Shown: positions 1 to 64,000 of the stretch, in pieces | How positions within the stretch are numbered: the first letter of the stretch is position 1 | How the letters are laid out: each line of letters begins with the position of its first letter | NCBI GenBank assembly: GCA_949152475.1 | Contig: CASCJZ010000009.1 | Coordinates: 124,001-188,000 of the forward strand | Direction of reading: 5' to 3' | Length of the DNA: 64,000 nucleotides | Source of the DNA: Terebella lapidaria | Lineage: Eukaryota; Annelida; Polychaeta; Terebellida; Terebellidae | Program-made: the position numbers and the translations under genes | The notes under the pieces: generated by a model | Told to the model about the DNA's origin: nothing | The model's input: only the letters and a program-made list of their open reading frames with translations | The model's database searches: none

Positions 1-795
1 TGATATTAGAGACGGTACATGTGCACAGGGGGTAATCGTTTCCACATCTTATTGAGTTGTAAACGGGCTGACGAACAGATTTACCCCAGGTCTCTTTAAG
101 TCTTGATATCTCAGCGAGTTTTCAAGTTATTTTGAACATGAAAAGTGCACCTTAAACTAGAAATAACACCGCATTTTTCCACAAAACAGCTTCAAAATTC
201 AATGTTCAATGATTTTTTGAAAATTGGATCCAGAGGAAAAATAAATGTATCCATAAAACCCGGAATCCGGATCCGATCCGGATGAAATTTTGTCAGTTTA
301 TGGACCATGATAGTCCGCCACTTTATAGGAAAAATCAAGCTGAAATATGCTCAATAGACCGAAATATAATATAAAATATAAGTTAAATGGAGTTTTCAAT
401 GTTAAATTCAAATAGCTGTCAAATCCGTAATCCGGGTCCGATCCGGGTCAAAATTATAATGTGTGTATAGGATGTCATTCTACACATGTGACTAAAATTT
501 CAAGAGAATTCATTGAAAATTGAACGAGTTATGAATTTTTGAAAAATCGCCCCATGTTAAAGATAGGGATTTTTCGAGTTTTCAAGAATTTTTGATGACG
601 TCATCAATAAACCGATTTTCTTCAAAAACTTTCGGTGTCCTTCCTGGGTGAATACCTACCTATCAGAAAAATTTGGTGATGCTCGCACTAAAACTGTGGC
701 CTGTAACGTGCAAACAGACAGACAGACAGACAGACAAACAAACAAACAAACGGAACTGACCAACATAGTTGTCGAATTTTCAATTCGTCAACTAA
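1..795 (+). repeat. Type A monomer, 5'-truncated by the window edge
   Basis: This is the last 795 bp of a 1068-bp tandem monomer, cut by the window start. It shows the order of the 3' half: a 19-bp palindrome of CCGGATC type at 265-283, a second CCGGGTC direct repeat near 430-450, a TGACGTCA site near 596-603, the (CAGA)5(CAAA)4 tract at about 715-751, and the terminal palindrome ending GTCAACTAA at 795. The right arm of that palindrome pairs with the left arm with one mismatch. There is no coding potential. Confidence 0.95.
591..606 (+). promoter_or_regulatory. Perfect TGACGTCA palindrome (cAMP-response-element type), once per A/B monomer
   Basis: The context TGATGACGTCATCA extends the palindrome to 14 bp. 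TGACGTCA is the consensus CREB/ATF site. It recurs in every A and B monomer and, in other contexts, in the bodies of all other element families here. Binding is not shown. Confidence 0.5.
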
Positions 796-907
796 TAAAG
801 CTCCGCAAGTAGAAGAGACCCTGCGTATATCCGTTTCATGTACAGGATCTTTGGTTTTTAGATGAATGGTGCTCCCTACGCATTTTCGTAAATGTCGATA
901 GTGCTGA

Positions 908-914
908 TATAAAA
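908..914 (+). promoter_or_regulatory. TATA-like box in the type A monomer (recurs every 1068 bp)
   Basis: TATAAAA lies 38 bp upstream of the conserved GTTTTAGGC string. Type D has ATATAAGG and type B AAATAAAAG at the same place, each followed by GAGCC- or GATCC-like sequence and then TGTATTTA. The fixed position before a conserved block is what a transcription start would look like. There is no experimental support. Confidence 0.35.
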
Positions 915-1095
915 GAGCCCCTGGCTCGCCAGAGATTGTATTTAAACAAGAGTTTTAGGCTTTGTTATATCACTTGTGCATTACTGAGTTAGAAAACCAC
1001 AGAAATGTTGCTTTAGATCAGTATTCAGATGCATACAAGGTATATTGTATTACTACGCGACCGAGTGTTGATATTAGAGACGGTACATGTGCACA

Positions 1096-1156
1096 GGGGG
1101 TAATCGTTTCCACATCTTATTGAGTTGTAAACGGGCTGACGAACAGATTTACCCCA
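1096..1156 (+). other. Predicted branched nucleic-acid fold in the type A core
   Basis: GGGGT (1097-1101) pairs with ACCCC (1151-1155), and AATC (1102-1105) with GATT (1146-1149), leaving one bulged base at 1150. Directly inside, GTTT (1106-1109) pairs with AAAC (1129-1132). The same order and spacing recur in type C (32861-32921) and type D (43823-43882) with changed bases. The second inner hairpin, clear in C and D, is weak in A. Confidence 0.55.
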
Positions 1157-4100
1157 GGTCTCTTTAAGTCTTGATATCTCAGCGAGTTTTCAAGTTATTT
1201 TGAACATGAAAAGTGCACCTTAAACTAGAAATAACACCGCATTTTTCCACAAAACAGCTTCAAAATTCAATGTTCAATGATTTTTTGAAAATTGGATCCA
1301 GAGGAAAAATAAATGTATCCATAAAACCCGGAATCCGGATCCGATCCGGATGAAATTTTGTCAGTTTATGGACCATGATAGTCCGCCACTTTATAGGAAA
1401 AATCAAGCTGAAATATGCTCAATAGACCGAAATATAATATAAAATATAAGTTAAATGGAGTTTTCAATGTTAAATTCAAATAGCTGTCAAATCCGTAATC
1501 CGGGTCCGATCCGGGTCAAAATTATAATGTGTGTATAGGATGTCATTCTACACATGTGACTAAAATTTCAAGAGAATTCATTGAAAATTGAACGAGTTAT
1601 GAATTTTTGAAAAATCGCCCCATGTTAAAGATAGGGATTTTTCGAGTTTTCAAGAATTTTTGATGACGTCATCAATAAACCGATTTTCTTCAAAAACTTT
1701 CGGTGTCCTTCCTGGGTGAATACCTACCTATCAGAAAAATTTGGTGATGCTCGCACTAAAACTGTGGCCTGTAACGTGCAAACAGACAGACAGACAGACA
1801 GACAAACAAACAAACAAACGGAACTGACCAACATAGTTGTCGAATTTTCAATTCGTCAACTAATAAAGCTCCGCAAGTAGAAGAGACCCTGCGTATATCC
1901 GTTTCATGTACAGGATCTTTGGTTTTTAGATGAATGGTGCTCCCTACGCATTTTCGTAAATGTCGATAGTGCTGATATAAAAGAGCCCCTGGCTCGCCAG
2001 AGATTGTATTTAAACAAGAGTTTTAGGCTTTGTTATATCACTTGTGCATTACTGAGTTAGAAAACCACAGAAATGTTGCTTTAGATCAGTATTCAGATGC
2101 ATACAAGGTATATTGTATTACTACGCGACCGAGTGTTGATATTAGAGACGGTACATGTGCACAGGGGGTAATCGTTTCCACATCTTATTGAGTTGTAAAC
2201 GGGCTGACGAACAGATTTACCCCAGGTCTCTTTAAGTCTTGATATCTCAGCGAGTTTTCAAGTTATTTTGAACATGAAAAGTGCACCTTAAACTAGAAAT
2301 AACACCGCATTTTTCCACAAAACAGCTTCAAAATTCAATGTTCAATGATTTTTTGAAAATTGGATCCAGAGGAAAAATAAATGTATCCATAAAACCCGGA
2401 ATCCGGATCCGATCCGGATGAAATTTTGTCAGTTTATGGACCATGATAGTCCGCCACTTTATAGGAAAAATCAAGCTGAAATATGCTCAATAGACCGAAA
2501 TATAATATAAAATATAAGTTAAATGGAGTTTTCAATGTTAAATTCAAATAGCTGTCAAATCCGTAATCCGGGTCCGATCCGGGTCAAAATTATAATGTGT
2601 GTATAGGATGTCATTCTACACATGTGACTAAAATTTCAAGAGAATTCATTGAAAATTGAACGAGTTATGAATTTTTGAAAAATCGCCCCATGTTAAAGAT
2701 AGGGATTTTTCGAGTTTTCAAGAATTTTTGATGACGTCATCAATAAACCGATTTTCTTCAAAAACTTTCGGTGTCCTTCCTGGGTGAATACCTACCTATC
2801 AGAAAAATTTGGTGATGCTCGCACTAAAACTGTGGCCTGTAACGTGCAAACAGACAGACAGACAGACAGACAAACAAACAAACAAACGGAACTGACCAAC
2901 ATAGTTGTCGAATTTTCAATTCGTCAACTAATAAAGCTCCGCAAGTAGAAGAGACCCTGCGTATATCCGTTTCATGTACAGGATCTTTGGTTTTTAGATG
3001 AATGGTGCTCCCTACGCATTTTCGTAAATGTCGATAGTGCTGATATAAAAGAGCCCCTGGCTCGCCAGAGATTGTATTTAAACAAGAGTTTTAGGCTTTG
3101 TTATATCACTTGTGCATTACTGAGTTAGAAAACCACAGAAATGTTGCTTTAGATCAGTATTCAGATGCATACAAGGTATATTGTATTACTACGCGACCGA
3201 GTGTTGATATTAGAGACGGTACATGTGCACAGGGGGTAATCGTTTCCACATCTTATTGAGTTGTAAACGGGCTGACGAACAGATTTACCCCAGGTCTCTT
3301 TAAGTCTTGATATCTCAGCGAGTTTTCAAGTTATTTTGAACATGAAAAGTGCACCTTAAACTAGAAATAACACCGCATTTTTCCACAAAACAGCTTCAAA
3401 ATTCAATGTTCAATGATTTTTTGAAAATTGGATCCAGAGGAAAAATAAATGTATCCATAAAACCCGGAATCCGGATCCGATCCGGATGAAATTTTGTCAG
3501 TTTATGGACCATGATAGTCCGCCACTTTATAGGAAAAATCAAGCTGAAATATGCTCAATAGACCGAAATATAATATAAAATATAAGTTAAATGGAGTTTT
3601 CAATGTTAAATTCAAATAGCTGTCAAATCCGTAATCCGGGTCCGATCCGGGTCAAAATTATAATGTGTGTATAGGATGTCATTCTACACATGTGACTAAA
3701 ATTTCAAGAGAATTCATTGAAAATTGAACGAGTTATGAATTTTTGAAAAATCGCCCCATGTTAAAGATAGGGATTTTTCGAGTTTTCAAGAATTTTTGAT
3801 GACGTCATCAATAAACCGATTTTCTTCAAAAACTTTCGGTGTCCTTCCTGGGTGAATACCTACCTATCAGAAAAATTTGGTGATGCTCGCACTAAAACTG
3901 TGGCCTGTAACGTGCAAACAGACAGACAGACAGACAGACAAACAAACAAACAAACGGAACTGACCAACATAGTTGTCGAATTTTCAATTCGTCAACTAAT
4001 AAAGCTCCGCAAGTAGAAGAGACCCTGCGTATATCCGTTTCATGTACAGGATCTTTGGTTTTTAGATGAATGGTGCTCCCTACGCATTTTCGTAAATGTC

Positions 4101-7100
4101 GATAGTGCTGATATAAAAGAGCCCCTGGCTCGCCAGAGATTGTATTTAAACAAGAGTTTTAGGCTTTGTTATATCACTTGTGCATTACTGAGTTAGAAAA
4201 CCACAGAAATGTTGCTTTAGATCAGTATTCAGATGCATACAAGGTATATTGTATTACTACGCGACCGAGTGTTGATATTAGAGACGGTACATGTGCACAG
4301 GGGGTAATCGTTTCCACATCTTATTGAGTTGTAAACGGGCTGACGAACAGATTTACCCCAGGTCTCTTTAAGTCTTGATATCTCAGCGAGTTTTCAAGTT
4401 ATTTTGAACATGAAAAGTGCACCTTAAACTAGAAATAACACCGCATTTTTCCACAAAACAGCTTCAAAATTCAATGTTCAATGATTTTTTGAAAATTGGA
4501 TCCAGAGGAAAAATAAATGTATCCATAAAACCCGGAATCCGGATCCGATCCGGATGAAATTTTGTCAGTTTATGGACCATGATAGTCCGCCACTTTATAG
4601 GAAAAATCAAGCTGAAATATGCTCAATAGACCGAAATATAATATAAAATATAAGTTAAATGGAGTTTTCAATGTTAAATTCAAATAGCTGTCAAATCCGT
4701 AATCCGGGTCCGATCCGGGTCAAAATTATAATGTGTGTATAGGATGTCATTCTACACATGTGACTAAAATTTCAAGAGAATTCATTGAAAATTGAACGAG
4801 TTATGAATTTTTGAAAAATCGCCCCATGTTAAAGATAGGGATTTTTCGAGTTTTCAAGAATTTTTGATGACGTCATCAATAAACCGATTTTCTTCAAAAA
4901 CTTTCGGTGTCCTTCCTGGGTGAATACCTACCTATCAGAAAAATTTGGTGATGCTCGCACTAAAACTGTGGCCTGTAACGTGCAAACAGACAGACAGACA
5001 GACAGACAAACAAACAAACAAACGGAACTGACCAACATAGTTGTCGAATTTTCAATTCGTCAACTAATAAAGCTCCGCAAGTAGAAGAGACCCTGCGTAT
5101 ATCCGTTTCATGTACAGGATCTTTGGTTTTTAGATGAATGGTGCTCCCTACGCATTTTCGTAAATGTCGATAGTGCTGATATAAAAGAGCCCCTGGCTCG
5201 CCAGAGATTGTATTTAAACAAGAGTTTTAGGCTTTGTTATATCACTTGTGCATTACTGAGTTAGAAAACCACAGAAATGTTGCTTTAGATCAGTATTCAG
5301 ATGCATACAAGGTATATTGTATTACTACGCGACCGAGTGTTGATATTAGAGACGGTACATGTGCACAGGGGGTAATCGTTTCCACATCTTATTGAGTTGT
5401 AAACGGGCTGACGAACAGATTTACCCCAGGTCTCTTTAAGTCTTGATATCTCAGCGAGTTTTCAAGTTATTTTGAACATGAAAAGTGCACCTTAAACTAG
5501 AAATAACACCGCATTTTTCCACAAAACAGCTTCAAAATTCAATGTTCAATGATTTTTTGAAAATTGGATCCAGAGGAAAAATAAATGTATCCATAAAACC
5601 CGGAATCCGGATCCGATCCGGATGAAATTTTGTCAGTTTATGGACCATGATAGTCCGCCACTTTATAGGAAAAATCAAGCTGAAATATGCTCAATAGACC
5701 GAAATATAATATAAAATATAAGTTAAATGGAGTTTTCAATGTTAAATTCAAATAGCTGTCAAATCCGTAATCCGGGTCCGATCCGGGTCAAAATTATAAT
5801 GTGTGTATAGGATGTCATTCTACACATGTGACTAAAATTTCAAGAGAATTCATTGAAAATTGAACGAGTTATGAATTTTTGAAAAATCGCCCCATGTTAA
5901 AGATAGGGATTTTTCGAGTTTTCAAGAATTTTTGATGACGTCATCAATAAACCGATTTTCTTCAAAAACTTTCGGTGTCCTTCCTGGGTGAATACCTACC
6001 TATCAGAAAAATTTGGTGATGCTCGCACTAAAACTGTGGCCTGTAACGTGCAAACAGACAGACAGACAGACAGACAAACAAACAAACAAACGGAACTGAC
6101 CAACATAGTTGTCGAATTTTCAATTCGTCAACTAATAAAGCTCCGCAAGTAGAAGAGACCCTGCGTATATCCGTTTCATGTACAGGATCTTTGGTTTTTA
6201 GATGAATGGTGCTCCCTACGCATTTTCGTAAATGTCGATAGTGCTGATATAAAAGAGCCCCTGGCTCGCCAGAGATTGTATTTAAACAAGAGTTTTAGGC
6301 TTTGTTATATCACTTGTGCATTACTGAGTTAGAAAACCACAGAAATGTTGCTTTAGATCAGTATTCAGATGCATACAAGGTATATTGTATTACTACGCGA
6401 CCGAGTGTTGATATTAGAGACGGTACATGTGCACAGGGGGTAATCGTTTCCACATCTTATTGAGTTGTAAACGGGCTGACGAACAGATTTACCCCAGGTC
6501 TCTTTAAGTCTTGATATCTCAGCGAGTTTTCAAGTTATTTTGAACATGAAAAGTGCACCTTAAACTAGAAATAACACCGCATTTTTCCACAAAACAGCTT
6601 CAAAATTCAATGTTCAATGATTTTTTGAAAATTGGATCCAGAGGAAAAATAAATGTATCCATAAAACCCGGAATCCGGATCCGATCCGGATGAAATTTTG
6701 TCAGTTTATGGACCATGATAGTCCGCCACTTTATAGGAAAAATCAAGCTGAAATATGCTCAATAGACCGAAATATAATATAAAATATAAGTTAAATGGAG
6801 TTTTCAATGTTAAATTCAAATAGCTGTCAAATCCGTAATCCGGGTCCGATCCGGGTCAAAATTATAATGTGTGTATAGGATGTCATTCTACACATGTGAC
6901 TAAAATTTCAAGAGAATTCATTGAAAATTGAACGAGTTATGAATTTTTGAAAAATCGCCCCATGTTAAAGATAGGGATTTTTCGAGTTTTCAAGAATTTT
7001 TGATGACGTCATCAATAAACCGATTTTCTTCAAAAACTTTCGGTGTCCTTCCTGGGTGAATACCTACCTATCAGAAAAATTTGGTGATGCTCGCACTAAA

Positions 7101-10100
7101 ACTGTGGCCTGTAACGTGCAAACAGACAGACAGACAGACAGACAAACAAACAAACAAACGGAACTGACCAACATAGTTGTCGAATTTTCAATTCGTCAAC
7201 TAATAAAGCTCCGCAAGTAGAAGAGACCCTGCGTATATCCGTTTCATGTACAGGATCTTTGGTTTTTAGATGAATGGTGCTCCCTACGCATTTTCGTAAA
7301 TGTCGATAGTGCTGATATAAAAGAGCCCCTGGCTCGCCAGAGATTGTATTTAAACAAGAGTTTTAGGCTTTGTTATATCACTTGTGCATTACTGAGTTAG
7401 AAAACCACAGAAATGTTGCTTTAGATCAGTATTCAGATGCATACAAGGTATATTGTATTACTACGCGACCGAGTGTTGATATTAGAGACGGTACATGTGC
7501 ACAGGGGGTAATCGTTTCCACATCTTATTGAGTTGTAAACGGGCTGACGAACAGATTTACCCCAGGTCTCTTTAAGTCTTGATATCTCAGCGAGTTTTCA
7601 AGTTATTTTGAACATGAAAAGTGCACCTTAAACTAGAAATAACACCGCATTTTTCCACAAAACAGCTTCAAAATTCAATGTTCAATGATTTTTTGAAAAT
7701 TGGATCCAGAGGAAAAATAAATGTATCCATAAAACCCGGAATCCGGATCCGATCCGGATGAAATTTTGTCAGTTTATGGACCATGATAGTCCGCCACTTT
7801 ATAGGAAAAATCAAGCTGAAATATGCTCAATAGACCGAAATATAATATAAAATATAAGTTAAATGGAGTTTTCAATGTTAAATTCAAATAGCTGTCAAAT
7901 CCGTAATCCGGGTCCGATCCGGGTCAAAATTATAATGTGTGTATAGGATGTCATTCTACACATGTGACTAAAATTTCAAGAGAATTCATTGAAAATTGAA
8001 CGAGTTATGAATTTTTGAAAAATCGCCCCATGTTAAAGATAGGGATTTTTCGAGTTTTCAAGAATTTTTGATGACGTCATCAATAAACCGATTTTCTTCA
8101 AAAACTTTCGGTGTCCTTCCTGGGTGAATACCTACCTATCAGAAAAATTTGGTGATGCTCGCACTAAAACTGTGGCCTGTAACGTGCAAACAGACAGACA
8201 GACAGACAGACAAACAAACAAACAAACGGAACTGACCAACATAGTTGTCGAATTTTCAATTCGTCAACTAATAAAGCTCCGCAAGTAGAAGAGACCCTGC
8301 GTATATCCGTTTCATGTACAGGATCTTTGGTTTTTAGATGAATGGTGCTCCCTACGCATTTTCGTAAATGTCGATAGTGCTGATATAAAAGAGCCCCTGG
8401 CTCGCCAGAGATTGTATTTAAACAAGAGTTTTAGGCTTTGTTATATCACTTGTGCATTACTGAGTTAGAAAACCACAGAAATGTTGCTTTAGATCAGTAT
8501 TCAGATGCATACAAGGTATATTGTATTACTACGCGACCGAGTGTTGATATTAGAGACGGTACATGTGCACAGGGGGTAATCGTTTCCACATCTTATTGAG
8601 TTGTAAACGGGCTGACGAACAGATTTACCCCAGGTCTCTTTAAGTCTTGATATCTCAGCGAGTTTTCAAGTTATTTTGAACATGAAAAGTGCACCTTAAA
8701 CTAGAAATAACACCGCATTTTTCCACAAAACAGCTTCAAAATTCAATGTTCAATGATTTTTTGAAAATTGGATCCAGAGGAAAAATAAATGTATCCATAA
8801 AACCCGGAATCCGGATCCGATCCGGATGAAATTTTGTCAGTTTATGGACCATGATAGTCCGCCACTTTATAGGAAAAATCAAGCTGAAATATGCTCAATA
8901 GACCGAAATATAATATAAAATATAAGTTAAATGGAGTTTTCAATGTTAAATTCAAATAGCTGTCAAATCCGTAATCCGGGTCCGATCCGGGTCAAAATTA
9001 TAATGTGTGTATAGGATGTCATTCTACACATGTGACTAAAATTTCAAGAGAATTCATTGAAAATTGAACGAGTTATGAATTTTTGAAAAATCGCCCCATG
9101 TTAAAGATAGGGATTTTTCGAGTTTTCAAGAATTTTTGATGACGTCATCAATAAACCGATTTTCTTCAAAAACTTTCGGTGTCCTTCCTGGGTGAATACC
9201 TACCTATCAGAAAAATTTGGTGATGCTCGCACTAAAACTGTGGCCTGTAACGTGCAAACAGACAGACAGACAGACAGACAAACAAACAAACAAACGGAAC
9301 TGACCAACATAGTTGTCGAATTTTCAATTCGTCAACTAATAAAGCTCCGCAAGTAGAAGAGACCCTGCGTATATCCGTTTCATGTACAGGATCTTTGGTT
9401 TTTAGATGAATGGTGCTCCCTACGCATTTTCGTAAATGTCGATAGTGCTGATATAAAAGAGCCCCTGGCTCGCCAGAGATTGTATTTAAACAAGAGTTTT
9501 AGGCTTTGTTATATCACTTGTGCATTACTGAGTTAGAAAACCACAGAAATGTTGCTTTAGATCAGTATTCAGATGCATACAAGGTATATTGTATTACTAC
9601 GCGACCGAGTGTTGATATTAGAGACGGTACATGTGCACAGGGGGTAATCGTTTCCACATCTTATTGAGTTGTAAACGGGCTGACGAACAGATTTACCCCA
9701 GGTCTCTTTAAGTCTTGATATCTCAGCGAGTTTTCAAGTTATTTTGAACATGAAAAGTGCACCTTAAACTAGAAATAACACCGCATTTTTCCACAAAACA
9801 GCTTCAAAATTCAATGTTCAATGATTTTTTGAAAATTGGATCCAGAGGAAAAATAAATGTATCCATAAAACCCGGAATCCGGATCCGATCCGGATGAAAT
9901 TTTGTCAGTTTATGGACCATGATAGTCCGCCACTTTATAGGAAAAATCAAGCTGAAATATGCTCAATAGACCGAAATATAATATAAAATATAAGTTAAAT
10001 GGAGTTTTCAATGTTAAATTCAAATAGCTGTCAAATCCGTAATCCGGGTCCGATCCGGGTCAAAATTATAATGTGTGTATAGGATGTCATTCTACACATG

Positions 10101-11599
10101 TGACTAAAATTTCAAGAGAATTCATTGAAAATTGAACGAGTTATGAATTTTTGAAAAATCGCCCCATGTTAAAGATAGGGATTTTTCGAGTTTTCAAGAA
10201 TTTTTGATGACGTCATCAATAAACCGATTTTCTTCAAAAACTTTCGGTGTCCTTCCTGGGTGAATACCTACCTATCAGAAAAATTTGGTGATGCTCGCAC
10301 TAAAACTGTGGCCTGTAACGTGCAAACAGACAGACAGACAGACAGACAAACAAACAAACAAACGGAACTGACCAACATAGTTGTCGAATTTTCAATTCGT
10401 CAACTAATAAAGCTCCGCAAGTAGAAGAGACCCTGCGTATATCCGTTTCATGTACAGGATCTTTGGTTTTTAGATGAATGGTGCTCCCTACGCATTTTCG
10501 TAAATGTCGATAGTGCTGATATAAAAGAGCCCCTGGCTCGCCAGAGATTGTATTTAAACAAGAGTTTTAGGCTTTGTTATATCACTTGTGCATTACTGAG
10601 TTAGAAAACCACAGAAATGTTGCTTTAGATCAGTATTCAGATGCATACAAGGTATATTGTATTACTACGCGACCGAGTGTTGATATTAGAGACGGTACAT
10701 GTGCACAGGGGGTAATCGTTTCCACATCTTATTGAGTTGTAAACGGGCTGACGAACAGATTTACCCCAGGTCTCTTTAAGTCTTGATATCTCAGCGAGTT
10801 TTCAAGTTATTTTGAACATGAAAAGTGCACCTTAAACTAGAAATAACACCGCATTTTTCCACAAAACAGCTTCAAAATTCAATGTTCAATGATTTTTTGA
10901 AAATTGGATCCAGAGGAAAAATAAATGTATCCATAAAACCCGGAATCCGGATCCGATCCGGATGAAATTTTGTCAGTTTATGGACCATGATAGTCCGCCA
11001 CTTTATAGGAAAAATCAAGCTGAAATATGCTCAATAGACCGAAATATAATATAAAATATAAGTTAAATGGAGTTTTCAATGTTAAATTCAAATAGCTGTC
11101 AAATCCGTAATCCGGGTCCGATCCGGGTCAAAATTATAATGTGTGTATAGGATGTCATTCTACACATGTGACTAAAATTTCAAGAGAATTCATTGAAAAT
11201 TGAACGAGTTATGAATTTTTGAAAAATCGCCCCATGTTAAAGATAGGGATTTTTCGAGTTTTCAAGAATTTTTGATGACGTCATCAATAAACCGATTTTC
11301 TTCAAAAACTTTCGGTGTCCTTCCTGGGTGAATACCTACCTATCAGAAAAATTTGGTGATGCTCGCACTAAAACTGTGGCCTGTAACGTGCAAACAGACA
11401 GACAGACAGACAGACAAACAAACGAGAGCCCCTAGGGCACCCACTTGCCGGAACGCATACTCATGATATTTGACAGGTTTCAATGAATTTGAAATTTCCA
11501 ACTGTATCCTATTCAATATGGTGCACTGATGTTTCCAACTGTATCCTATTCAATATGGTGCACTGAACTTTGTACTCGACCTTGATATTGACTTGTGGC

Positions 11600-11645
11600 G
11601 AACCTCTCAAGGTCAAGGTCAAAGGTCACATTCAAGGTCACTCAT
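11600..11645 (+). promoter_or_regulatory. Nuclear-receptor-type half-site cluster
   Basis: This run contains AAGGTCAAGGTCAAAGG and TCAAGGTCACTC. AGGTCAAAGGTCA is a direct repeat with one-base spacing, the class bound by HNF4/RXR-type receptors. TCAAGGTCA matches the monomeric ERR/SF-1-type site. Similar clusters recur at about 12477-12512, 12615-12642, 34615-34650, 37120-37155, 40875-40912, 41745-41782 and 42935-42972. The match is to consensus only. Confidence 0.4.
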
Positions 11646-12796
11646 GAAAGGCCTTTTAATATGCCACAATATGGCCTTAGTTTGAACTCTCTGCGACGAT
11701 TAGTTCCGAAGTTATGGCCATTTATGTGATTTTGACCTTTCTCTTGACCTTGACCTCGACCTTTGACCTTGAGTCACGAAAATTGTGCATTCTCTGTGTA
11801 TGAAGACATATATTTTACCTGTATAATTCCATCAGAATCGAACAAGGTTTGTGGACACTATGACCATTTGAAAGTTCGAAAAAATTACGTTTATGACGTC
11901 ATTGTGACGTCAATAAACGTCACATCTCAAAACTGATGAGAAAGTATGTACCAGGGAGTCAAGACCTTTCATTTGATATACTACTTGATAGGTTTCAGTT
12001 AGTTTTGAAATTTGACCTTGAAGTTTTCCTCATATGACCTTATTTTCCTGACCAAGTTCAAAGTCAATCATGAAATTGACATATACGCTCGATTGCTATG
12101 TCTCTTCTGAATGATATGGTTCGAATTTCATGAACCTACAACAATTAAAATGGATGTTATTACCGGAAACGTGTTTTTCTGGGATTTCGATGACCTTGAC
12201 CTTGACCTTTGACCTTTGTACTTTAGTTACTAGAGGTCATTACTGTCAATATGCACATCAAGTTTTAAGAGATTCCATACAGTATTGACGATGTTATGGC
12301 CTTTTGAAATTTCGGAAATTTGACGTTTATGACGTCATTGTGACGTCAGTGTACGTCGCAGCGCCGAAAATAAGGTATCACTGCAATCAGGGGGCCAAGA
12401 CCTTTCCAACGATATACTACTCGATATGATTCGCTGACCTTCGTACTTGACCTTGACATTCACCTCATGGCGAACTTCTCAAGGTCAAGGTCAAATGTCA
12501 AGGTCAAGGTCACAGAAGATAGAACTCGAGTTTATCTACAATATGAACTTAATTTGAAGTCTCTAGGACCATTAGAACCGAAGTTATGGCCACTTATGTG
12601 TTTCCGACGTTTTGCTTGACCTTGACCTTGACCTTTGACCTAGACACTCCAAAATAGGACGTTTTTTGGCCATTATCCTAGAGAATATGCACACGAATTT
12701 TTGAAGAATTCAGTGAAGAATTGTGGACGCTAGGGCGCGCACAAACAAACAAACAAACAAACACACACACAAATCCACAAACCAACCGACCAACAT

Positions 12797-12824
12797 ACTT
12801 GCCGGAATTTAAATTCCGGCAAGT
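12797..12824 (+). repeat. 3' terminal palindrome of E1
   Basis: This is a 28-bp perfect inverted repeat with no loop (arms ACTTGCCGGAATTT), followed by AA and then the remaining CAAA tract of the host monomer. It is the 3' end signal in the model used here. Confidence 0.85.
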
Positions 12825-12879
12825 AACAAACAAACGGAACTGACCAACATAGTTGTCGAATTTTCAATTCGTCAACTAA

Positions 12880-15800
12880 TAAAGCTCCGCAAGTAGAAGA
12901 GACCCTGCGTATATCCGTTTCATGTACAGGATCTTTGGTTTTTAGATGAATGGTGCTCCCTACGCATTTTCGTAAATGTCGATAGTGCTGATATAAAAGA
13001 GCCCCTGGCTCGCCAGAGATTGTATTTAAACAAGAGTTTTAGGCTTTGTTATATCACTTGTGCATTACTGAGTTAGAAAACCACAGAAATGTTGCTTTAG
13101 ATCAGTATTCAGATGCATACAAGGTATATTGTATTACTACGCGACCGAGTGTTGATATTAGAGACGGTACATGTGCACAGGGGGTAATCGTTTCCACATC
13201 TTATTGAGTTGTAAACGGGCTGACGAACAGATTTACCCCAGGTCTCTTTAAGTCTTGATATCTCAGCGAGTTTTCAAGTTATTTTGAACATGAAAAGTGC
13301 ACCTTAAACTAGAAATAACACCGCATTTTTCCACAAAACAGCTTCAAAATTCAATGTTCAATGATTTTTTGAAAATTGGATCCAGAGGAAAAATAAATGT
13401 ATCCATAAAACCCGGAATCCGGATCCGATCCGGATGAAATTTTGTCAGTTTATGGACCATGATAGTCCGCCACTTTATAGGAAAAATCAAGCTGAAATAT
13501 GCTCAATAGACCGAAATATAATATAAAATATAAGTTAAATGGAGTTTTCAATGTTAAATTCAAATAGCTGTCAAATCCGTAATCCGGGTCCGATCCGGGT
13601 CAAAATTATAATGTGTGTATAGGATGTCATTCTACACATGTGACTAAAATTTCAAGAGAATTCATTGAAAATTGAACGAGTTATGAATTTTTGAAAAATC
13701 GCCCCATGTTAAAGATAGGGATTTTTCGAGTTTTCAAGAATTTTTGATGACGTCATCAATAAACCGATTTTCTTCAAAAACTTTCGGTGTCCTTCCTGGG
13801 TGAATACCTACCTATCAGAAAAATTTGGTGATGCTCGCACTAAAACTGTGGCCTGTAACGTGCAAACAGACAGACAGACAGACAGACAAACAAACAAACA
13901 AACGGAACTGACCAACATAGTTGTCGAATTTTCAATTCGTCAACTAATAAAGCTCCGCAAGTAGAAGAGACCCTGCGTATATCCGTTTCATGTACAGGAT
14001 CTTTGGTTTTTAGATGAATGGTGCTCCCTACGCATTTTCGTAAATGTCGATAGTGCTGATATAAAAGAGCCCCTGGCTCGCCAGAGATTGTATTTAAACA
14101 AGAGTTTTAGGCTTTGTTATATCACTTGTGCATTACTGAGTTAGAAAACCACAGAAATGTTGCTTTAGATCAGTATTCAGATGCATACAAGGTATATTGT
14201 ATTACTACGCGACCGAGTGTTGATATTAGAGACGGTACATGTGCACAGGGGGTAATCGTTTCCACATCTTATTGAGTTGTAAACGGGCTGACGAACAGAT
14301 TTACCCCAGGTCTCTTTAAGTCTTGATATCTCAGCGAGTTTTCAAGTTATTTTGAACATGAAAAGTGCACCTTAAACTAGAAATAACACCGCATTTTTCC
14401 ACAAAACAGCTTCAAAATTCAATGTTCAATGATTTTTTGAAAATTGGATCCAGAGGAAAAATAAATGTATCCATAAAACCCGGAATCCGGATCCGATCCG
14501 GATGAAATTTTGTCAGTTTATGGACCATGATAGTCCGCCACTTTATAGGAAAAATCAAGCTGAAATATGCTCAATAGACCGAAATATAATATAAAATATA
14601 AGTTAAATGGAGTTTTCAATGTTAAATTCAAATAGCTGTCAAATCCGTAATCCGGGTCCGATCCGGGTCAAAATTATAATGTGTGTATAGGATGTCATTC
14701 TACACATGTGACTAAAATTTCAAGAGAATTCATTGAAAATTGAACGAGTTATGAATTTTTGAAAAATCGCCCCATGTTAAAGATAGGGATTTTTCGAGTT
14801 TTCAAGAATTTTTGATGACGTCATCAATAAACCGATTTTCTTCAAAAACTTTCGGTGTCCTTCCTGGGTGAATACCTACCTATCAGAAAAATTTGGTGAT
14901 GCTCGCACTAAAACTGTGGCCTGTAACGTGCAAACAGACAGACAGACAGACAGACAAACAAACAAACAAACGGAACTGACCAACATAGTTGTCGAATTTT
15001 CAATTCGTCAACTAATAAAGCTCCGCAAGTAGAAGAGACCCTGCGTATATCCGTTTCATGTACAGGATCTTTGGTTTTTAGATGAATGGTGCTCCCTACG
15101 CATTTTCGTAAATGTCGATAGTGCTGATATAAAAGAGCCCCTGGCTCGCCAGAGATTGTATTTAAACAAGAGTTTTAGGCTTTGTTATATCACTTGTGCA
15201 TTACTGAGTTAGAAAACCACAGAAATGTTGCTTTAGATCAGTATTCAGATGCATACAAGGTATATTGTATTACTACGCGACCGAGTGTTGATATTAAAGA
15301 CGGTACATGTGCACAGGGGGTAATCGTTTCCACATCTTATTGAGTTGTAAACGGGCTGACGAACAGATTTACCCCAGGTCTCTTTAAGTCTTGATATCTC
15401 AGCGAGTTTTCAAGTTATTTTGAACATGAAAAGTGCACCTTAAACTAGAAATAACACCGCATTTTTCCACAAAACAGCTTCAAAATTCAATGTTCAATGA
15501 TTTTTTGAAAATTGGATCCAGAGGAAAAATAAATGTATCCATAAAACCCGGAATCCGGATCCGATCCGGATGAAATTTTGTCAGTTTATGGACCATGATA
15601 GTCCGCCACTTTATAGGAAAAATCAAGCTGAAATATGCTCAATAGACCGAAATATAATATAAAATATAAGTTAAATGGAGTTTTCAATGTTAAATTCAAA
15701 TAGCTGTCAAATCCGTAATCCGGGTCCGATCCGGGTCAAAATTATAATGTGTGTATAGGATGTCATTCTACACATGTGACTAAAATTTCAAGAGAATTCA

Positions 15801-18800
15801 TTGAAAATTGAACGAGTTATGAATTTTTGAAAAATCGCCCCATGTTAAAGATAGGGATTTTTCGAGTTTTCAAGAATTTTTGATGACGTCATCAATAAAC
15901 CGATTTTCTTCAAAAACTTTCGGTGTCCTTCCTGGGTGAATACCTACCTATCAGAAAAATTTGGTGATGCTCGCACTAAAACTGTGGCCTGTAACGTGCA
16001 AACAGACAGACAGACAGACAGACAAACAAACAAACAAACGGAACTGACCAACATAGTTGTCGAATTTTCAATTCGTCAACTAATAAAGCTCCGCAAGTAG
16101 AAGAGACCCTGCGTATATCCGTTTCATGTACAGGATCTTTGGTTTTTAGATGAATGGTGCTCCCTACGCATTTTCGTAAATGTCGATAGTGCTGATATAA
16201 AAGAGCCCCTGGCTCGCCAGAGATTGTATTTAAACAAGAGTTTTAGGCTTTGTTATATCACTTGTGCATTACTGAGTTAGAAAACCACAGAAATGTTGCT
16301 TTAGATCAGTATTCAGATGCATACAAGGTATATTGTATTACTACGCGACCGAGTGTTGATATTAGAGACGGTACATGTGCACAGGGGGTAATCGTTTCCA
16401 CATCTTATTGAGTTGTAAACGGGCTGACGAACAGATTTACCCCAGGTCTCTTTAAGTCTTGATATCTCAGCGAGTTTTCAAGTTATTTTGAACATGAAAA
16501 GTGCACCTTAAACTAGAAATAACACCGCATTTTTCCACAAAACAGCTTCAAAATTCAATGTTCAATGATTTTTTGAAAATTGGATCCAGAGGAAAAATAA
16601 ATGTATCCATAACACCCGGAATCCGGATCCGATCCGGATGAAATTTTGTCAGTTTATGGACCATGATAGTCCGCCACTTTATAGGAAAAATCAAGCTGAA
16701 ATATGCTCAATAGACCGAAATATAATATAAAATATAAGTTAAATGGAGTTTTCAATGTTAAATTCAAATAGCTGTCAAATCCGTAATCCGGGTCCGATCC
16801 GGGTCAAAATTATAATGTGTGTATAGGATGTCATTCTACACATGTGACTAAAATTTCAAGAGAATTCATTGAAAATTGAACGAGTTATGAATTTTTGAAA
16901 AATCGCCCCATGTTAAAGATAGGGATTTTTCGAGTTTTCAAGAATTTTTGATGACGTCATCAATAAACCGATTTTCTTCAAAAACTTTCGGTGTCCTTCC
17001 TGGGTGAATACCTACCTATCAGAAAAATTTGGTGATGCTCGCACTAAAACTGTGGCCTGTAACGTGCAAACAGACAGACAGACAGACAGACAAACAAACA
17101 AACAAACGGAACTGACCAACATAGTTGTCGAATTTTCAATTCGTCAACTAATAAAGCTCCGCAAGTAGAAGAGACCCTGCGTATATCCGTTTCATGTACA
17201 GGATCTTTGGTTTTTAGATGAATGGTGCTCCCTACGCATTTTCGTAAATGTCGATAGTGCTGATATAAAAGAGCCCCTGGCTCGCCAGAGATTGTATTTA
17301 AACAAGAGTTTTAGGCTTTGTTATATCACTTGTGCATTACTGAGTTAGAAAACCACAGAAATGTTGCTTTAGATCAGTATTCAAATGCATACAAGGTATA
17401 TTGTATTACTACGCGACCGAGTGTTGATATTAGAGACGGTACATGTGCACAGGGGGTAATCGTTTCCACATCTTATTGAGTTGTAAACGGGCTGACGAAC
17501 AGATTTACCCCAGGTCTCTTTAAGTCTTGATATCTCAGCGAGTTTTCAAGTTATTTTGAACATGAAAAGTGCACCTTAAACTAGAAATAACACCGCATTT
17601 TTCCACAAAACAGCTTCAAAATTCAATGTTCAATGATTTTTTGAAAATTGGATCCAGAGGAAAAATAAATGTATCCATAAAACCCGGAATCCGGATCCGA
17701 TCCGGATGAAATTTTGTCAGTTTATGGACCATGATAGTCCGCCACTTTATAGGAAAAATCAAGCTGAAATATGCTCAATAGACCGAAATATAATATAAAA
17801 TATAAGTTAAATGGAGTTTTCAATGTTAAATTCAAATAGCTGTCAAATCCGTAATCCGGGTCCGATCCGGGTCAAAATTATAATGTGTGTATAGGATGTC
17901 ATTCTACACATGTGACTAAAATTTCAAGAGAATTCATTGAAAATTTAACGAGTTATGAATTTTTGAAAAATCGCCCCATGTTAAAGATAGGGATTTTTCG
18001 AGTTTTCAAGAATTTTTGATGACGTCATCAATAAACCGATTTTCTTCAAAAACTTTCGGTGTCCTTCCTGGGTGAATACCTACCTATCAGAAAAATTTGG
18101 TGATGCTCGCACTAAAACTGTGGCCTGTAACGTGCAAACAGACAGACAGACAGACAGACAAACAAACAAACAAACGGAACTGACCAACATAGTTGTCGAA
18201 TTTTCAATTCGTCAACTAATAAAGCTCCGCAAGTAGAAGAGACCCTGCGTATATCCGTTTCATGTACAGGATCTTTGGTTTTTAGATGAATGGTGCTCCC
18301 TACGCATTTTCGTAAATGTCGATAGTGCTGATATAAAAGAGCCCCTGGCTCGCCAGAGATTGTATTTAAACAAGAGTTTTAGGCTTTGTTATATCACTTG
18401 TGCATTACTGAGTTAGAAAACCACAGAAATGTTGCTTTAGATCAGTATTCAGATGCATACAAGGTATATTGTATTACTACGCGACCGAGTGTTGATATTA
18501 GAGACGGTACATGTGCACAGGGGGTAATCGTTTCCACATCTTATTGAGTTGTAAACGGGCTGACGAACAGATTTACCCCAGGTCTCTTTAAGTCTTGATA
18601 TCTCAGCGAGTTTTCAAGTTATTTTGAACATGAAAAGTGCACCTTAAACTAGAAATAACACCGCATTTTTCCACAAAACAGCTTCAAAATTCAATGTTCA
18701 ATGATTTTTTGAAAATTGGATCCAGAGGAAAAATAAATGTATCCATAAAACCCGGAATCCGGATCCGATCCGGATGAAATTTTGTCAGTTTATGGACCAT

Positions 18801-19205
18801 GATAGTCCGCCACTTTATAGGAAAAATCAAGCTGAAATATGCTCAATAGACCGAAATATAATATAAAATATAAGTTAAATGGAGTTTTCAATGTTAAATT
18901 CAAATAGCTGTCAAATCCGTAATCCGGGTCCGATCCGGGTCAAAATTATAATGTGTGTATAGGATGTCATTCTACACATGTGACTAAAATTTCAAGAGAA
19001 TTCATTGAAAATTGAACGAGTTATGAATTTTTGAAAAATCGCCCCATGTTAAAGATAGGGATTTTTCGAGTTTTCAAGAATTTTTGATGACGTCATCAAT
19101 AAACCGATTTTCTTCAAAAACTTTCGGTGTCCTTCCTGGGTGAATACCTACCTATCAGAAAAATTTGGTGATGCTCGCACTAAAACTGTGGCCTGTAACG
19201 TGCAA

Positions 19206-19236
<31 letters not shown>

Positions 19237-21427
19237 AACAAACAAACGGAACTGACCAACATAGTTGTCGAATTTTCAATTCGTCAACTAATAAAGCTCC
19301 GCAAGTAGAAGAGACCCTGCGTATATCCGTTTCATGTACAGGATCTTTGGTTTTTAGATGAATGGTGCTCCCTACGCATTTTCGTAAATGTCGATAGTGC
19401 TGATATAAAAGAGCCCCTGGCTCGCCAGAGATTGTATTTAAACAAGAGTTTTAGGCTTTGTTATATCACTTGTGCATTACTGAGTTAGAAAACCACAGAA
19501 ATGTTGCTTTAGATCAGTATTCAGATGCATACAAGGTATATTGTATTACTACGCGACCGAGTGTTGATATTAGAGACGGTACATGTGCACAGGGGGTAAT
19601 CGTTTCCACATCTTATTGAGTTGTAAACGGGCTGACGAACAGATTTACCCCAGGTCTCTTTAAGTCTTGATATCTCAGCGAGTTTTCAAGTTATTTTGAA
19701 CATGAAAAGTGCACCTTAAACTAGAAATAACACCGCATTTTTCCACAAAACAGCTTCAAAATTCAATGTTCAATGATTTTTTGAAAATTGGATCCAGAGG
19801 AAAAATAAATGTATCCATAAAACCCGGAATCCGGATCCGATCCGGATGAAATTTTGTCAGTTTATGGACCATGATAGTCCGCCACTTTATAGGAAAAATC
19901 AAGCTGAAATATGCTCAATAGACCGAAATATAATATAAAATATAAGTTAAATGGAGTTTTCAATGTTAAATTCAAATAGCTGTCAAATCCGTAATCCGGG
20001 TCCGATCCGGGTCAAAATTATAATGTGTGTATAGGATGTCATTCTACACATGTGACTAAAATTTCAAGAGAATTCATTGAAAATTGAACGAGTTATGAAT
20101 TTTTGAAAAATCGCCCCATGTTAAAGATAGGGATTTTTCGAGTTTTCAAGAATTTTTGATGACGTCATCAATAAACCGATTTTCTTCAAAAACTTTCGGT
20201 GTCCTTCCTGGGTGAATACCTACCTATCAGAAAAATTTGGTGATGCTCGCACTAAAACTGTGGCCTGTAACGTGCAAACAGACAGACAGACAGACAGACA
20301 AACAAACAAACAAACGGAACTGACCAACATAGTTGTCGAATTTTCAATTCGTCAACTAATAAAGCTCCGCAAGTAGAAGAGACCCTGCGTATATCCGTTT
20401 CATGTACAGGATCTTTGGTTTTTAGATGAATGGTGCTCCCTACGCATTTTCGTAAATGTCGATAGTGCTGATATAAAAGAGCCCCTGGCTCGCCAGAGAT
20501 TGTATTTAAACAAGAGTTTTAGGCTTTGTTATATCACTTGTGCATTACTGAGTTAGAAAACCACAGAAATGTTGCTTTAGATCAGTATTCAGATGCATAC
20601 AAGGTATATTGTATTACTACGCGACCGAGTGTTGATATTAGAGACGGTACATGTGCACAGGGGGTAATCGTTTCCACATCTTATTGAGTTGTAAACGGGC
20701 TGACGAACAGATTTACCCCAGGTCTCTTTAAGTCTTGATATCTCAGCGAGTTTTCAAGTTATTTTGAACATGAAAAGTGCACCTTAAACTAGAAATAACA
20801 CCGCATTTTTCCACAAAACAGCTTCAAAATTCAATGTTCAATGATTTTTTGAAAATTGGATCCAGAGGAAAAATAAATGTATCCATAAAACCCGGAATCC
20901 GGATCCGATCCGGATGAAATTTTGTCAGTTTATGGACCATGATAGTCCGCCACTTTATAGGAAAAATCAAGCTGAAATATGCTCAATAGACCGAAATATA
21001 ATATAAAATATAAGTTAAATGGAGTTTTCAATGTTAAATTCAAATAGCTGTCAAATCCGTAATCCGGGTCCGATCCGGGTCAAAATTATAATGTGTGTAT
21101 AGGATGTCATTCTACACATGTGACTAAAATTTCAAGAGAATTCATTGAAAATTGAACGAGTTATGAATTTTTGAAAAATCGCCCCATGTTAAAGATAGGG
21201 ATTTTTCGAGTTTTCAAGAATTTTTGATGACGTCATCAATAAACCGATTTTCTTCAAAAACTTTCGGTGTCCTTCCTGGGTGAATACCTACCTATCAGAA
21301 AAATTTGGTGATGCTCGCACTAAAACTGTGGCCTGTAACGTGCAAACAGACAGACAGACAGACAGACAAACAAACAAACAAACGGAACTGACCAACATAG
21401 TTGTCGAATTTTCAATTCGTCAACTAA
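12880..21427 (+). repeat. Tandem array of eight type A monomers
   Basis: Starts are 12880, 13948, 15016, 16084, 17152, 18220, 19292 and 20360. All are 1068 bp except the one at 18220, which is 1072 bp because of one extra CAGA unit. Private single-base variants that I could see are at 15297 (G to A), 16613 (A to C), 17384 (G to A) and 17946 (G to T). No variant is shared between monomers here, so divergence is very low. Confidence 0.95.
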
Positions 21428-21480
21428 CAAACAAACGGAACTGACCAACATAGTTGTCGAATTTCCAATTCGTCAACTAA
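21428..21480 (+). repeat. Extra 53-bp 3'-end module at an A-to-B switch
   Basis: The preceding A monomer is already complete at 21427. This stretch repeats only the end: (CAAA)2, CGGAACTGACCAACATAG, and the terminal palindrome, with one C-for-T change in the palindrome centre. It looks like the leftover 3' end of another element. The left-hand part that would match it is not in the window. Confidence 0.9.
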
Positions 21481-23288
21481 TAAAGCTCCGCAAGTAGAAG
21501 AGACCCTGCGTATATCCATTTCATGTACAGGATCTTTGGTTTTTAGATGAATGGTGCTCCCTACGCGTTTTCGTCACCCCCGATAGTGCTGAAATAAAAG
21601 ATCCCCTCGCTTGCCACAGATTGTATTTAGACAAGGGTTTTAGGCTTTGTTACATCACTTGTGCATCACTGAGTTGGAAAACCACAGAAATGTTGCTTTA
21701 GACCAGTATTCAGATGCATACAAGGTATATTGTATTACTACGCTACCGAGTGTTGATATTAGAGACGGTACGTGTGCACAGGGGGTAATCGTTTCCACAT
21801 CTTATTGAATTGTGAACGGGCTGACCAACAGTTTTACCCCAGGTCTCTTTAAGTCTTAATATCTCAGCGAGTTTTCAAGTTATTTTGAAAATAAAAAGTG
21901 CACCTTAAACTAGAAATAACACTGCATTTTTCTACATAACAGCTTCAAAATTCAATATCCAATGATTTTTTTAAAATTGGATCCAGAAGAAAATGAAATG
22001 TATCCGTAGAATCCGGATCCGATCCGGATCAAACTTGCAATGTCTCTAGAGGTTGTCATTCTACACATGTGACTAAAATTTCAAGAGAATTCAATAAAAA
22101 TTAAACGAGTTATGAATTTTTGAAAAATCGCCCCATGTTAAAGATAGGGATTTTTCGAGTTTTCAAGAATTTTTGATGACGTCATCAATAAACCGATTTT
22201 CTTCAAAAACTTTCGGTGTCCTTCCTGGGTGAATACCTACCTATCAGAAAAATTTCGTGATGCTCGCACTAAAACTGTGGCCTGTATCGTGCAAACAGAC
22301 AGACAGACAGACAGACAAACAAACAAACAAACAAACGGAACTGACCAACATAGTTGTCGAATTTTCAATTCGTCAACTAATAAAGCTCCGCAAGTAGAAG
22401 AGACCCTGCGTATATCCATTTCATGTACAGGATCTTTGGTTTTTAGATGAATGGTGCTCCCTACGCGTTTTCGTCACCCCCGATAGTGCTGAAATAAAAG
22501 ATCCCCTCGCTTGCCACAGATTGTATTTAGACAAGGGTTTTAGGCTTTGTTACATCACTTGTGCATCACTGAGTTGGAAAACCACAGAAATGTTGCTTTA
22601 GACCAGTATTCAGATGCATACAAGGTATATTGTATTACTACGCTACCGAGTGTTGATATTAGAGACGGTACGTGTGCACAGGGGGTAATCGTTTCCACAT
22701 CTTATTGAATTGTGAACGGGCTGACCAACAGTTTTACCCCAGGTCTCTTTAAGTCTTAATATCTCAGCGAGTTTTCAAGTTATTTTGAAAATAAAAAGTG
22801 CACCTTAAACTAGAAATAACACTGCATTTTTCTACATAAACAGCTTCAAAATTCAATATCCAATGATTTTTTTAAAATTGGATCCAGAAGAAAATGAAAT
22901 GTATCCGTAGAATCCGGAATCCGGATCCGATCCGGATCAAACTTGCAATGTCTCTAGAGGTTGTCATTCTACACATGTGACTAAAATTTCAAGAGAATTC
23001 AATAAAAATTAAACGAGTTATGAATTTTTGAAAAATCGCCCCATGTTAAAGATAGGGATTTTTCGAGTTTTCAAGAATTTTTGATGACGTCATCAATAAA
23101 CCGATTTTCTTCAAAAACTTTCGGTGTCCTTCCTGGGTGAATACCTACCTATCAGAAAAATTTCGTGATGCTCGCACTAAAACTGTGGCCTGTATCGTGC
23201 AAACAGACAGACAGACAGACAGACAAACAAACAAACAAACAAACGGAACTGACCAACATAGTTGTCGAATTTTCAATTCGTCAACTAA
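21481..23288 (+). repeat. Two type B monomers (900 and 908 bp)
   Basis: Monomers occupy 21481-22380 and 22381-23288. They match type A at both ends and in the core but lack about 160 bp of the A interior (the stretch from TTTGTCAGTTTATGG to the CCGGGTC direct repeat). They also carry many fixed differences, for example CGTCACCCCCGATAG before the core. The second copy has an extra 7-bp GGAATCC and one extra A. B resembles the type D core more than A does, so B may be nearer the ancestral form. The tract is (CAGA)5(CAAA)5. Confidence 0.92.
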
Positions 23289-23341
23289 CAAACAAACGGA
23301 ACTGACCAACATAGTTGTCGAATTTTCAATTCGTCAACTAA
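23289..23341 (+). repeat. Extra 53-bp 3'-end module at a B-to-A' switch
   Basis: This is the same module as at 21428-21480: (CAAA)2 plus linker plus palindrome, following a complete B monomer and preceding an A' monomer. Confidence 0.9.
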
Positions 23342-24360
23342 TAAAGCTCCGCAAGTAGAAGAGACCCTGCGTATATCCGTTTCATGTACAGGATCTTTGG
23401 TTTTTAGATGAATGGTGCTCCCTACGCATTTTCGTAAATGTCGATAGTGCTGATATAAAAGAGCCCCTGGCTCGCCAGAGATTGTATTTAAACAAGAGTT
23501 TTAGGCTTTGTTATATCACTTGTGCATTACTGAGTTAGAAAACCACAGAAATGTTGCTTTAGATCAGTATTCAGATGCATACAAGGTATATTGTATTACT
23601 ACGCGACCGAGTGTTGATATTAGAGACGGTACATGTGCACAGGGGGTAATCGTTTCCACATCTTATTGAGTTGTAAACGGGCTGACGAACAGATTTACCC
23701 CAGGTCTCTTTAAGTCTTGATATCTCAGCGAGTTTTCAAGTTATTTTGAACATGAAAAGTGCACCTTAAACTAGAAATAACACCGCATTTTTCCACAAAA
23801 CAGCTTCAAAATTCAATGTTCAATGATTTTTTGAAAATTGGATCCAGAGGAAAAATAAATGTATCCATAAAACCCGGAATCCGGATCCGATCCGGATGAA
23901 ATTTTGTCAGTTTATGGACCATGATAGTCCGCCACTTTGTAGGAAAAATCAAGCTGAAATATGCACAATAGACCGAAATATAATATAAAATATAAGTTAA
24001 ATGGAGTTTTCAATGTTAAATTCAAATAGCTGTCAAATCCGTAATCCGGGTCCGATCCGGGTCAAAATTATAATGTGTGTATAGGATGTCATTCTACACA
24101 TGTGACTAAAATTTCAAGAGAATTCATTGAAAATTGAACGAGTTATGAATTTTTGAAAAATCGCCCCATGTTAAAGATAGGGATTTTTCGAGTTTTCAAG
24201 AATTTTTGATGACGTCATCAATAAACCGATTTTCTTCAAAAACTTTCGGTGTCCTTCCTGGGTGAATACCTACCTATCAGAAAAATTTGGTGATGCTCGC
24301 ACTAAAACTGTGGCCTGTAACGTGCAAACAGACAGACAGACAAACAAACAAACAAACAAA

Positions 24361-27300
24361 CGAGATACCATTGGCCTGAAGGCCAAACTTGTCGAAATCT
24401 TTTTCTACATGCGTGGCCTACTTTAAGCATAATTGAATGAGGTTTCCGACGGTGTAATCCATTTCATTAAGGATTAATACTTACCCAGATACAATCCTAT
24501 TTCGAAAATGGACGTTTGACGTCATGACGTCATTGTTGTTGAATGTAACGTGTTTAAACTCGGTACATGGATGGGTATTAATATACGACATAGGTTCCCA
24601 TAATTACAGTCTAATAACTTCAAATTTGAGTGCACATCCCCTTCTCTGTGTGACAAACACTTTCAGATATATAGCCCTTTTTTTAAATTGACGTTTTACG
24701 TCATGACGTCATTGACGTTGAACGTAGCACGTTGAAACTTGGTATATGGCTGTATATCAGTATTCCACACAGGTTCTCATAATTACAGTTCAATACCTTT
24801 AAATTTGAGTGCCCTGTGGATATTTGAAAGTTTGTTGAAAAGTCGAAAAACTTGTATGACAGGCCTTACGTTTATGACGTCATAGCGGAAAATCTGTCAT
24901 GGCGGAAAAGTATCGGACAGTGCCCTCCTAAACCAGAATTCAACGAGCTTTCCAGTGGTGCAATTCGCTTCTCTGTGCGACAAATACTTTCAGAAATATA
25001 GCCCATTTTTAAAATTGACGTTTTACGTCATGACGTCATTCACGTTGAACGTAGCGCATTGAAACTTGGCATATGGCTGTATATTAATATTTTACATAGG
25101 TTCTCATAATTACAGTTCAAAACCTTCAAATTTGAGTGCACTGTGGGTGTTTGAATGTTTGCTGAAAAGTCGAAAATTTTGTATGACAGGCCTTACGTTT
25201 ATGACGTCATAGCGGAAAATCTATCAGGGCGGCAAAGTATCAGATAGTATCCTCTTAAACAAGAATTCAATGAGCTTTCCAGTGGTACAATCCGCTTCTC
25301 TGTATGACGGATAGTTTCCGAGATATAGCCCCATTTTCAAAATTGACGTTTTACGTCATGACGTCATTAACGTTGAACGTAACGCGTTGAAACTTGGTAT
25401 ATGGCTGTATAATAAAATTTCTCATAGGTTCTCATAATTACAGTTCAAAACCATGAACTTTGAGTACACTGTAGATGTTTGAATGTTTGCTGAAAAGTCG
25501 AAAACTTTGTATGACAGGCTTTACGTTTATGACGTCATAGCGGAAAATCTATCATGGCGGCAAAGTATCGGATAGTACCCTCTTAAACCAGAATTCAACG
25601 AGCTTTCCAGTGGTGCAATCCACTTCTCTGTACGACAAATAGTTTCCGAGATATAGCTCCATTTTTAAAATTGACGTTTTACGTCATGACGTCATTGACG
25701 TTGAACGTAGCGCGTTGAAACTTGGTGTGTTGCTGTATATTAATGTGTCACATAGGTTCTCATAATTACAGCTCAAAACCTTCAAATTTGAGAGCACTGT
25801 GGATGTTTGAATGTTTGCTGAAAAGTCGAAAATTTTGTATGACAGGCCTTACGTTTATGACGTCATAGCGGAAAATCTATCAGGGCGGCAAAGTATCAGA
25901 TAGTATCCTTTTAAACAAGAATTCAATGAGCTTTCCAGTGGTACAATCCGCTTCTCTGTACGACAAATATTTTCCGAGATATAGCCCCATTTGCAAAATT
26001 GACGTTTTACGTCATGACGTCATTGACGTTGAGCGTAGCGCGTTGAAACTTGGTATAGGGCTGTATAATAATATTTCACATAGGTTCTCATAATTACAGT
26101 TCAAAACGTTCAAATTTGAGTGCACTGTGGATGTTTGAATGTTTGCTGAAAAGTCGAAAATTTTGTATGACAGGCCTTACGTTTATGACGTCATAGCGGA
26201 AAATCTATCAGGGCGGCAAAGTATCAGATAGTATCCTTTTAAACAAGAATTCAATGAGCTTTCCAGTGGTACAATCCGCTTCTCTGTACGACAAATATTT
26301 TCCGAGATATAGCCCCATTTGCAAAATTGACGTTTTACGTCATGACGTCATTGACGTTGAGCGTAGCGCGTTGAAACTTGGTATAGGGCTGTATAATAAT
26401 ATTTCACATAGGTCCTCATAATTACAGTTCAAAACGTTCAAATTTGAGTGCATTGTGGATGTTTGAATGTTTGCTGAAAAGTCGAAAATTTTGTATGACA
26501 GGCCTTACGTTTATGACGTCATAGCGGAAAATCTATCATGACGGAAAAGTATCGTACAGTACCCTCCTAAACCAGAATTCAACGAGCTTTCCAGTGGTGC
26601 AATTCGCTTCTCTGTACGACGAATAGTTTCCGAGATATAGCTCCATTTTCAAAATTGACGTTTTACGTCATGACGTCATTGACGTTGAACGTAGCGCGTT
26701 GGAACTTGGTATGTGGCTGTATATTAATGTTTCAAATAGGTTCTCATAATTACAATTCAAAACCTTCAAATTTGAGTGCCCTGTGGATGTTTGAATGTTT
26801 GCTGAAAAGTCCAAAGTTTTGAATGACAGGCCTTACGTTTATGACGTCATAGCGGAAAATCTATCAGGGCGGCAAAGTATCGGATAGTACCCTCTTAAAC
26901 CAGAATTCAACGAGCTTTCCAGTGGTGCAAACCGCTTCTCTGTACGACGAATAGTTTCCGATATATAGCCCATTTTTGAAAATTGACGTTTTACGTCGTG
27001 ACGTCATTGACGTTCGATTGATTCAAGTGAAACTTCGCAGTTTGATGGATAATATAAACGTATAACAGTGTGCTAAATTTCAGAAATATGGTTACAAATT
27101 TGACTGCTGTGTGAATTTTTGAAAATTCGCCAATGATGAGAGATAGGGATTTTTCGAGTTTTCAAGAATTTTTAGTGACGTCATCAATAAACCGATTATT
27201 TCCAAAAACGTGCGGTCCCGTCCTTGGGCGAATACCTATCCCTCAAAAAAGTTTCGAGATGCTAGCGTGAAAACTGTGGCCGCTAGAGCGCGAACAAACA

Positions 27301-27366
27301 TACAAACAAACAAACATCCGCGAGTGACCAACATACTTGGCGAAAATCGAAGATTTCGCCAAGTAA
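24361..27366 (+). mobile_element. Element G, HINE-like element with internal 328-bp repeats
   Basis: The 5' end is CGAGATACCA, then a TTGGCC-TGAA-GGCCAA hairpin (24371-24386), then ACTTGTCGAAATCTT. The 3' palindrome at 27335-27364 has the right arm AAGATTTCGCCAAGT, the reverse complement of the 5' repeat with one mismatch. The interior is a tandem array (about 24640-27010). The last part before the tract (about 27110-27300) resembles the type A end, with GGGATTTTTCGAGTTTTC and AAAACTGTGGCCGCTAG. There is no reading frame and no target duplication. It is non-autonomous, and the clean ends suggest a young insertion. Confidence 0.8.
24640..27010 (+). repeat. About seven 328-bp tandem repeats rich in TGACGTCA
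   Basis: The string GACGTTTTACGTCATGACG starts at about 24690, 25017, 25344, 25673, 26001, 26329, 26657 and 26985, with spacing 327-329 bp. Each repeat carries ACGTCATGACGTCATT and TATGACGTCATAGCGG, so it has at least two TGACGTCA palindromes. The penultimate-to-last copies differ slightly (the last has ACGTCGTGACG). A more diverged first copy lies at 24513-24534. The repeats at 25850-26200 and 26180-26520 are nearly identical, which points to recent internal duplication. Confidence 0.9.
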
Positions 27367-27415
27367 CAAACGGAACTGACCAACATAGTTGTCGAATTTT
27401 CAATTCGTCAACTAA

Positions 27416-29551
27416 TAAAGCTCCGCAAGTAGAAGAGACCCTGCGTATATCCGTTTCATGTACAGGATCTTTGGTTTTTAGATGAATGGTGCTCCCTACG
27501 CATTTTCGTAAATGTCGATAGTGCTGATATAAAAGAGCCCCTGGCTCGCCAGAGATTGTATTTAAACAAGAGTTTTAGGCTTTGTTATATCACTTGTGCA
27601 TTACTGAGTTAGAAAACCACAGAAATGTTGCTTTAGATCAGTATTCAGATGCATACAAGGTATATTGTATTACTACGCGACCGAGTGTTGATATTAGAGA
27701 CGGTACATGTGCACAGGGGGTAATCGTTTCCACATCTTATTGAGTTGTAAACGGGCTGACGAACAGATTTACCCCAGGTCTCTTTAAGTCTTGATATCTC
27801 AGCGAGTTTTCAAGTTATTTTGAACATGAAAAGTGCACCTTAAACTAGAAATAACACCGCATTTTTCCACAAAACAGCTTCAAAATTCAATGTTCAATGA
27901 TTTTTTGAAAATTGGATCCAGAGGAAAAATAAATGTATCCATAAAACCCGGAATCCGGATCCGATCCGGATGAAATTTTGTCAGTTTATGGACCATGATA
28001 GTCCGCCACTTTGTAGGAAAAATCAAGCTGAAATATGCACAATAGACCGAAATATAATATAAAATATAAGTTAAATGGAGTTTTCAATGTTAAATTCAAA
28101 TAGCTGTCAAATCCGTAATCCGGGTCCGATCCGGGTCAAAATTATAATGTGTGTATAGGATGTCATTCTACACATGTGACTAAAATTTCAAGAGAATTCA
28201 TTGAAAATTGAACGAGTTATGAATTTTTGAAAAATCGCCCCATGTTAAAGATAGGGATTTTTCGAGTTTTCAAGAATTTTTGATGACGTCATCAATAAAC
28301 CGATTTTCTTCAAAAACTTTCGGTGTCCTTCCTGGGTGAATACCTACCTATCAGAAAAATTTGGTGATGCTCGCACTAAAACTGTGGCCTGTAACGTGCA
28401 AACAGACAGACAGACAGACAGACAAACAAACAAACAAACGGAACTGACCAACATAGTTGTCGAATTTTCAATTCGTCAACTAATAAAGCTCCGCAAGTAG
28501 AAGAGACCCTGCGTATATCCGTTTCATGTACAGGATCTTTGGTTTTTAGATGAATGGTGCTCCCTACGCATTTTCGTAAATGTCGATAGTGCTGATATAA
28601 AAGAGCCCCTGGCTCGCCAGAGATTGTATTTAAACAAGAGTTTTAGGCTTTGTTATATCACTTGTGCATTACTGAGTTAGAAAACCACAGAAATGTTGCT
28701 TTAGATCAGTATTCAGATGCATACAAGGTATATTGTATTACTACGCGACCGAGTGTTGATATTAGAGACGGTACATGTGCACAGGGGGTAATCGTTTCCA
28801 CATCTTATTGAGTTGTAAACGGGCTGACGAACAGATTTACCCCAGGTCTCTTTAAGTCTTGATATCTCAGCGAGTTTTCAAGTTATTTTGAACATGAAAA
28901 GTGCACCTTAAACTAGAAATAACACCGCATTTTTCCACAAAACAGCTTCAAAATTCAATGTTCAATGATTTTTTGAAAATTGGATCCAGAGGAAAAATAA
29001 ATGTATCCATAAAACCCGGAATCCGGATCCGATCCGGATGAAATTTTGTCAGTTTATGGACCATGATAGTCCGCCACTTTATAGGAAAAATCAAGCTGAA
29101 ATATGCTCAATAGACCGAAATATAATATAAAATATAAGTTAAATGGAGTTTTCAATGTTAAATTCAAATAGCTGTCAAATCCGTAATCCGGGTCCGATCC
29201 GGGTCAAAATTATAATGTGTGTATAGGATGTCATTCTACACATGTGACTAAAATTTCAAGAGAATTCATTGAAAATTGAACGAGTTATGAATTTTTGAAA
29301 AATCGCCCCATGTTAAAGATAGGGATTTTTCGAGTTTTCAAGAATTTTTGATGACGTCATCAATAAACCGATTTTCTTCAAAAACTTTCGGTGTCCTTCC
29401 TGGGTGAATACCTACCTATCAGAAAAATTTGGTGATGCTCGCACTAAAACTGTGGCCTGTAACGTGCAAACAGACAGACAGACAGACAGACAAACAAACA
29501 AACAAACGGAACTGACCAACATAGTTGTCGAATTTTCAATTCGTCAACTAA
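27416..29551 (+). repeat. One A' and one A monomer
   Basis: 27416-28483 is A' (CTTTGTAGG, ATGCACAATAG) and 28484-29551 is A. Each is 1068 bp. Confidence 0.93.
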
Positions 29552-29604
29552 CAAACAAACGGAACTGACCAACATAGTTGTCGAATTTTCAATTCGTCAA
29601 CTAG
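29552..29604 (+). repeat. Extra 53-bp 3'-end module at an A-to-B switch
   Basis: It has the same structure as 21428-21480 but ends CAACTAG instead of CAACTAA. It sits between a complete A monomer and a B monomer. Confidence 0.9.
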
Positions 29605-31117
29605 TAAAGCTCCGCAAGTAGAAGAGACCCTGCGTATATCCATTTCATGTACAGGATCTTTGGTTTTTAGATGAATGGTGCTCCCTACGCGTTTTCGTCA
29701 CCCCCGATAGTGCTGAAATAAAAGATCCCCTCGCTTGCCACAGATTGTATTTAGACAAGGGTTTTAGGCTTTGTTACATCACTTGTGCATCACTGAGTTG
29801 GAAAACCACAGAAATGTTGCTTTAGACCAGTATTCAGATGCATACAAGGTATATTGTATTACTACGCTACCGAGTGTTGATATTAGAGACGGTACGTGTG
29901 CACAGGGGGTAATCGTTTCCACATCTTATTGAATTGTGAACGGGCTGACCAACAGTTTTACCCCAGGTCTCTTTAAGTCTTAATATCTCAGCGAGTTTTC
30001 AAGTTATTTTGAAAATAAAAAGTGCACCTTAAACTAGAAATAACACTGCATTTTTCTACATAAACAGCTTCAAAATTCAATATCCAATGATTTTTTTAAA
30101 ATTGGATCCAGAAGAAAATGAAATGTATCCGTAGAATCCGGAATCCGGATCCGATCCGGATCAAACTTGCAATGTCTCTAGAGGTTGTCATTCTACACAT
30201 GTGACTAAAATTTCAAGAGAATTCAATAAAAATTAAACGAGTTATGAATTTTTGAAAAATCGCCCCATGTTAAAGATAGGGATTTTTCGAGTTTTCAAGA
30301 ATTTTTGATGACGTCATCAATAAACCGATTTTCTTCAAAAACTTTCGGTGTCCTTCCTGGGTGAATACCTACCTATCAGAAAAATTTCGTGATGCTCGCA
30401 CTAAAACTGTGGCCTGTATCGTGCAAACAGACAGACAGACAGACAGACAAACAAACAAACAAACGAGAGCCCGAGGCCTGTCGCGCATAGCGCGACACTT
30501 GGCCAAATGGAAATAAAGCCAGTACCAGATCACCGTCAAGGTCAAAAGATCACATATTAGGTCACATATTACGAGTTCATTCATATGAATCTAATTCGAG
30601 GTCTCTCCATTAATTTGAACTGAAGATATGACGAAATGTGTTTTCAGGTCATTCATGACGTCACTATGACGTCCAATAACGTCTTATGGACAATTTGTGT
30701 CTTCAAGTCCTCTGATTTGATATGATGCTCTATAGATTTGCATGAAATGTGATTTTATGCAAAAAGTTGATCTTGGCTGACCTTTCAAAGGTCAAGGTCA
30801 AAGGTCGGAGGCAAAGATCACAGAAGATCTGCATTGGCGCTTGGTACAATGTGAACCTAATTTGAAGTCCATATGTGTGTTAGAACCGAAGTTATGGCAA
30901 GTTATGTGTTCATAATCTAATTTGTGACCTCGACATTAAAACGTTGACCCAAGTTTTCTGATCTGTTAACCATGTCTACTTACTGGATACTCTGGTACAT
31001 TCTGCAAACATTTCGTTATGAATTTTAGCCAGAAAAATTGTGAAAACGCATTCGCATATTTTCGAACATTTGACCTTTAAATACTAAATCAAGGTCAACG
31101 GTCAAGGTCACATATTT

Positions 31118-32285
31118 GGTCGGGCTTTGTTCCTGTTGCAAAATGTTGTACTTTACGTTTGTTATTAACATCATCAAAATCTGGATGTATTGGTAGGAAT
31201 AGATCGATACTCACATTCATACCACTGAGTAGGTGTCACTGCTGGCGGATGTTAAATCTGTCCCCGAGGATACCATCAATTCAGTAGCCTTTTGGCTTGG
31301 GGTTTGTATTGGATTTATATATTGATGTTTTTCATAGGTTGTTGGGCAGTTGTATACTAATTCCATCAGGTGTACGGTAGAAACAACTACATTTAACACA
31401 CTGTCTGCCCCTGATGACGCCAGTGTGTCTTTGGATAAACTATTTGGTCGGGCTTTGTTTCTATTGCGAAATGTTGTACTTTACGTTTGTTATTACCATC
31501 ATCAAAATCTGGATGTATTGGTGGTAAAAGATTGATACTTACATTGATACCACTGAGTCGGTGTCACTGCTGGCGGACGTTAAAAATTTGTCTCCGAGGA
31601 TACCATCAACTCAGGAGCCTTTTGGCTTATGATTAGGTACTTATGTACTTGTCATATATCTATTGCATGGGGTTCGTATTGGATTTATATATATTTTTTT
31701 TAATAGGTTGTTGGGCAGTTGTATACTAATTCCATCATGTGTACAGTAGAAACAACTACATTTAACACACTGTCTGCCTCTGATGAGGCCAGTGTGTCTT
31801 TGGATAAACTATTTGGTCGGGCTTTGTTTCTATTGCAAAATGTTGTACTTTACGTTTGTTATTACCATCATCAAAATCTGGATGTATAGGTGATAATAGA
31901 TTGATACTTACATTGATACCCCTGAGTCGGTTTCACTGCTGGCGGACGTTGAATTTGTCCCCGAGGATACCATCAACTCAGTAGCCTTTTGGCTTGTGAT
32001 TAGGTACTTATGTACTTGTCATATATCTATTGCATGGGGTTCGTATTGGATTTATATATTTTTTTTCATAGGTTGTTGGGCAGTTGTATACTAATTCTAT
32101 CAGGTGTACAGTAGGAACAACCACATTTAACACATTGTCTGCCCCTGATGACGCCAGTGTGTCTTTGGATAAAATATTTGGTCAGGCTTTGTTTCTATTG
32201 CAAAATGTTGTACTTTACGTTTGTTATTAACATAATCAAAATCTGGATGTATTGGTGGTAATAGATTGATACTTACATTGATATA
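31118..32285 (+). repeat. Tandem repeat of about 330-370 bp, 3.3 copies
   Basis: Copies start at GGTCGGGCTTTGTT (GGTCAGGC in the last) at about 31118, 31446, 31815 and 32180. The repeat lacks TGACCT motifs and is unlike the rest of element H. Copies 2 and 3 carry an additional stretch of about 40 bp (TTAGGTACTTATGTACTTG) that copy 1 lacks. Each unit has a CTGATGA string before a possible short stem (31411, 31780, 32145), discussed as a finding. I do not recognise the repeat. A 61-codon frame across the first junction is incidental to it. Confidence 0.8.
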
Positions 32286-32403
32286 TGCTTTCATAAAAAT
32301 CTGACCTTGTATGCCAATCTTCGAACTCGTCCGAGCCATTGTCCTACAGAATATTCCGACCAAGTTTGGGAACAATAGAACTGGAATTGTGGACACTAGA
32401 GTG

Positions 32404-32584
32404 CGTACTGACAAACAAACAAACAAACAAACAAACGCAACCGACCAACATACTTGACCAAATTTCATTTGGCCAAGTAACAAACAAACGCAACCGACCA
32501 ACATACTTGACCAAATTTCATTTGGCCAAGTAACAAACAGAACTGATCAACATACTTGACAAAATGCTTGATTTCGTCAAGTAA
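32404..32584 (+). repeat. Cluster of three 3'-end palindromes after a CAAA tract
   Basis: After (CAAA)n there are two H-type ends (CGCAACCGACCAACATAC plus palindrome with arm ATTTGGCCAAGTAA) and then one C-type end (CAGAACTGATCAACATAC plus palindrome ending TTTCGTCAAGTAA at 32584). Each is separated by a short leftover CAAA tract, as expected for the closing ends of nested insertions. Confidence 0.85.
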
Positions 32585-32649
32585 CAATATCCTATGCATA
32601 TATACAAGATATAAATTATCACAGTGCTCTCAAACCCGGTTCGAACCCG

Positions 32650-33006
32650 GTTCGTCATCGCGAATAGTTTGAATAATAAGGAGTGTTTCGTGCCTGAAAT
32701 TGTAGTAAATACATCATGGCTTTTAGGCTTTGTGTCATCTGGACATCACTGAGTTAGAAAACAACAGCAACGTTGTTTTGAAGTAAATATTTAGATTATT
32801 CGAGGTATATTGTGTTACCACACGACCGAATCATTATATTTAGAATGGGACTCGTGCACAGGGGGTAATCGTTTCCACAACTTATTGGTGTATAAACGGT
32901 CTGAGGACCAGATTAACCCCCACTGCTCTTTCCATGAAGATATCTCGGTGAGTTTTCAATGTATTGCAAATATGAAAAGTGCATCATAAACTAGGAATAA
33001 TACTGT
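32650..33006 (+). other. Conserved core, type C copy 1
   Basis: It contains TTTTAGGCTTTGTGTC, CACTGAGTTAGAAAAC, CACAGGGGGTAATCGTTTCC, GATATCTCGGTGAGTTTTCAA and AAACTAGGAATAATACTG in the same order and spacing as types A and D. The upstream sequence (GGTTCGTCATCGCGAATAG) is also recognisable in B and D. Confidence 0.75.
32861..32921 (+). other. Predicted branched fold in the type C core
   Basis: GGGGGT (32861-32866) pairs with ACCCCC (32916-32921), and AATC (32867-32870) with GATT (32911-32914), with one bulged A. GTTT (32871-32874) pairs with AAAC (32894-32897). GGTC (32898-32901) pairs with GACC (32906-32909) around a TGAG loop. This is a three-way junction with almost no unpaired bases at the joints. 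Confidence 0.6.
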
Positions 33007-34882
33007 TATTGAACACATTGTTTCCTCGTAGATATTCACAATGACGGAGTCGTGGTGGGCGCTTGCGGTGCATGCAACCTGCACACTCCAACATGACTAT
33101 GGGAACCGACAGGTTCTAATTCAAATTAAAATCACGTTTGACGTCATAGTGACGTGAAATATCGTCATATTTTTAAAATGGCAACAGATTCGGAAAGTAC
33201 TCTTGAAAACCTTTCAAAATTTTAAAAAAGTGAATGTCAAGGTCATTTTTAAGGTCAAATTCGACCAAGGCACTTGAAAGGCTATGGGTCGTAGACCTTA
33301 GGTGTAAATACAAATGTTTCTAGGCTAGGTGAAGACAACATTCTGGTTTTACTTTTGCGTTCCTGTTTTCATTAACAGTTGAGATATAGTGACCTACACG
33401 ATTTTCCATTGAAGGTCAATATTGACCTCGGGCTTTGACATTTGACCTTGAAATTTTTTTAACTGGAAGAACTTGACCTCACTTATAAGACAGTCTACTG
33501 ACAGATTTTCACAATCATCATTCAGGCAGTTATCAGTATAGATAGCTCGGGATATGCGATTTTGCTTATAATGGGACCAGCTTTGTTGCCATAAGAACGT
33601 CAATTTCGTCCCAATGGCTTATCCAATCAGACTCAAAATTGACGTGGAGCATAAGGGACCAACAATACATCGTATTCAAGCATCAAATTGAGAGTCAGAG
33701 ATAATATTGTTTTCTCATGAAAGTTTGACCTTGAGCAGTTGGGTCAAGGTCATGGTCAAAGGTCACGGTCATGGTCACTGAAGATAGACTTTGAGTTTAT
33801 TTACAGTATGCATTTAATTTAAAATCTTCCTGACATATAGAACTGAAGTTATGGCCATTTATGTGATTTTGACCTATTCCTTGACCTTGGCTTTGACCTG
33901 TGACTTTGGGTCACGAAAGTTGTGCACTGCCTGTGTATGGACATACAGATTATACTTGAATAATTTAATCAGAATCCAAAAAGAATTACGGACACTATGG
34001 CCTTTTGAAATTTTGAAAAATTTACGTTTATGACGTCACTGTGACGTCAGTAGACGTCACATCTGAAAAAGCATGGAACAGTATGTATCAGGGGACTGAT
34101 ACCTTCCATTTGATGTACTATTTGATAGGTATCAGTAAGTTTGAAAATTTGACCTTCAAGTTTTGCTCATGTGACCTCATTTTGCCGACCAAGTTCAAAA
34201 CCAATCATGAAATTGTCATACACGTCTGATTGCCATATCTCTTCTGAATCATATGGATCAAATTTCAGGAGTCTGCTGCGATTCAAGCAGATGTTATAAC
34301 CGAAAACATGTTTTTCTGGGATTTCGGTAACCTTGACCTTGACCTTTGACCTTTGTACTTTATTTCGTAGAGGTCAATGCTGTCAAAATGCATATCAAAT
34401 TCCAAGGGATTCCATACACTATTGACGATGTTATGACCCTTTGAAATTTCGGCTTTTCGACGTTTATGACGTCATTGTGACGTCAGTTTACGTCGCAGCG
34501 CCAAAAATAAGATATCACTGGAATCAGGGGCTCAAGACCTTTCCAACGATATACTACTCGATATACTGCGCCGACCTTTGTATTTGACCTTGACTTCGAC
34601 CTCAGGCGAACTTCTCAAGGTCAAGGTCAAATGTCAAGGTCAAGGTCACGGAAGATAGAACTCGAGTTTGTCTAAAATATGAACTTAGTTTGAAGTTTCT
34701 AGGACGATTAGAACCGGTGTTATGGCCATTTATGTGTTTTCGACATTTTGCATGACCTTGACCTCAATATTTGACCTTGAATGCCCATCTTCGAACTCGT
34801 CCGAGCCATTGTCCCACAGAATATTCCGACCAAGTTTGGGAACGATAGAACTGGAATTGTGGACGCTAGAGTGCGTACTGAC

Positions 34883-35099
34883 AAACAAACAAACAAACAA
34901 ACAAACGCAACCGACCAACATACTTGACCAAATTTCATTTGGCCAAGTAACAAACGCAACCGACCAACATACTTGACCAAATTTCATTTGGCCAAGTAAC
35001 AAACGCAACCGACCAACATACTTGACCAAATTCCATTTGGCCAAGTAACAAACAGAACCGATCAACATACTTGACAAAATGTTTGATTTCGTCAAGTAA
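34883..35099 (+). repeat. CAAA tract followed by three H-type and one C-type 3' palindromes
   Basis: The module of CAAACGCAACCGACC plus palindrome occurs three times, the third with ATTCCATTTGG. A C-type end, CAGAACCGATCAACATAC plus palindrome, follows and finishes at 35099. It is one H module longer than the cluster at 32404-32584. Confidence 0.85.
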
Positions 35100-37456
35100 C
35101 AATATCCTGTGCATATATACAAGATATTTATAAAAACCCGGTTCGAACCCGGTTCGTCATCGCCAATAGTTTGAATAATAAGGAGTGTTTCGTGCCTGAA
35201 ATTGTAGTAAATACATCATGGCTTTTAGGCTTTGTGTCATCTGGACATCACTGAGTTAGAAAACAACAGCAACGTTGTTTTGAAGTAAATATTTAGATTA
35301 TTCGAGGTATATTGTGTTACTACACGACCGAATCATTATAGTTAGAATGGGACTCGTGCACAGGGGGTAATCGTTTCCACAACTTATTGGTGTATAAACG
35401 GTCTGAGGACCAGATTTACCCCCACTGCTCTTTCCATGAAGATATCTCGGTGAGTTTTCAATGTATTACAAATATGAAAAGTGCATCATAAACTAGGAAT
35501 AATACTGTTATTGAACACATTGTTTCCTCGCAGATAGTCACAATGACGGAGTCGTGGTTGGCGCTTGCGGTGCATGCAACCTGCACACTCCAACATGACT
35601 ATGGGAACCGACAGGTTCTAATTCAAATTAAAATCACGTTTGACGTCATAGTGACGTGAAATATCGTCATATTTTTAAAATGGCAACAGATTCGGAAAGT
35701 ACCCTTGAAGACCTTTCAAAATTTTTAAAAAGTGAAGGTCAAGGTCATTTTTAAGGTCAAATTCAACCAAGGCACTTGAAAGGCTATGGGTCGTAGGCCT
35801 TAGGTGTAAATACAAATGTTTCTAGGCTAGGTGAAGACAACATTCTGGTTTTACTTTTGCGTTCCTGTTTTCATTAACAGTTGAGATATAGTGACCTACA
35901 CGATTTTCCATTGAAGGTCAATATTGACCTCGGGTTTTGACATTTGACCTTGAAATTTTTTTAACTGGAAGAACTTGACCTCACTTATAAGACAGTCTAC
36001 TGACAGATTTTCACAATCATCATTCAGGCAGTTATCAGTATAGATAGCTCGGGATATGCGATTTTGCTTATAATGGGACCAGCTTTGTTGCCATAAGAAC
36101 GTCAATTTCGTCCCAATGGCTTATCCGATCAGACTCAAAATTGACGTGGAGCATAAGGGACCAACAATACATCGTATTCAAGCATCAAATTGAGAGTCAG
36201 AGATAATATTGTTTTCTCATGAAAGTTTGACCTTGAGCGGTTGGGTCAAGGTCATGGTCAAAGGTCACGGTCAAGGTCACTGAAGATAGACTTTGAGTTT
36301 ATTTACAGTATGCATTTAATTTAAAATCTTCCTGACATATAGAACTGAAGTTATTGCCATTTATGTGATTTTGACCTATTCCTTGACCTTGGCTTTGACC
36401 TGTGACTTTGGGTCACGAAAGTTGTGCACTGCCTGTGTATGGACATACAGATTATACTTGAATAATTTAATCAGAATCAAAAAAGAATTACGGACACTAT
36501 GGCCTTTTGAAATTTTGAAAAATTGACGTTTATGACGTCACTGTGACGTCAGTAGACGTCACATCTGAAAAAGCATGGAACAGTATGTATCAGGGGACTG
36601 ATACCTTCCATTTGATGTACTATTTGATAGGTATCAGTAAGTTTGAAAATTTGACCTTCAAGTTTTGCTCATGTGACCTCATTTTGCCGACCAAGTTCAA
36701 AACCAATCATGAAATTGCCATACACGTCTGATTGTCATATCTCTTCTGAATCATATGGATCAAATTTCAGGAGTCTGCTGCGATTCAAGCAGATGTTATA
36801 ACCGAAAACATGTTTTTCTGGGATTTCGGTAACCTTGACCTTGACCTTTGACCTTTGTACTTCAGTTCGTAGAGGTCAATGCTGTCAAAATGCATATCAA
36901 ATTCCAAGGGATTCCATACACTATTGACGATGTTGTGACCCTTTGAAATTTCGGATTTTCGACGTTTATGACGTCATTGTGACGTCAGTTTACGTCGCAG
37001 CGCCAAAAATAAGATATCGCTGGAATAAGGGGCTCAAGACCTTTCCAACGATATACTACTCGATATGCTGCGCCGACCTTTGTACTTGACCTTGACTTCG
37101 ACCTCAGGCGAACTTCTCAAGGTCAAGGTCAAATGTCAAGGTCAAGGTCACGGAAGATAGAACTCGAGTTTGTCTACAATATGAACTTAGTTTGACGTTT
37201 CTAGGACGATTAGAACCGGTGTTATGGTTATTTATGTGTTTTCGACATTTTGCATGACCTTGATCTCAATATTTGACCTTGAATGCCCATCTTCGAACTC
37301 GTCCGAGCCATTGTCCTACAGAATATTCCGACCTAGTTTGGGAACGATAGAACTGGAATTGTGGACGCTAGAGTGCGTACTGACAAACAAACAAACAAAC
37401 AAACAAACAAACGCAACCGACCAACATACTTGACCAAATTTCATTTGGCCAAGTAA
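35100..37456 (+). repeat. Type C unit 2 (2357 bp)
   Basis: It is highly similar to unit 1 along its whole length, with scattered substitutions. A deletion near its start (about 35128) removes the AAATTATCACAGTGCTC stretch. The core lies at about 35150-35511 with the same GGGGGT/ACCCCC fold. It ends with a single H-type palindrome, after which the broken B monomer resumes. Confidence 0.8.
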
Positions 37457-37505
37457 CAAACGGAACTGACCAACATAGTTGTCGAATTTTCAATTCGTCA
37501 ACTAA

Positions 37506-37558
37506 CAAACAAACGGAACTGACCAACATAGTTGTCGAATTTTCAATTCGTCAACTAA
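37506..37558 (+). repeat. Extra 53-bp 3'-end module at a B-to-A' switch
   Basis: It follows the completed B monomer (ending 37505) and precedes A'. It is the fourth module of this kind; all four lie at A/B boundaries. Confidence 0.9.
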
Positions 37559-38541
37559 TAAAGCTCCGCAAGTAGAAGAGACCCTGCGTATATCCGTTTC
37601 ATGTACAGGATCTTTGGTTTTTAGATGAATGGTGCTCCCTACGCATTTTCGTAAATGTCGATAGTGCTGATATAAAAGAGCCCCTGGCTCGCCAGAGATT
37701 GTATTTAAACAAGAGTTTTAGGCTTTGTTATATCACTTGTGCATTACTGAGTTAGAAAACCACAGAAATGTTGCTTTAGATCAGTATTCAGATGCATACA
37801 AGGTATATTGTATTACTACGCGACCGAGTGTTGATATTAGAGACGGTACATGTGCACAGGGGGTAATCGTTTCCACATCTTATTGAGTTGTAAACGGGCT
37901 GACGAACAGATTTACCCCAGGTCTCTTTAAGTCTTGATATCTCAGCGAGTTTTCAAGTTATTTTGAACATGAAAAATGCACCTTAAACTAGAAATAACAC
38001 CGCATTTTTCCACAAAACAGCTTCAAAATTCAATGTTCAATGATTTTTTGAAAATTGGATCCAGAGGAAAAATAAATGTATCCATAAAACCCGGAATCCG
38101 GATCCGATCCGGATGAAATTTTGTCAGTTTATGGACCATGATAGTCCGCCACTTTGTAGGAAAAATCAAGCTGAAATATGCACAATAGACCGAAATATAA
38201 TATAAAATATAAGTTAAATGGAGTTTTCAATGTTAAATTCAAATAGCTGTCAAATCCGTAATCCGGGTCCGATCCGGGTCAAAATTATAATGTGTGTATA
38301 GGATGTCATTCTACACATGTGACTAAAATTTCAAGAGAATTCATTGAAAATTGAACGAGTTATGAATTTTTGAAAAATCGCCCCATGTTAAAGATAGGGA
38401 TTTTTCGAGTTTTCAAGAATTTTTGATGACGTCATCAATAAACCGATTTTCTTCAAAAACTTTCGGTGTCCTTCCTGGGTGAATACCTACCTATCAGAAA
38501 AATTTGGTGATGCTCGCACTAAAACTGTGGCCTGTAACGTG

Positions 38542-38545
<4 letters not shown>

Positions 38546-38607
<62 letters not shown>

Positions 38608-38613
38608 AACAAA
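38546..38613 (+). repeat. (CAGA)14(CAAA)3 microsatellite
   Basis: This is the longest CAGA run in the window. Other A monomers have (CAGA)5(CAAA)4. Slippage expansion is confined to CAGA while CAAA shrinks by one. Confidence 0.95.
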
Positions 38614-39641
38614 CGGAACTGACCAACATAGTTGTCGAATTTTCAATTCGTCAACTAATAAAGCTCCGCAAGTAGAAGAGACCCTGCGTATATCCGTTTC
38701 ATGTACAGGATCTTTGGTTTTTAGATGAATGGTGCTCCCTACGCATTTTCGTAAATGTCGATAGTGCTGATATAAAAGAGCCCCTGGCTCGCCAGAGATT
38801 GTATTTAAACAAGAGTTTTAGGCTTTGTTATATCACTTGTGCATTACTGAGTTAGAAAACCACAGAAATGTTGCTTTAGATCAGTATTCAGATGCATACA
38901 AGGTATATTGTATTACTACGCGACCGAGTGTTGATATTAGAGACGGTACATGTGCACAGGGGGTAATCGTTTCCACATCTTATTGAGTTGTAAACGGGCT
39001 GACGAACAGATTTACCCCAGGTCTCTTTAAGTCTTGATATCTCAGCGAGTTTTCAAGTTATTTTGAACATGAAAAATGCACCTTAAACTAGAAATAACAC
39101 CGCATTTTTCCACAAAACAGCTTCAAAATTCAATGTTCAATGATTTTTTGAAAATTGGATCCAGAGGAAAAATAAATGTATCCATAAAACCCGGAATCCG
39201 GATCCGATCCGGATGAAATTTTGTCAGTTTATGGACCATGATAGTCCGCCACTTTGTAGGAAAAATCAAGCTGAAATATGCACAATAGACCGAAATATAA
39301 TATAAAATATAAGTTAAATGAAGTTTTCAATGTTAAATTCAAATAGCTGTCAAATCCGTAATCCGGGTCCGATCCGGGTCAAAATTATAATGTGTGTATA
39401 GGATGTCATTCTACACATGTGACTAAAATTTCAAGAGAATTCATTGAAAATTGAACGAGTTATGAATTTTTGAAAAATCGCCCCATGTTAAAGATAGGGA
39501 TTTTTCGAGTTTTCAAGAATTTTTGATGACGTCATCAATAAACCGATTTTCTTCAAAAACTTTCGGTGTCTTTCCTGGGTGAATACCTACCTATCAGAAA
39601 AATTTGGTGATGCTCGCACTAAAACTGTGGCCTGTAACGTG

Positions 39642-39645
<4 letters not shown>

Positions 39646-39691
<46 letters not shown>

Positions 39692-39697
39692 AACAAA
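39646..39697 (+). repeat. (CAGA)10(CAAA)3 microsatellite
   Basis: This is the expanded tract of the last A' monomer. It has four tetramers more than the standard nine. Confidence 0.95.
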
Positions 39698-39742
39698 CGG
39701 AACTGACCAACATAGTTGTCGAATTTTCAATTCGTCAACTAA

Positions 39743-42036
39743 CGAGGGGCCATAGGCCCGGCAGTTGACGAATTAGGAAGGTTACCGGACAATATATGTT
39801 TTAGATATATGTTTTAGTGAGATATTAGCCATTTTGTGCTCTGACCTCAATTTTCAAATCATGAGGAGATATAACATATATCATTTCCTATACATGTATG
39901 TCCAAAGCTGTAAAGTCGATAAAAAGCGATATATTAGCCACATTGTGCTCTGACCTTGAAAATGAGGTCGAAGGTCAAATGTCAAGGTCACAGAAGATAG
40001 AACTCGAGTTAATCTACAATATGAACTTGGTTTGAAGTCTCTAGGGTGATTAGAACCGAAGTTATGGCCATTTATGTGTTTTCGACACTTTATGTGACTT
40101 TGACCTTGACCTTTGACCTAGGGTCCCCAAATTTCACCCATTTGCAAGTATATACATAAGCATTTCATACGTACAATTTGGTCATGATACGTCCAAAACT
40201 GTGGCTTGTAGAGCGGTAATATACGAAGAACAAACTAGATTTTGATGATAACAATAGAATGCAAAGCAGTTTTTCCGTTGCCATGGCAACATTTTTCAGG
40301 CGAATTTGACTAAAATCAATGGGTGCCTGGCTTTGAGCCTAAAAAGTGTTCCCATAAAGTTTGGTGATGATCCGACCTAAACTGTGATATGTTTCAGTTA
40401 GTTTGAAAATTTGACCTTGAAGTTTTGAATGTGTCCTCATTTTTGCGACCAAGTTCAAGGTCAATCATAAAATTGACATGTACATATGATTACCATGCTT
40501 CTTCTGAATGATATGGTTCAAATTTTATGAGACTACAACGATTCAAGCAGATGTTATAACCGAAAAGGTGTTTTTCTAGGATTTCGATGACCTTGACCTT
40601 GACCTTTGACCTTTGTATTTCAATCCGTAGAGGTCAATGCTATTAATATGCATGTCAAGTTTCAAGATATTCCATACAGTATTGACGCTGTTGTGGCCTT
40701 TTGAAATTTCGGTAATTTGACGTTTATGACGTCATTGTGACGTGAGTGTACGTCGCAGCGCCAAAAATAAGGTATCACTGCAATCAGGGGCCCAAGACCT
40801 TTCCAACGATATACTACTCGATATGATTCGCTGACCTTCGTACTTGACCTTGACATTCACCTCATGGCAAACTCTCAAGGTCAAGGTCAAATGCCAAGGT
40901 CAAGGTCACAGAAGATAGAACCCGAGATTATCTACAATATGAACTTGGTTTGAAGTCTCTAGCACAAATAGAACCGGAGTTATGGCCACTTATGTGTTTT
41001 TAACATTTTGCGTGACCTTGACCTTGACTTTGGACCTGGAGTCACAAAAATTGTGCATTGTCTGTGCATGAATATATATATTGTATCTGTAAAATTTCAT
41101 CAGAATCAAACAAAATTTGTGGACACTATGACCGTTTGAAATTTTGAAAAATTAACGTTTATGACGTCACTGTGACGTCAATAAACGTCACAGCTCAAAA
41201 CTGATGAAAAGGTATGTACCAGAGAATCAAGACCTTTCATTTGATATACTACTTGATAGGTTTCAGTTAGTTTTAAAATTTGACCTTGAAGTTCTCCTCA
41301 TATGACCTTATTTTCCTGACCAAGTTCAAGGTCAATCATGAAATTGACATATAGGTTCGATTGCTATACCTCTTCTGAACGATATGGTTCAAATTTCATG
41401 AACCTACGACAATTCAAACGGATGTTATTACCGGAAATGTGTTTTTCTGGGATTTCGATGACCTTGACCTTGACCTTTGACCTTTGCACTTAAATTCGTA
41501 GAGGTCATTGCTGTCAATATGCATATCAAGTTTCAAGAGATTCCATGCAGTATTGACGATGTTATGGCCTTTTGAAATTTCTGGAATTTGCCGTTTATGA
41601 CGTCATTGTGACGTCAGTTTACGTCGCAGCGCCGAAAATAGGGTAACACTGCGATCAGTGGGTCAAGACCTTTCCAACGATATACTACTCGATATGCTGC
41701 GCTGACCTTCGTACTTGACCTTGACTTCGACCTTGGGCGAACTTCTCAAGGTCAAGGTCAAATGTCAAGGTCAAGGTCACAGACGATAGAACTCGAGTGT
41801 ATCTACAATATGCACTTGGTTAGAAGTCTCTAGAACGATTAGAACCGGAGTTATGACCACTTATGTGTTTTCAACGTTTTGTGTGACCTTGACCTTGACC
41901 TTTGACCTAGGGTCACCAAAAATCACCGGTTTCCAGGTATATACCTAGGCATTGTATCCATACAATTTGGTGATGATCCGGCCAAAACTGTGACCTGTAA
42001 CGTGCAAACAGACAAACAGACAAACAAACAAACAAA
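39743..42036 (+). mobile_element. Element F, HINE-like element with an A-type 5' end, 3' end not in window
   Basis: It starts directly after the palindrome of the last A' monomer. The 5' end is CGAG, then a GGGCC-ATA-GGCCC hairpin (39747-39759), then AGTTGACGAATT (39763-39774). This repeat is the reverse complement of the A/B 3' arm AATTCGTCAACT, so F shows what a full A-lineage 5' end looks like. The body is TGACCT-rich with TGACGTCA modules near 40725, 41160 and 41597. The tail AAAACTGTGACCTGTAACGT matches the A tail. The CAAA tract is broken by element E2, and the expected A-type 3' palindrome does not follow. Confidence 0.75.
40277..40290 (+). promoter_or_regulatory. Perfect RFX X-box palindrome in element F
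   Basis: GTTGCCATGGCAAC is a 14-bp perfect palindrome identical to the textbook RFX-factor X-box. Near matches sit at the corresponding place in type D (GTTGCCGTGACAAC). This is a consensus match only. Confidence 0.45.
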
Positions 42037-43278
42037 CGAGACGACATAGTCGACGCACTTGCCGGAATTCTGAAGGTCAAATGTCACATTCAAGGTCACC
42101 TAAGAACCGCCTTTTGATATGCTACAATATGGTCCTAGTTTGAACTCTCTGTGACGATTAGTTCCGAAGTTATTGTCATTTATGTTATTTTGCCCTTTTT
42201 CTTGACTTTGACCTTGACCTTTGACCTTGGGTCACGAAAATTGTGCATTCCCTGTGCATGAAGACATATATAATACCTGTATAATTTCATCAGAATCGAA
42301 CAAGGTTTGTGGACACTATGACTGTTTGAAATTGTGAAAAATTAACGTTTATGACGTCACTGTGACGTCAATAAACGTCACACCTTAAAACTGATGAGAA
42401 AGTATGTACCAGGGAATCAAGACCTTTCATTTGATATACTACTTGATAGGTTTTAGTCAGTTTGAAAATTTGACCTTGAAGTTCTCCTCATATGACCTTA
42501 TTTTCCTGACCAAGTTCAAGGTCAATCATGAAATTGACATATAAGTCCGATTGCTATACCTCTTCTGAATGATATGGTTTAAATTTCATGAACTTACGAC
42601 AATTTAAACGGATGTTATTACCGGAAATGTGTTTTTCTGGGATTTCGATGACCTTGACCTTGACCTTTGACCTTTGTACTTAAATTCGTAGAGGTCATTG
42701 CTGTCAATATGCATATCAAGTTTCAAGAGATTCCATACAGTATTGAAGATGTTATGGCCTTTTGAAATTTCGGAAATTTGACGTTTATGACGTCATTGTG
42801 ACGTCAGTGTACGTCGCAGCGCCAAAAATAAGGTATCACTGCAATCAGGGGCTCAAGACCTTTCAAACGATATACTACTCGATTTGCTGCGCCGACCTTC
42901 GTACTTGACCTTGACATTCACCTCATGGCGAACTTCTCAAGGTCAAGGTCAAATGTCGAGGTCAAGGTCACATGAGATAGAACTCGAGTTTATCTACAAT
43001 ACGAACTTGGTTTGAAGTCTCTATCACGAATAGAACCGGAGTTATGGCCATTTATGTGTTTTCATCGTTTTGCGTGACCTTGACCTTGACCTTGGACCTA
43101 GAATCACCAAAAACGTGCAGTCGCGAGCCATCATGCTAGAGAATATGCACACCAAGTTTGGGAAGAATCAAGCAAAAACTGTGGACGCTAGAGGGCGTAC
43201 AGACAAACAAACACACAAACACACAAACAAACCAACCGACCAATATACTTGCCGAAATCTTTAGATTCCGGCAAGTAA
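42037..43278 (+). mobile_element. Element E2, complete HINE-like element nested in F
   Basis: The 5' end is CGAGA, then CGAC-ATA-GTCG (42042-42052), then ACTTGCCGGAAT (42057-42068). The 3' palindrome is at 43247-43276. It has the same termini and a homologous body to E1 (shared GTTTGTGGACACTATGAC and GTGACGTCAATAAACGTCAC), at 1242 versus 1404 bp. It entered the CAAA tract of F. The tail AAAACTGTGGACGCTAGAGG leads into a mixed CAAA/CACA tract. Confidence 0.8.
43247..43276 (+). repeat. 3' terminal palindrome of E2
   Basis: The arms are ACTTGCCG.AATCT and AGATTCCGGCAAGT, slightly imperfect. AA follows, then the first type D element starts at once. Confidence 0.8.
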
Positions 43279-43611
43279 TGAAGCAATCGCTCAAAGAGCT
43301 AGGACTTGGCAAAATAAAGTTAATGATCTTGAAGAGAGGTCTATAAACTAGCTAAAAGAACGTCCTGAGAGACACTTGAATAGTTCTTTTTTTAAAATTA
43401 TCTAGTTGCTTTTAAGTAAGTTGTAATTGTGCAGTTATGCTATAAAAGACATGATCCTGTAAGTTAGAGAGAAAAAAACAAGTTTTGAGAGAGAGTTGAA
43501 CCCGGGTCTGTGGATTCAAAGTCCGGAGCTCTATGCACAGCACCAAAGTTGCCGACAGTGTGAAGTGGTGTATTTATTGCATGTACTGCTGAAAACCGGG
43601 AAAGGGGCCGG

Positions 43612-43967
43612 TTCGTCACCCCCAGCAGTCCTAATATAAGGGAGCCTGTCGCTTGACACAGACTGTATTTAGACTAGAGTTTTAGGCTTTGTTATATCAC
43701 TTGTACATCACTGAGTTAGAAAACAACTGAAATGTTGTTTGAGATCTGCATCTGGATACATATATGATATACTGTATTGCTATGCAACCGAGCGTGTGTA
43801 TTTAGGACGGGACATGTCCACAGGGGGTAATCGTTTCTACAGCTTATTGACGTGTGAACGGATTGAGAATCAGATTCACCCCACTGCTCTTTCTACTTTG
43901 ATATCTCGGCGAGTTTTCAATCTATTCCAAATGTAAAAGGTGCATTATAAACTAGAAATAACACTGC
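43612..43967 (+). other. Conserved core, type D copy
   Basis: It runs from TTCGTCACCCCCAGCAG through the ATATAAGGGAGCC TATA-like site, GTTTTAGGCTTTGTTATATC and CACAGGGGGTAATCGTTTC to AAATAACACTGCA. It matches type B from TTCGTCACCCCC onward. Other full D cores lie near 44845-45215, 53278-53637, 54355-54715 and 55445-55800. Confidence 0.78.
43823..43882 (+). other. Predicted branched fold in the type D core
   Basis: GGGGT (43824-43828) pairs with ACCCC (43878-43882), and AATC (43829-43832) with GATT (43873-43876), with one bulged C. GTTT (43833-43836) pairs with GAAC (43856-43859, one T.G pair). GATT (43861-43864) pairs with AATC (43868-43871) around a GAG loop. The layout matches type C with different stem bases. 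Confidence 0.6.
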
Positions 43968-44335
43968 AACTGACTGTATAAAAACTAAGTTAGAGATAAA
44001 AGAGATTAGAGTTTTGAGGGAGGGTTGAACACGGGTCTTTGGATTCAAAGTCTTACGCTCTATCCACGGCACCAACGTTGCCGACAGTGTGAAGAAGTGT
44101 TTTCCATGTAACAGTTACTTCATGGTTTTCCAGCCTCCATAGTTATAGTTATGTAACGGTTTTTCAGTCGCCAAGACAACAGTTTTTAAGCTATGACCTT
44201 CAAAATCGATAGGCTTATGCAGGAATCTTATGCGCATCTTCTTTGAAAATTTCATGTCATTCCGACAAGGATTGCGGCCGCTATCGTGCGAACAGACGGA
44301 CAGAACACATAATTGATCGCTGAGCAACATACAAC

Positions 44336-44523
44336 TGAAGCAATCGCTCAAAGAGCTAGGACTTGGCAAAATAAAGTAATGAACTTGAAAAGAAGTCTAT
44401 AATAAACCAGCTAAAAAACGTGTCATTCCGACGTGTCATTCATGTCATTCCGACAAGGATTGCGGCCGCTATCGTGCGAACAGACGGACAGAACACATAT
44501 TTGATCGCTGAGCAACATACAAC
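44336..44523 (+). mobile_element. Type D remnant with large internal deletion (188 bp)
   Basis: It keeps the 5' hairpin and subterminal repeat and the last about 110 bp of a D1 element, with a short duplication of the GTGTCATTC string at the join (about 44420-44445). All tRNA-like and core sequence is gone. Confidence 0.85.
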
Positions 44524-44705
44524 TGAAGCAATCGCTCAGAGAGCTAGGACTTGGCAAAATAAAGTAATGAACTGGAAAAGAAGTCTATACACTAGCTTTT
44601 ACACTAGCTTGATACAGTTATTAAATTGTGATGTTATGTTGTTTAGAACGAAATTCATGATCATGATTGTGTAAGTTGAAAATAAAAATAAAATAATTTC
44701 AAGAG

Positions 44706-44773
44706 AGATTTGAACCCGGGTCTGTGGATTCAAAGTCCTGAGCTCTACGCACAGCACCAAAGTGGCCGACAGC
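44706..44773 (-). pseudogene. tRNA-like module (degenerate, Gln-TTG-like anticodon arm)
   Basis: On the minus strand it reads TTGGTGCTGTGCGTAGAGC (A-box/D-arm-like), then GGACTTTGAATCC (anticodon stem-loop with TTG), then CCCGGGTTCAAATCTC (B-box/T-loop-like). The acceptor and T stems do not close well, so this is not a functional tRNA. It looks like a tRNA-derived SINE head carried antisense inside the element. Similar modules occur once or twice in nearly every D element. Confidence 0.65.
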
Positions 44774-45260
44774 GTCAAGTTGTGTTGTATTGTGACAGTT
44801 CCTCTATGGCAAATTACTGCTAAAAACCGGGAATGGGGTCGGTTCCTTTGCCGGTTCGTCATTGCCAACAGTCCTAATATAAGGGAGCCTGTGGCTTGAC
44901 ACAGACTGTATTTAGACTAGAGTTTTAGGCTTTGTTATGTCACTTGTACATCACTGAGTTAGAAAACCACTGAAATATTGTTTGAGATCTGCATCTGGAT
45001 ACATATATGATATACTATATTGCTATGCAACCGAGCGTGTGTATTTAGGACGGGACATGTCCACAGGGGGTAATCGTTTCTACAGCTTATTGGCGTGTGA
45101 ACGGATTGAGAATCAGATTCACCCCACTGCTCTTTCTACTTTGATATCTCGGCGAGTTTTCAATCTATTCCAAATGTAAAAGATGCATTATAAACTAGAA
45201 ATAACACTGCAACTGACTGTATAAAAACTAAGTTAGAGATAAAAGAGATTAGAGTTTTGA

Positions 45261-45330
45261 GGGAGGGTTGAACACGGGTCTTTGGATTCAAAGTCTTACG
45301 CTCTATCCACTGCACCAACGTTGCCGACAG
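45261..45330 (-). pseudogene. tRNA-like module, second position of D1
   Basis: The minus strand reads TTGGTGCAGTGGATAGAGC, then GACTTTGAATCC, then ACCCGTGTTCAACCCTC. The A-box-like part is the best preserved in the window, while the B-box-like part is weaker. It differs consistently from the first-position module, so the two copies are old relative to the array. Confidence 0.6.
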
Positions 45331-45578
45331 TGTGAAGAAGTGTATTCCATGTAACAGTTACTTTATGGTTTTCCAGCCTCCATAGTTATAGTTATGTAAA
45401 GGTTTTTCAGTTGCCAAGACAACAGTTTTTAAGCTATGACCTTCAAAATCAATAGGCTTGTGCAGGAGTCTCATGCGCATCTTCTTTGAAAATTTCATGT
45501 CATTCCGACAAGGATTGCGCCCGCTATCGTGCGAACAGACGGACAGAACACATATTTGATCGCTGAGCAACATACAAC

Positions 45579-47321
45579 TGAAGCAATCGCTCAAAGAGCT
45601 AGGACTTGGCAAAATAAAGTAATGAACTTGAAAAGAAGTCTATAATAAACCAGCTAAAAAACGTTTTGATAGAGACTTGAATAGTTCTTTTCTTTAAATT
45701 ATCTATTTGCTGTGAAGTAAATTGTACATGTATTAAATTGTGCAGATATGCTATATAGAATAAAGACATGATCTTGTAAGTTAGAGAGAAAAAACAAGTT
45801 TTGAGAGAGAGAGTTGAACCCGGGGTCTATGGATTCAAAGTCCTGAGCTCTACCCACTGCACCAAAGTGGCCGACAGCATCAAGTTGTGTTGTATTGTAA
45901 CAGTTCCCCTATGGCAAATTACTGCTAAAAACCGGGAAGGGGGCCGGTTTCCTCCGCCGGTTGATCACCCCCAATAGTTCTGATATAAAGTAGCCTGGCG
46001 TTTGACACAGACTGTATTAAGAATGAAGTTTTAGGCTTTGTTGTATCACTAGCACATCACTGAGTTAGAAAACCACCGAAATGTTGTTTGAGATCTGCAT
46101 TTGGATACATATATGATATACTGTATTGCTATGCAACCGAGTTTTGTATATTCAGGAGATAACACAGATGCGCTATGATGCATGAAACACATGATCATAA
46201 TGGAACCAATGAGACACTGTAAATGACTTGGAAAATATATAGAAAGAAATAATTGAGTGTGATGACATAGAATTGACGAAGATTACTGCTGCTATATATA
46301 TTTGCTGAATTTGTACACTACGAATGTGTTGTTTCCTTGTTTGGAATTGAATACATGATCTCATAATGGAGAAAAAAAAATAGTTTTGAGATAGTATTGA
46401 ACCCGGGTTTGTGGATTCAAAGTCCTACACTCTACGCTCAGCACTAACGTGGCTGGCGATGTGAAGCGGAGTGTTTCATATAGCAATGCTATTATCGTTT
46501 TCATGTAATGCTTTTCAGTAACGATTTTCTGTTGCCGTGACAACAGTTTCAGAGCTATGATGTTCCAAATCAAAAGCGTTATGCGGACATTCCGTGCACA
46601 TATTATGTGAGAATTTCGTCAAAATCACACAAGAATCGACTGCACAGCAATGTGTTAAACTTTGGATCTGAAATTCCTGACCCCCATGTATTTCACCTGG
46701 ATTTTAAATCGTCAATTTTGATTCAACCGCTGTCGGTCATACATCAAATGATGCAGAATTGGCCATAGTAAAAGACGTGAACACTTTTGGAAGTGCAGGT
46801 GGAATGAAAGTGGAGTTATGACGATTTTTAATTTTGTGGTTTTTCAATGACCTTGGCGTTAATTCTTGACCTTTGACATTGAGAAACAACAGGAATGTGC
46901 CGTTATACTGTGTGCATATGCTGTCAAAATTTCATAAGAATCCGACAAAAATTGACTGCACAGCATTGCTTGAAACTTTTGATCCAGAAACTCCTGACCC
47001 CCGTCTTTTTAACCTGGAGTCAAAATCGTCAATTTTGACTCAACAGCTGTCGGCCATACATCAAAAGATGCAGAATTGGCCATAGTAATCGATGCAAGAA
47101 ATCTCGAAAATCCAGATAGAATATAACTGGAGTTATTACGATTTTTAATTTTTTGGTTTTTGAACGACCTTGACGTCAATTTTTGACCTTTGACCTTCAG
47201 AAACGAAAGGCTTATGAGGATGCTCTTTGCGCATATTGTGTGAAATTTTCATGAAAATCCGACAAGAATTGCGCCCGCTATCGTGCAAACTGACGGACAG
47301 ACAAACATACAAACAAACAAA
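45579..47321 (+). mobile_element. Type D2 element, left part (interrupted by the next element)
   Basis: The D 5' end is followed by tRNA-like modules at about 45811-45878 and 46393-46460. The core between them breaks off after CAACCGAG, so the GGGGGTAATC fold is missing. The 3' half has 2.3 copies of a 316-bp repeat (AAGAATCGACTGCACAGC at 46631, its counterparts near 46948 and 47264) with TGACCTTGGCG and TTGACCTTTGACCTT. It stops inside its CAAA tract, where the next element begins. Its proposed 3' end is 49683-49733. Confidence 0.75.
46531..46544 (+). promoter_or_regulatory. RFX X-box-like site in type D2
   Basis: GTTGCCGTGACAAC is one or two changes from the X-box consensus. It recurs in every D2/D3 element; the copies at 50644-50657 (GTTACCATGACAAC) and 59957-59970 (GTTGCCATGACAAC) are closer to consensus. 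Confidence 0.4.
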
Positions 47322-49044
47322 TGAAGCAATCGCTCAAAGAGCTAGGACTTGGCAAAATAAAGTAATGAACTTGAAAAGAAGTCTATAATAAACCAGCTAA
47401 AAAACGTTTTGAGAGAGACTTGAATAGTTTTTTCTAGTTGCTGTTAAGTAAGTTGTACATGTATTAAATTGTGCAGTTATGCTATAAAAGACATGATCTT
47501 GTAAGTTAGAGAGAAAAAACCAGTTTTGAGAGAGAGTTGAACCAAGGTCTGTGGATTCAAAGTCCTGAGCTCTACGCACAGCACAAACGTGGCTGACAGC
47601 ATGAAGTGGTGTATGTATGGTAACAGGTCCTTCAAGGCAAATTACTGCTAGAAACCGGGAATGGGGCCGGTTTCCTCTGCCGGTTGATCACCCCCAATAG
47701 TTCTGATATAAAGTAGCCTGGCGTTTGACACAGACTGTATTAAGAGTAGCGTTTTAGGCTTTGTTATATCACTAGTACATCACTGAGTCAGAAAACCACC
47801 AAAATGTTGTTTGAGATCTGCATTTGGATACATATATGATATACTGTATTAATACGCAACCGAGTTTTGTATATTCAGGAGATAACACAGATGCGCTATG
47901 ATGCATGAAACACATGATCATAATGGAACCAATGAGACACTGTAAATGACTTGGAAAAATATATACCAAGAAATAATTGAGTGTGATGACATAGAAATGA
48001 CGAAGATTACTGCTGCTATATATATTTGCTGAATTTGTACACTACGAATGTGTTGTTTCCTTGTTTGGAATTGAATACATGATCTCATAATGGAGAAAAA
48101 AAATAGTTTTGAGATAGTATTGAACCCGGGTTTGTGGATTCAAAGTCCTACACTCTACGCTCAGCACTAACGTGGCTGGCGATGTGAAGCAGAGTGTTTC
48201 ATATAGCAATGCTATTATCGTTTTCATGTAATGCTTTTCAGTAACGATTTTCTGTTGCCGTGACAACAGTTTGAGAGCTATGATGTTCCAAATCAAAAGG
48301 GTTATGCGGACATTCCGTACACATTTTATGTGAGAATTTCGTCAAAATCACACAAGAATCGACCGCACAGCAATGTGTTAAACTTTGGATCCGAAATTCC
48401 TGACCCCCATTCATTTCACCTGGAGTTTAAATCGTCAATTTTGACTCAACCGCTGTCGGTCATACATCAAATGATGCAGAATTGGCCATAGTAAAAGACG
48501 TGAACACTTTTGGAAGTGCTGGTGGAATGAAAGTGGAGTTATGACGATTTTTAATTTTGTAGTTTTTCAATGACCTTGGCGTTAATTCTTGACCTTTGAC
48601 CTTGAGAAACAACAGGAATGTGCCGTTATACTGTGTGCATATGCTGTCAAAATTTCATAAGAATCCGACAAAAACTGACTGCACAGCAATGCATGAAACG
48701 TTTGATCCAGAAACTCCTGACCCCCGTCTTTTTAACCTGGAGTCAAAATCGTCAATTTTGATGCAACAGCTATCGGCCATACATCAAAAGATGCAGAATT
48801 GGCCATAGTAATCGACGCAAGAAATCGCGAAACTCCAGATAAAATATAATTGGAGTTATTGCGATTTTTAATTTTTTGGTTTTTGAAAGACCTTGACGTC
48901 AATTTTTGACCTTTGACCTTCAGAAGCGGAAGGCTTATGAGGAAGATTCTTGCACATGTTGTGTCAAAATTTCATGAAGATCCGACAAGAATTGCGCCCG
49001 CTATCGTGCGAACGGACGGACAGACAAACATACAAACAAACAAA
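47322..49044 (+). mobile_element. Type D2 element, left part (nested in the previous, interrupted by the next)
   Basis: It starts directly after (CAAA)3 of the element at 45579. tRNA-like modules are at about 47533-47600 and 48115-48180; the core is truncated and 316-bp repeats follow. It ends within its own CAAA tract. Its proposed 3' end is 49628-49682. Confidence 0.75.
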
Positions 49045-49627
49045 TGAAGCAATCGCTCAAAGAGCTAGGACTTGGCAAAATAAAGTTAATGATCTTGAAG
49101 AGAAGTCTATAAACTAGCTTTGGTCTATAAACCCCTGCACCATAGTACTGTTATATATTTTTTTTCAATTATTTATTTATCGTTAACTGAATTGTACGTT
49201 TACTAAATTGTGTTGTTATTTTGTTTATGATTAAATGCATGATCATGATTCTGTAAGCTAAAAATAAAAAAAAAATAGTTTCAAGAGAGACTTGAACCCG
49301 GGTCTGTGGATTGGGAGTCATACGCTCTACGCTCAGCACTAACGTGGCTGGCAGTTGGAGGAGGTGTCATCCACGTAGCAACTCATGTATGGCTTTCCAA
49401 TCTCCATAGGTTTAAGCAATGTAACCTTTTTTGGTCGCCAAGACAACAGTTTTTGAGCTATGATCTTCAAATTCAATAGGCTTATGAAGGAGTCTTATGC
49501 GCATCTTCTGTGTAAATTTGATGTCATTCAGACGAGGATTGCGGCCGCTATCGTGCAAACTGACGGACAGACAAACAAACAAGCTGACTGACCAACATAC
49601 TTGGCAAAAATTTATTTTGCCAAGTAA
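49045..49627 (+). mobile_element. Short type D4 element with its own 3' palindrome (583 bp)
   Basis: It has a D 5' end, one antisense tRNA-like module (about 49285-49354), an AT-rich stretch at 49150-49280 and a single tail repeat. The 3' palindrome ends at 49627 with one extra A in its centre. It is the innermost member of a three-level nest. Confidence 0.75.
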
Positions 49628-49733
49628 CAAACAAACAAGATGACTGACCAACATACTTGGCAAAATTTATTTTGCCAAGTAACAAACAAGATGACTGACC
49701 AACATACTTGGCAAAATTTATTTTGCCAAGTAA
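49628..49733 (+). repeat. Two leftover 3' ends in a row
   Basis: 49628-49682 is (CAAA)2 CAAGATGACTGACC plus palindrome, and 49683-49733 is (CAAA)1 CAAGATGACTGACC plus palindrome. They match the number of interrupted outer elements (47322 and 45579). Confidence 0.85.
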
Positions 49734-51434
49734 TGAAGCAATCGCTCAGAGAGCTAGGACTTGGCAAAATAAAGTATTGAACTGGAAAAGAAGTCTATAC
49801 ACTAGCTTTTACACTAGCTTGATACAGTTATTAAATTGTGTTGTTATGTTGTTTAGAATGAAATTCATGATCATGATTGTGTCAGTTGAAAATAAAAATA
49901 AAATAATTTCAAGAGAGATTTGAACCCGGGTCTGTGGATTCAAAGTCCTGAGCTCTACGCACTGCACCAACGAGGCTGACAGCATCAATTGTGTTGTATT
50001 GTAACAGGTTCTTGAAGGCAAATTACTGCTAAAAACCGGGAATGGGGCTGATCTCTACGCCGTTTCGTCACCCAGGATAGTTCTGATATAAAAGAGCCTG
50101 TCGCTTTCCACAGATTGTATTTAGACAAGAGTTTTAGGCTTCGTTATATCACTTGTACACCTCTGAGTCAGAAAACAAAAGAAATGTTGTTTGAGATCTG
50201 CATTTGGATACTTTTATGATATACTGTATTACTACGCAACCGAGATGGAACGATATAATGATGTATGTATTATTGATAGGATGGAGCTAACACGGATGCG
50301 CTATGATGCATAAAAGACACGATCATGATGGAACCAATGAAACACTGTTAAGTGATATTTTTAGCGACAAATAGTTAAGTATGATGACATGAAAACTATG
50401 AAAATTACTCCTGGTACATTTATTTGCTGAATACCTACATTATGAATGCGTTGTTTTGTTATTTGGAATTAAATACTTGATCGTGTAAGCAAGCGATAAA
50501 AAAAAATAGTTTCAAGAGAGACTCGAACACGGGTCTGTGGATTTAAAGTCCTAAGCTCTATGTCGCAGGCAATGTGAGGTGGTGTATTTCGTATAGCAAT
50601 GCTATCACGGTTTTCATGTGATTTGTCAAGTAACGATTTTTCCGTTACCATGACAACAGTTTTAGAGCTATGATGTTCCAAATCAACAGGGTTATGCGGA
50701 TGTTTTGTGCACATATTCTGTGAGAATCTCGTCAAAATCACACAAGAATTGACTGCACAGCAATGTGTTAAACTTTGGATCCGAAATTCCTGACCCCCAT
50801 GTATTTCACCTGGAGTTTGATTCGTCAATTTTGATTCAATCACTGTCGGACATACATCAAAATATGCAGAATTGGCCATAGTAAAATAGGTGGACAATTT
50901 TGGAAGTGCAGGTGGAATGAAAGTGGAGTTATGACGATTTTTAATTTTTTGGTTTTTCAATGACCTTGGCGGTAATTCTTGACCTTTGACCTTGAGAAAC
51001 AACAGGAATATGCCGACATTTGGTGTGCATATGCTGTGAAAATTTCATAAGAATCCGAAAAGAATTGACTGCACAGCAATGCATGAAACTTTTGATAGAG
51101 AAACTCCTGACCCTCGTCTTTTTAACCTGGAGTCAAAATCGTCAATTTTGATGCAACAGCTGTCGGCCATACATCAAAAGATGCAGAATTGGCCATAGTA
51201 ATCGATGCAAGAAATCTCGAAACTCCAGATGAAATATAACTGGAGTTATTACGATTTTTAATATTTTGGTTTTTGAACGACCTTGGCGTCAATTTTTGAC
51301 CTTTGACCTTCAGAAACGAAAGGCTTATGAGGAAGATACTTGCACATGTTGTGTCAAAATTTCATGAAAATCCGATAAGAATTGCGCCCGCTATCGTGCA
51401 AACTGACGGACAGACAAACATACAAACAAACAAA
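49734..51434 (+). mobile_element. Type D2 element, left part (interrupted by the next)
   Basis: The GCTC-AGA-GAGC hairpin is present. A tRNA-like module lies at about 49915-49983 and a damaged one at about 50516-50572. The core is truncated after CAACCGAG, with its own upstream variant (CTGATATAAAAGAGCC). An X-box-like GTTACCATGACAAC is at 50644-50657, followed by 316-bp repeats. It ends at (CAAA)3; its proposed 3' end is 52900-52946. Confidence 0.72.
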
Positions 51435-52899
51435 TGAAGCAATCGCTCAAAGAGCTAGGACTTGGCAAAATAAAGTAATGAACTTGAAGAGAAGTCTATA
51501 AACCAGCTTTGGTCTATAAACCCTTGCATCATGATACTGTAATAATATTAAATTGTGCTGCTACATTCTTCAGAATTGAAAGCATGATCATGATCTTGTA
51601 AGTTACAGATGAAAAATTACAATGACAACAAGTGAACAAAACGAATAGAGACACTCGGTGAATACAAATCATGCCAGAATGGACTTAACACAGATGCATT
51701 ATGATGCATGAAGGACACGATCATAATGGAACCAATGAGACACTGTTAAATGACTTTAAGGAATTCATAGTGAGAAATAATTAAGTATGATGACATAATA
51801 ACGATAAAGATTACTCGTGCTACATTGGTTTGCTGATTTTGTACACTACGAATGTGTTGTTTCGTTGTTTGGAATTGAATACATGATCTTTTAACGGAGA
51901 AAAAAAATAGTTTTGAGATAGTATTGAACCCGGGTCTGTGGATTCAAAGTCCTACACTCTACGCTCAGCACTAACGTGGCTGGCGATGTGAAGCGGAGTG
52001 TTTCATATAGCAATGCTATTATCGTTTTCATGTAATGCTTTTCAGTAACGATTTTCTGTTGCCGTGACAACAGTTTCAGAGCTATGATGTTCCAAATCAA
52101 AAGGGTTATGCGGACATTCCGTGCACATATTATGTGAGAATTTCGTCAAAATCACACAAGAATCGACTGCACAGCAATGTGTTAAACTTTGGATCCGAAC
52201 TTCCTGACCCCCATGTATTTCACCTGGAGTTTAAATCGTCAATTTTGATTCAACCGCTGTCGGTCATACATCAAAAGATGCAGAATTGGCCATAATAAAA
52301 GACGTGGACACATTTGGAAGTGCAGGTGGAATGAAACTGGACTTATGACCATTTTTAATTTTTTGGTTTTTCAACGATTTTGTCGTTAATTCTTGACCTT
52401 TGACCTTGAGAAACGACAGGAATATGCCGACATCTGGTGTGCATGTGCTGTGAAAATTTCATAAAAATCCGACAGGAATTGACTGCACAGCAATGCATGA
52501 AACTTTTGATCCAGAAACTCCTGACCCCCGTCTATTTAACCTGGAGTCAAAATCGTCAATTTTCACTCAACAGCTGTCGGCCATACATCAAAAGATGCAG
52601 AATTGGCCATAGTAATCGATGCTAGAAATCTCGAAACTCCAGATAAAATATAACTGGAGTTACTACGATTTTTAATTTTTTGGTTTTTGAACGACCTTGA
52701 CGTCAATTTTTGACCTTTGACCTTCAGAAACGAAAGGCTTATGTGGAAGATCCTTGCACATGTTTTGTCAAAATTTCATGAAAATCCGACAAGAATTGCG
52801 CCCGCTATCGTGCAAACTGACGGACAGACAAACATACAAACAAACAAACAAACAAGATGACTGACCAACATACTTGGCAAAATTTATTTTGCCAAGTAA
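51435..52899 (+). mobile_element. Type D3 element with its own 3' palindrome (1465 bp)
   Basis: It starts after the CAAA tract of the element at 49734. It has no conserved core; that place is taken by AAATTACAATGACAACAAG. One tRNA-like module lies at about 51918-51985, then 316-bp repeats and the palindrome ending at 52899. Confidence 0.75.
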
Positions 52900-52946
52900 C
52901 AAGATGACTGACCAACATACTTGGCAAAATTTATTTTGCCAAGTAA
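52900..52946 (+). repeat. Leftover 3' end of the element at 49734
   Basis: CAAGATGACTGACC plus palindrome with no CAAA unit in front. This fits insertion immediately before the final CAAG. Confidence 0.8.
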
Positions 52947-54003
52947 TGAAGCAATCGCTCAAAGAGCTAGGACTTGGCAAAATAAAGTTAATGATCTTGA
53001 AGAGAGGTCTATAAACTAGCTAAAAAAAACGTTCTGAGAGAGACTTGAATAGTTCTTTTTTTAAATTATCTAGTTGCTTTTAAGTAAGTTGTAATTGTGC
53101 AGTTATGCTATAAAAGACATGATCCTGTGAGTTGGAGAGAAAAAACAAGTTTTGAGAGGGAGTTGAACCCGGGGTATGTGGATTCAGAGTCCTGAGCTCT
53201 ATACACAGCACCAAAGTTGCCGACAGTGTGAAGTGGTGTATTTATTGTATGTACTACTAAAAACCAGGAAGGGGGCCGGTTCGTCACCCCCAGCAGTCCT
53301 AATATAAGGGAGCCTGTCGCTTGACACAGACTGTATTTAGACTAGAGTTTTAGGCTCTGTTATATCACTTGTACATCACTGAGTTAGAAAACCACTGAAA
53401 TGTTGTTTGAGATCTGCATCTGGATACATATATGATATACTGTATTGCTATGCAACCGAGCGTGTGTATTTAGGACGGGACATGTCCACAGGGGGTAATC
53501 GTTTCTACAGCTTATTGGCGTGTGAACGGATTGAGAATCAGATTCACCCCACTGCTCTTTCTACTTTGATATCTCGGCGAGTTTTCAATCTATTCCAAAT
53601 GTATAAGGTGCATTATAAACTAGAAATAACACTGCAACTGACTGTATAAAAACTAAGTTAGAGATAAAAGAGATTAGAGTTGTGAGGGAGGGTTGAACAC
53701 GGGTCTTTGGATTCAAAGTCTTACGCTCTATCCACTGCACCAACGTTGCCGACAGTGTGAAGAAGTGTATTCCATGTAACAGTTACTTTATGGTTTTCCA
53801 GCCCCCATAGTTACAGTTATGTAACGGTTTTTCAGTCGCCAAGACAACAGTTGTTAAGCTATGACCTTCAAAATCAATAGGCTTGTGCAGGGGTCTTATG
53901 CGCATCTTCTTTGAAAATTTCATGTCATTCCGACAAGGATTGCGCCCGCTATCGTGCGAACAGACGGACAGAACACACATTTGATCGCTGAGCAACATAC
54001 AAC
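52947..54003 (+). mobile_element. Type D1 element (1057 bp)
   Basis: tRNA-like modules lie at about 53157-53226 and 53690-53757 with a full core between. It begins right after a palindrome and ends CATACAAC. Confidence 0.8.
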
Positions 54004-55081
54004 TGAAGCAATCGCTCAAAGAGCTAGGACTTGGCAAAATAAAGTAATGAACTTGAAAAGAAGTCTATAATAAACCAGCTAAAAAACGTTTTGAGAGAGA
54101 TTTGAATAGTTCTTTTTTTAAAATTATCTAGCTGCTGTTAAGTAAACTGTACATGTATCAAATTGTGCAGTAATGCTATAAAAGACATGATCCTGTAAGT
54201 TAGAGAGAAAAAACAAGTTTTGAGAGGGAGTTGAACCCGGGTCTGTGGATTCAAAGTCCTACACTCTATGCACAGCACCAACGTGACCGACAGTGTGAAG
54301 TGGTGTATTTATTTTATGTATTGCTAAAAACCGGGAATGGGGCCGGTTCCTTTGCCGGTTCGTCACCCTCAGCAGTCCTAATATAAGGGAGCCTGTGGCT
54401 TGACACAGACTGTATTTAGACTAGAGCTTTAGGCTTTGTTATATCACTTGTACATCACTGAGTTAGAAAACCACTGAAATGTTGTTTGAGATCTGCATCT
54501 GGATACATATATGATATACTGTATTGCTATGCAACCGAGCGTGTGTATTTAGGACGGGACATGTCCACAGGGGGTAATCGTTTCTACAGCTTATTGGCGT
54601 GTGAACGGATTGAGAATCAGATTCACTCCACTGCTCTTTCTACTTTGATAGCTCGGCGAGTTTTCAATCTATTCCAAATGTAAAAGGTGCATTATAAACT
54701 AGAAATAACACTGCAACTGACTGTATAAAACTAATTTAGAGATAAAAGAGATTAGAGTTTTGAGGGAGGGTTGAACACGTGTCTTTGGATTCAAAGTCTT
54801 ACGCTCTATCCACTCCACCAACGTTGCCGACAGTGTGAAGGAGTGTATTCCATGTAACAGTTACTTTATGGTTTTCCAGCCTCCATAGTTATTGTTATGT
54901 AACGGTTTTTCAGTCGCCAAGACAACAGTTTTTAAGCTATGACCTTCAAAATCAATAGGCTTGTGCAGGAGTCTTATGCGCATCTTCTTTGAAAATTTCA
55001 TGTCATTCCGACAAGGATTGCGCCCGCTATCGTGCGAACAGACGGACAGAACACATATTTGATCGCTGAGCAACATACAAC
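54004..55081 (+). mobile_element. Type D1 element (1078 bp)
   Basis: tRNA-like modules lie at about 54226-54293 and 54764-54833 with the core between. It has the longer CCGGTTCCTTTGCCGGTTCG form upstream of the core. Confidence 0.8.
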
Positions 55082-56166
55082 TGAAGCAATCGCTCAGAGA
55101 GCTAGGACTTGGCAAAATAAAGTTAATGATCTTGAAGAGAGGTCTATAAACTAGCTAAAAAAACGTTCAGAGAGAGATTTGAATAGTTCTTTTTTTTTTA
55201 AATTATCTAGTTGCTGTTAAGTAAGTTGTAATTGTGCAGTTATGCTATGAAAGACATGATCTTGTCATTTAGAGAGAAAAAACAAGTTTTGAGAGAGAGT
55301 TGAACCCAGGTCTGTGGATTCAGAGTCCTGAGCTCTATGCACAGCGCCAACGTGGCCTACAGCGTAAAGTGGTGTATGTATTGTAACAGTTCCTCTATGG
55401 CAAATTACTGCTAAAAACCGGGAATGGGGCCGGTTCCTTTGCCGGTTCGTCACCCCCAGCAGTCCTAATATAAGGGAGCCTGTCGCTTGACACAGACTGT
55501 ATTTAGACTAGAGTTTTAGGCTTTGTTATATCACTTGTACATCACTGAGTTAGAAAACCACTGAAATGTTGTTTGAGATCTGCATCTGGATACATATATG
55601 ATATACTGTATTGCTATGCAACCGAGCGTGTGTATTTAGGACGGGACATGTCCACAGGGGTAATCGTTTCTACAGCTTATTGGCGTGTGAACGGATTGAG
55701 AATCAGATTCACCCCACTGCTCTTTCTACTTTGATATCTCGGCGAGTTTTCAATCTAATTCCAAATGTAAAAGATGCATTATAAACTAGAAATAACACTG
55801 CAACTGACTGTATAAAAACTAAGTTAGAGATAGAGTTTAGAGTTTTGAGGGAGGGTTGAACACGGGTCTTTGGATTCAAAGTCTTACGCTCTATCCACTG
55901 CACCAACGTTGCCGACAGTGTGAAGAAGTGTATTCAATGTAGCAGTTACTTTATGGTTTTCCAGCCTCCATAGTTATAGTTATGTAACGGTTTTTCAGTC
56001 GCCAAGACAACAGTTTTTAAGCTATGACCTTCAAAATCAATAGGCTTGTGCAGGAGTTTTATGCGCATCTTCTTTGAAAATTTCATGTCATTCCGACAAG
56101 GATTGCGCCCGCTATCGTGCGAACAGACGGACAGAACACATATTTGATCGCTGAGCAACATACAAC
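55082..56166 (+). mobile_element. Type D1 element (1085 bp)
   Basis: tRNA-like modules lie at about 55297-55362 and 55848-55920. The core has four G in place of five at CACAGGGGTAATC, which still allows the GGGGT/ACCCC pairing. Confidence 0.8.
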
Positions 56167-57911
56167 TGAAGCAATCGCTCAGAGAGCTAGGACTTGGCAA
56201 AATAAAGTAATGAACTGGAAAAGAAGTCTATACACTAGCTTTTACACTAGCTTGATACAGTTATTAAATTCTATTGTTATGTTGTTTAGAACGAAATTCA
56301 TGATCATGATTGTGTAAGTTGAAAATAAAAATAAAATAATTTCAAGAGAGATTTGAACCCGGGTCTGTGGATTCAAAGTACTGAGCTCTACGCACAGCAC
56401 CAAAGTGGCTGACAGCGTCAAGTTGTGTTGTATTGTGACAGTTCCTCTATGGCAAATTACTGCTAAAAACCGGGAATGGGGCCGGTTTCCTCCGCCGGTT
56501 GATCACCCCCAATAGTTCTGATATAAAGTGGCCTGTCGTTTGACACAGACTGTATTAAGAGTATAGTTTTAGGCTTTGTTATATCAATAGTACATCACTG
56601 AGTCAGAAAACCACCAAAATGTTGTTTGAGATCTGCATTTGGATACATATATGATATACTGTATTACTACGCAACCGAGTTTTGTATATTCAGGAGATAA
56701 CACAGATGCGCTATGATGCATGAAACACATGATCATAATGGAACCAATGAGACACTGTAAATGACTTGGAAAAATATATACCAAGAAATAATTGAGTGTG
56801 ATGACATAGAATTGACGAAGATTACTGCTGCTATATATATTTGCAGAATTTGTACACTACGAATGTGTTGTTTCCTTGTTTGGAATTGAATACATGATCT
56901 CATAATGGAGAAAAAAAAATAGTTTTGAGATAGTATTGAACCCGGGTTTGTGGATTCAAAGTCCTACACTCTACGCTCAGCACTAACGTGGCTGGCGATG
57001 TGAAGCGGAGTGTTTCATATAGCAATGCTATTATCGTTTTCATGTAATGCTTTTCAGTAACGATTTTCTGTTGCCGTGACAACAGTTTCAGAGATATGAT
57101 GTTCCAAATCAAAAGAGTTATGCGGACATTCCGTGCACATATTATGTGAGAATTTCGTCAAAATCACACAAGAATCGACTGCACAGCAATGTGTTAAACT
57201 TTGGATCTGAAATTCCTGACCCCCATGTATTTCACCTGGAGTTTAAATCGTCAATTTTGATTCAACCGCTGTCGGTCATACATCAAATGATGCAGAATTG
57301 GCCATAGTAAAAGACGTGAACACTTTTGGAAGTGCAGGTGGAATGAAAGTGGAGTTATGACGATTTTTAATTTTGTGGTTTTTCAATGACCTTGGCGTTA
57401 ATTCTTGACCTTTGACCTTGAGAAACAACAGGAATGTGCCGTTATACTGTGTGCATATGCTGTCAAAATTTTATAAGAATCCGACAAAAATTGACTGCAC
57501 AGCAATGCATGAAACTTTTGATCCAGAAACTCCTGACCCCCGTCTTTTTAACCCGGAGTCAAAATCGTCAATTTTGATGCAACAGCTGTCGGCCATACAT
57601 CAAAAGATGCAGAATTGGCCATAGTATTCGAGGCTAGAAATCTCGAAACTCCAGATAAAATATAACTGGACTTATTACGATTTTAAATTTTTTGGTTTTT
57701 GAACGACCTTGACGTCAATTTTTGACCTTTGACCTTCAGAAACGAAAGGCTTATGAGGAAGATCCTTGCACATGTTGTGTCAAAATTTCATGAAAATCCG
57801 ACAAGAATTGCGCCCGCTATCGTGCGAACGGACGGACAGACAAACATACAAACAAACAAACAAACAAGATGACTGACCAACATACTTGGCAAAATTTATT
57901 TTGCCAAGTAA
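56167..57911 (+). mobile_element. Type D2 element, uninterrupted (1745 bp)
   Basis: This is the one D2 copy whose left part and 3' palindrome are contiguous. Hairpin GCTC-AGA-GAGC, tRNA-like modules at about 56345-56415 and 56931-57000, a truncated core, 316-bp repeats, CAGA/CATA/CAAA tract and palindrome follow in order. It serves as the reference for the broken copies. Confidence 0.8.
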
Positions 57912-59333
57912 TGAAGCAATCGCTCAAAGAGCTAGGACTTGGCAAAATAAAGTAATGAACTTGAAGAGAAGTCTATAAACCAGCTTTGGTCTATAAACCT
58001 TTGCATCATAATACTGTAATAATATTAAATTGTGCTGCTACATTCTTCAGAATTGAAAGCATGATCATGATCTTGTAAGTTACAGATGAAAAATTACAAT
58101 GACAACAAGTGAACAAAACGAATAGAGACACTCGGTGAATACAAATCATGCCAGAATGGACTTAACACAGATGCATTATGATGCATGAAGGACACGATCA
58201 TAATGGAACCAATGAGACACTGTTAAATGACTTTAAGGAATTCATAGTGAGAAATAATTAAGTATGATGACATAATAACGATAAAGATTACTCGTGCTAC
58301 ATTTATTTTCTGATTTTGTACACTACGAATGTGTTGTTTCATTGTTTGGAATTGAATACATGATCTTTTAACGGAGAAAAAAAATAGTTTTGCGATAGTA
58401 TTGAACCCGGGTCTGTGGATTCAAAGTCCTACGCTCTACGCTCAGCACTAACGTGGCTGGCGATGTGAAGCGGAGTGTTTCATATAGCAATGCCATTATC
58501 GTTTTCATGTAATGCTTTTCAGTAACGATTTTCTGTTGCCGTGACAACAGTTTCAGAGCTATGATGTTCCAAATCAAAAGGGTTATGCGGACATTCCGTG
58601 CACATATTATGTGAGAATTTCGTCAAAATCACACAAGAATCGACTGCACAGCAATGTGTTAAACTTTGGATCCGAACTTCCTGACCCCCATGTATTTCAC
58701 CTGGAGTTTAAATCGTCAATTTTGATTCAACCGCTGTCGGTCATACATCAAAAGATGCAGAATTGGCCATAATAAAAGACGTGAACACTTTTGGAAGTGC
58801 AGGTGGAATGAAAGTGGAGTTATGACGATTTTTAATTTTGTGGTTTTTCAATGACCTTGGCGTCAATTCTTGACCTTTGACCTTGAGAAACAACAGGAAT
58901 GTGCCGTTGTACAGTGTGCATATGCTGTCAAAATTTCATAAGAATCCGACAAAAATTGACTGCACAGCAATGCATGAAACTTTTGATCCAGAAACTCCTG
59001 ACCCCCGTCTTTTTAACCCGGAGTCAAAATCGTCAATTTTGATGCAACGGCTGTCGGCCATACATCAAAAGATGCAGAATTGGCCATAGTATTCGAGGCT
59101 AGAAATTTCGAAACTCCAGATAAAATATAACTGGACTTATTACGATTTTAAATTTTTTGGTTTTTGAACGACCTTGACGTCAATTTTTGACCTTTGACTT
59201 CCAGAAACGAAAGGCTTATGAGGAAGATCCGTGCACATGTTGTGTCAAAATTTCATGAAAATCCGACAAGAATTGCGCCCGCTATCGTGCGAACGGACGG
59301 ACAGACAAACATACAAACAAACAAACAAACAAA
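57912..59333 (+). mobile_element. Type D3 element, left part (interrupted by the next)
   Basis: It has no core, one tRNA-like module at about 58395-58462, and 316-bp repeats. It stops at (CAAA)5, where the next 5' end begins. Confidence 0.75.
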
Positions 59334-60739
59334 TGAAGCAATCGCTCAAAGAGCTAGGACTTGGCAAAATAAAGTAATGAACTTGAAGAGAAGTCTATAA
59401 ACCAGCTTTGGTCTATAAACCTTTGCATCATAATACTGTAATAATATTAAATTGTGCTGCTACATTCTTCAGAATTGAAAGCATGATCATGATCTTGTAA
59501 GTTACAGATGAAAAATTACAATGACAACAAGTGAACAAAACGAATAGAGACACTCGGTGAATACAAATCATGCCAGAATGGACTTAACACAGATGCATTA
59601 TGATGCATGAAGGACACGATCATAATGGAACCAATGAGACACTGTTAAATGACTTTAAGGAATTCATAGTGAGAAATAATTAAGTATGATGACATAATAA
59701 CGATAAAGATTACTCATGCTACATTTATTTGCTGATTTTGTACACTACGAATGTGTTGTTTCATTGTTTGGAATTGAATACATGATCTTTTAACGGAGAA
59801 AAAAAATAGTTTTGAGATAGTATTGAACCCGGGTCTGTGGATTCAAAGTCCTACGCTCTACGCTCAGCACTAACGTGGCTGGCGATGTGAAGTGGAGTGT
59901 TTCATATAGCAATGCTATTATCGTTTTCATGTAATGCTTTTCAGTAACGATTTTCTGTTGCCATGACAACAGTTTCAGAGCTATGATGTTCCAAATCAAA
60001 AGGGTTATGCGGACATTCCGTGCACATATTATGTGAGAATTTCGTCAAAATCACACAAGAATCGACTGCACAGCAATGTGTTAAACTTTGGATCCGAAAT
60101 TCCTGACCCCCATGTATTTCACCTGGAGTTTAAATCGTCAATTTTGATTCAACCGCTGTCGGTCATACATCAAAAGATGCAGAATTGGCCATAATAAAAG
60201 ACGTGAACACTTTTGGAAGTGCAGGTGGAATGAAAGTGGAGTTATGACGATTTTTAATTTTGTGGTTTTTCAATGACCTTGGCGTCAATTCTTGACCTTT
60301 GACCTTGAGAAACAACAGGAATGTGCCGTTGTACAGTGTGCATATGCTGTCAAAATTTCATAAGAATCCGACAAAAATTGACTGCACAGCAATGCATGAA
60401 ACTTTTGATCCAGAAACTCCTGACCCCCGTCTTTTTAACCCGGAGTCAAAATCGTCAATTTTGATGCAACAGCTGTCGGCCATACATCAAAAGATGCAGA
60501 ATTGGCCATAGTATTCGAGGCTAGAAATCTCGAAACTCCAGATAAAATATAACTGGACTTATTACGATTTTAAATTTTTTGGTTTTTGAACGACCTTGAC
60601 GTCAATTTTTGACCTTTGACTTCCAGAAACGAAAGGCTTATGAGGAAGATCCGTGCACATGTTGTGTCAAAATTTCATGAAAATCTGACAAGAATTGCGC
60701 CCGCTATCGTGCGAACGGACGGACAGACAAACATACAAA
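59334..60739 (+). mobile_element. Type D3 element, left part (interrupted by the next)
   Basis: It is very similar to the copy at 57912. A tRNA-like module lies at about 59817-59885, and a textbook X-box-type GTTGCCATGACAAC at 59957-59970. It is interrupted after CAGACAAACATACAAA. Confidence 0.75.
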
Positions 60740-62233
60740 TGAAGCAATCGCTCAAAGAGCTAGGACTTGGCAAAATAAAGTTATGAACTTGAAGAGAAGT
60801 CTATAAACCAGCTTTGGTCTATAAACCCTTGCATCATAATACTGTAATAATATTAAATTGTGCTGCTACATTCTTCAGAATTGAAAGCATGATCATGATC
60901 TTGTAAGTTACAGATGAAAAATTACAATGACAACAAGTGAACAAAACGAATAGAGACACTCGGTGAATACAAATCATGCCAGAATGGACTTAACACAGAT
61001 GCATTATGATGCATGAAGGACACGATCATAATGGAACCAATGAGACACTGTTAAATGACTTTAAGGAATTCATAGTGAGAAATAATTAAGTATGATGACA
61101 TAATAACGATAAAGATTACTCATGCTACATTTATTTGCTGATTTTGTACACTACGAATGTGTTGTTTCGTTGTTTGGAATTGAATACATGATCTTTTAAT
61201 GGAGAAAAAAAAATAGTTTTGAGATAGTATTGAACCCGGGTCTGTGGATTCAAAGTCCTACGCTCTACGCTCAGCACTAACGTGGCTGGCGATGTAAAGC
61301 GGAGTGTTTCATATAGCAATGCTATTATCGTTTTCATGTAATGCTTTTCAGTAACGATTTTCTGTTGCCGTGACAACAGTTTCAGAGCTATGATGTTCCA
61401 AATCAAAAGGGTTATGCGGACATTCCGTGCACATATTATGTGAGAATTTCGTCAAAATCACACAAGAATCGACCGCACAGCAATGTGTTAAACTTTGGAT
61501 CCGAAATTCCTGACCCCCATTTATTTCACCTGGAGTTTAAATCGTCAATTTTGACTCAACCGCTGTCGGTCATACAACAAATGATGCAGAATTGGCCATA
61601 GTAAAAGACGTGAACACTTTTGGAAGTGCAGGTGGAATGAAAGTGAAGTTATGACGATTTTTAATTTTGTGGTTTTTCAATGACCTTGGCGTTAATTCTT
61701 GACCTTTGACCTTGAGAAACGACAGGAATATGCCGACATCTTGTGTGCATGTGCTGTGAAAATTTCATAAAAATCCGACAAGAATTGACTGCACAACAAT
61801 GCATGAAACTTTTGATCCAGAAACTCCTGACCCCCGTCTTTTTAACCTGGAGTCAAAATCGTCAATTTTGATGCAACAGCTGTCGGCTATACATCAAAAG
61901 ATGCCGAATTGGCCATAGTAATCGATGCAAGAAATCTCGAAAGTCCAGATATAATATAACTGGAGTTATTACGATTTTTATTTTTTTTGTTTTTCTATGA
62001 CCTTGGCGTGAATTTTTGACCTTTGACCTTCAGAAACAAAAGGCTTATGCGGAAGCTGCTTGCGCATATTGTGTGAAAATTTCATGAAAATGCGACAAAA
62101 ATTGCGCCCGCTATCGTCATAACAGACGGACAGACAAACATACAAACAAACAAACAAACAAACAAACAAACAAACTAACAAACAAACAAGATGACTGACC
62201 AACATACTTGGCAAAATTTATTTTGCCAAGTAA
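60740..62233 (+). mobile_element. Type D3 element with its own 3' palindrome
   Basis: A tRNA-like module lies at about 61226-61293. The CAAA tract is long and holds one CTAA unit (62175-62178), possibly a scar of a lost palindrome, before CAAGATGACTGACC and the palindrome ending at 62233. Confidence 0.72.
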
Positions 62234-62292
62234 CAAACAAACAAACAAGATGACTGACCAACATACTTGGCAAAATTTATTTTGCCAAGTAA
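62234..62292 (+). repeat. Leftover 3' end
   Basis: (CAAA)3 CAAGATGACTGACC plus palindrome. It closes one of the two interrupted outer elements; the other has no visible close. Confidence 0.8.
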
Positions 62293-63754
62293 TGAAGCAA
62301 TCGCTCAAAGAGCTAGGACTTGGCAAAATAAAGTAATGAACTTGAAGAGAAGTCTATAAACCAGCTTTGGTCTATGAACCCTTGCATCATAATACTGTAA
62401 TAATATTAAATTGTGCTGCTACATTCTTCAGAATTGAAAGCATGATCATGATCTTGTAAGTTACAGATGACAAATTACAATGACAACAAGTGAACAAAAC
62501 GAATAGAGACACTCGATGAATACAAATCATGCCAGAATGGACTTAACACAGATGCATTATGATGCATGAAGGACACGATCATAATGGAACCAATGAGACA
62601 CTGTTAAATGACTTTAAGGAATTCATAGTGAGAAATAATTAAGTATGATGACATAATAACGATAAAGATTACTCGTGCTACATTTATTTGCTGATTTTGT
62701 ACACTACGAATGTGTTGTTTCGTTGTTTGGAATTGAATACATGATCTTTTAATGGAGAAAAAAAAATAGTTTTGAGATAGTATTGAACCCGGGTCTGTGG
62801 ATTCAAAGTCCTACGCTCTACGCTCAGCACTAACGTGGCTGGCGATGTGAAGCGGAGTCTTTCATATAGCAATGCTATTATCGTTTTCATGTAATGCTTT
62901 TCAGTAAAGATTTTCTGTTGCCGTGACAACAGTTTCAGAGCTATGATGTTCCAAATCAAAAGGGTTATGCGGACATTCCGTGCACATATTATGTGAGAAT
63001 TTCGTCAAAATCACACAAGAATCGACTGCACAGCAATGTGTAAAACTTTGGATCCGAACTTCCCGACCCCCATGTATTTCACCTGGAGTTTAAATCGTCA
63101 ATTTTGATTCAACTGCTGTCGGTCATACACCAAATGATGCAGAATTGACCATATTAAAAGACGTGAACACTTTTGGAAGTGCAGGTGGAATGAAAGTGGA
63201 GTTATTGCCATTTTAATTTTTTTTGTTTTTCAATGACCTTGGCGTTAATTCTTGACTTTTGACCTTGAGAAACAACAGGAATATGCCGACATCCGGTGTG
63301 CATATGCTGTGAAAATTTCATAAGAATCCGACAAGAATTGACTGCACAGCAATGCATGAAACTTTTGATCCAGAAACTCCTGACCCCCGTATTTTTAACC
63401 TGGAGTCAAAATCGTCAATTTTGATGCAACAGCTGTCGGCCATACATCAAAAGATGCAGAATTGGCCATAGTAATCGATGCAAGAAAGCGCGAAACTCCA
63501 GAAAAAATATAATTGGAGTTATTGCGATTTTTAATTTTTTGGTTTTTGAACGACCTTGACGTCAATTTTTGACCTTTGACCTTCAGAAACGAAAGACGTA
63601 TGAGGAAGATCCTTGCACATGTTGTGTCAAAATTTCATGAAGATCCGACAAGAATTGCGCCCGCTATCGTGCGAACGGACGGACAGACAAACATACAAAC
63701 AAACAAACAAGATGACTGACCAACATACTTGGCAAAATTTATTTTGCCAAGTAA
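62293..63754 (+). mobile_element. Type D3 element, uninterrupted (1462 bp)
   Basis: 5' hairpin, one tRNA-like module (about 62781-62848), 316-bp repeats, CAGA/CATA/CAAA tract and palindrome are contiguous. It is the reference copy for D3. Confidence 0.8.
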
Positions 63755-64000
63755 TGAAGCAATCGCTCAAAGAGCTAGGACTTGGCAAAATAAAGTTAAT
63801 GATCTTGAAGAGAGGTCTATAAAATAGCTTTGGTCTATAAACCCCTGCATCATAATACTGTAATATATAATTTTTTAATTATTTATTTGTCGTTAGCTGA
63901 ATTGTACATTTACTGAATTGTGTTGTTATGTTGTTTATAATTAAATGCATGATCATGATTCTGTAAGTTAAAAATTAGAAAAAAAATAGTTTCAAGAGAG
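63755..64000 (+). mobile_element. Type D4-like element, cut by the window end
   Basis: It has a D 5' end followed by the TTTGGTCTATAAACCCCTGC stretch and AT-rich DNA as in the copy at 49045. It stops where the tRNA-like module should begin (TTTCAAGAGAG). Confidence 0.8.

Follow-up and report, generated by a model that had tools for sequence, protein, structure and literature searches.

The array at 45579–49733 of the window, by which we mean the whole 64,000-nucleotide stretch of Terebella lapidaria DNA analysed here (contig CASCJZ010000009.1, positions 124,001 to 188,000), is very probably a nest of Helentron-type elements, in which one element, B, sits in the CAAA tract of another, A, and a third, C, in the tract of B. 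With somewhat less than even confidence, we further suggest that (CAAA)n is a polar pad that the element itself carries, favouring insertion of its own kind in one direction, because only one of its strands presents the target dinucleotide. The family may thus live almost wholly inside itself and have grown into single-orientation mega-arrays (130.7 kb between two palindromes). The beginnings of Helitron-derived satellites, and the reason why HINEs retain a microsatellite close to one terminus, are, to our knowledge, open questions; a polar pad inside the element, if real, would bear on both, by attracting insertions to copies already present, setting their orientation and seeding tandem arrays.

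Layout of the array

Units of the array's family, T, run in the order hairpin tip, subterminal repeat, body, (CAAA)n tract, linker GACCAACATA, palindrome and AA. Tips (TGAAGCAATCGCTC...) begin at 45579, 47322 and 49045, all three where the preliminary description had placed element starts. It had also described the first two elements as stopping inside their CAAA tracts without a palindrome, and CATA(CAAA)3 indeed stands directly before 47322 and 49045, with neither linker nor palindrome there. Element A (45579–47321, + strand), the outermost host, has its tract broken after (CAAA)3, as does element B (47322–49044, +), which agrees with A in 95.3% of ungapped columns and which we place within A's tract. 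Element C (49045–49627, +), placed within B's tract, belongs to a short subfamily. Three 26-bp perfect palindromes follow it in a row, with linkers at 49585, 49641 and 49692; then follow AA and, from 49734, the next tip.

Each of the three palindromes had been thought to follow a leftover piece of CAAA. All three are present, but the first, with its linker at 49585 and a terminal AA, is C's own end and has no leftover before it. Its linker is AAGCTGACTGACC (the AAGC linker) and its palindrome has one extra A, as in the other C-type closes found (131885 and 153570, window numbering continued). The remaining two are remnants, one at 49628–49682 (+; (CAAA)2 CAAGATGACTGACCAACATA, palindrome and AA), which we assign to B, and one at 49683–49733 (+; (CAAA)1 CAAGATGACTGACCAACATA, palindrome and AA), which we assign to A. 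Both extra palindromes carry the variants of A and B, not those of C.

Tetramer sums, suggested as a further check, agree for A and less well for B. The tract of A and the outer remnant together hold 3+1 = 4 tetramers, exactly the number in A's intact paralogue at 56167–57911 (+), an empty site without insert that reads CATA(CAAA)4CAAG and has one close; it is 95.4% identical to A plus the outer remnant over ungapped columns, with 69 gap columns. For B the sum is 3+2 = 5, one more than the paralogue's 4. The five T-family hosts counted on both sides give 4, 5, 3, 4 and 4, and the intact T copies have a mean of 4.6 tetramers and a range of 2–8 (n = 24, two of 26 copies with an altered repeat unit being left out). 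Because the remnants of A and B differ in tetramer number alone, their order is weakly fixed.

We propose that B inserted into the tract of A and C into that of B, both in the same tetramer phase (CAAA, element with AA, CAAA), so that C would be followed by its own end, the cut-off end of B and the cut-off end of A. As the target dinucleotide occurs in just one strand of the tract, new copies would take the direction of their host and nesting would be head-to-tail. Insertion would be carried out by the Rep, helicase and endonuclease of autonomous relatives, with the tract as the preferred pad. Copies with one body and stacked palindromes may be later products of the nest, through end bypass or composite transposition, or products of recombination.

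Starts and closes balance, as had been claimed, three to three, but only when counted from 45579; the tips at 43279, 44336 and 44524 also lack a palindrome of their own, and their units end at ATACAAC/TGAAGC without a CAAA tract. With such ATACAAC-junction units set aside, T-family groups in the window have 3/3, 2/2, 1/1, 3/2 and 1/1 tips and closes; a further element, at 63755, continues past the window end. A second nest occupies 49734–52946 (+), where D (49734–51434) holds E (51435–52899) and D's remnant follows at 52900–52946. The unbalanced nest at 57912–62292 (+) has three tips (57912, 59334 and 60740) and two closes (62192 and 62251); the bodies at 57912 and 59334 are 99.3% identical and probably represent a tandem duplication. 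The T remnant predicted to the right of 57912 was not distinguishable from other remnants.

Foreign inserts and empty sites

Exact or near-exact empty sites are found where elements of other families interrupt the tracts of N-family units. A P-family element at 11423–12826 (+) lies in the tract of the unit at 10408–12879, and cutting it out gives a 1068-bp join with 0 mismatches to the flanking unit on each side (1068/1068). Removal of an S-family element at 24361–27366 (+) from another N tract likewise restores 1068 bp, with 2 mismatches, both in the tract, to the next unit (1066/1068) and 4 to the unit at 12880 (1064). The third insert, of 6,993 bp at 30464–37456 (+), is a stack made of Q-type and X units, with the N close from 37457 onward; without it, 961 bp match the N unit at 22381–23341 with 0 mismatches, double palindrome included (961/961). 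These restored sites count the AA once, which can equally be read as part of the element or as a 2-bp duplication.

Closes of the inner family are followed by a host-type close at 12836, 27372 and 37462 (N), at 82215 and 169558 (T) and at 174011 (N'). This last-in-first-out order between families, together with the empty sites, the remnant variants, the tetramer sums and the close at 174011 discussed below, upholds the earlier suggestion that each element landed in the tract of the previous one. The balance of counts does not by itself prove it. N units with a single start end in double palindromes (21384/21437, 23245/23298, 29508/29561 and 37462/37515), Q palindromes are tripled at 34908–35006, and P palindromes form stacks beyond the window. 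Elements ending in two or three palindromes, which the preliminary description had named as evidence against nesting, thus literally exist, but in the other families N, Q and P. Bracket counts alone prove little because in these families a single body can be followed by two or more palindromes. None of the 26 N units starts in a CAAA tract.

The 130.7-kb T block

An N'-type host at 39735–42036 (+), with the subTIR AGTTGACGAATT, has an interrupted tract and no close of its own in the window. We predicted an N-type close to its right, and a match was found at 174011 (window numbering, outside the window), the sole exact arm match to that sequence in 39735–264000. The tract of the N' host holds a P-type element (42037–43278, +), and the T block begins directly after the palindrome and AA of the latter, extending over 43279–173945 (130,667 bp; window part 43279–64000, +) and ending before the close at 174011. 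With the halves of the host about 132 kb apart and with exact empty sites, the order of events can be read in a single locus.

All T tips in 264 kb are on the + strand (94/94). Among the 94 block tips, ATACAAC-type junctions account for 51 and positions immediately behind a palindrome for 29; 12 more interrupt a tract and 2 the linker next to it, and none lies inside a body. These numbers do not support the tract as the main route of array growth. The block has 42 closes, of which 12 are remnants and the other 30 own closes; among the latter, one belongs to another family, U. For the linker cut after CAAGA at 76395, the only complementary half, TGACTGACC, is at 82257; for the second linker cut (110429), the complementary half is absent from the 264 kb.

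Interruptions and extra closes occur together in the groups of the T block: six groups have both, one has an interruption only, one an extra close only and 21 neither (Fisher p 1e-4). With one insert found post hoc removed, the counts are 5/1/2/21 (p 1e-3); the U insert at 165797 had entered the test after the extra closes that it explains were seen. In the C1 array taken by itself, the association is not significant (3/3/1/5, p 0.55) over 12 groups, with the last group, cut by the end, left out and foreign inserts taken from closes, not tips. The combined p is 1.3e-3 without post-hoc inserts and 9e-5 with them. Individual groups depart from balance in both directions. There are 3 interruptions and 0 extra closes at 101609–112202, 2 and 1 at 57912–62292, and 5 and 3 at 67599–82298, while extra closes outnumber interruptions in the groups at 124591 (0/1) and 163167 (1/2). 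A prefix-balance statistic is uninformative, as 94% of shuffles pass.

Where new copies land

Nine typed tips in the window interrupt tracts and none interrupts a body, a split with a log10 P of −10.8 when AA steps are taken as possible sites and −4.5 when CAAA words are; tips directly after palindromes and at ATACAAC junctions are outside this comparison. An alternative to a special pad is insertion into any AA-rich stretch, with the tract hit merely as one of these. Published HINEs are described as favouring T-rich sites and TT (PMC4067079, PMC7492417), which is in keeping with such behaviour, yet we consider it unlikely: in the nine hosts most AA steps fall within bodies, as do most CAAA words in 7/9, and still no block T tip (0/94) lies in a body. 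The CAAA tract has no TT on the + strand. The idea of the tract as a landing pad, put forward in the preliminary description, gains from both the nine-to-none split and this polarity.

Tract insertion accounts for a minority of tips genome-wide. Exact and near-exact motif searches of the 762-Mb genome, which miss diverged copies, give 1,628 exact T tips, with 184 after CAAA, 506 after the palindrome end AAGTAA and 840 at ACAAC, the tandem junction of the array itself, together 1,530/1,628. A search for the same bracket balance elsewhere in the genome had been suggested. A genome-wide nearest-neighbour test did not support it, the closest remnant being on the downstream side of a tract tip in only 14/27 cases, and stack matching leaves 34/97 remnants and 29/92 tips without a partner. 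This typing covers 92 of 254 tract tips, those up to about C5:37.48 Mb, and 97 of 100 remnants listed (233 in the genome), one clear non-member and the last two having been dropped.

Other origins of the array

Nesting of A, B and C must also be weighed against a single insertion, beside truncated A and B, of a composite C that already had three palindromes. Single-body units with stacked palindromes do exist among the N (doubles) and Q (triples) families, and multi-terminus Helitrons have been described in Fusarium (PMC5148889). We nevertheless regard a composite as quite improbable. Its own end has C variants and both extra ends have those of A and B; had it landed in B's tract, the ends of A and B should remain, giving five palindromes, not three; and A and B break off in phase within their tracts, for which the two remnants supply the missing parts.

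Slightly less credible still is a satellite arising from unequal crossing-over or rolling-circle concatemers, with the tract junctions as copies of one old junction. In its favour, 12 adjacent N-unit pairs are 99.7–100% identical, the 840 ACAAC tips share one common junction, and several tract junctions have insert sides 99% alike, to which the near-identical bodies at 57912 and 59334 can be added. Repeat recombination alone yields no junction of CAAA and tip with a complementary remnant, though it does account for other parts of the array. A and B are 95.3% identical, C is of another subfamily, and the A–B and B–C junctions differ clearly in both host and insert sides. As their insert sides are 75% alike, these two junctions are independent events, and one recombination-copied junction is rejected as their origin. 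Duplication of the palindromes from C is dismissed because the variants do not fit.

Assignment to the Helentrons

The elements of the array are non-autonomous and of Helentron type. T elements have subterminal inverted repeats, with ACTTGGCAAAATAAA shared by the tip and the palindrome arm; P, Q and N' have shorter subterminal matches (11 bp or more), and the two ends of S match imperfectly. A hairpin of at least 4 bp starts 4–11 nt from the tip at 7/7 typed tips, with a fold energy clearly better than that of shuffles for Q and S only, and N units, which start TAAAGC, lack such a tip hairpin. At the restored empty sites, the target is AA (TT on the other strand) and there is no other target duplication. 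The Helentron protein set of Rep, PIF1 and Exo_endo_phos (PF14214, PF05970 and PF03372) is present on the same contig in three separately scanned pieces of a P-type, not a T, element. A canonical Helitron (5'-TC, CTRR-3', insertion between A and T) was rejected, since the ends here are TGAAGC (or CGAG) and AAGTAA and insertion into the tract takes place within CAAA.

Rep hits within 50 kb of T positions are on the same strand as the tip in 16/17 cases (118 of 150 Rep hits against 106 T positions, a part of the total). The coding strand thus seems to run from tip to palindrome, opposite to the layout described in the text of PMC4067079. Because the strand of the Rep hits argues against exchanging the 5' and 3' labels to fit published HINEs, we use the neutral terms tip and palindrome ends. 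Coding function was also considered for the window and rejected, its three ORFs of at least 100 aa having no Pfam match, and a tRNA or known RNA was rejected for a tRNA-like stretch of the T bodies (ARAGORN 0, Rfam 0).

Relation to known systems

In Lepidoptera, Helitron-like elements are said to disrupt (GAAA)n microsatellites, an observation attributed to Coates et al. in 2010. Here too the insertion site is an A-rich tetranucleotide microsatellite.

The Helentrons, HINEs and DINE-1 described by Thomas et al. (2014, PMC4067079) have a subterminal repeat 2–4 nt from the terminus at the 5' end. Like the elements here, they are described with a subTIR at each end, a small palindrome close to one of the ends, a microsatellite, TT (AA) flanks with the boundary Ts counted in the element, and a Rep/PIF1/endonuclease protein, here in pieces in the P-type element. 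The corresponding subterminal-repeat end here seems, in contrast, to lie downstream of the Rep reading frames, which may be a mirror image or a matter of convention. Cg_HINE of the Pacific oyster (Vojvoda Zeljko et al. 2020, PMC7492417) is similar in its subTIR, complementary inverted repeat and mostly four-nucleotide microsatellite at one end, its subTIR and palindrome at the other and its TT target, with a TSD not seen; however, the main text of that paper does not contain the word "nested", and nesting in the element's own microsatellite does not seem to be described there.

For the FoHeli Helitrons of Fusarium oxysporum (PMC5148889), self-insertion near one terminus is proposed to give stacked termini on a single body, as here, but that account concerns few cases, not arrays, and seems to mention no microsatellite pad. 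Centromeric Helitron arrays (Xiong et al. 2016, as summarized in the review PMC12628747) are attributed to rolling-circle amplification of a truncated circle. They resemble the N and X units in being tandem and in having one end in many copies and the other in few, but amplification of a truncated circle gives no junctions of CAAA and tip with complementary remnants. Self-insertion, tandem arrays and microsatellite-carrying HINEs are thus already published; the evidence for an element's own repeat as landing site is unusually clear here.

Element design

Repeated elements of a common design make up much of the window, which corresponds to C23:124001-188000 of a 726-kb contig in a 762-Mb eukaryotic assembly. 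Each element starts at a tip with a small hairpin, continues through a subterminal repeat, a body and a CAAA/CAGA tract, and closes with the linker GACCAACATA, a palindrome and AA, the palindrome arm being similar to the subterminal repeat. The family names T, N, P, Q, R, S and U are given by the element ends; T is the family of the preliminary description. All T tips in the window and the 200 kb to its right (94 of 94) lie on the plus strand. Internal tandem repeats of 328 bp in an S element and 369 bp in a Q element (24630-27014 and 31298-32283) recall the satellite repeats in the centre of oyster HINEs. Two 2.3-kb X units (32583-34907 and 35098-37413) have no hairpin tip at their start, which directly follows an R-type palindrome, and each closes with a Q-type palindrome; here, 32430-35052 and 34949-37562 match at 96.6%.

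Nested insertion into CAAA tracts

N-family units, mostly of 1068 bp, stand head to tail at 796-11422 and 12880-23341, with adjacent pairs 99.7-100% identical (12 pairs compared). Their starts lack the hairpin tip of a related element at 39735 (N'), which gives them the look of a young satellite derived from truncated elements. Three N tracts are interrupted by foreign families, and in all three the N close comes last. Excision in silico of the P element (11423-12826) restores 1068 bp with no mismatches to both neighbouring units. Excision of the S element (24361-27366) also leaves 1068 bp, with two mismatches to the next unit, both within the tract, and four to another. Removal of the 6,993-bp Q stack yields 961 bp with no mismatches to a sibling unit, which also has the double palindrome of the interrupted one. 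These three cases are nested insertions, last in and first out, and lossless. The AA at the excised joins is either element sequence or a 2-bp duplication.

The N'-type host opens at 39735, and its tract is cut at 42036 by a P element, which the T block follows (43279-173945, 130,667 bp; numbering continues past the window). Before 200 kb of right flank were obtained, we forecast an N-type close for this host to the right, and also a T remnant (tetramer leftover, linker and palindrome) for the element at 57912. In that flank, the N' subterminal repeat AGTTGACGAATT is matched exactly only at 174011, in both arms of an N-type close about 66 bp beyond the block; an unforeseen second P palindrome lies in between. 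The site occupied by the T block has an uninterrupted copy at 188268, with 2 mismatches over 107 bases. The remnant forecast for 57912 was indistinguishable from other remnants. The block has two linker cuts. For the one after CAAGA at 76395, the only complementary half in 264 kb, TGACTGACC, is at 82257; none was found in the same 264 kb for the cut at 110429.

Within the T block, the tracts of elements A (45579-47321) and B (47322-49044) each break off after CATA(CAAA)3, and three closes follow the start of element C (49045), as the preliminary description had it. Its leftover CAAA piece before the first close is absent: that close, at 49585, is C's own end and has C variants. The two further closes, probably the missing ends of B and A, are preceded by (CAAA)2 and then (CAAA)1, each with the CAAGATGACTGACC linker. 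Compared with relatives, their AAGA and AAAA states are those of the A/B subfamily, while both C-type closes found elsewhere (131885 and 153570) differ, having the AAGC linker and extra palindrome A, as in C. Tetramers in A and the outer remnant sum to four, as in the intact paralogue at 56167-57911. The sums are five for B, three for D (host of a second nest), and four each for the element at 59334 and a T element interrupted by a Q stack. With 2-8 tetramers in 24 intact T copies (mean 4.6), the suggested comparison of sums agrees with nesting, but the sums alone leave the assignment of remnant to host unfixed. A and B share 95.3% identity, and the insert sides of the A-B and B-C junctions are 75% alike, so these two junctions are not copies of a single one. 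Tract junctions at 51435, 59334, 60740 and 108998 may be copies, their insert sides being 99% alike.

The tract as a proposed landing pad

Nine typed tips in the window break into tracts and none into a body, not counting tips directly after palindromes and at ATACAAC junctions; the chance of this is about 10^-10.8 by AA steps and 10^-4.5 by CAAA words. This favours the proposal that the tract is a landing pad. The tract as the chief route of array growth is not supported: 12 of the 94 T-block tips lie in tracts, the others being ATACAAC-type (51), directly after a palindrome and AA (29) or in the linker next to the tract (2), with none elsewhere. Genome-wide, 1,628 exact T tips comprise 840 after ACAAC, 506 after AAGTAA, 184 after CAAA and 98 others. 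Adding 70 tract tips with the CAGAGAGC variant to the 184 gives 254, against 233 remnant-type closes, at least one of which is a chance match. Since TT is absent from the plus strand of the tract, one-strand target reading would fix the direction of a newcomer; this inference agrees with the single orientation of tips.

A Helitron-like element reportedly inserts into a (GAAA)n microsatellite. Helitrons arrayed in tandem, self-insertion that leaves stacked termini and HINE microsatellites are in print. A search of listings and passages from open-licence papers gave no account in which the microsatellite of a HINE itself serves as the landing site.

Stacked ends and possible composite units

Bracket counts by themselves do not prove nesting. 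The balance claimed for the array holds from 45579 (three tips, three closes), but upstream of it a further three tips have no palindrome either, their units ending at a different junction with no CAAA tract. Moreover, four N units have a single start but two palindromes, each with the same remnant, although none of the 26 N starts is located within a CAAA tract; still higher stacks are formed by Q and P ends. Stacked ends on a single body may be products of nests, through composite transposition or end bypass, or of body recombination; PMC5148889 proposes such an origin for the stacked termini of Fusarium Helitrons.

Interruption and an extra close occur together in six T-block groups, interruption only in one, an extra close only in one and neither in 21 (Fisher p 1e-4, or 1e-3 if one insert identified later is left out). 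A 50-kb array on another contig (3/3/1/5, p 0.55) shows no significant association alone; combined, p is 9e-5 (1.3e-3 without foreign inserts). A genome-wide nearest-neighbour test gave no support, the nearest remnant lying downstream of the tract tip in 14 of 27 cases, and a prefix-balance test of nesting is uninformative, passing in 94% of shuffles. One array has three tips and two closes; two of its bodies are 99.3% identical, so its surplus tip probably arose by tandem duplication.

At 43279-45578 and 52947-56166, short T units meet at ATACAAC-TGAAGC with no palindrome between them; there are 51 such junctions in the T block and 840 exact copies genome-wide. These units often stand in twos or threes ahead of one complete long unit, and the arrangement may be a composite that multiplies as a unit, its several tips sharing a single palindrome end. 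At 175490-175791, 188268-188848 and 260447-260793, six to nine palindrome ends, most of them P-type, are stacked, and their tetramer remnants differ (CATC, CAAT, CACA).

Relationship to Helentrons

On the basis of the subterminal repeats, hairpins, AA/TT target, microsatellite and P protein pieces on the same contig, the elements are Helentron-type. A P-type element of about 22 kb, with its tip at about 212513 and its tract, interrupted by another element, at about 234995, has reading-frame pieces matching Helitron_like_N, PIF1 and Exo_endo_phos, with Rep, PIF1 and endonuclease in three broken frames. This is the Helentron set of Rep (Helitron_like_N), PIF1 and Exo_endo_phos, as given in PMC4067079.

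There are at least 150 Helitron_like_N matches genome-wide. Among the 118 compared with T positions, the tip strand is shared by 16 of 17 within 50 kb, 24 of 27 within 100 kb and 35 of 39 within 200 kb. Relative to the coding strand, the microsatellite end thus seems to be the downstream one, which may be a mirror image of published HINEs or a matter of convention; in PMC4067079 and PMC7492417 it is placed at the 5' end. We therefore speak of tip and palindrome end instead of 5' and 3'. As Rep frames near T arrays are mostly on the tip strand, whole genome regions seem to share one transposon direction.
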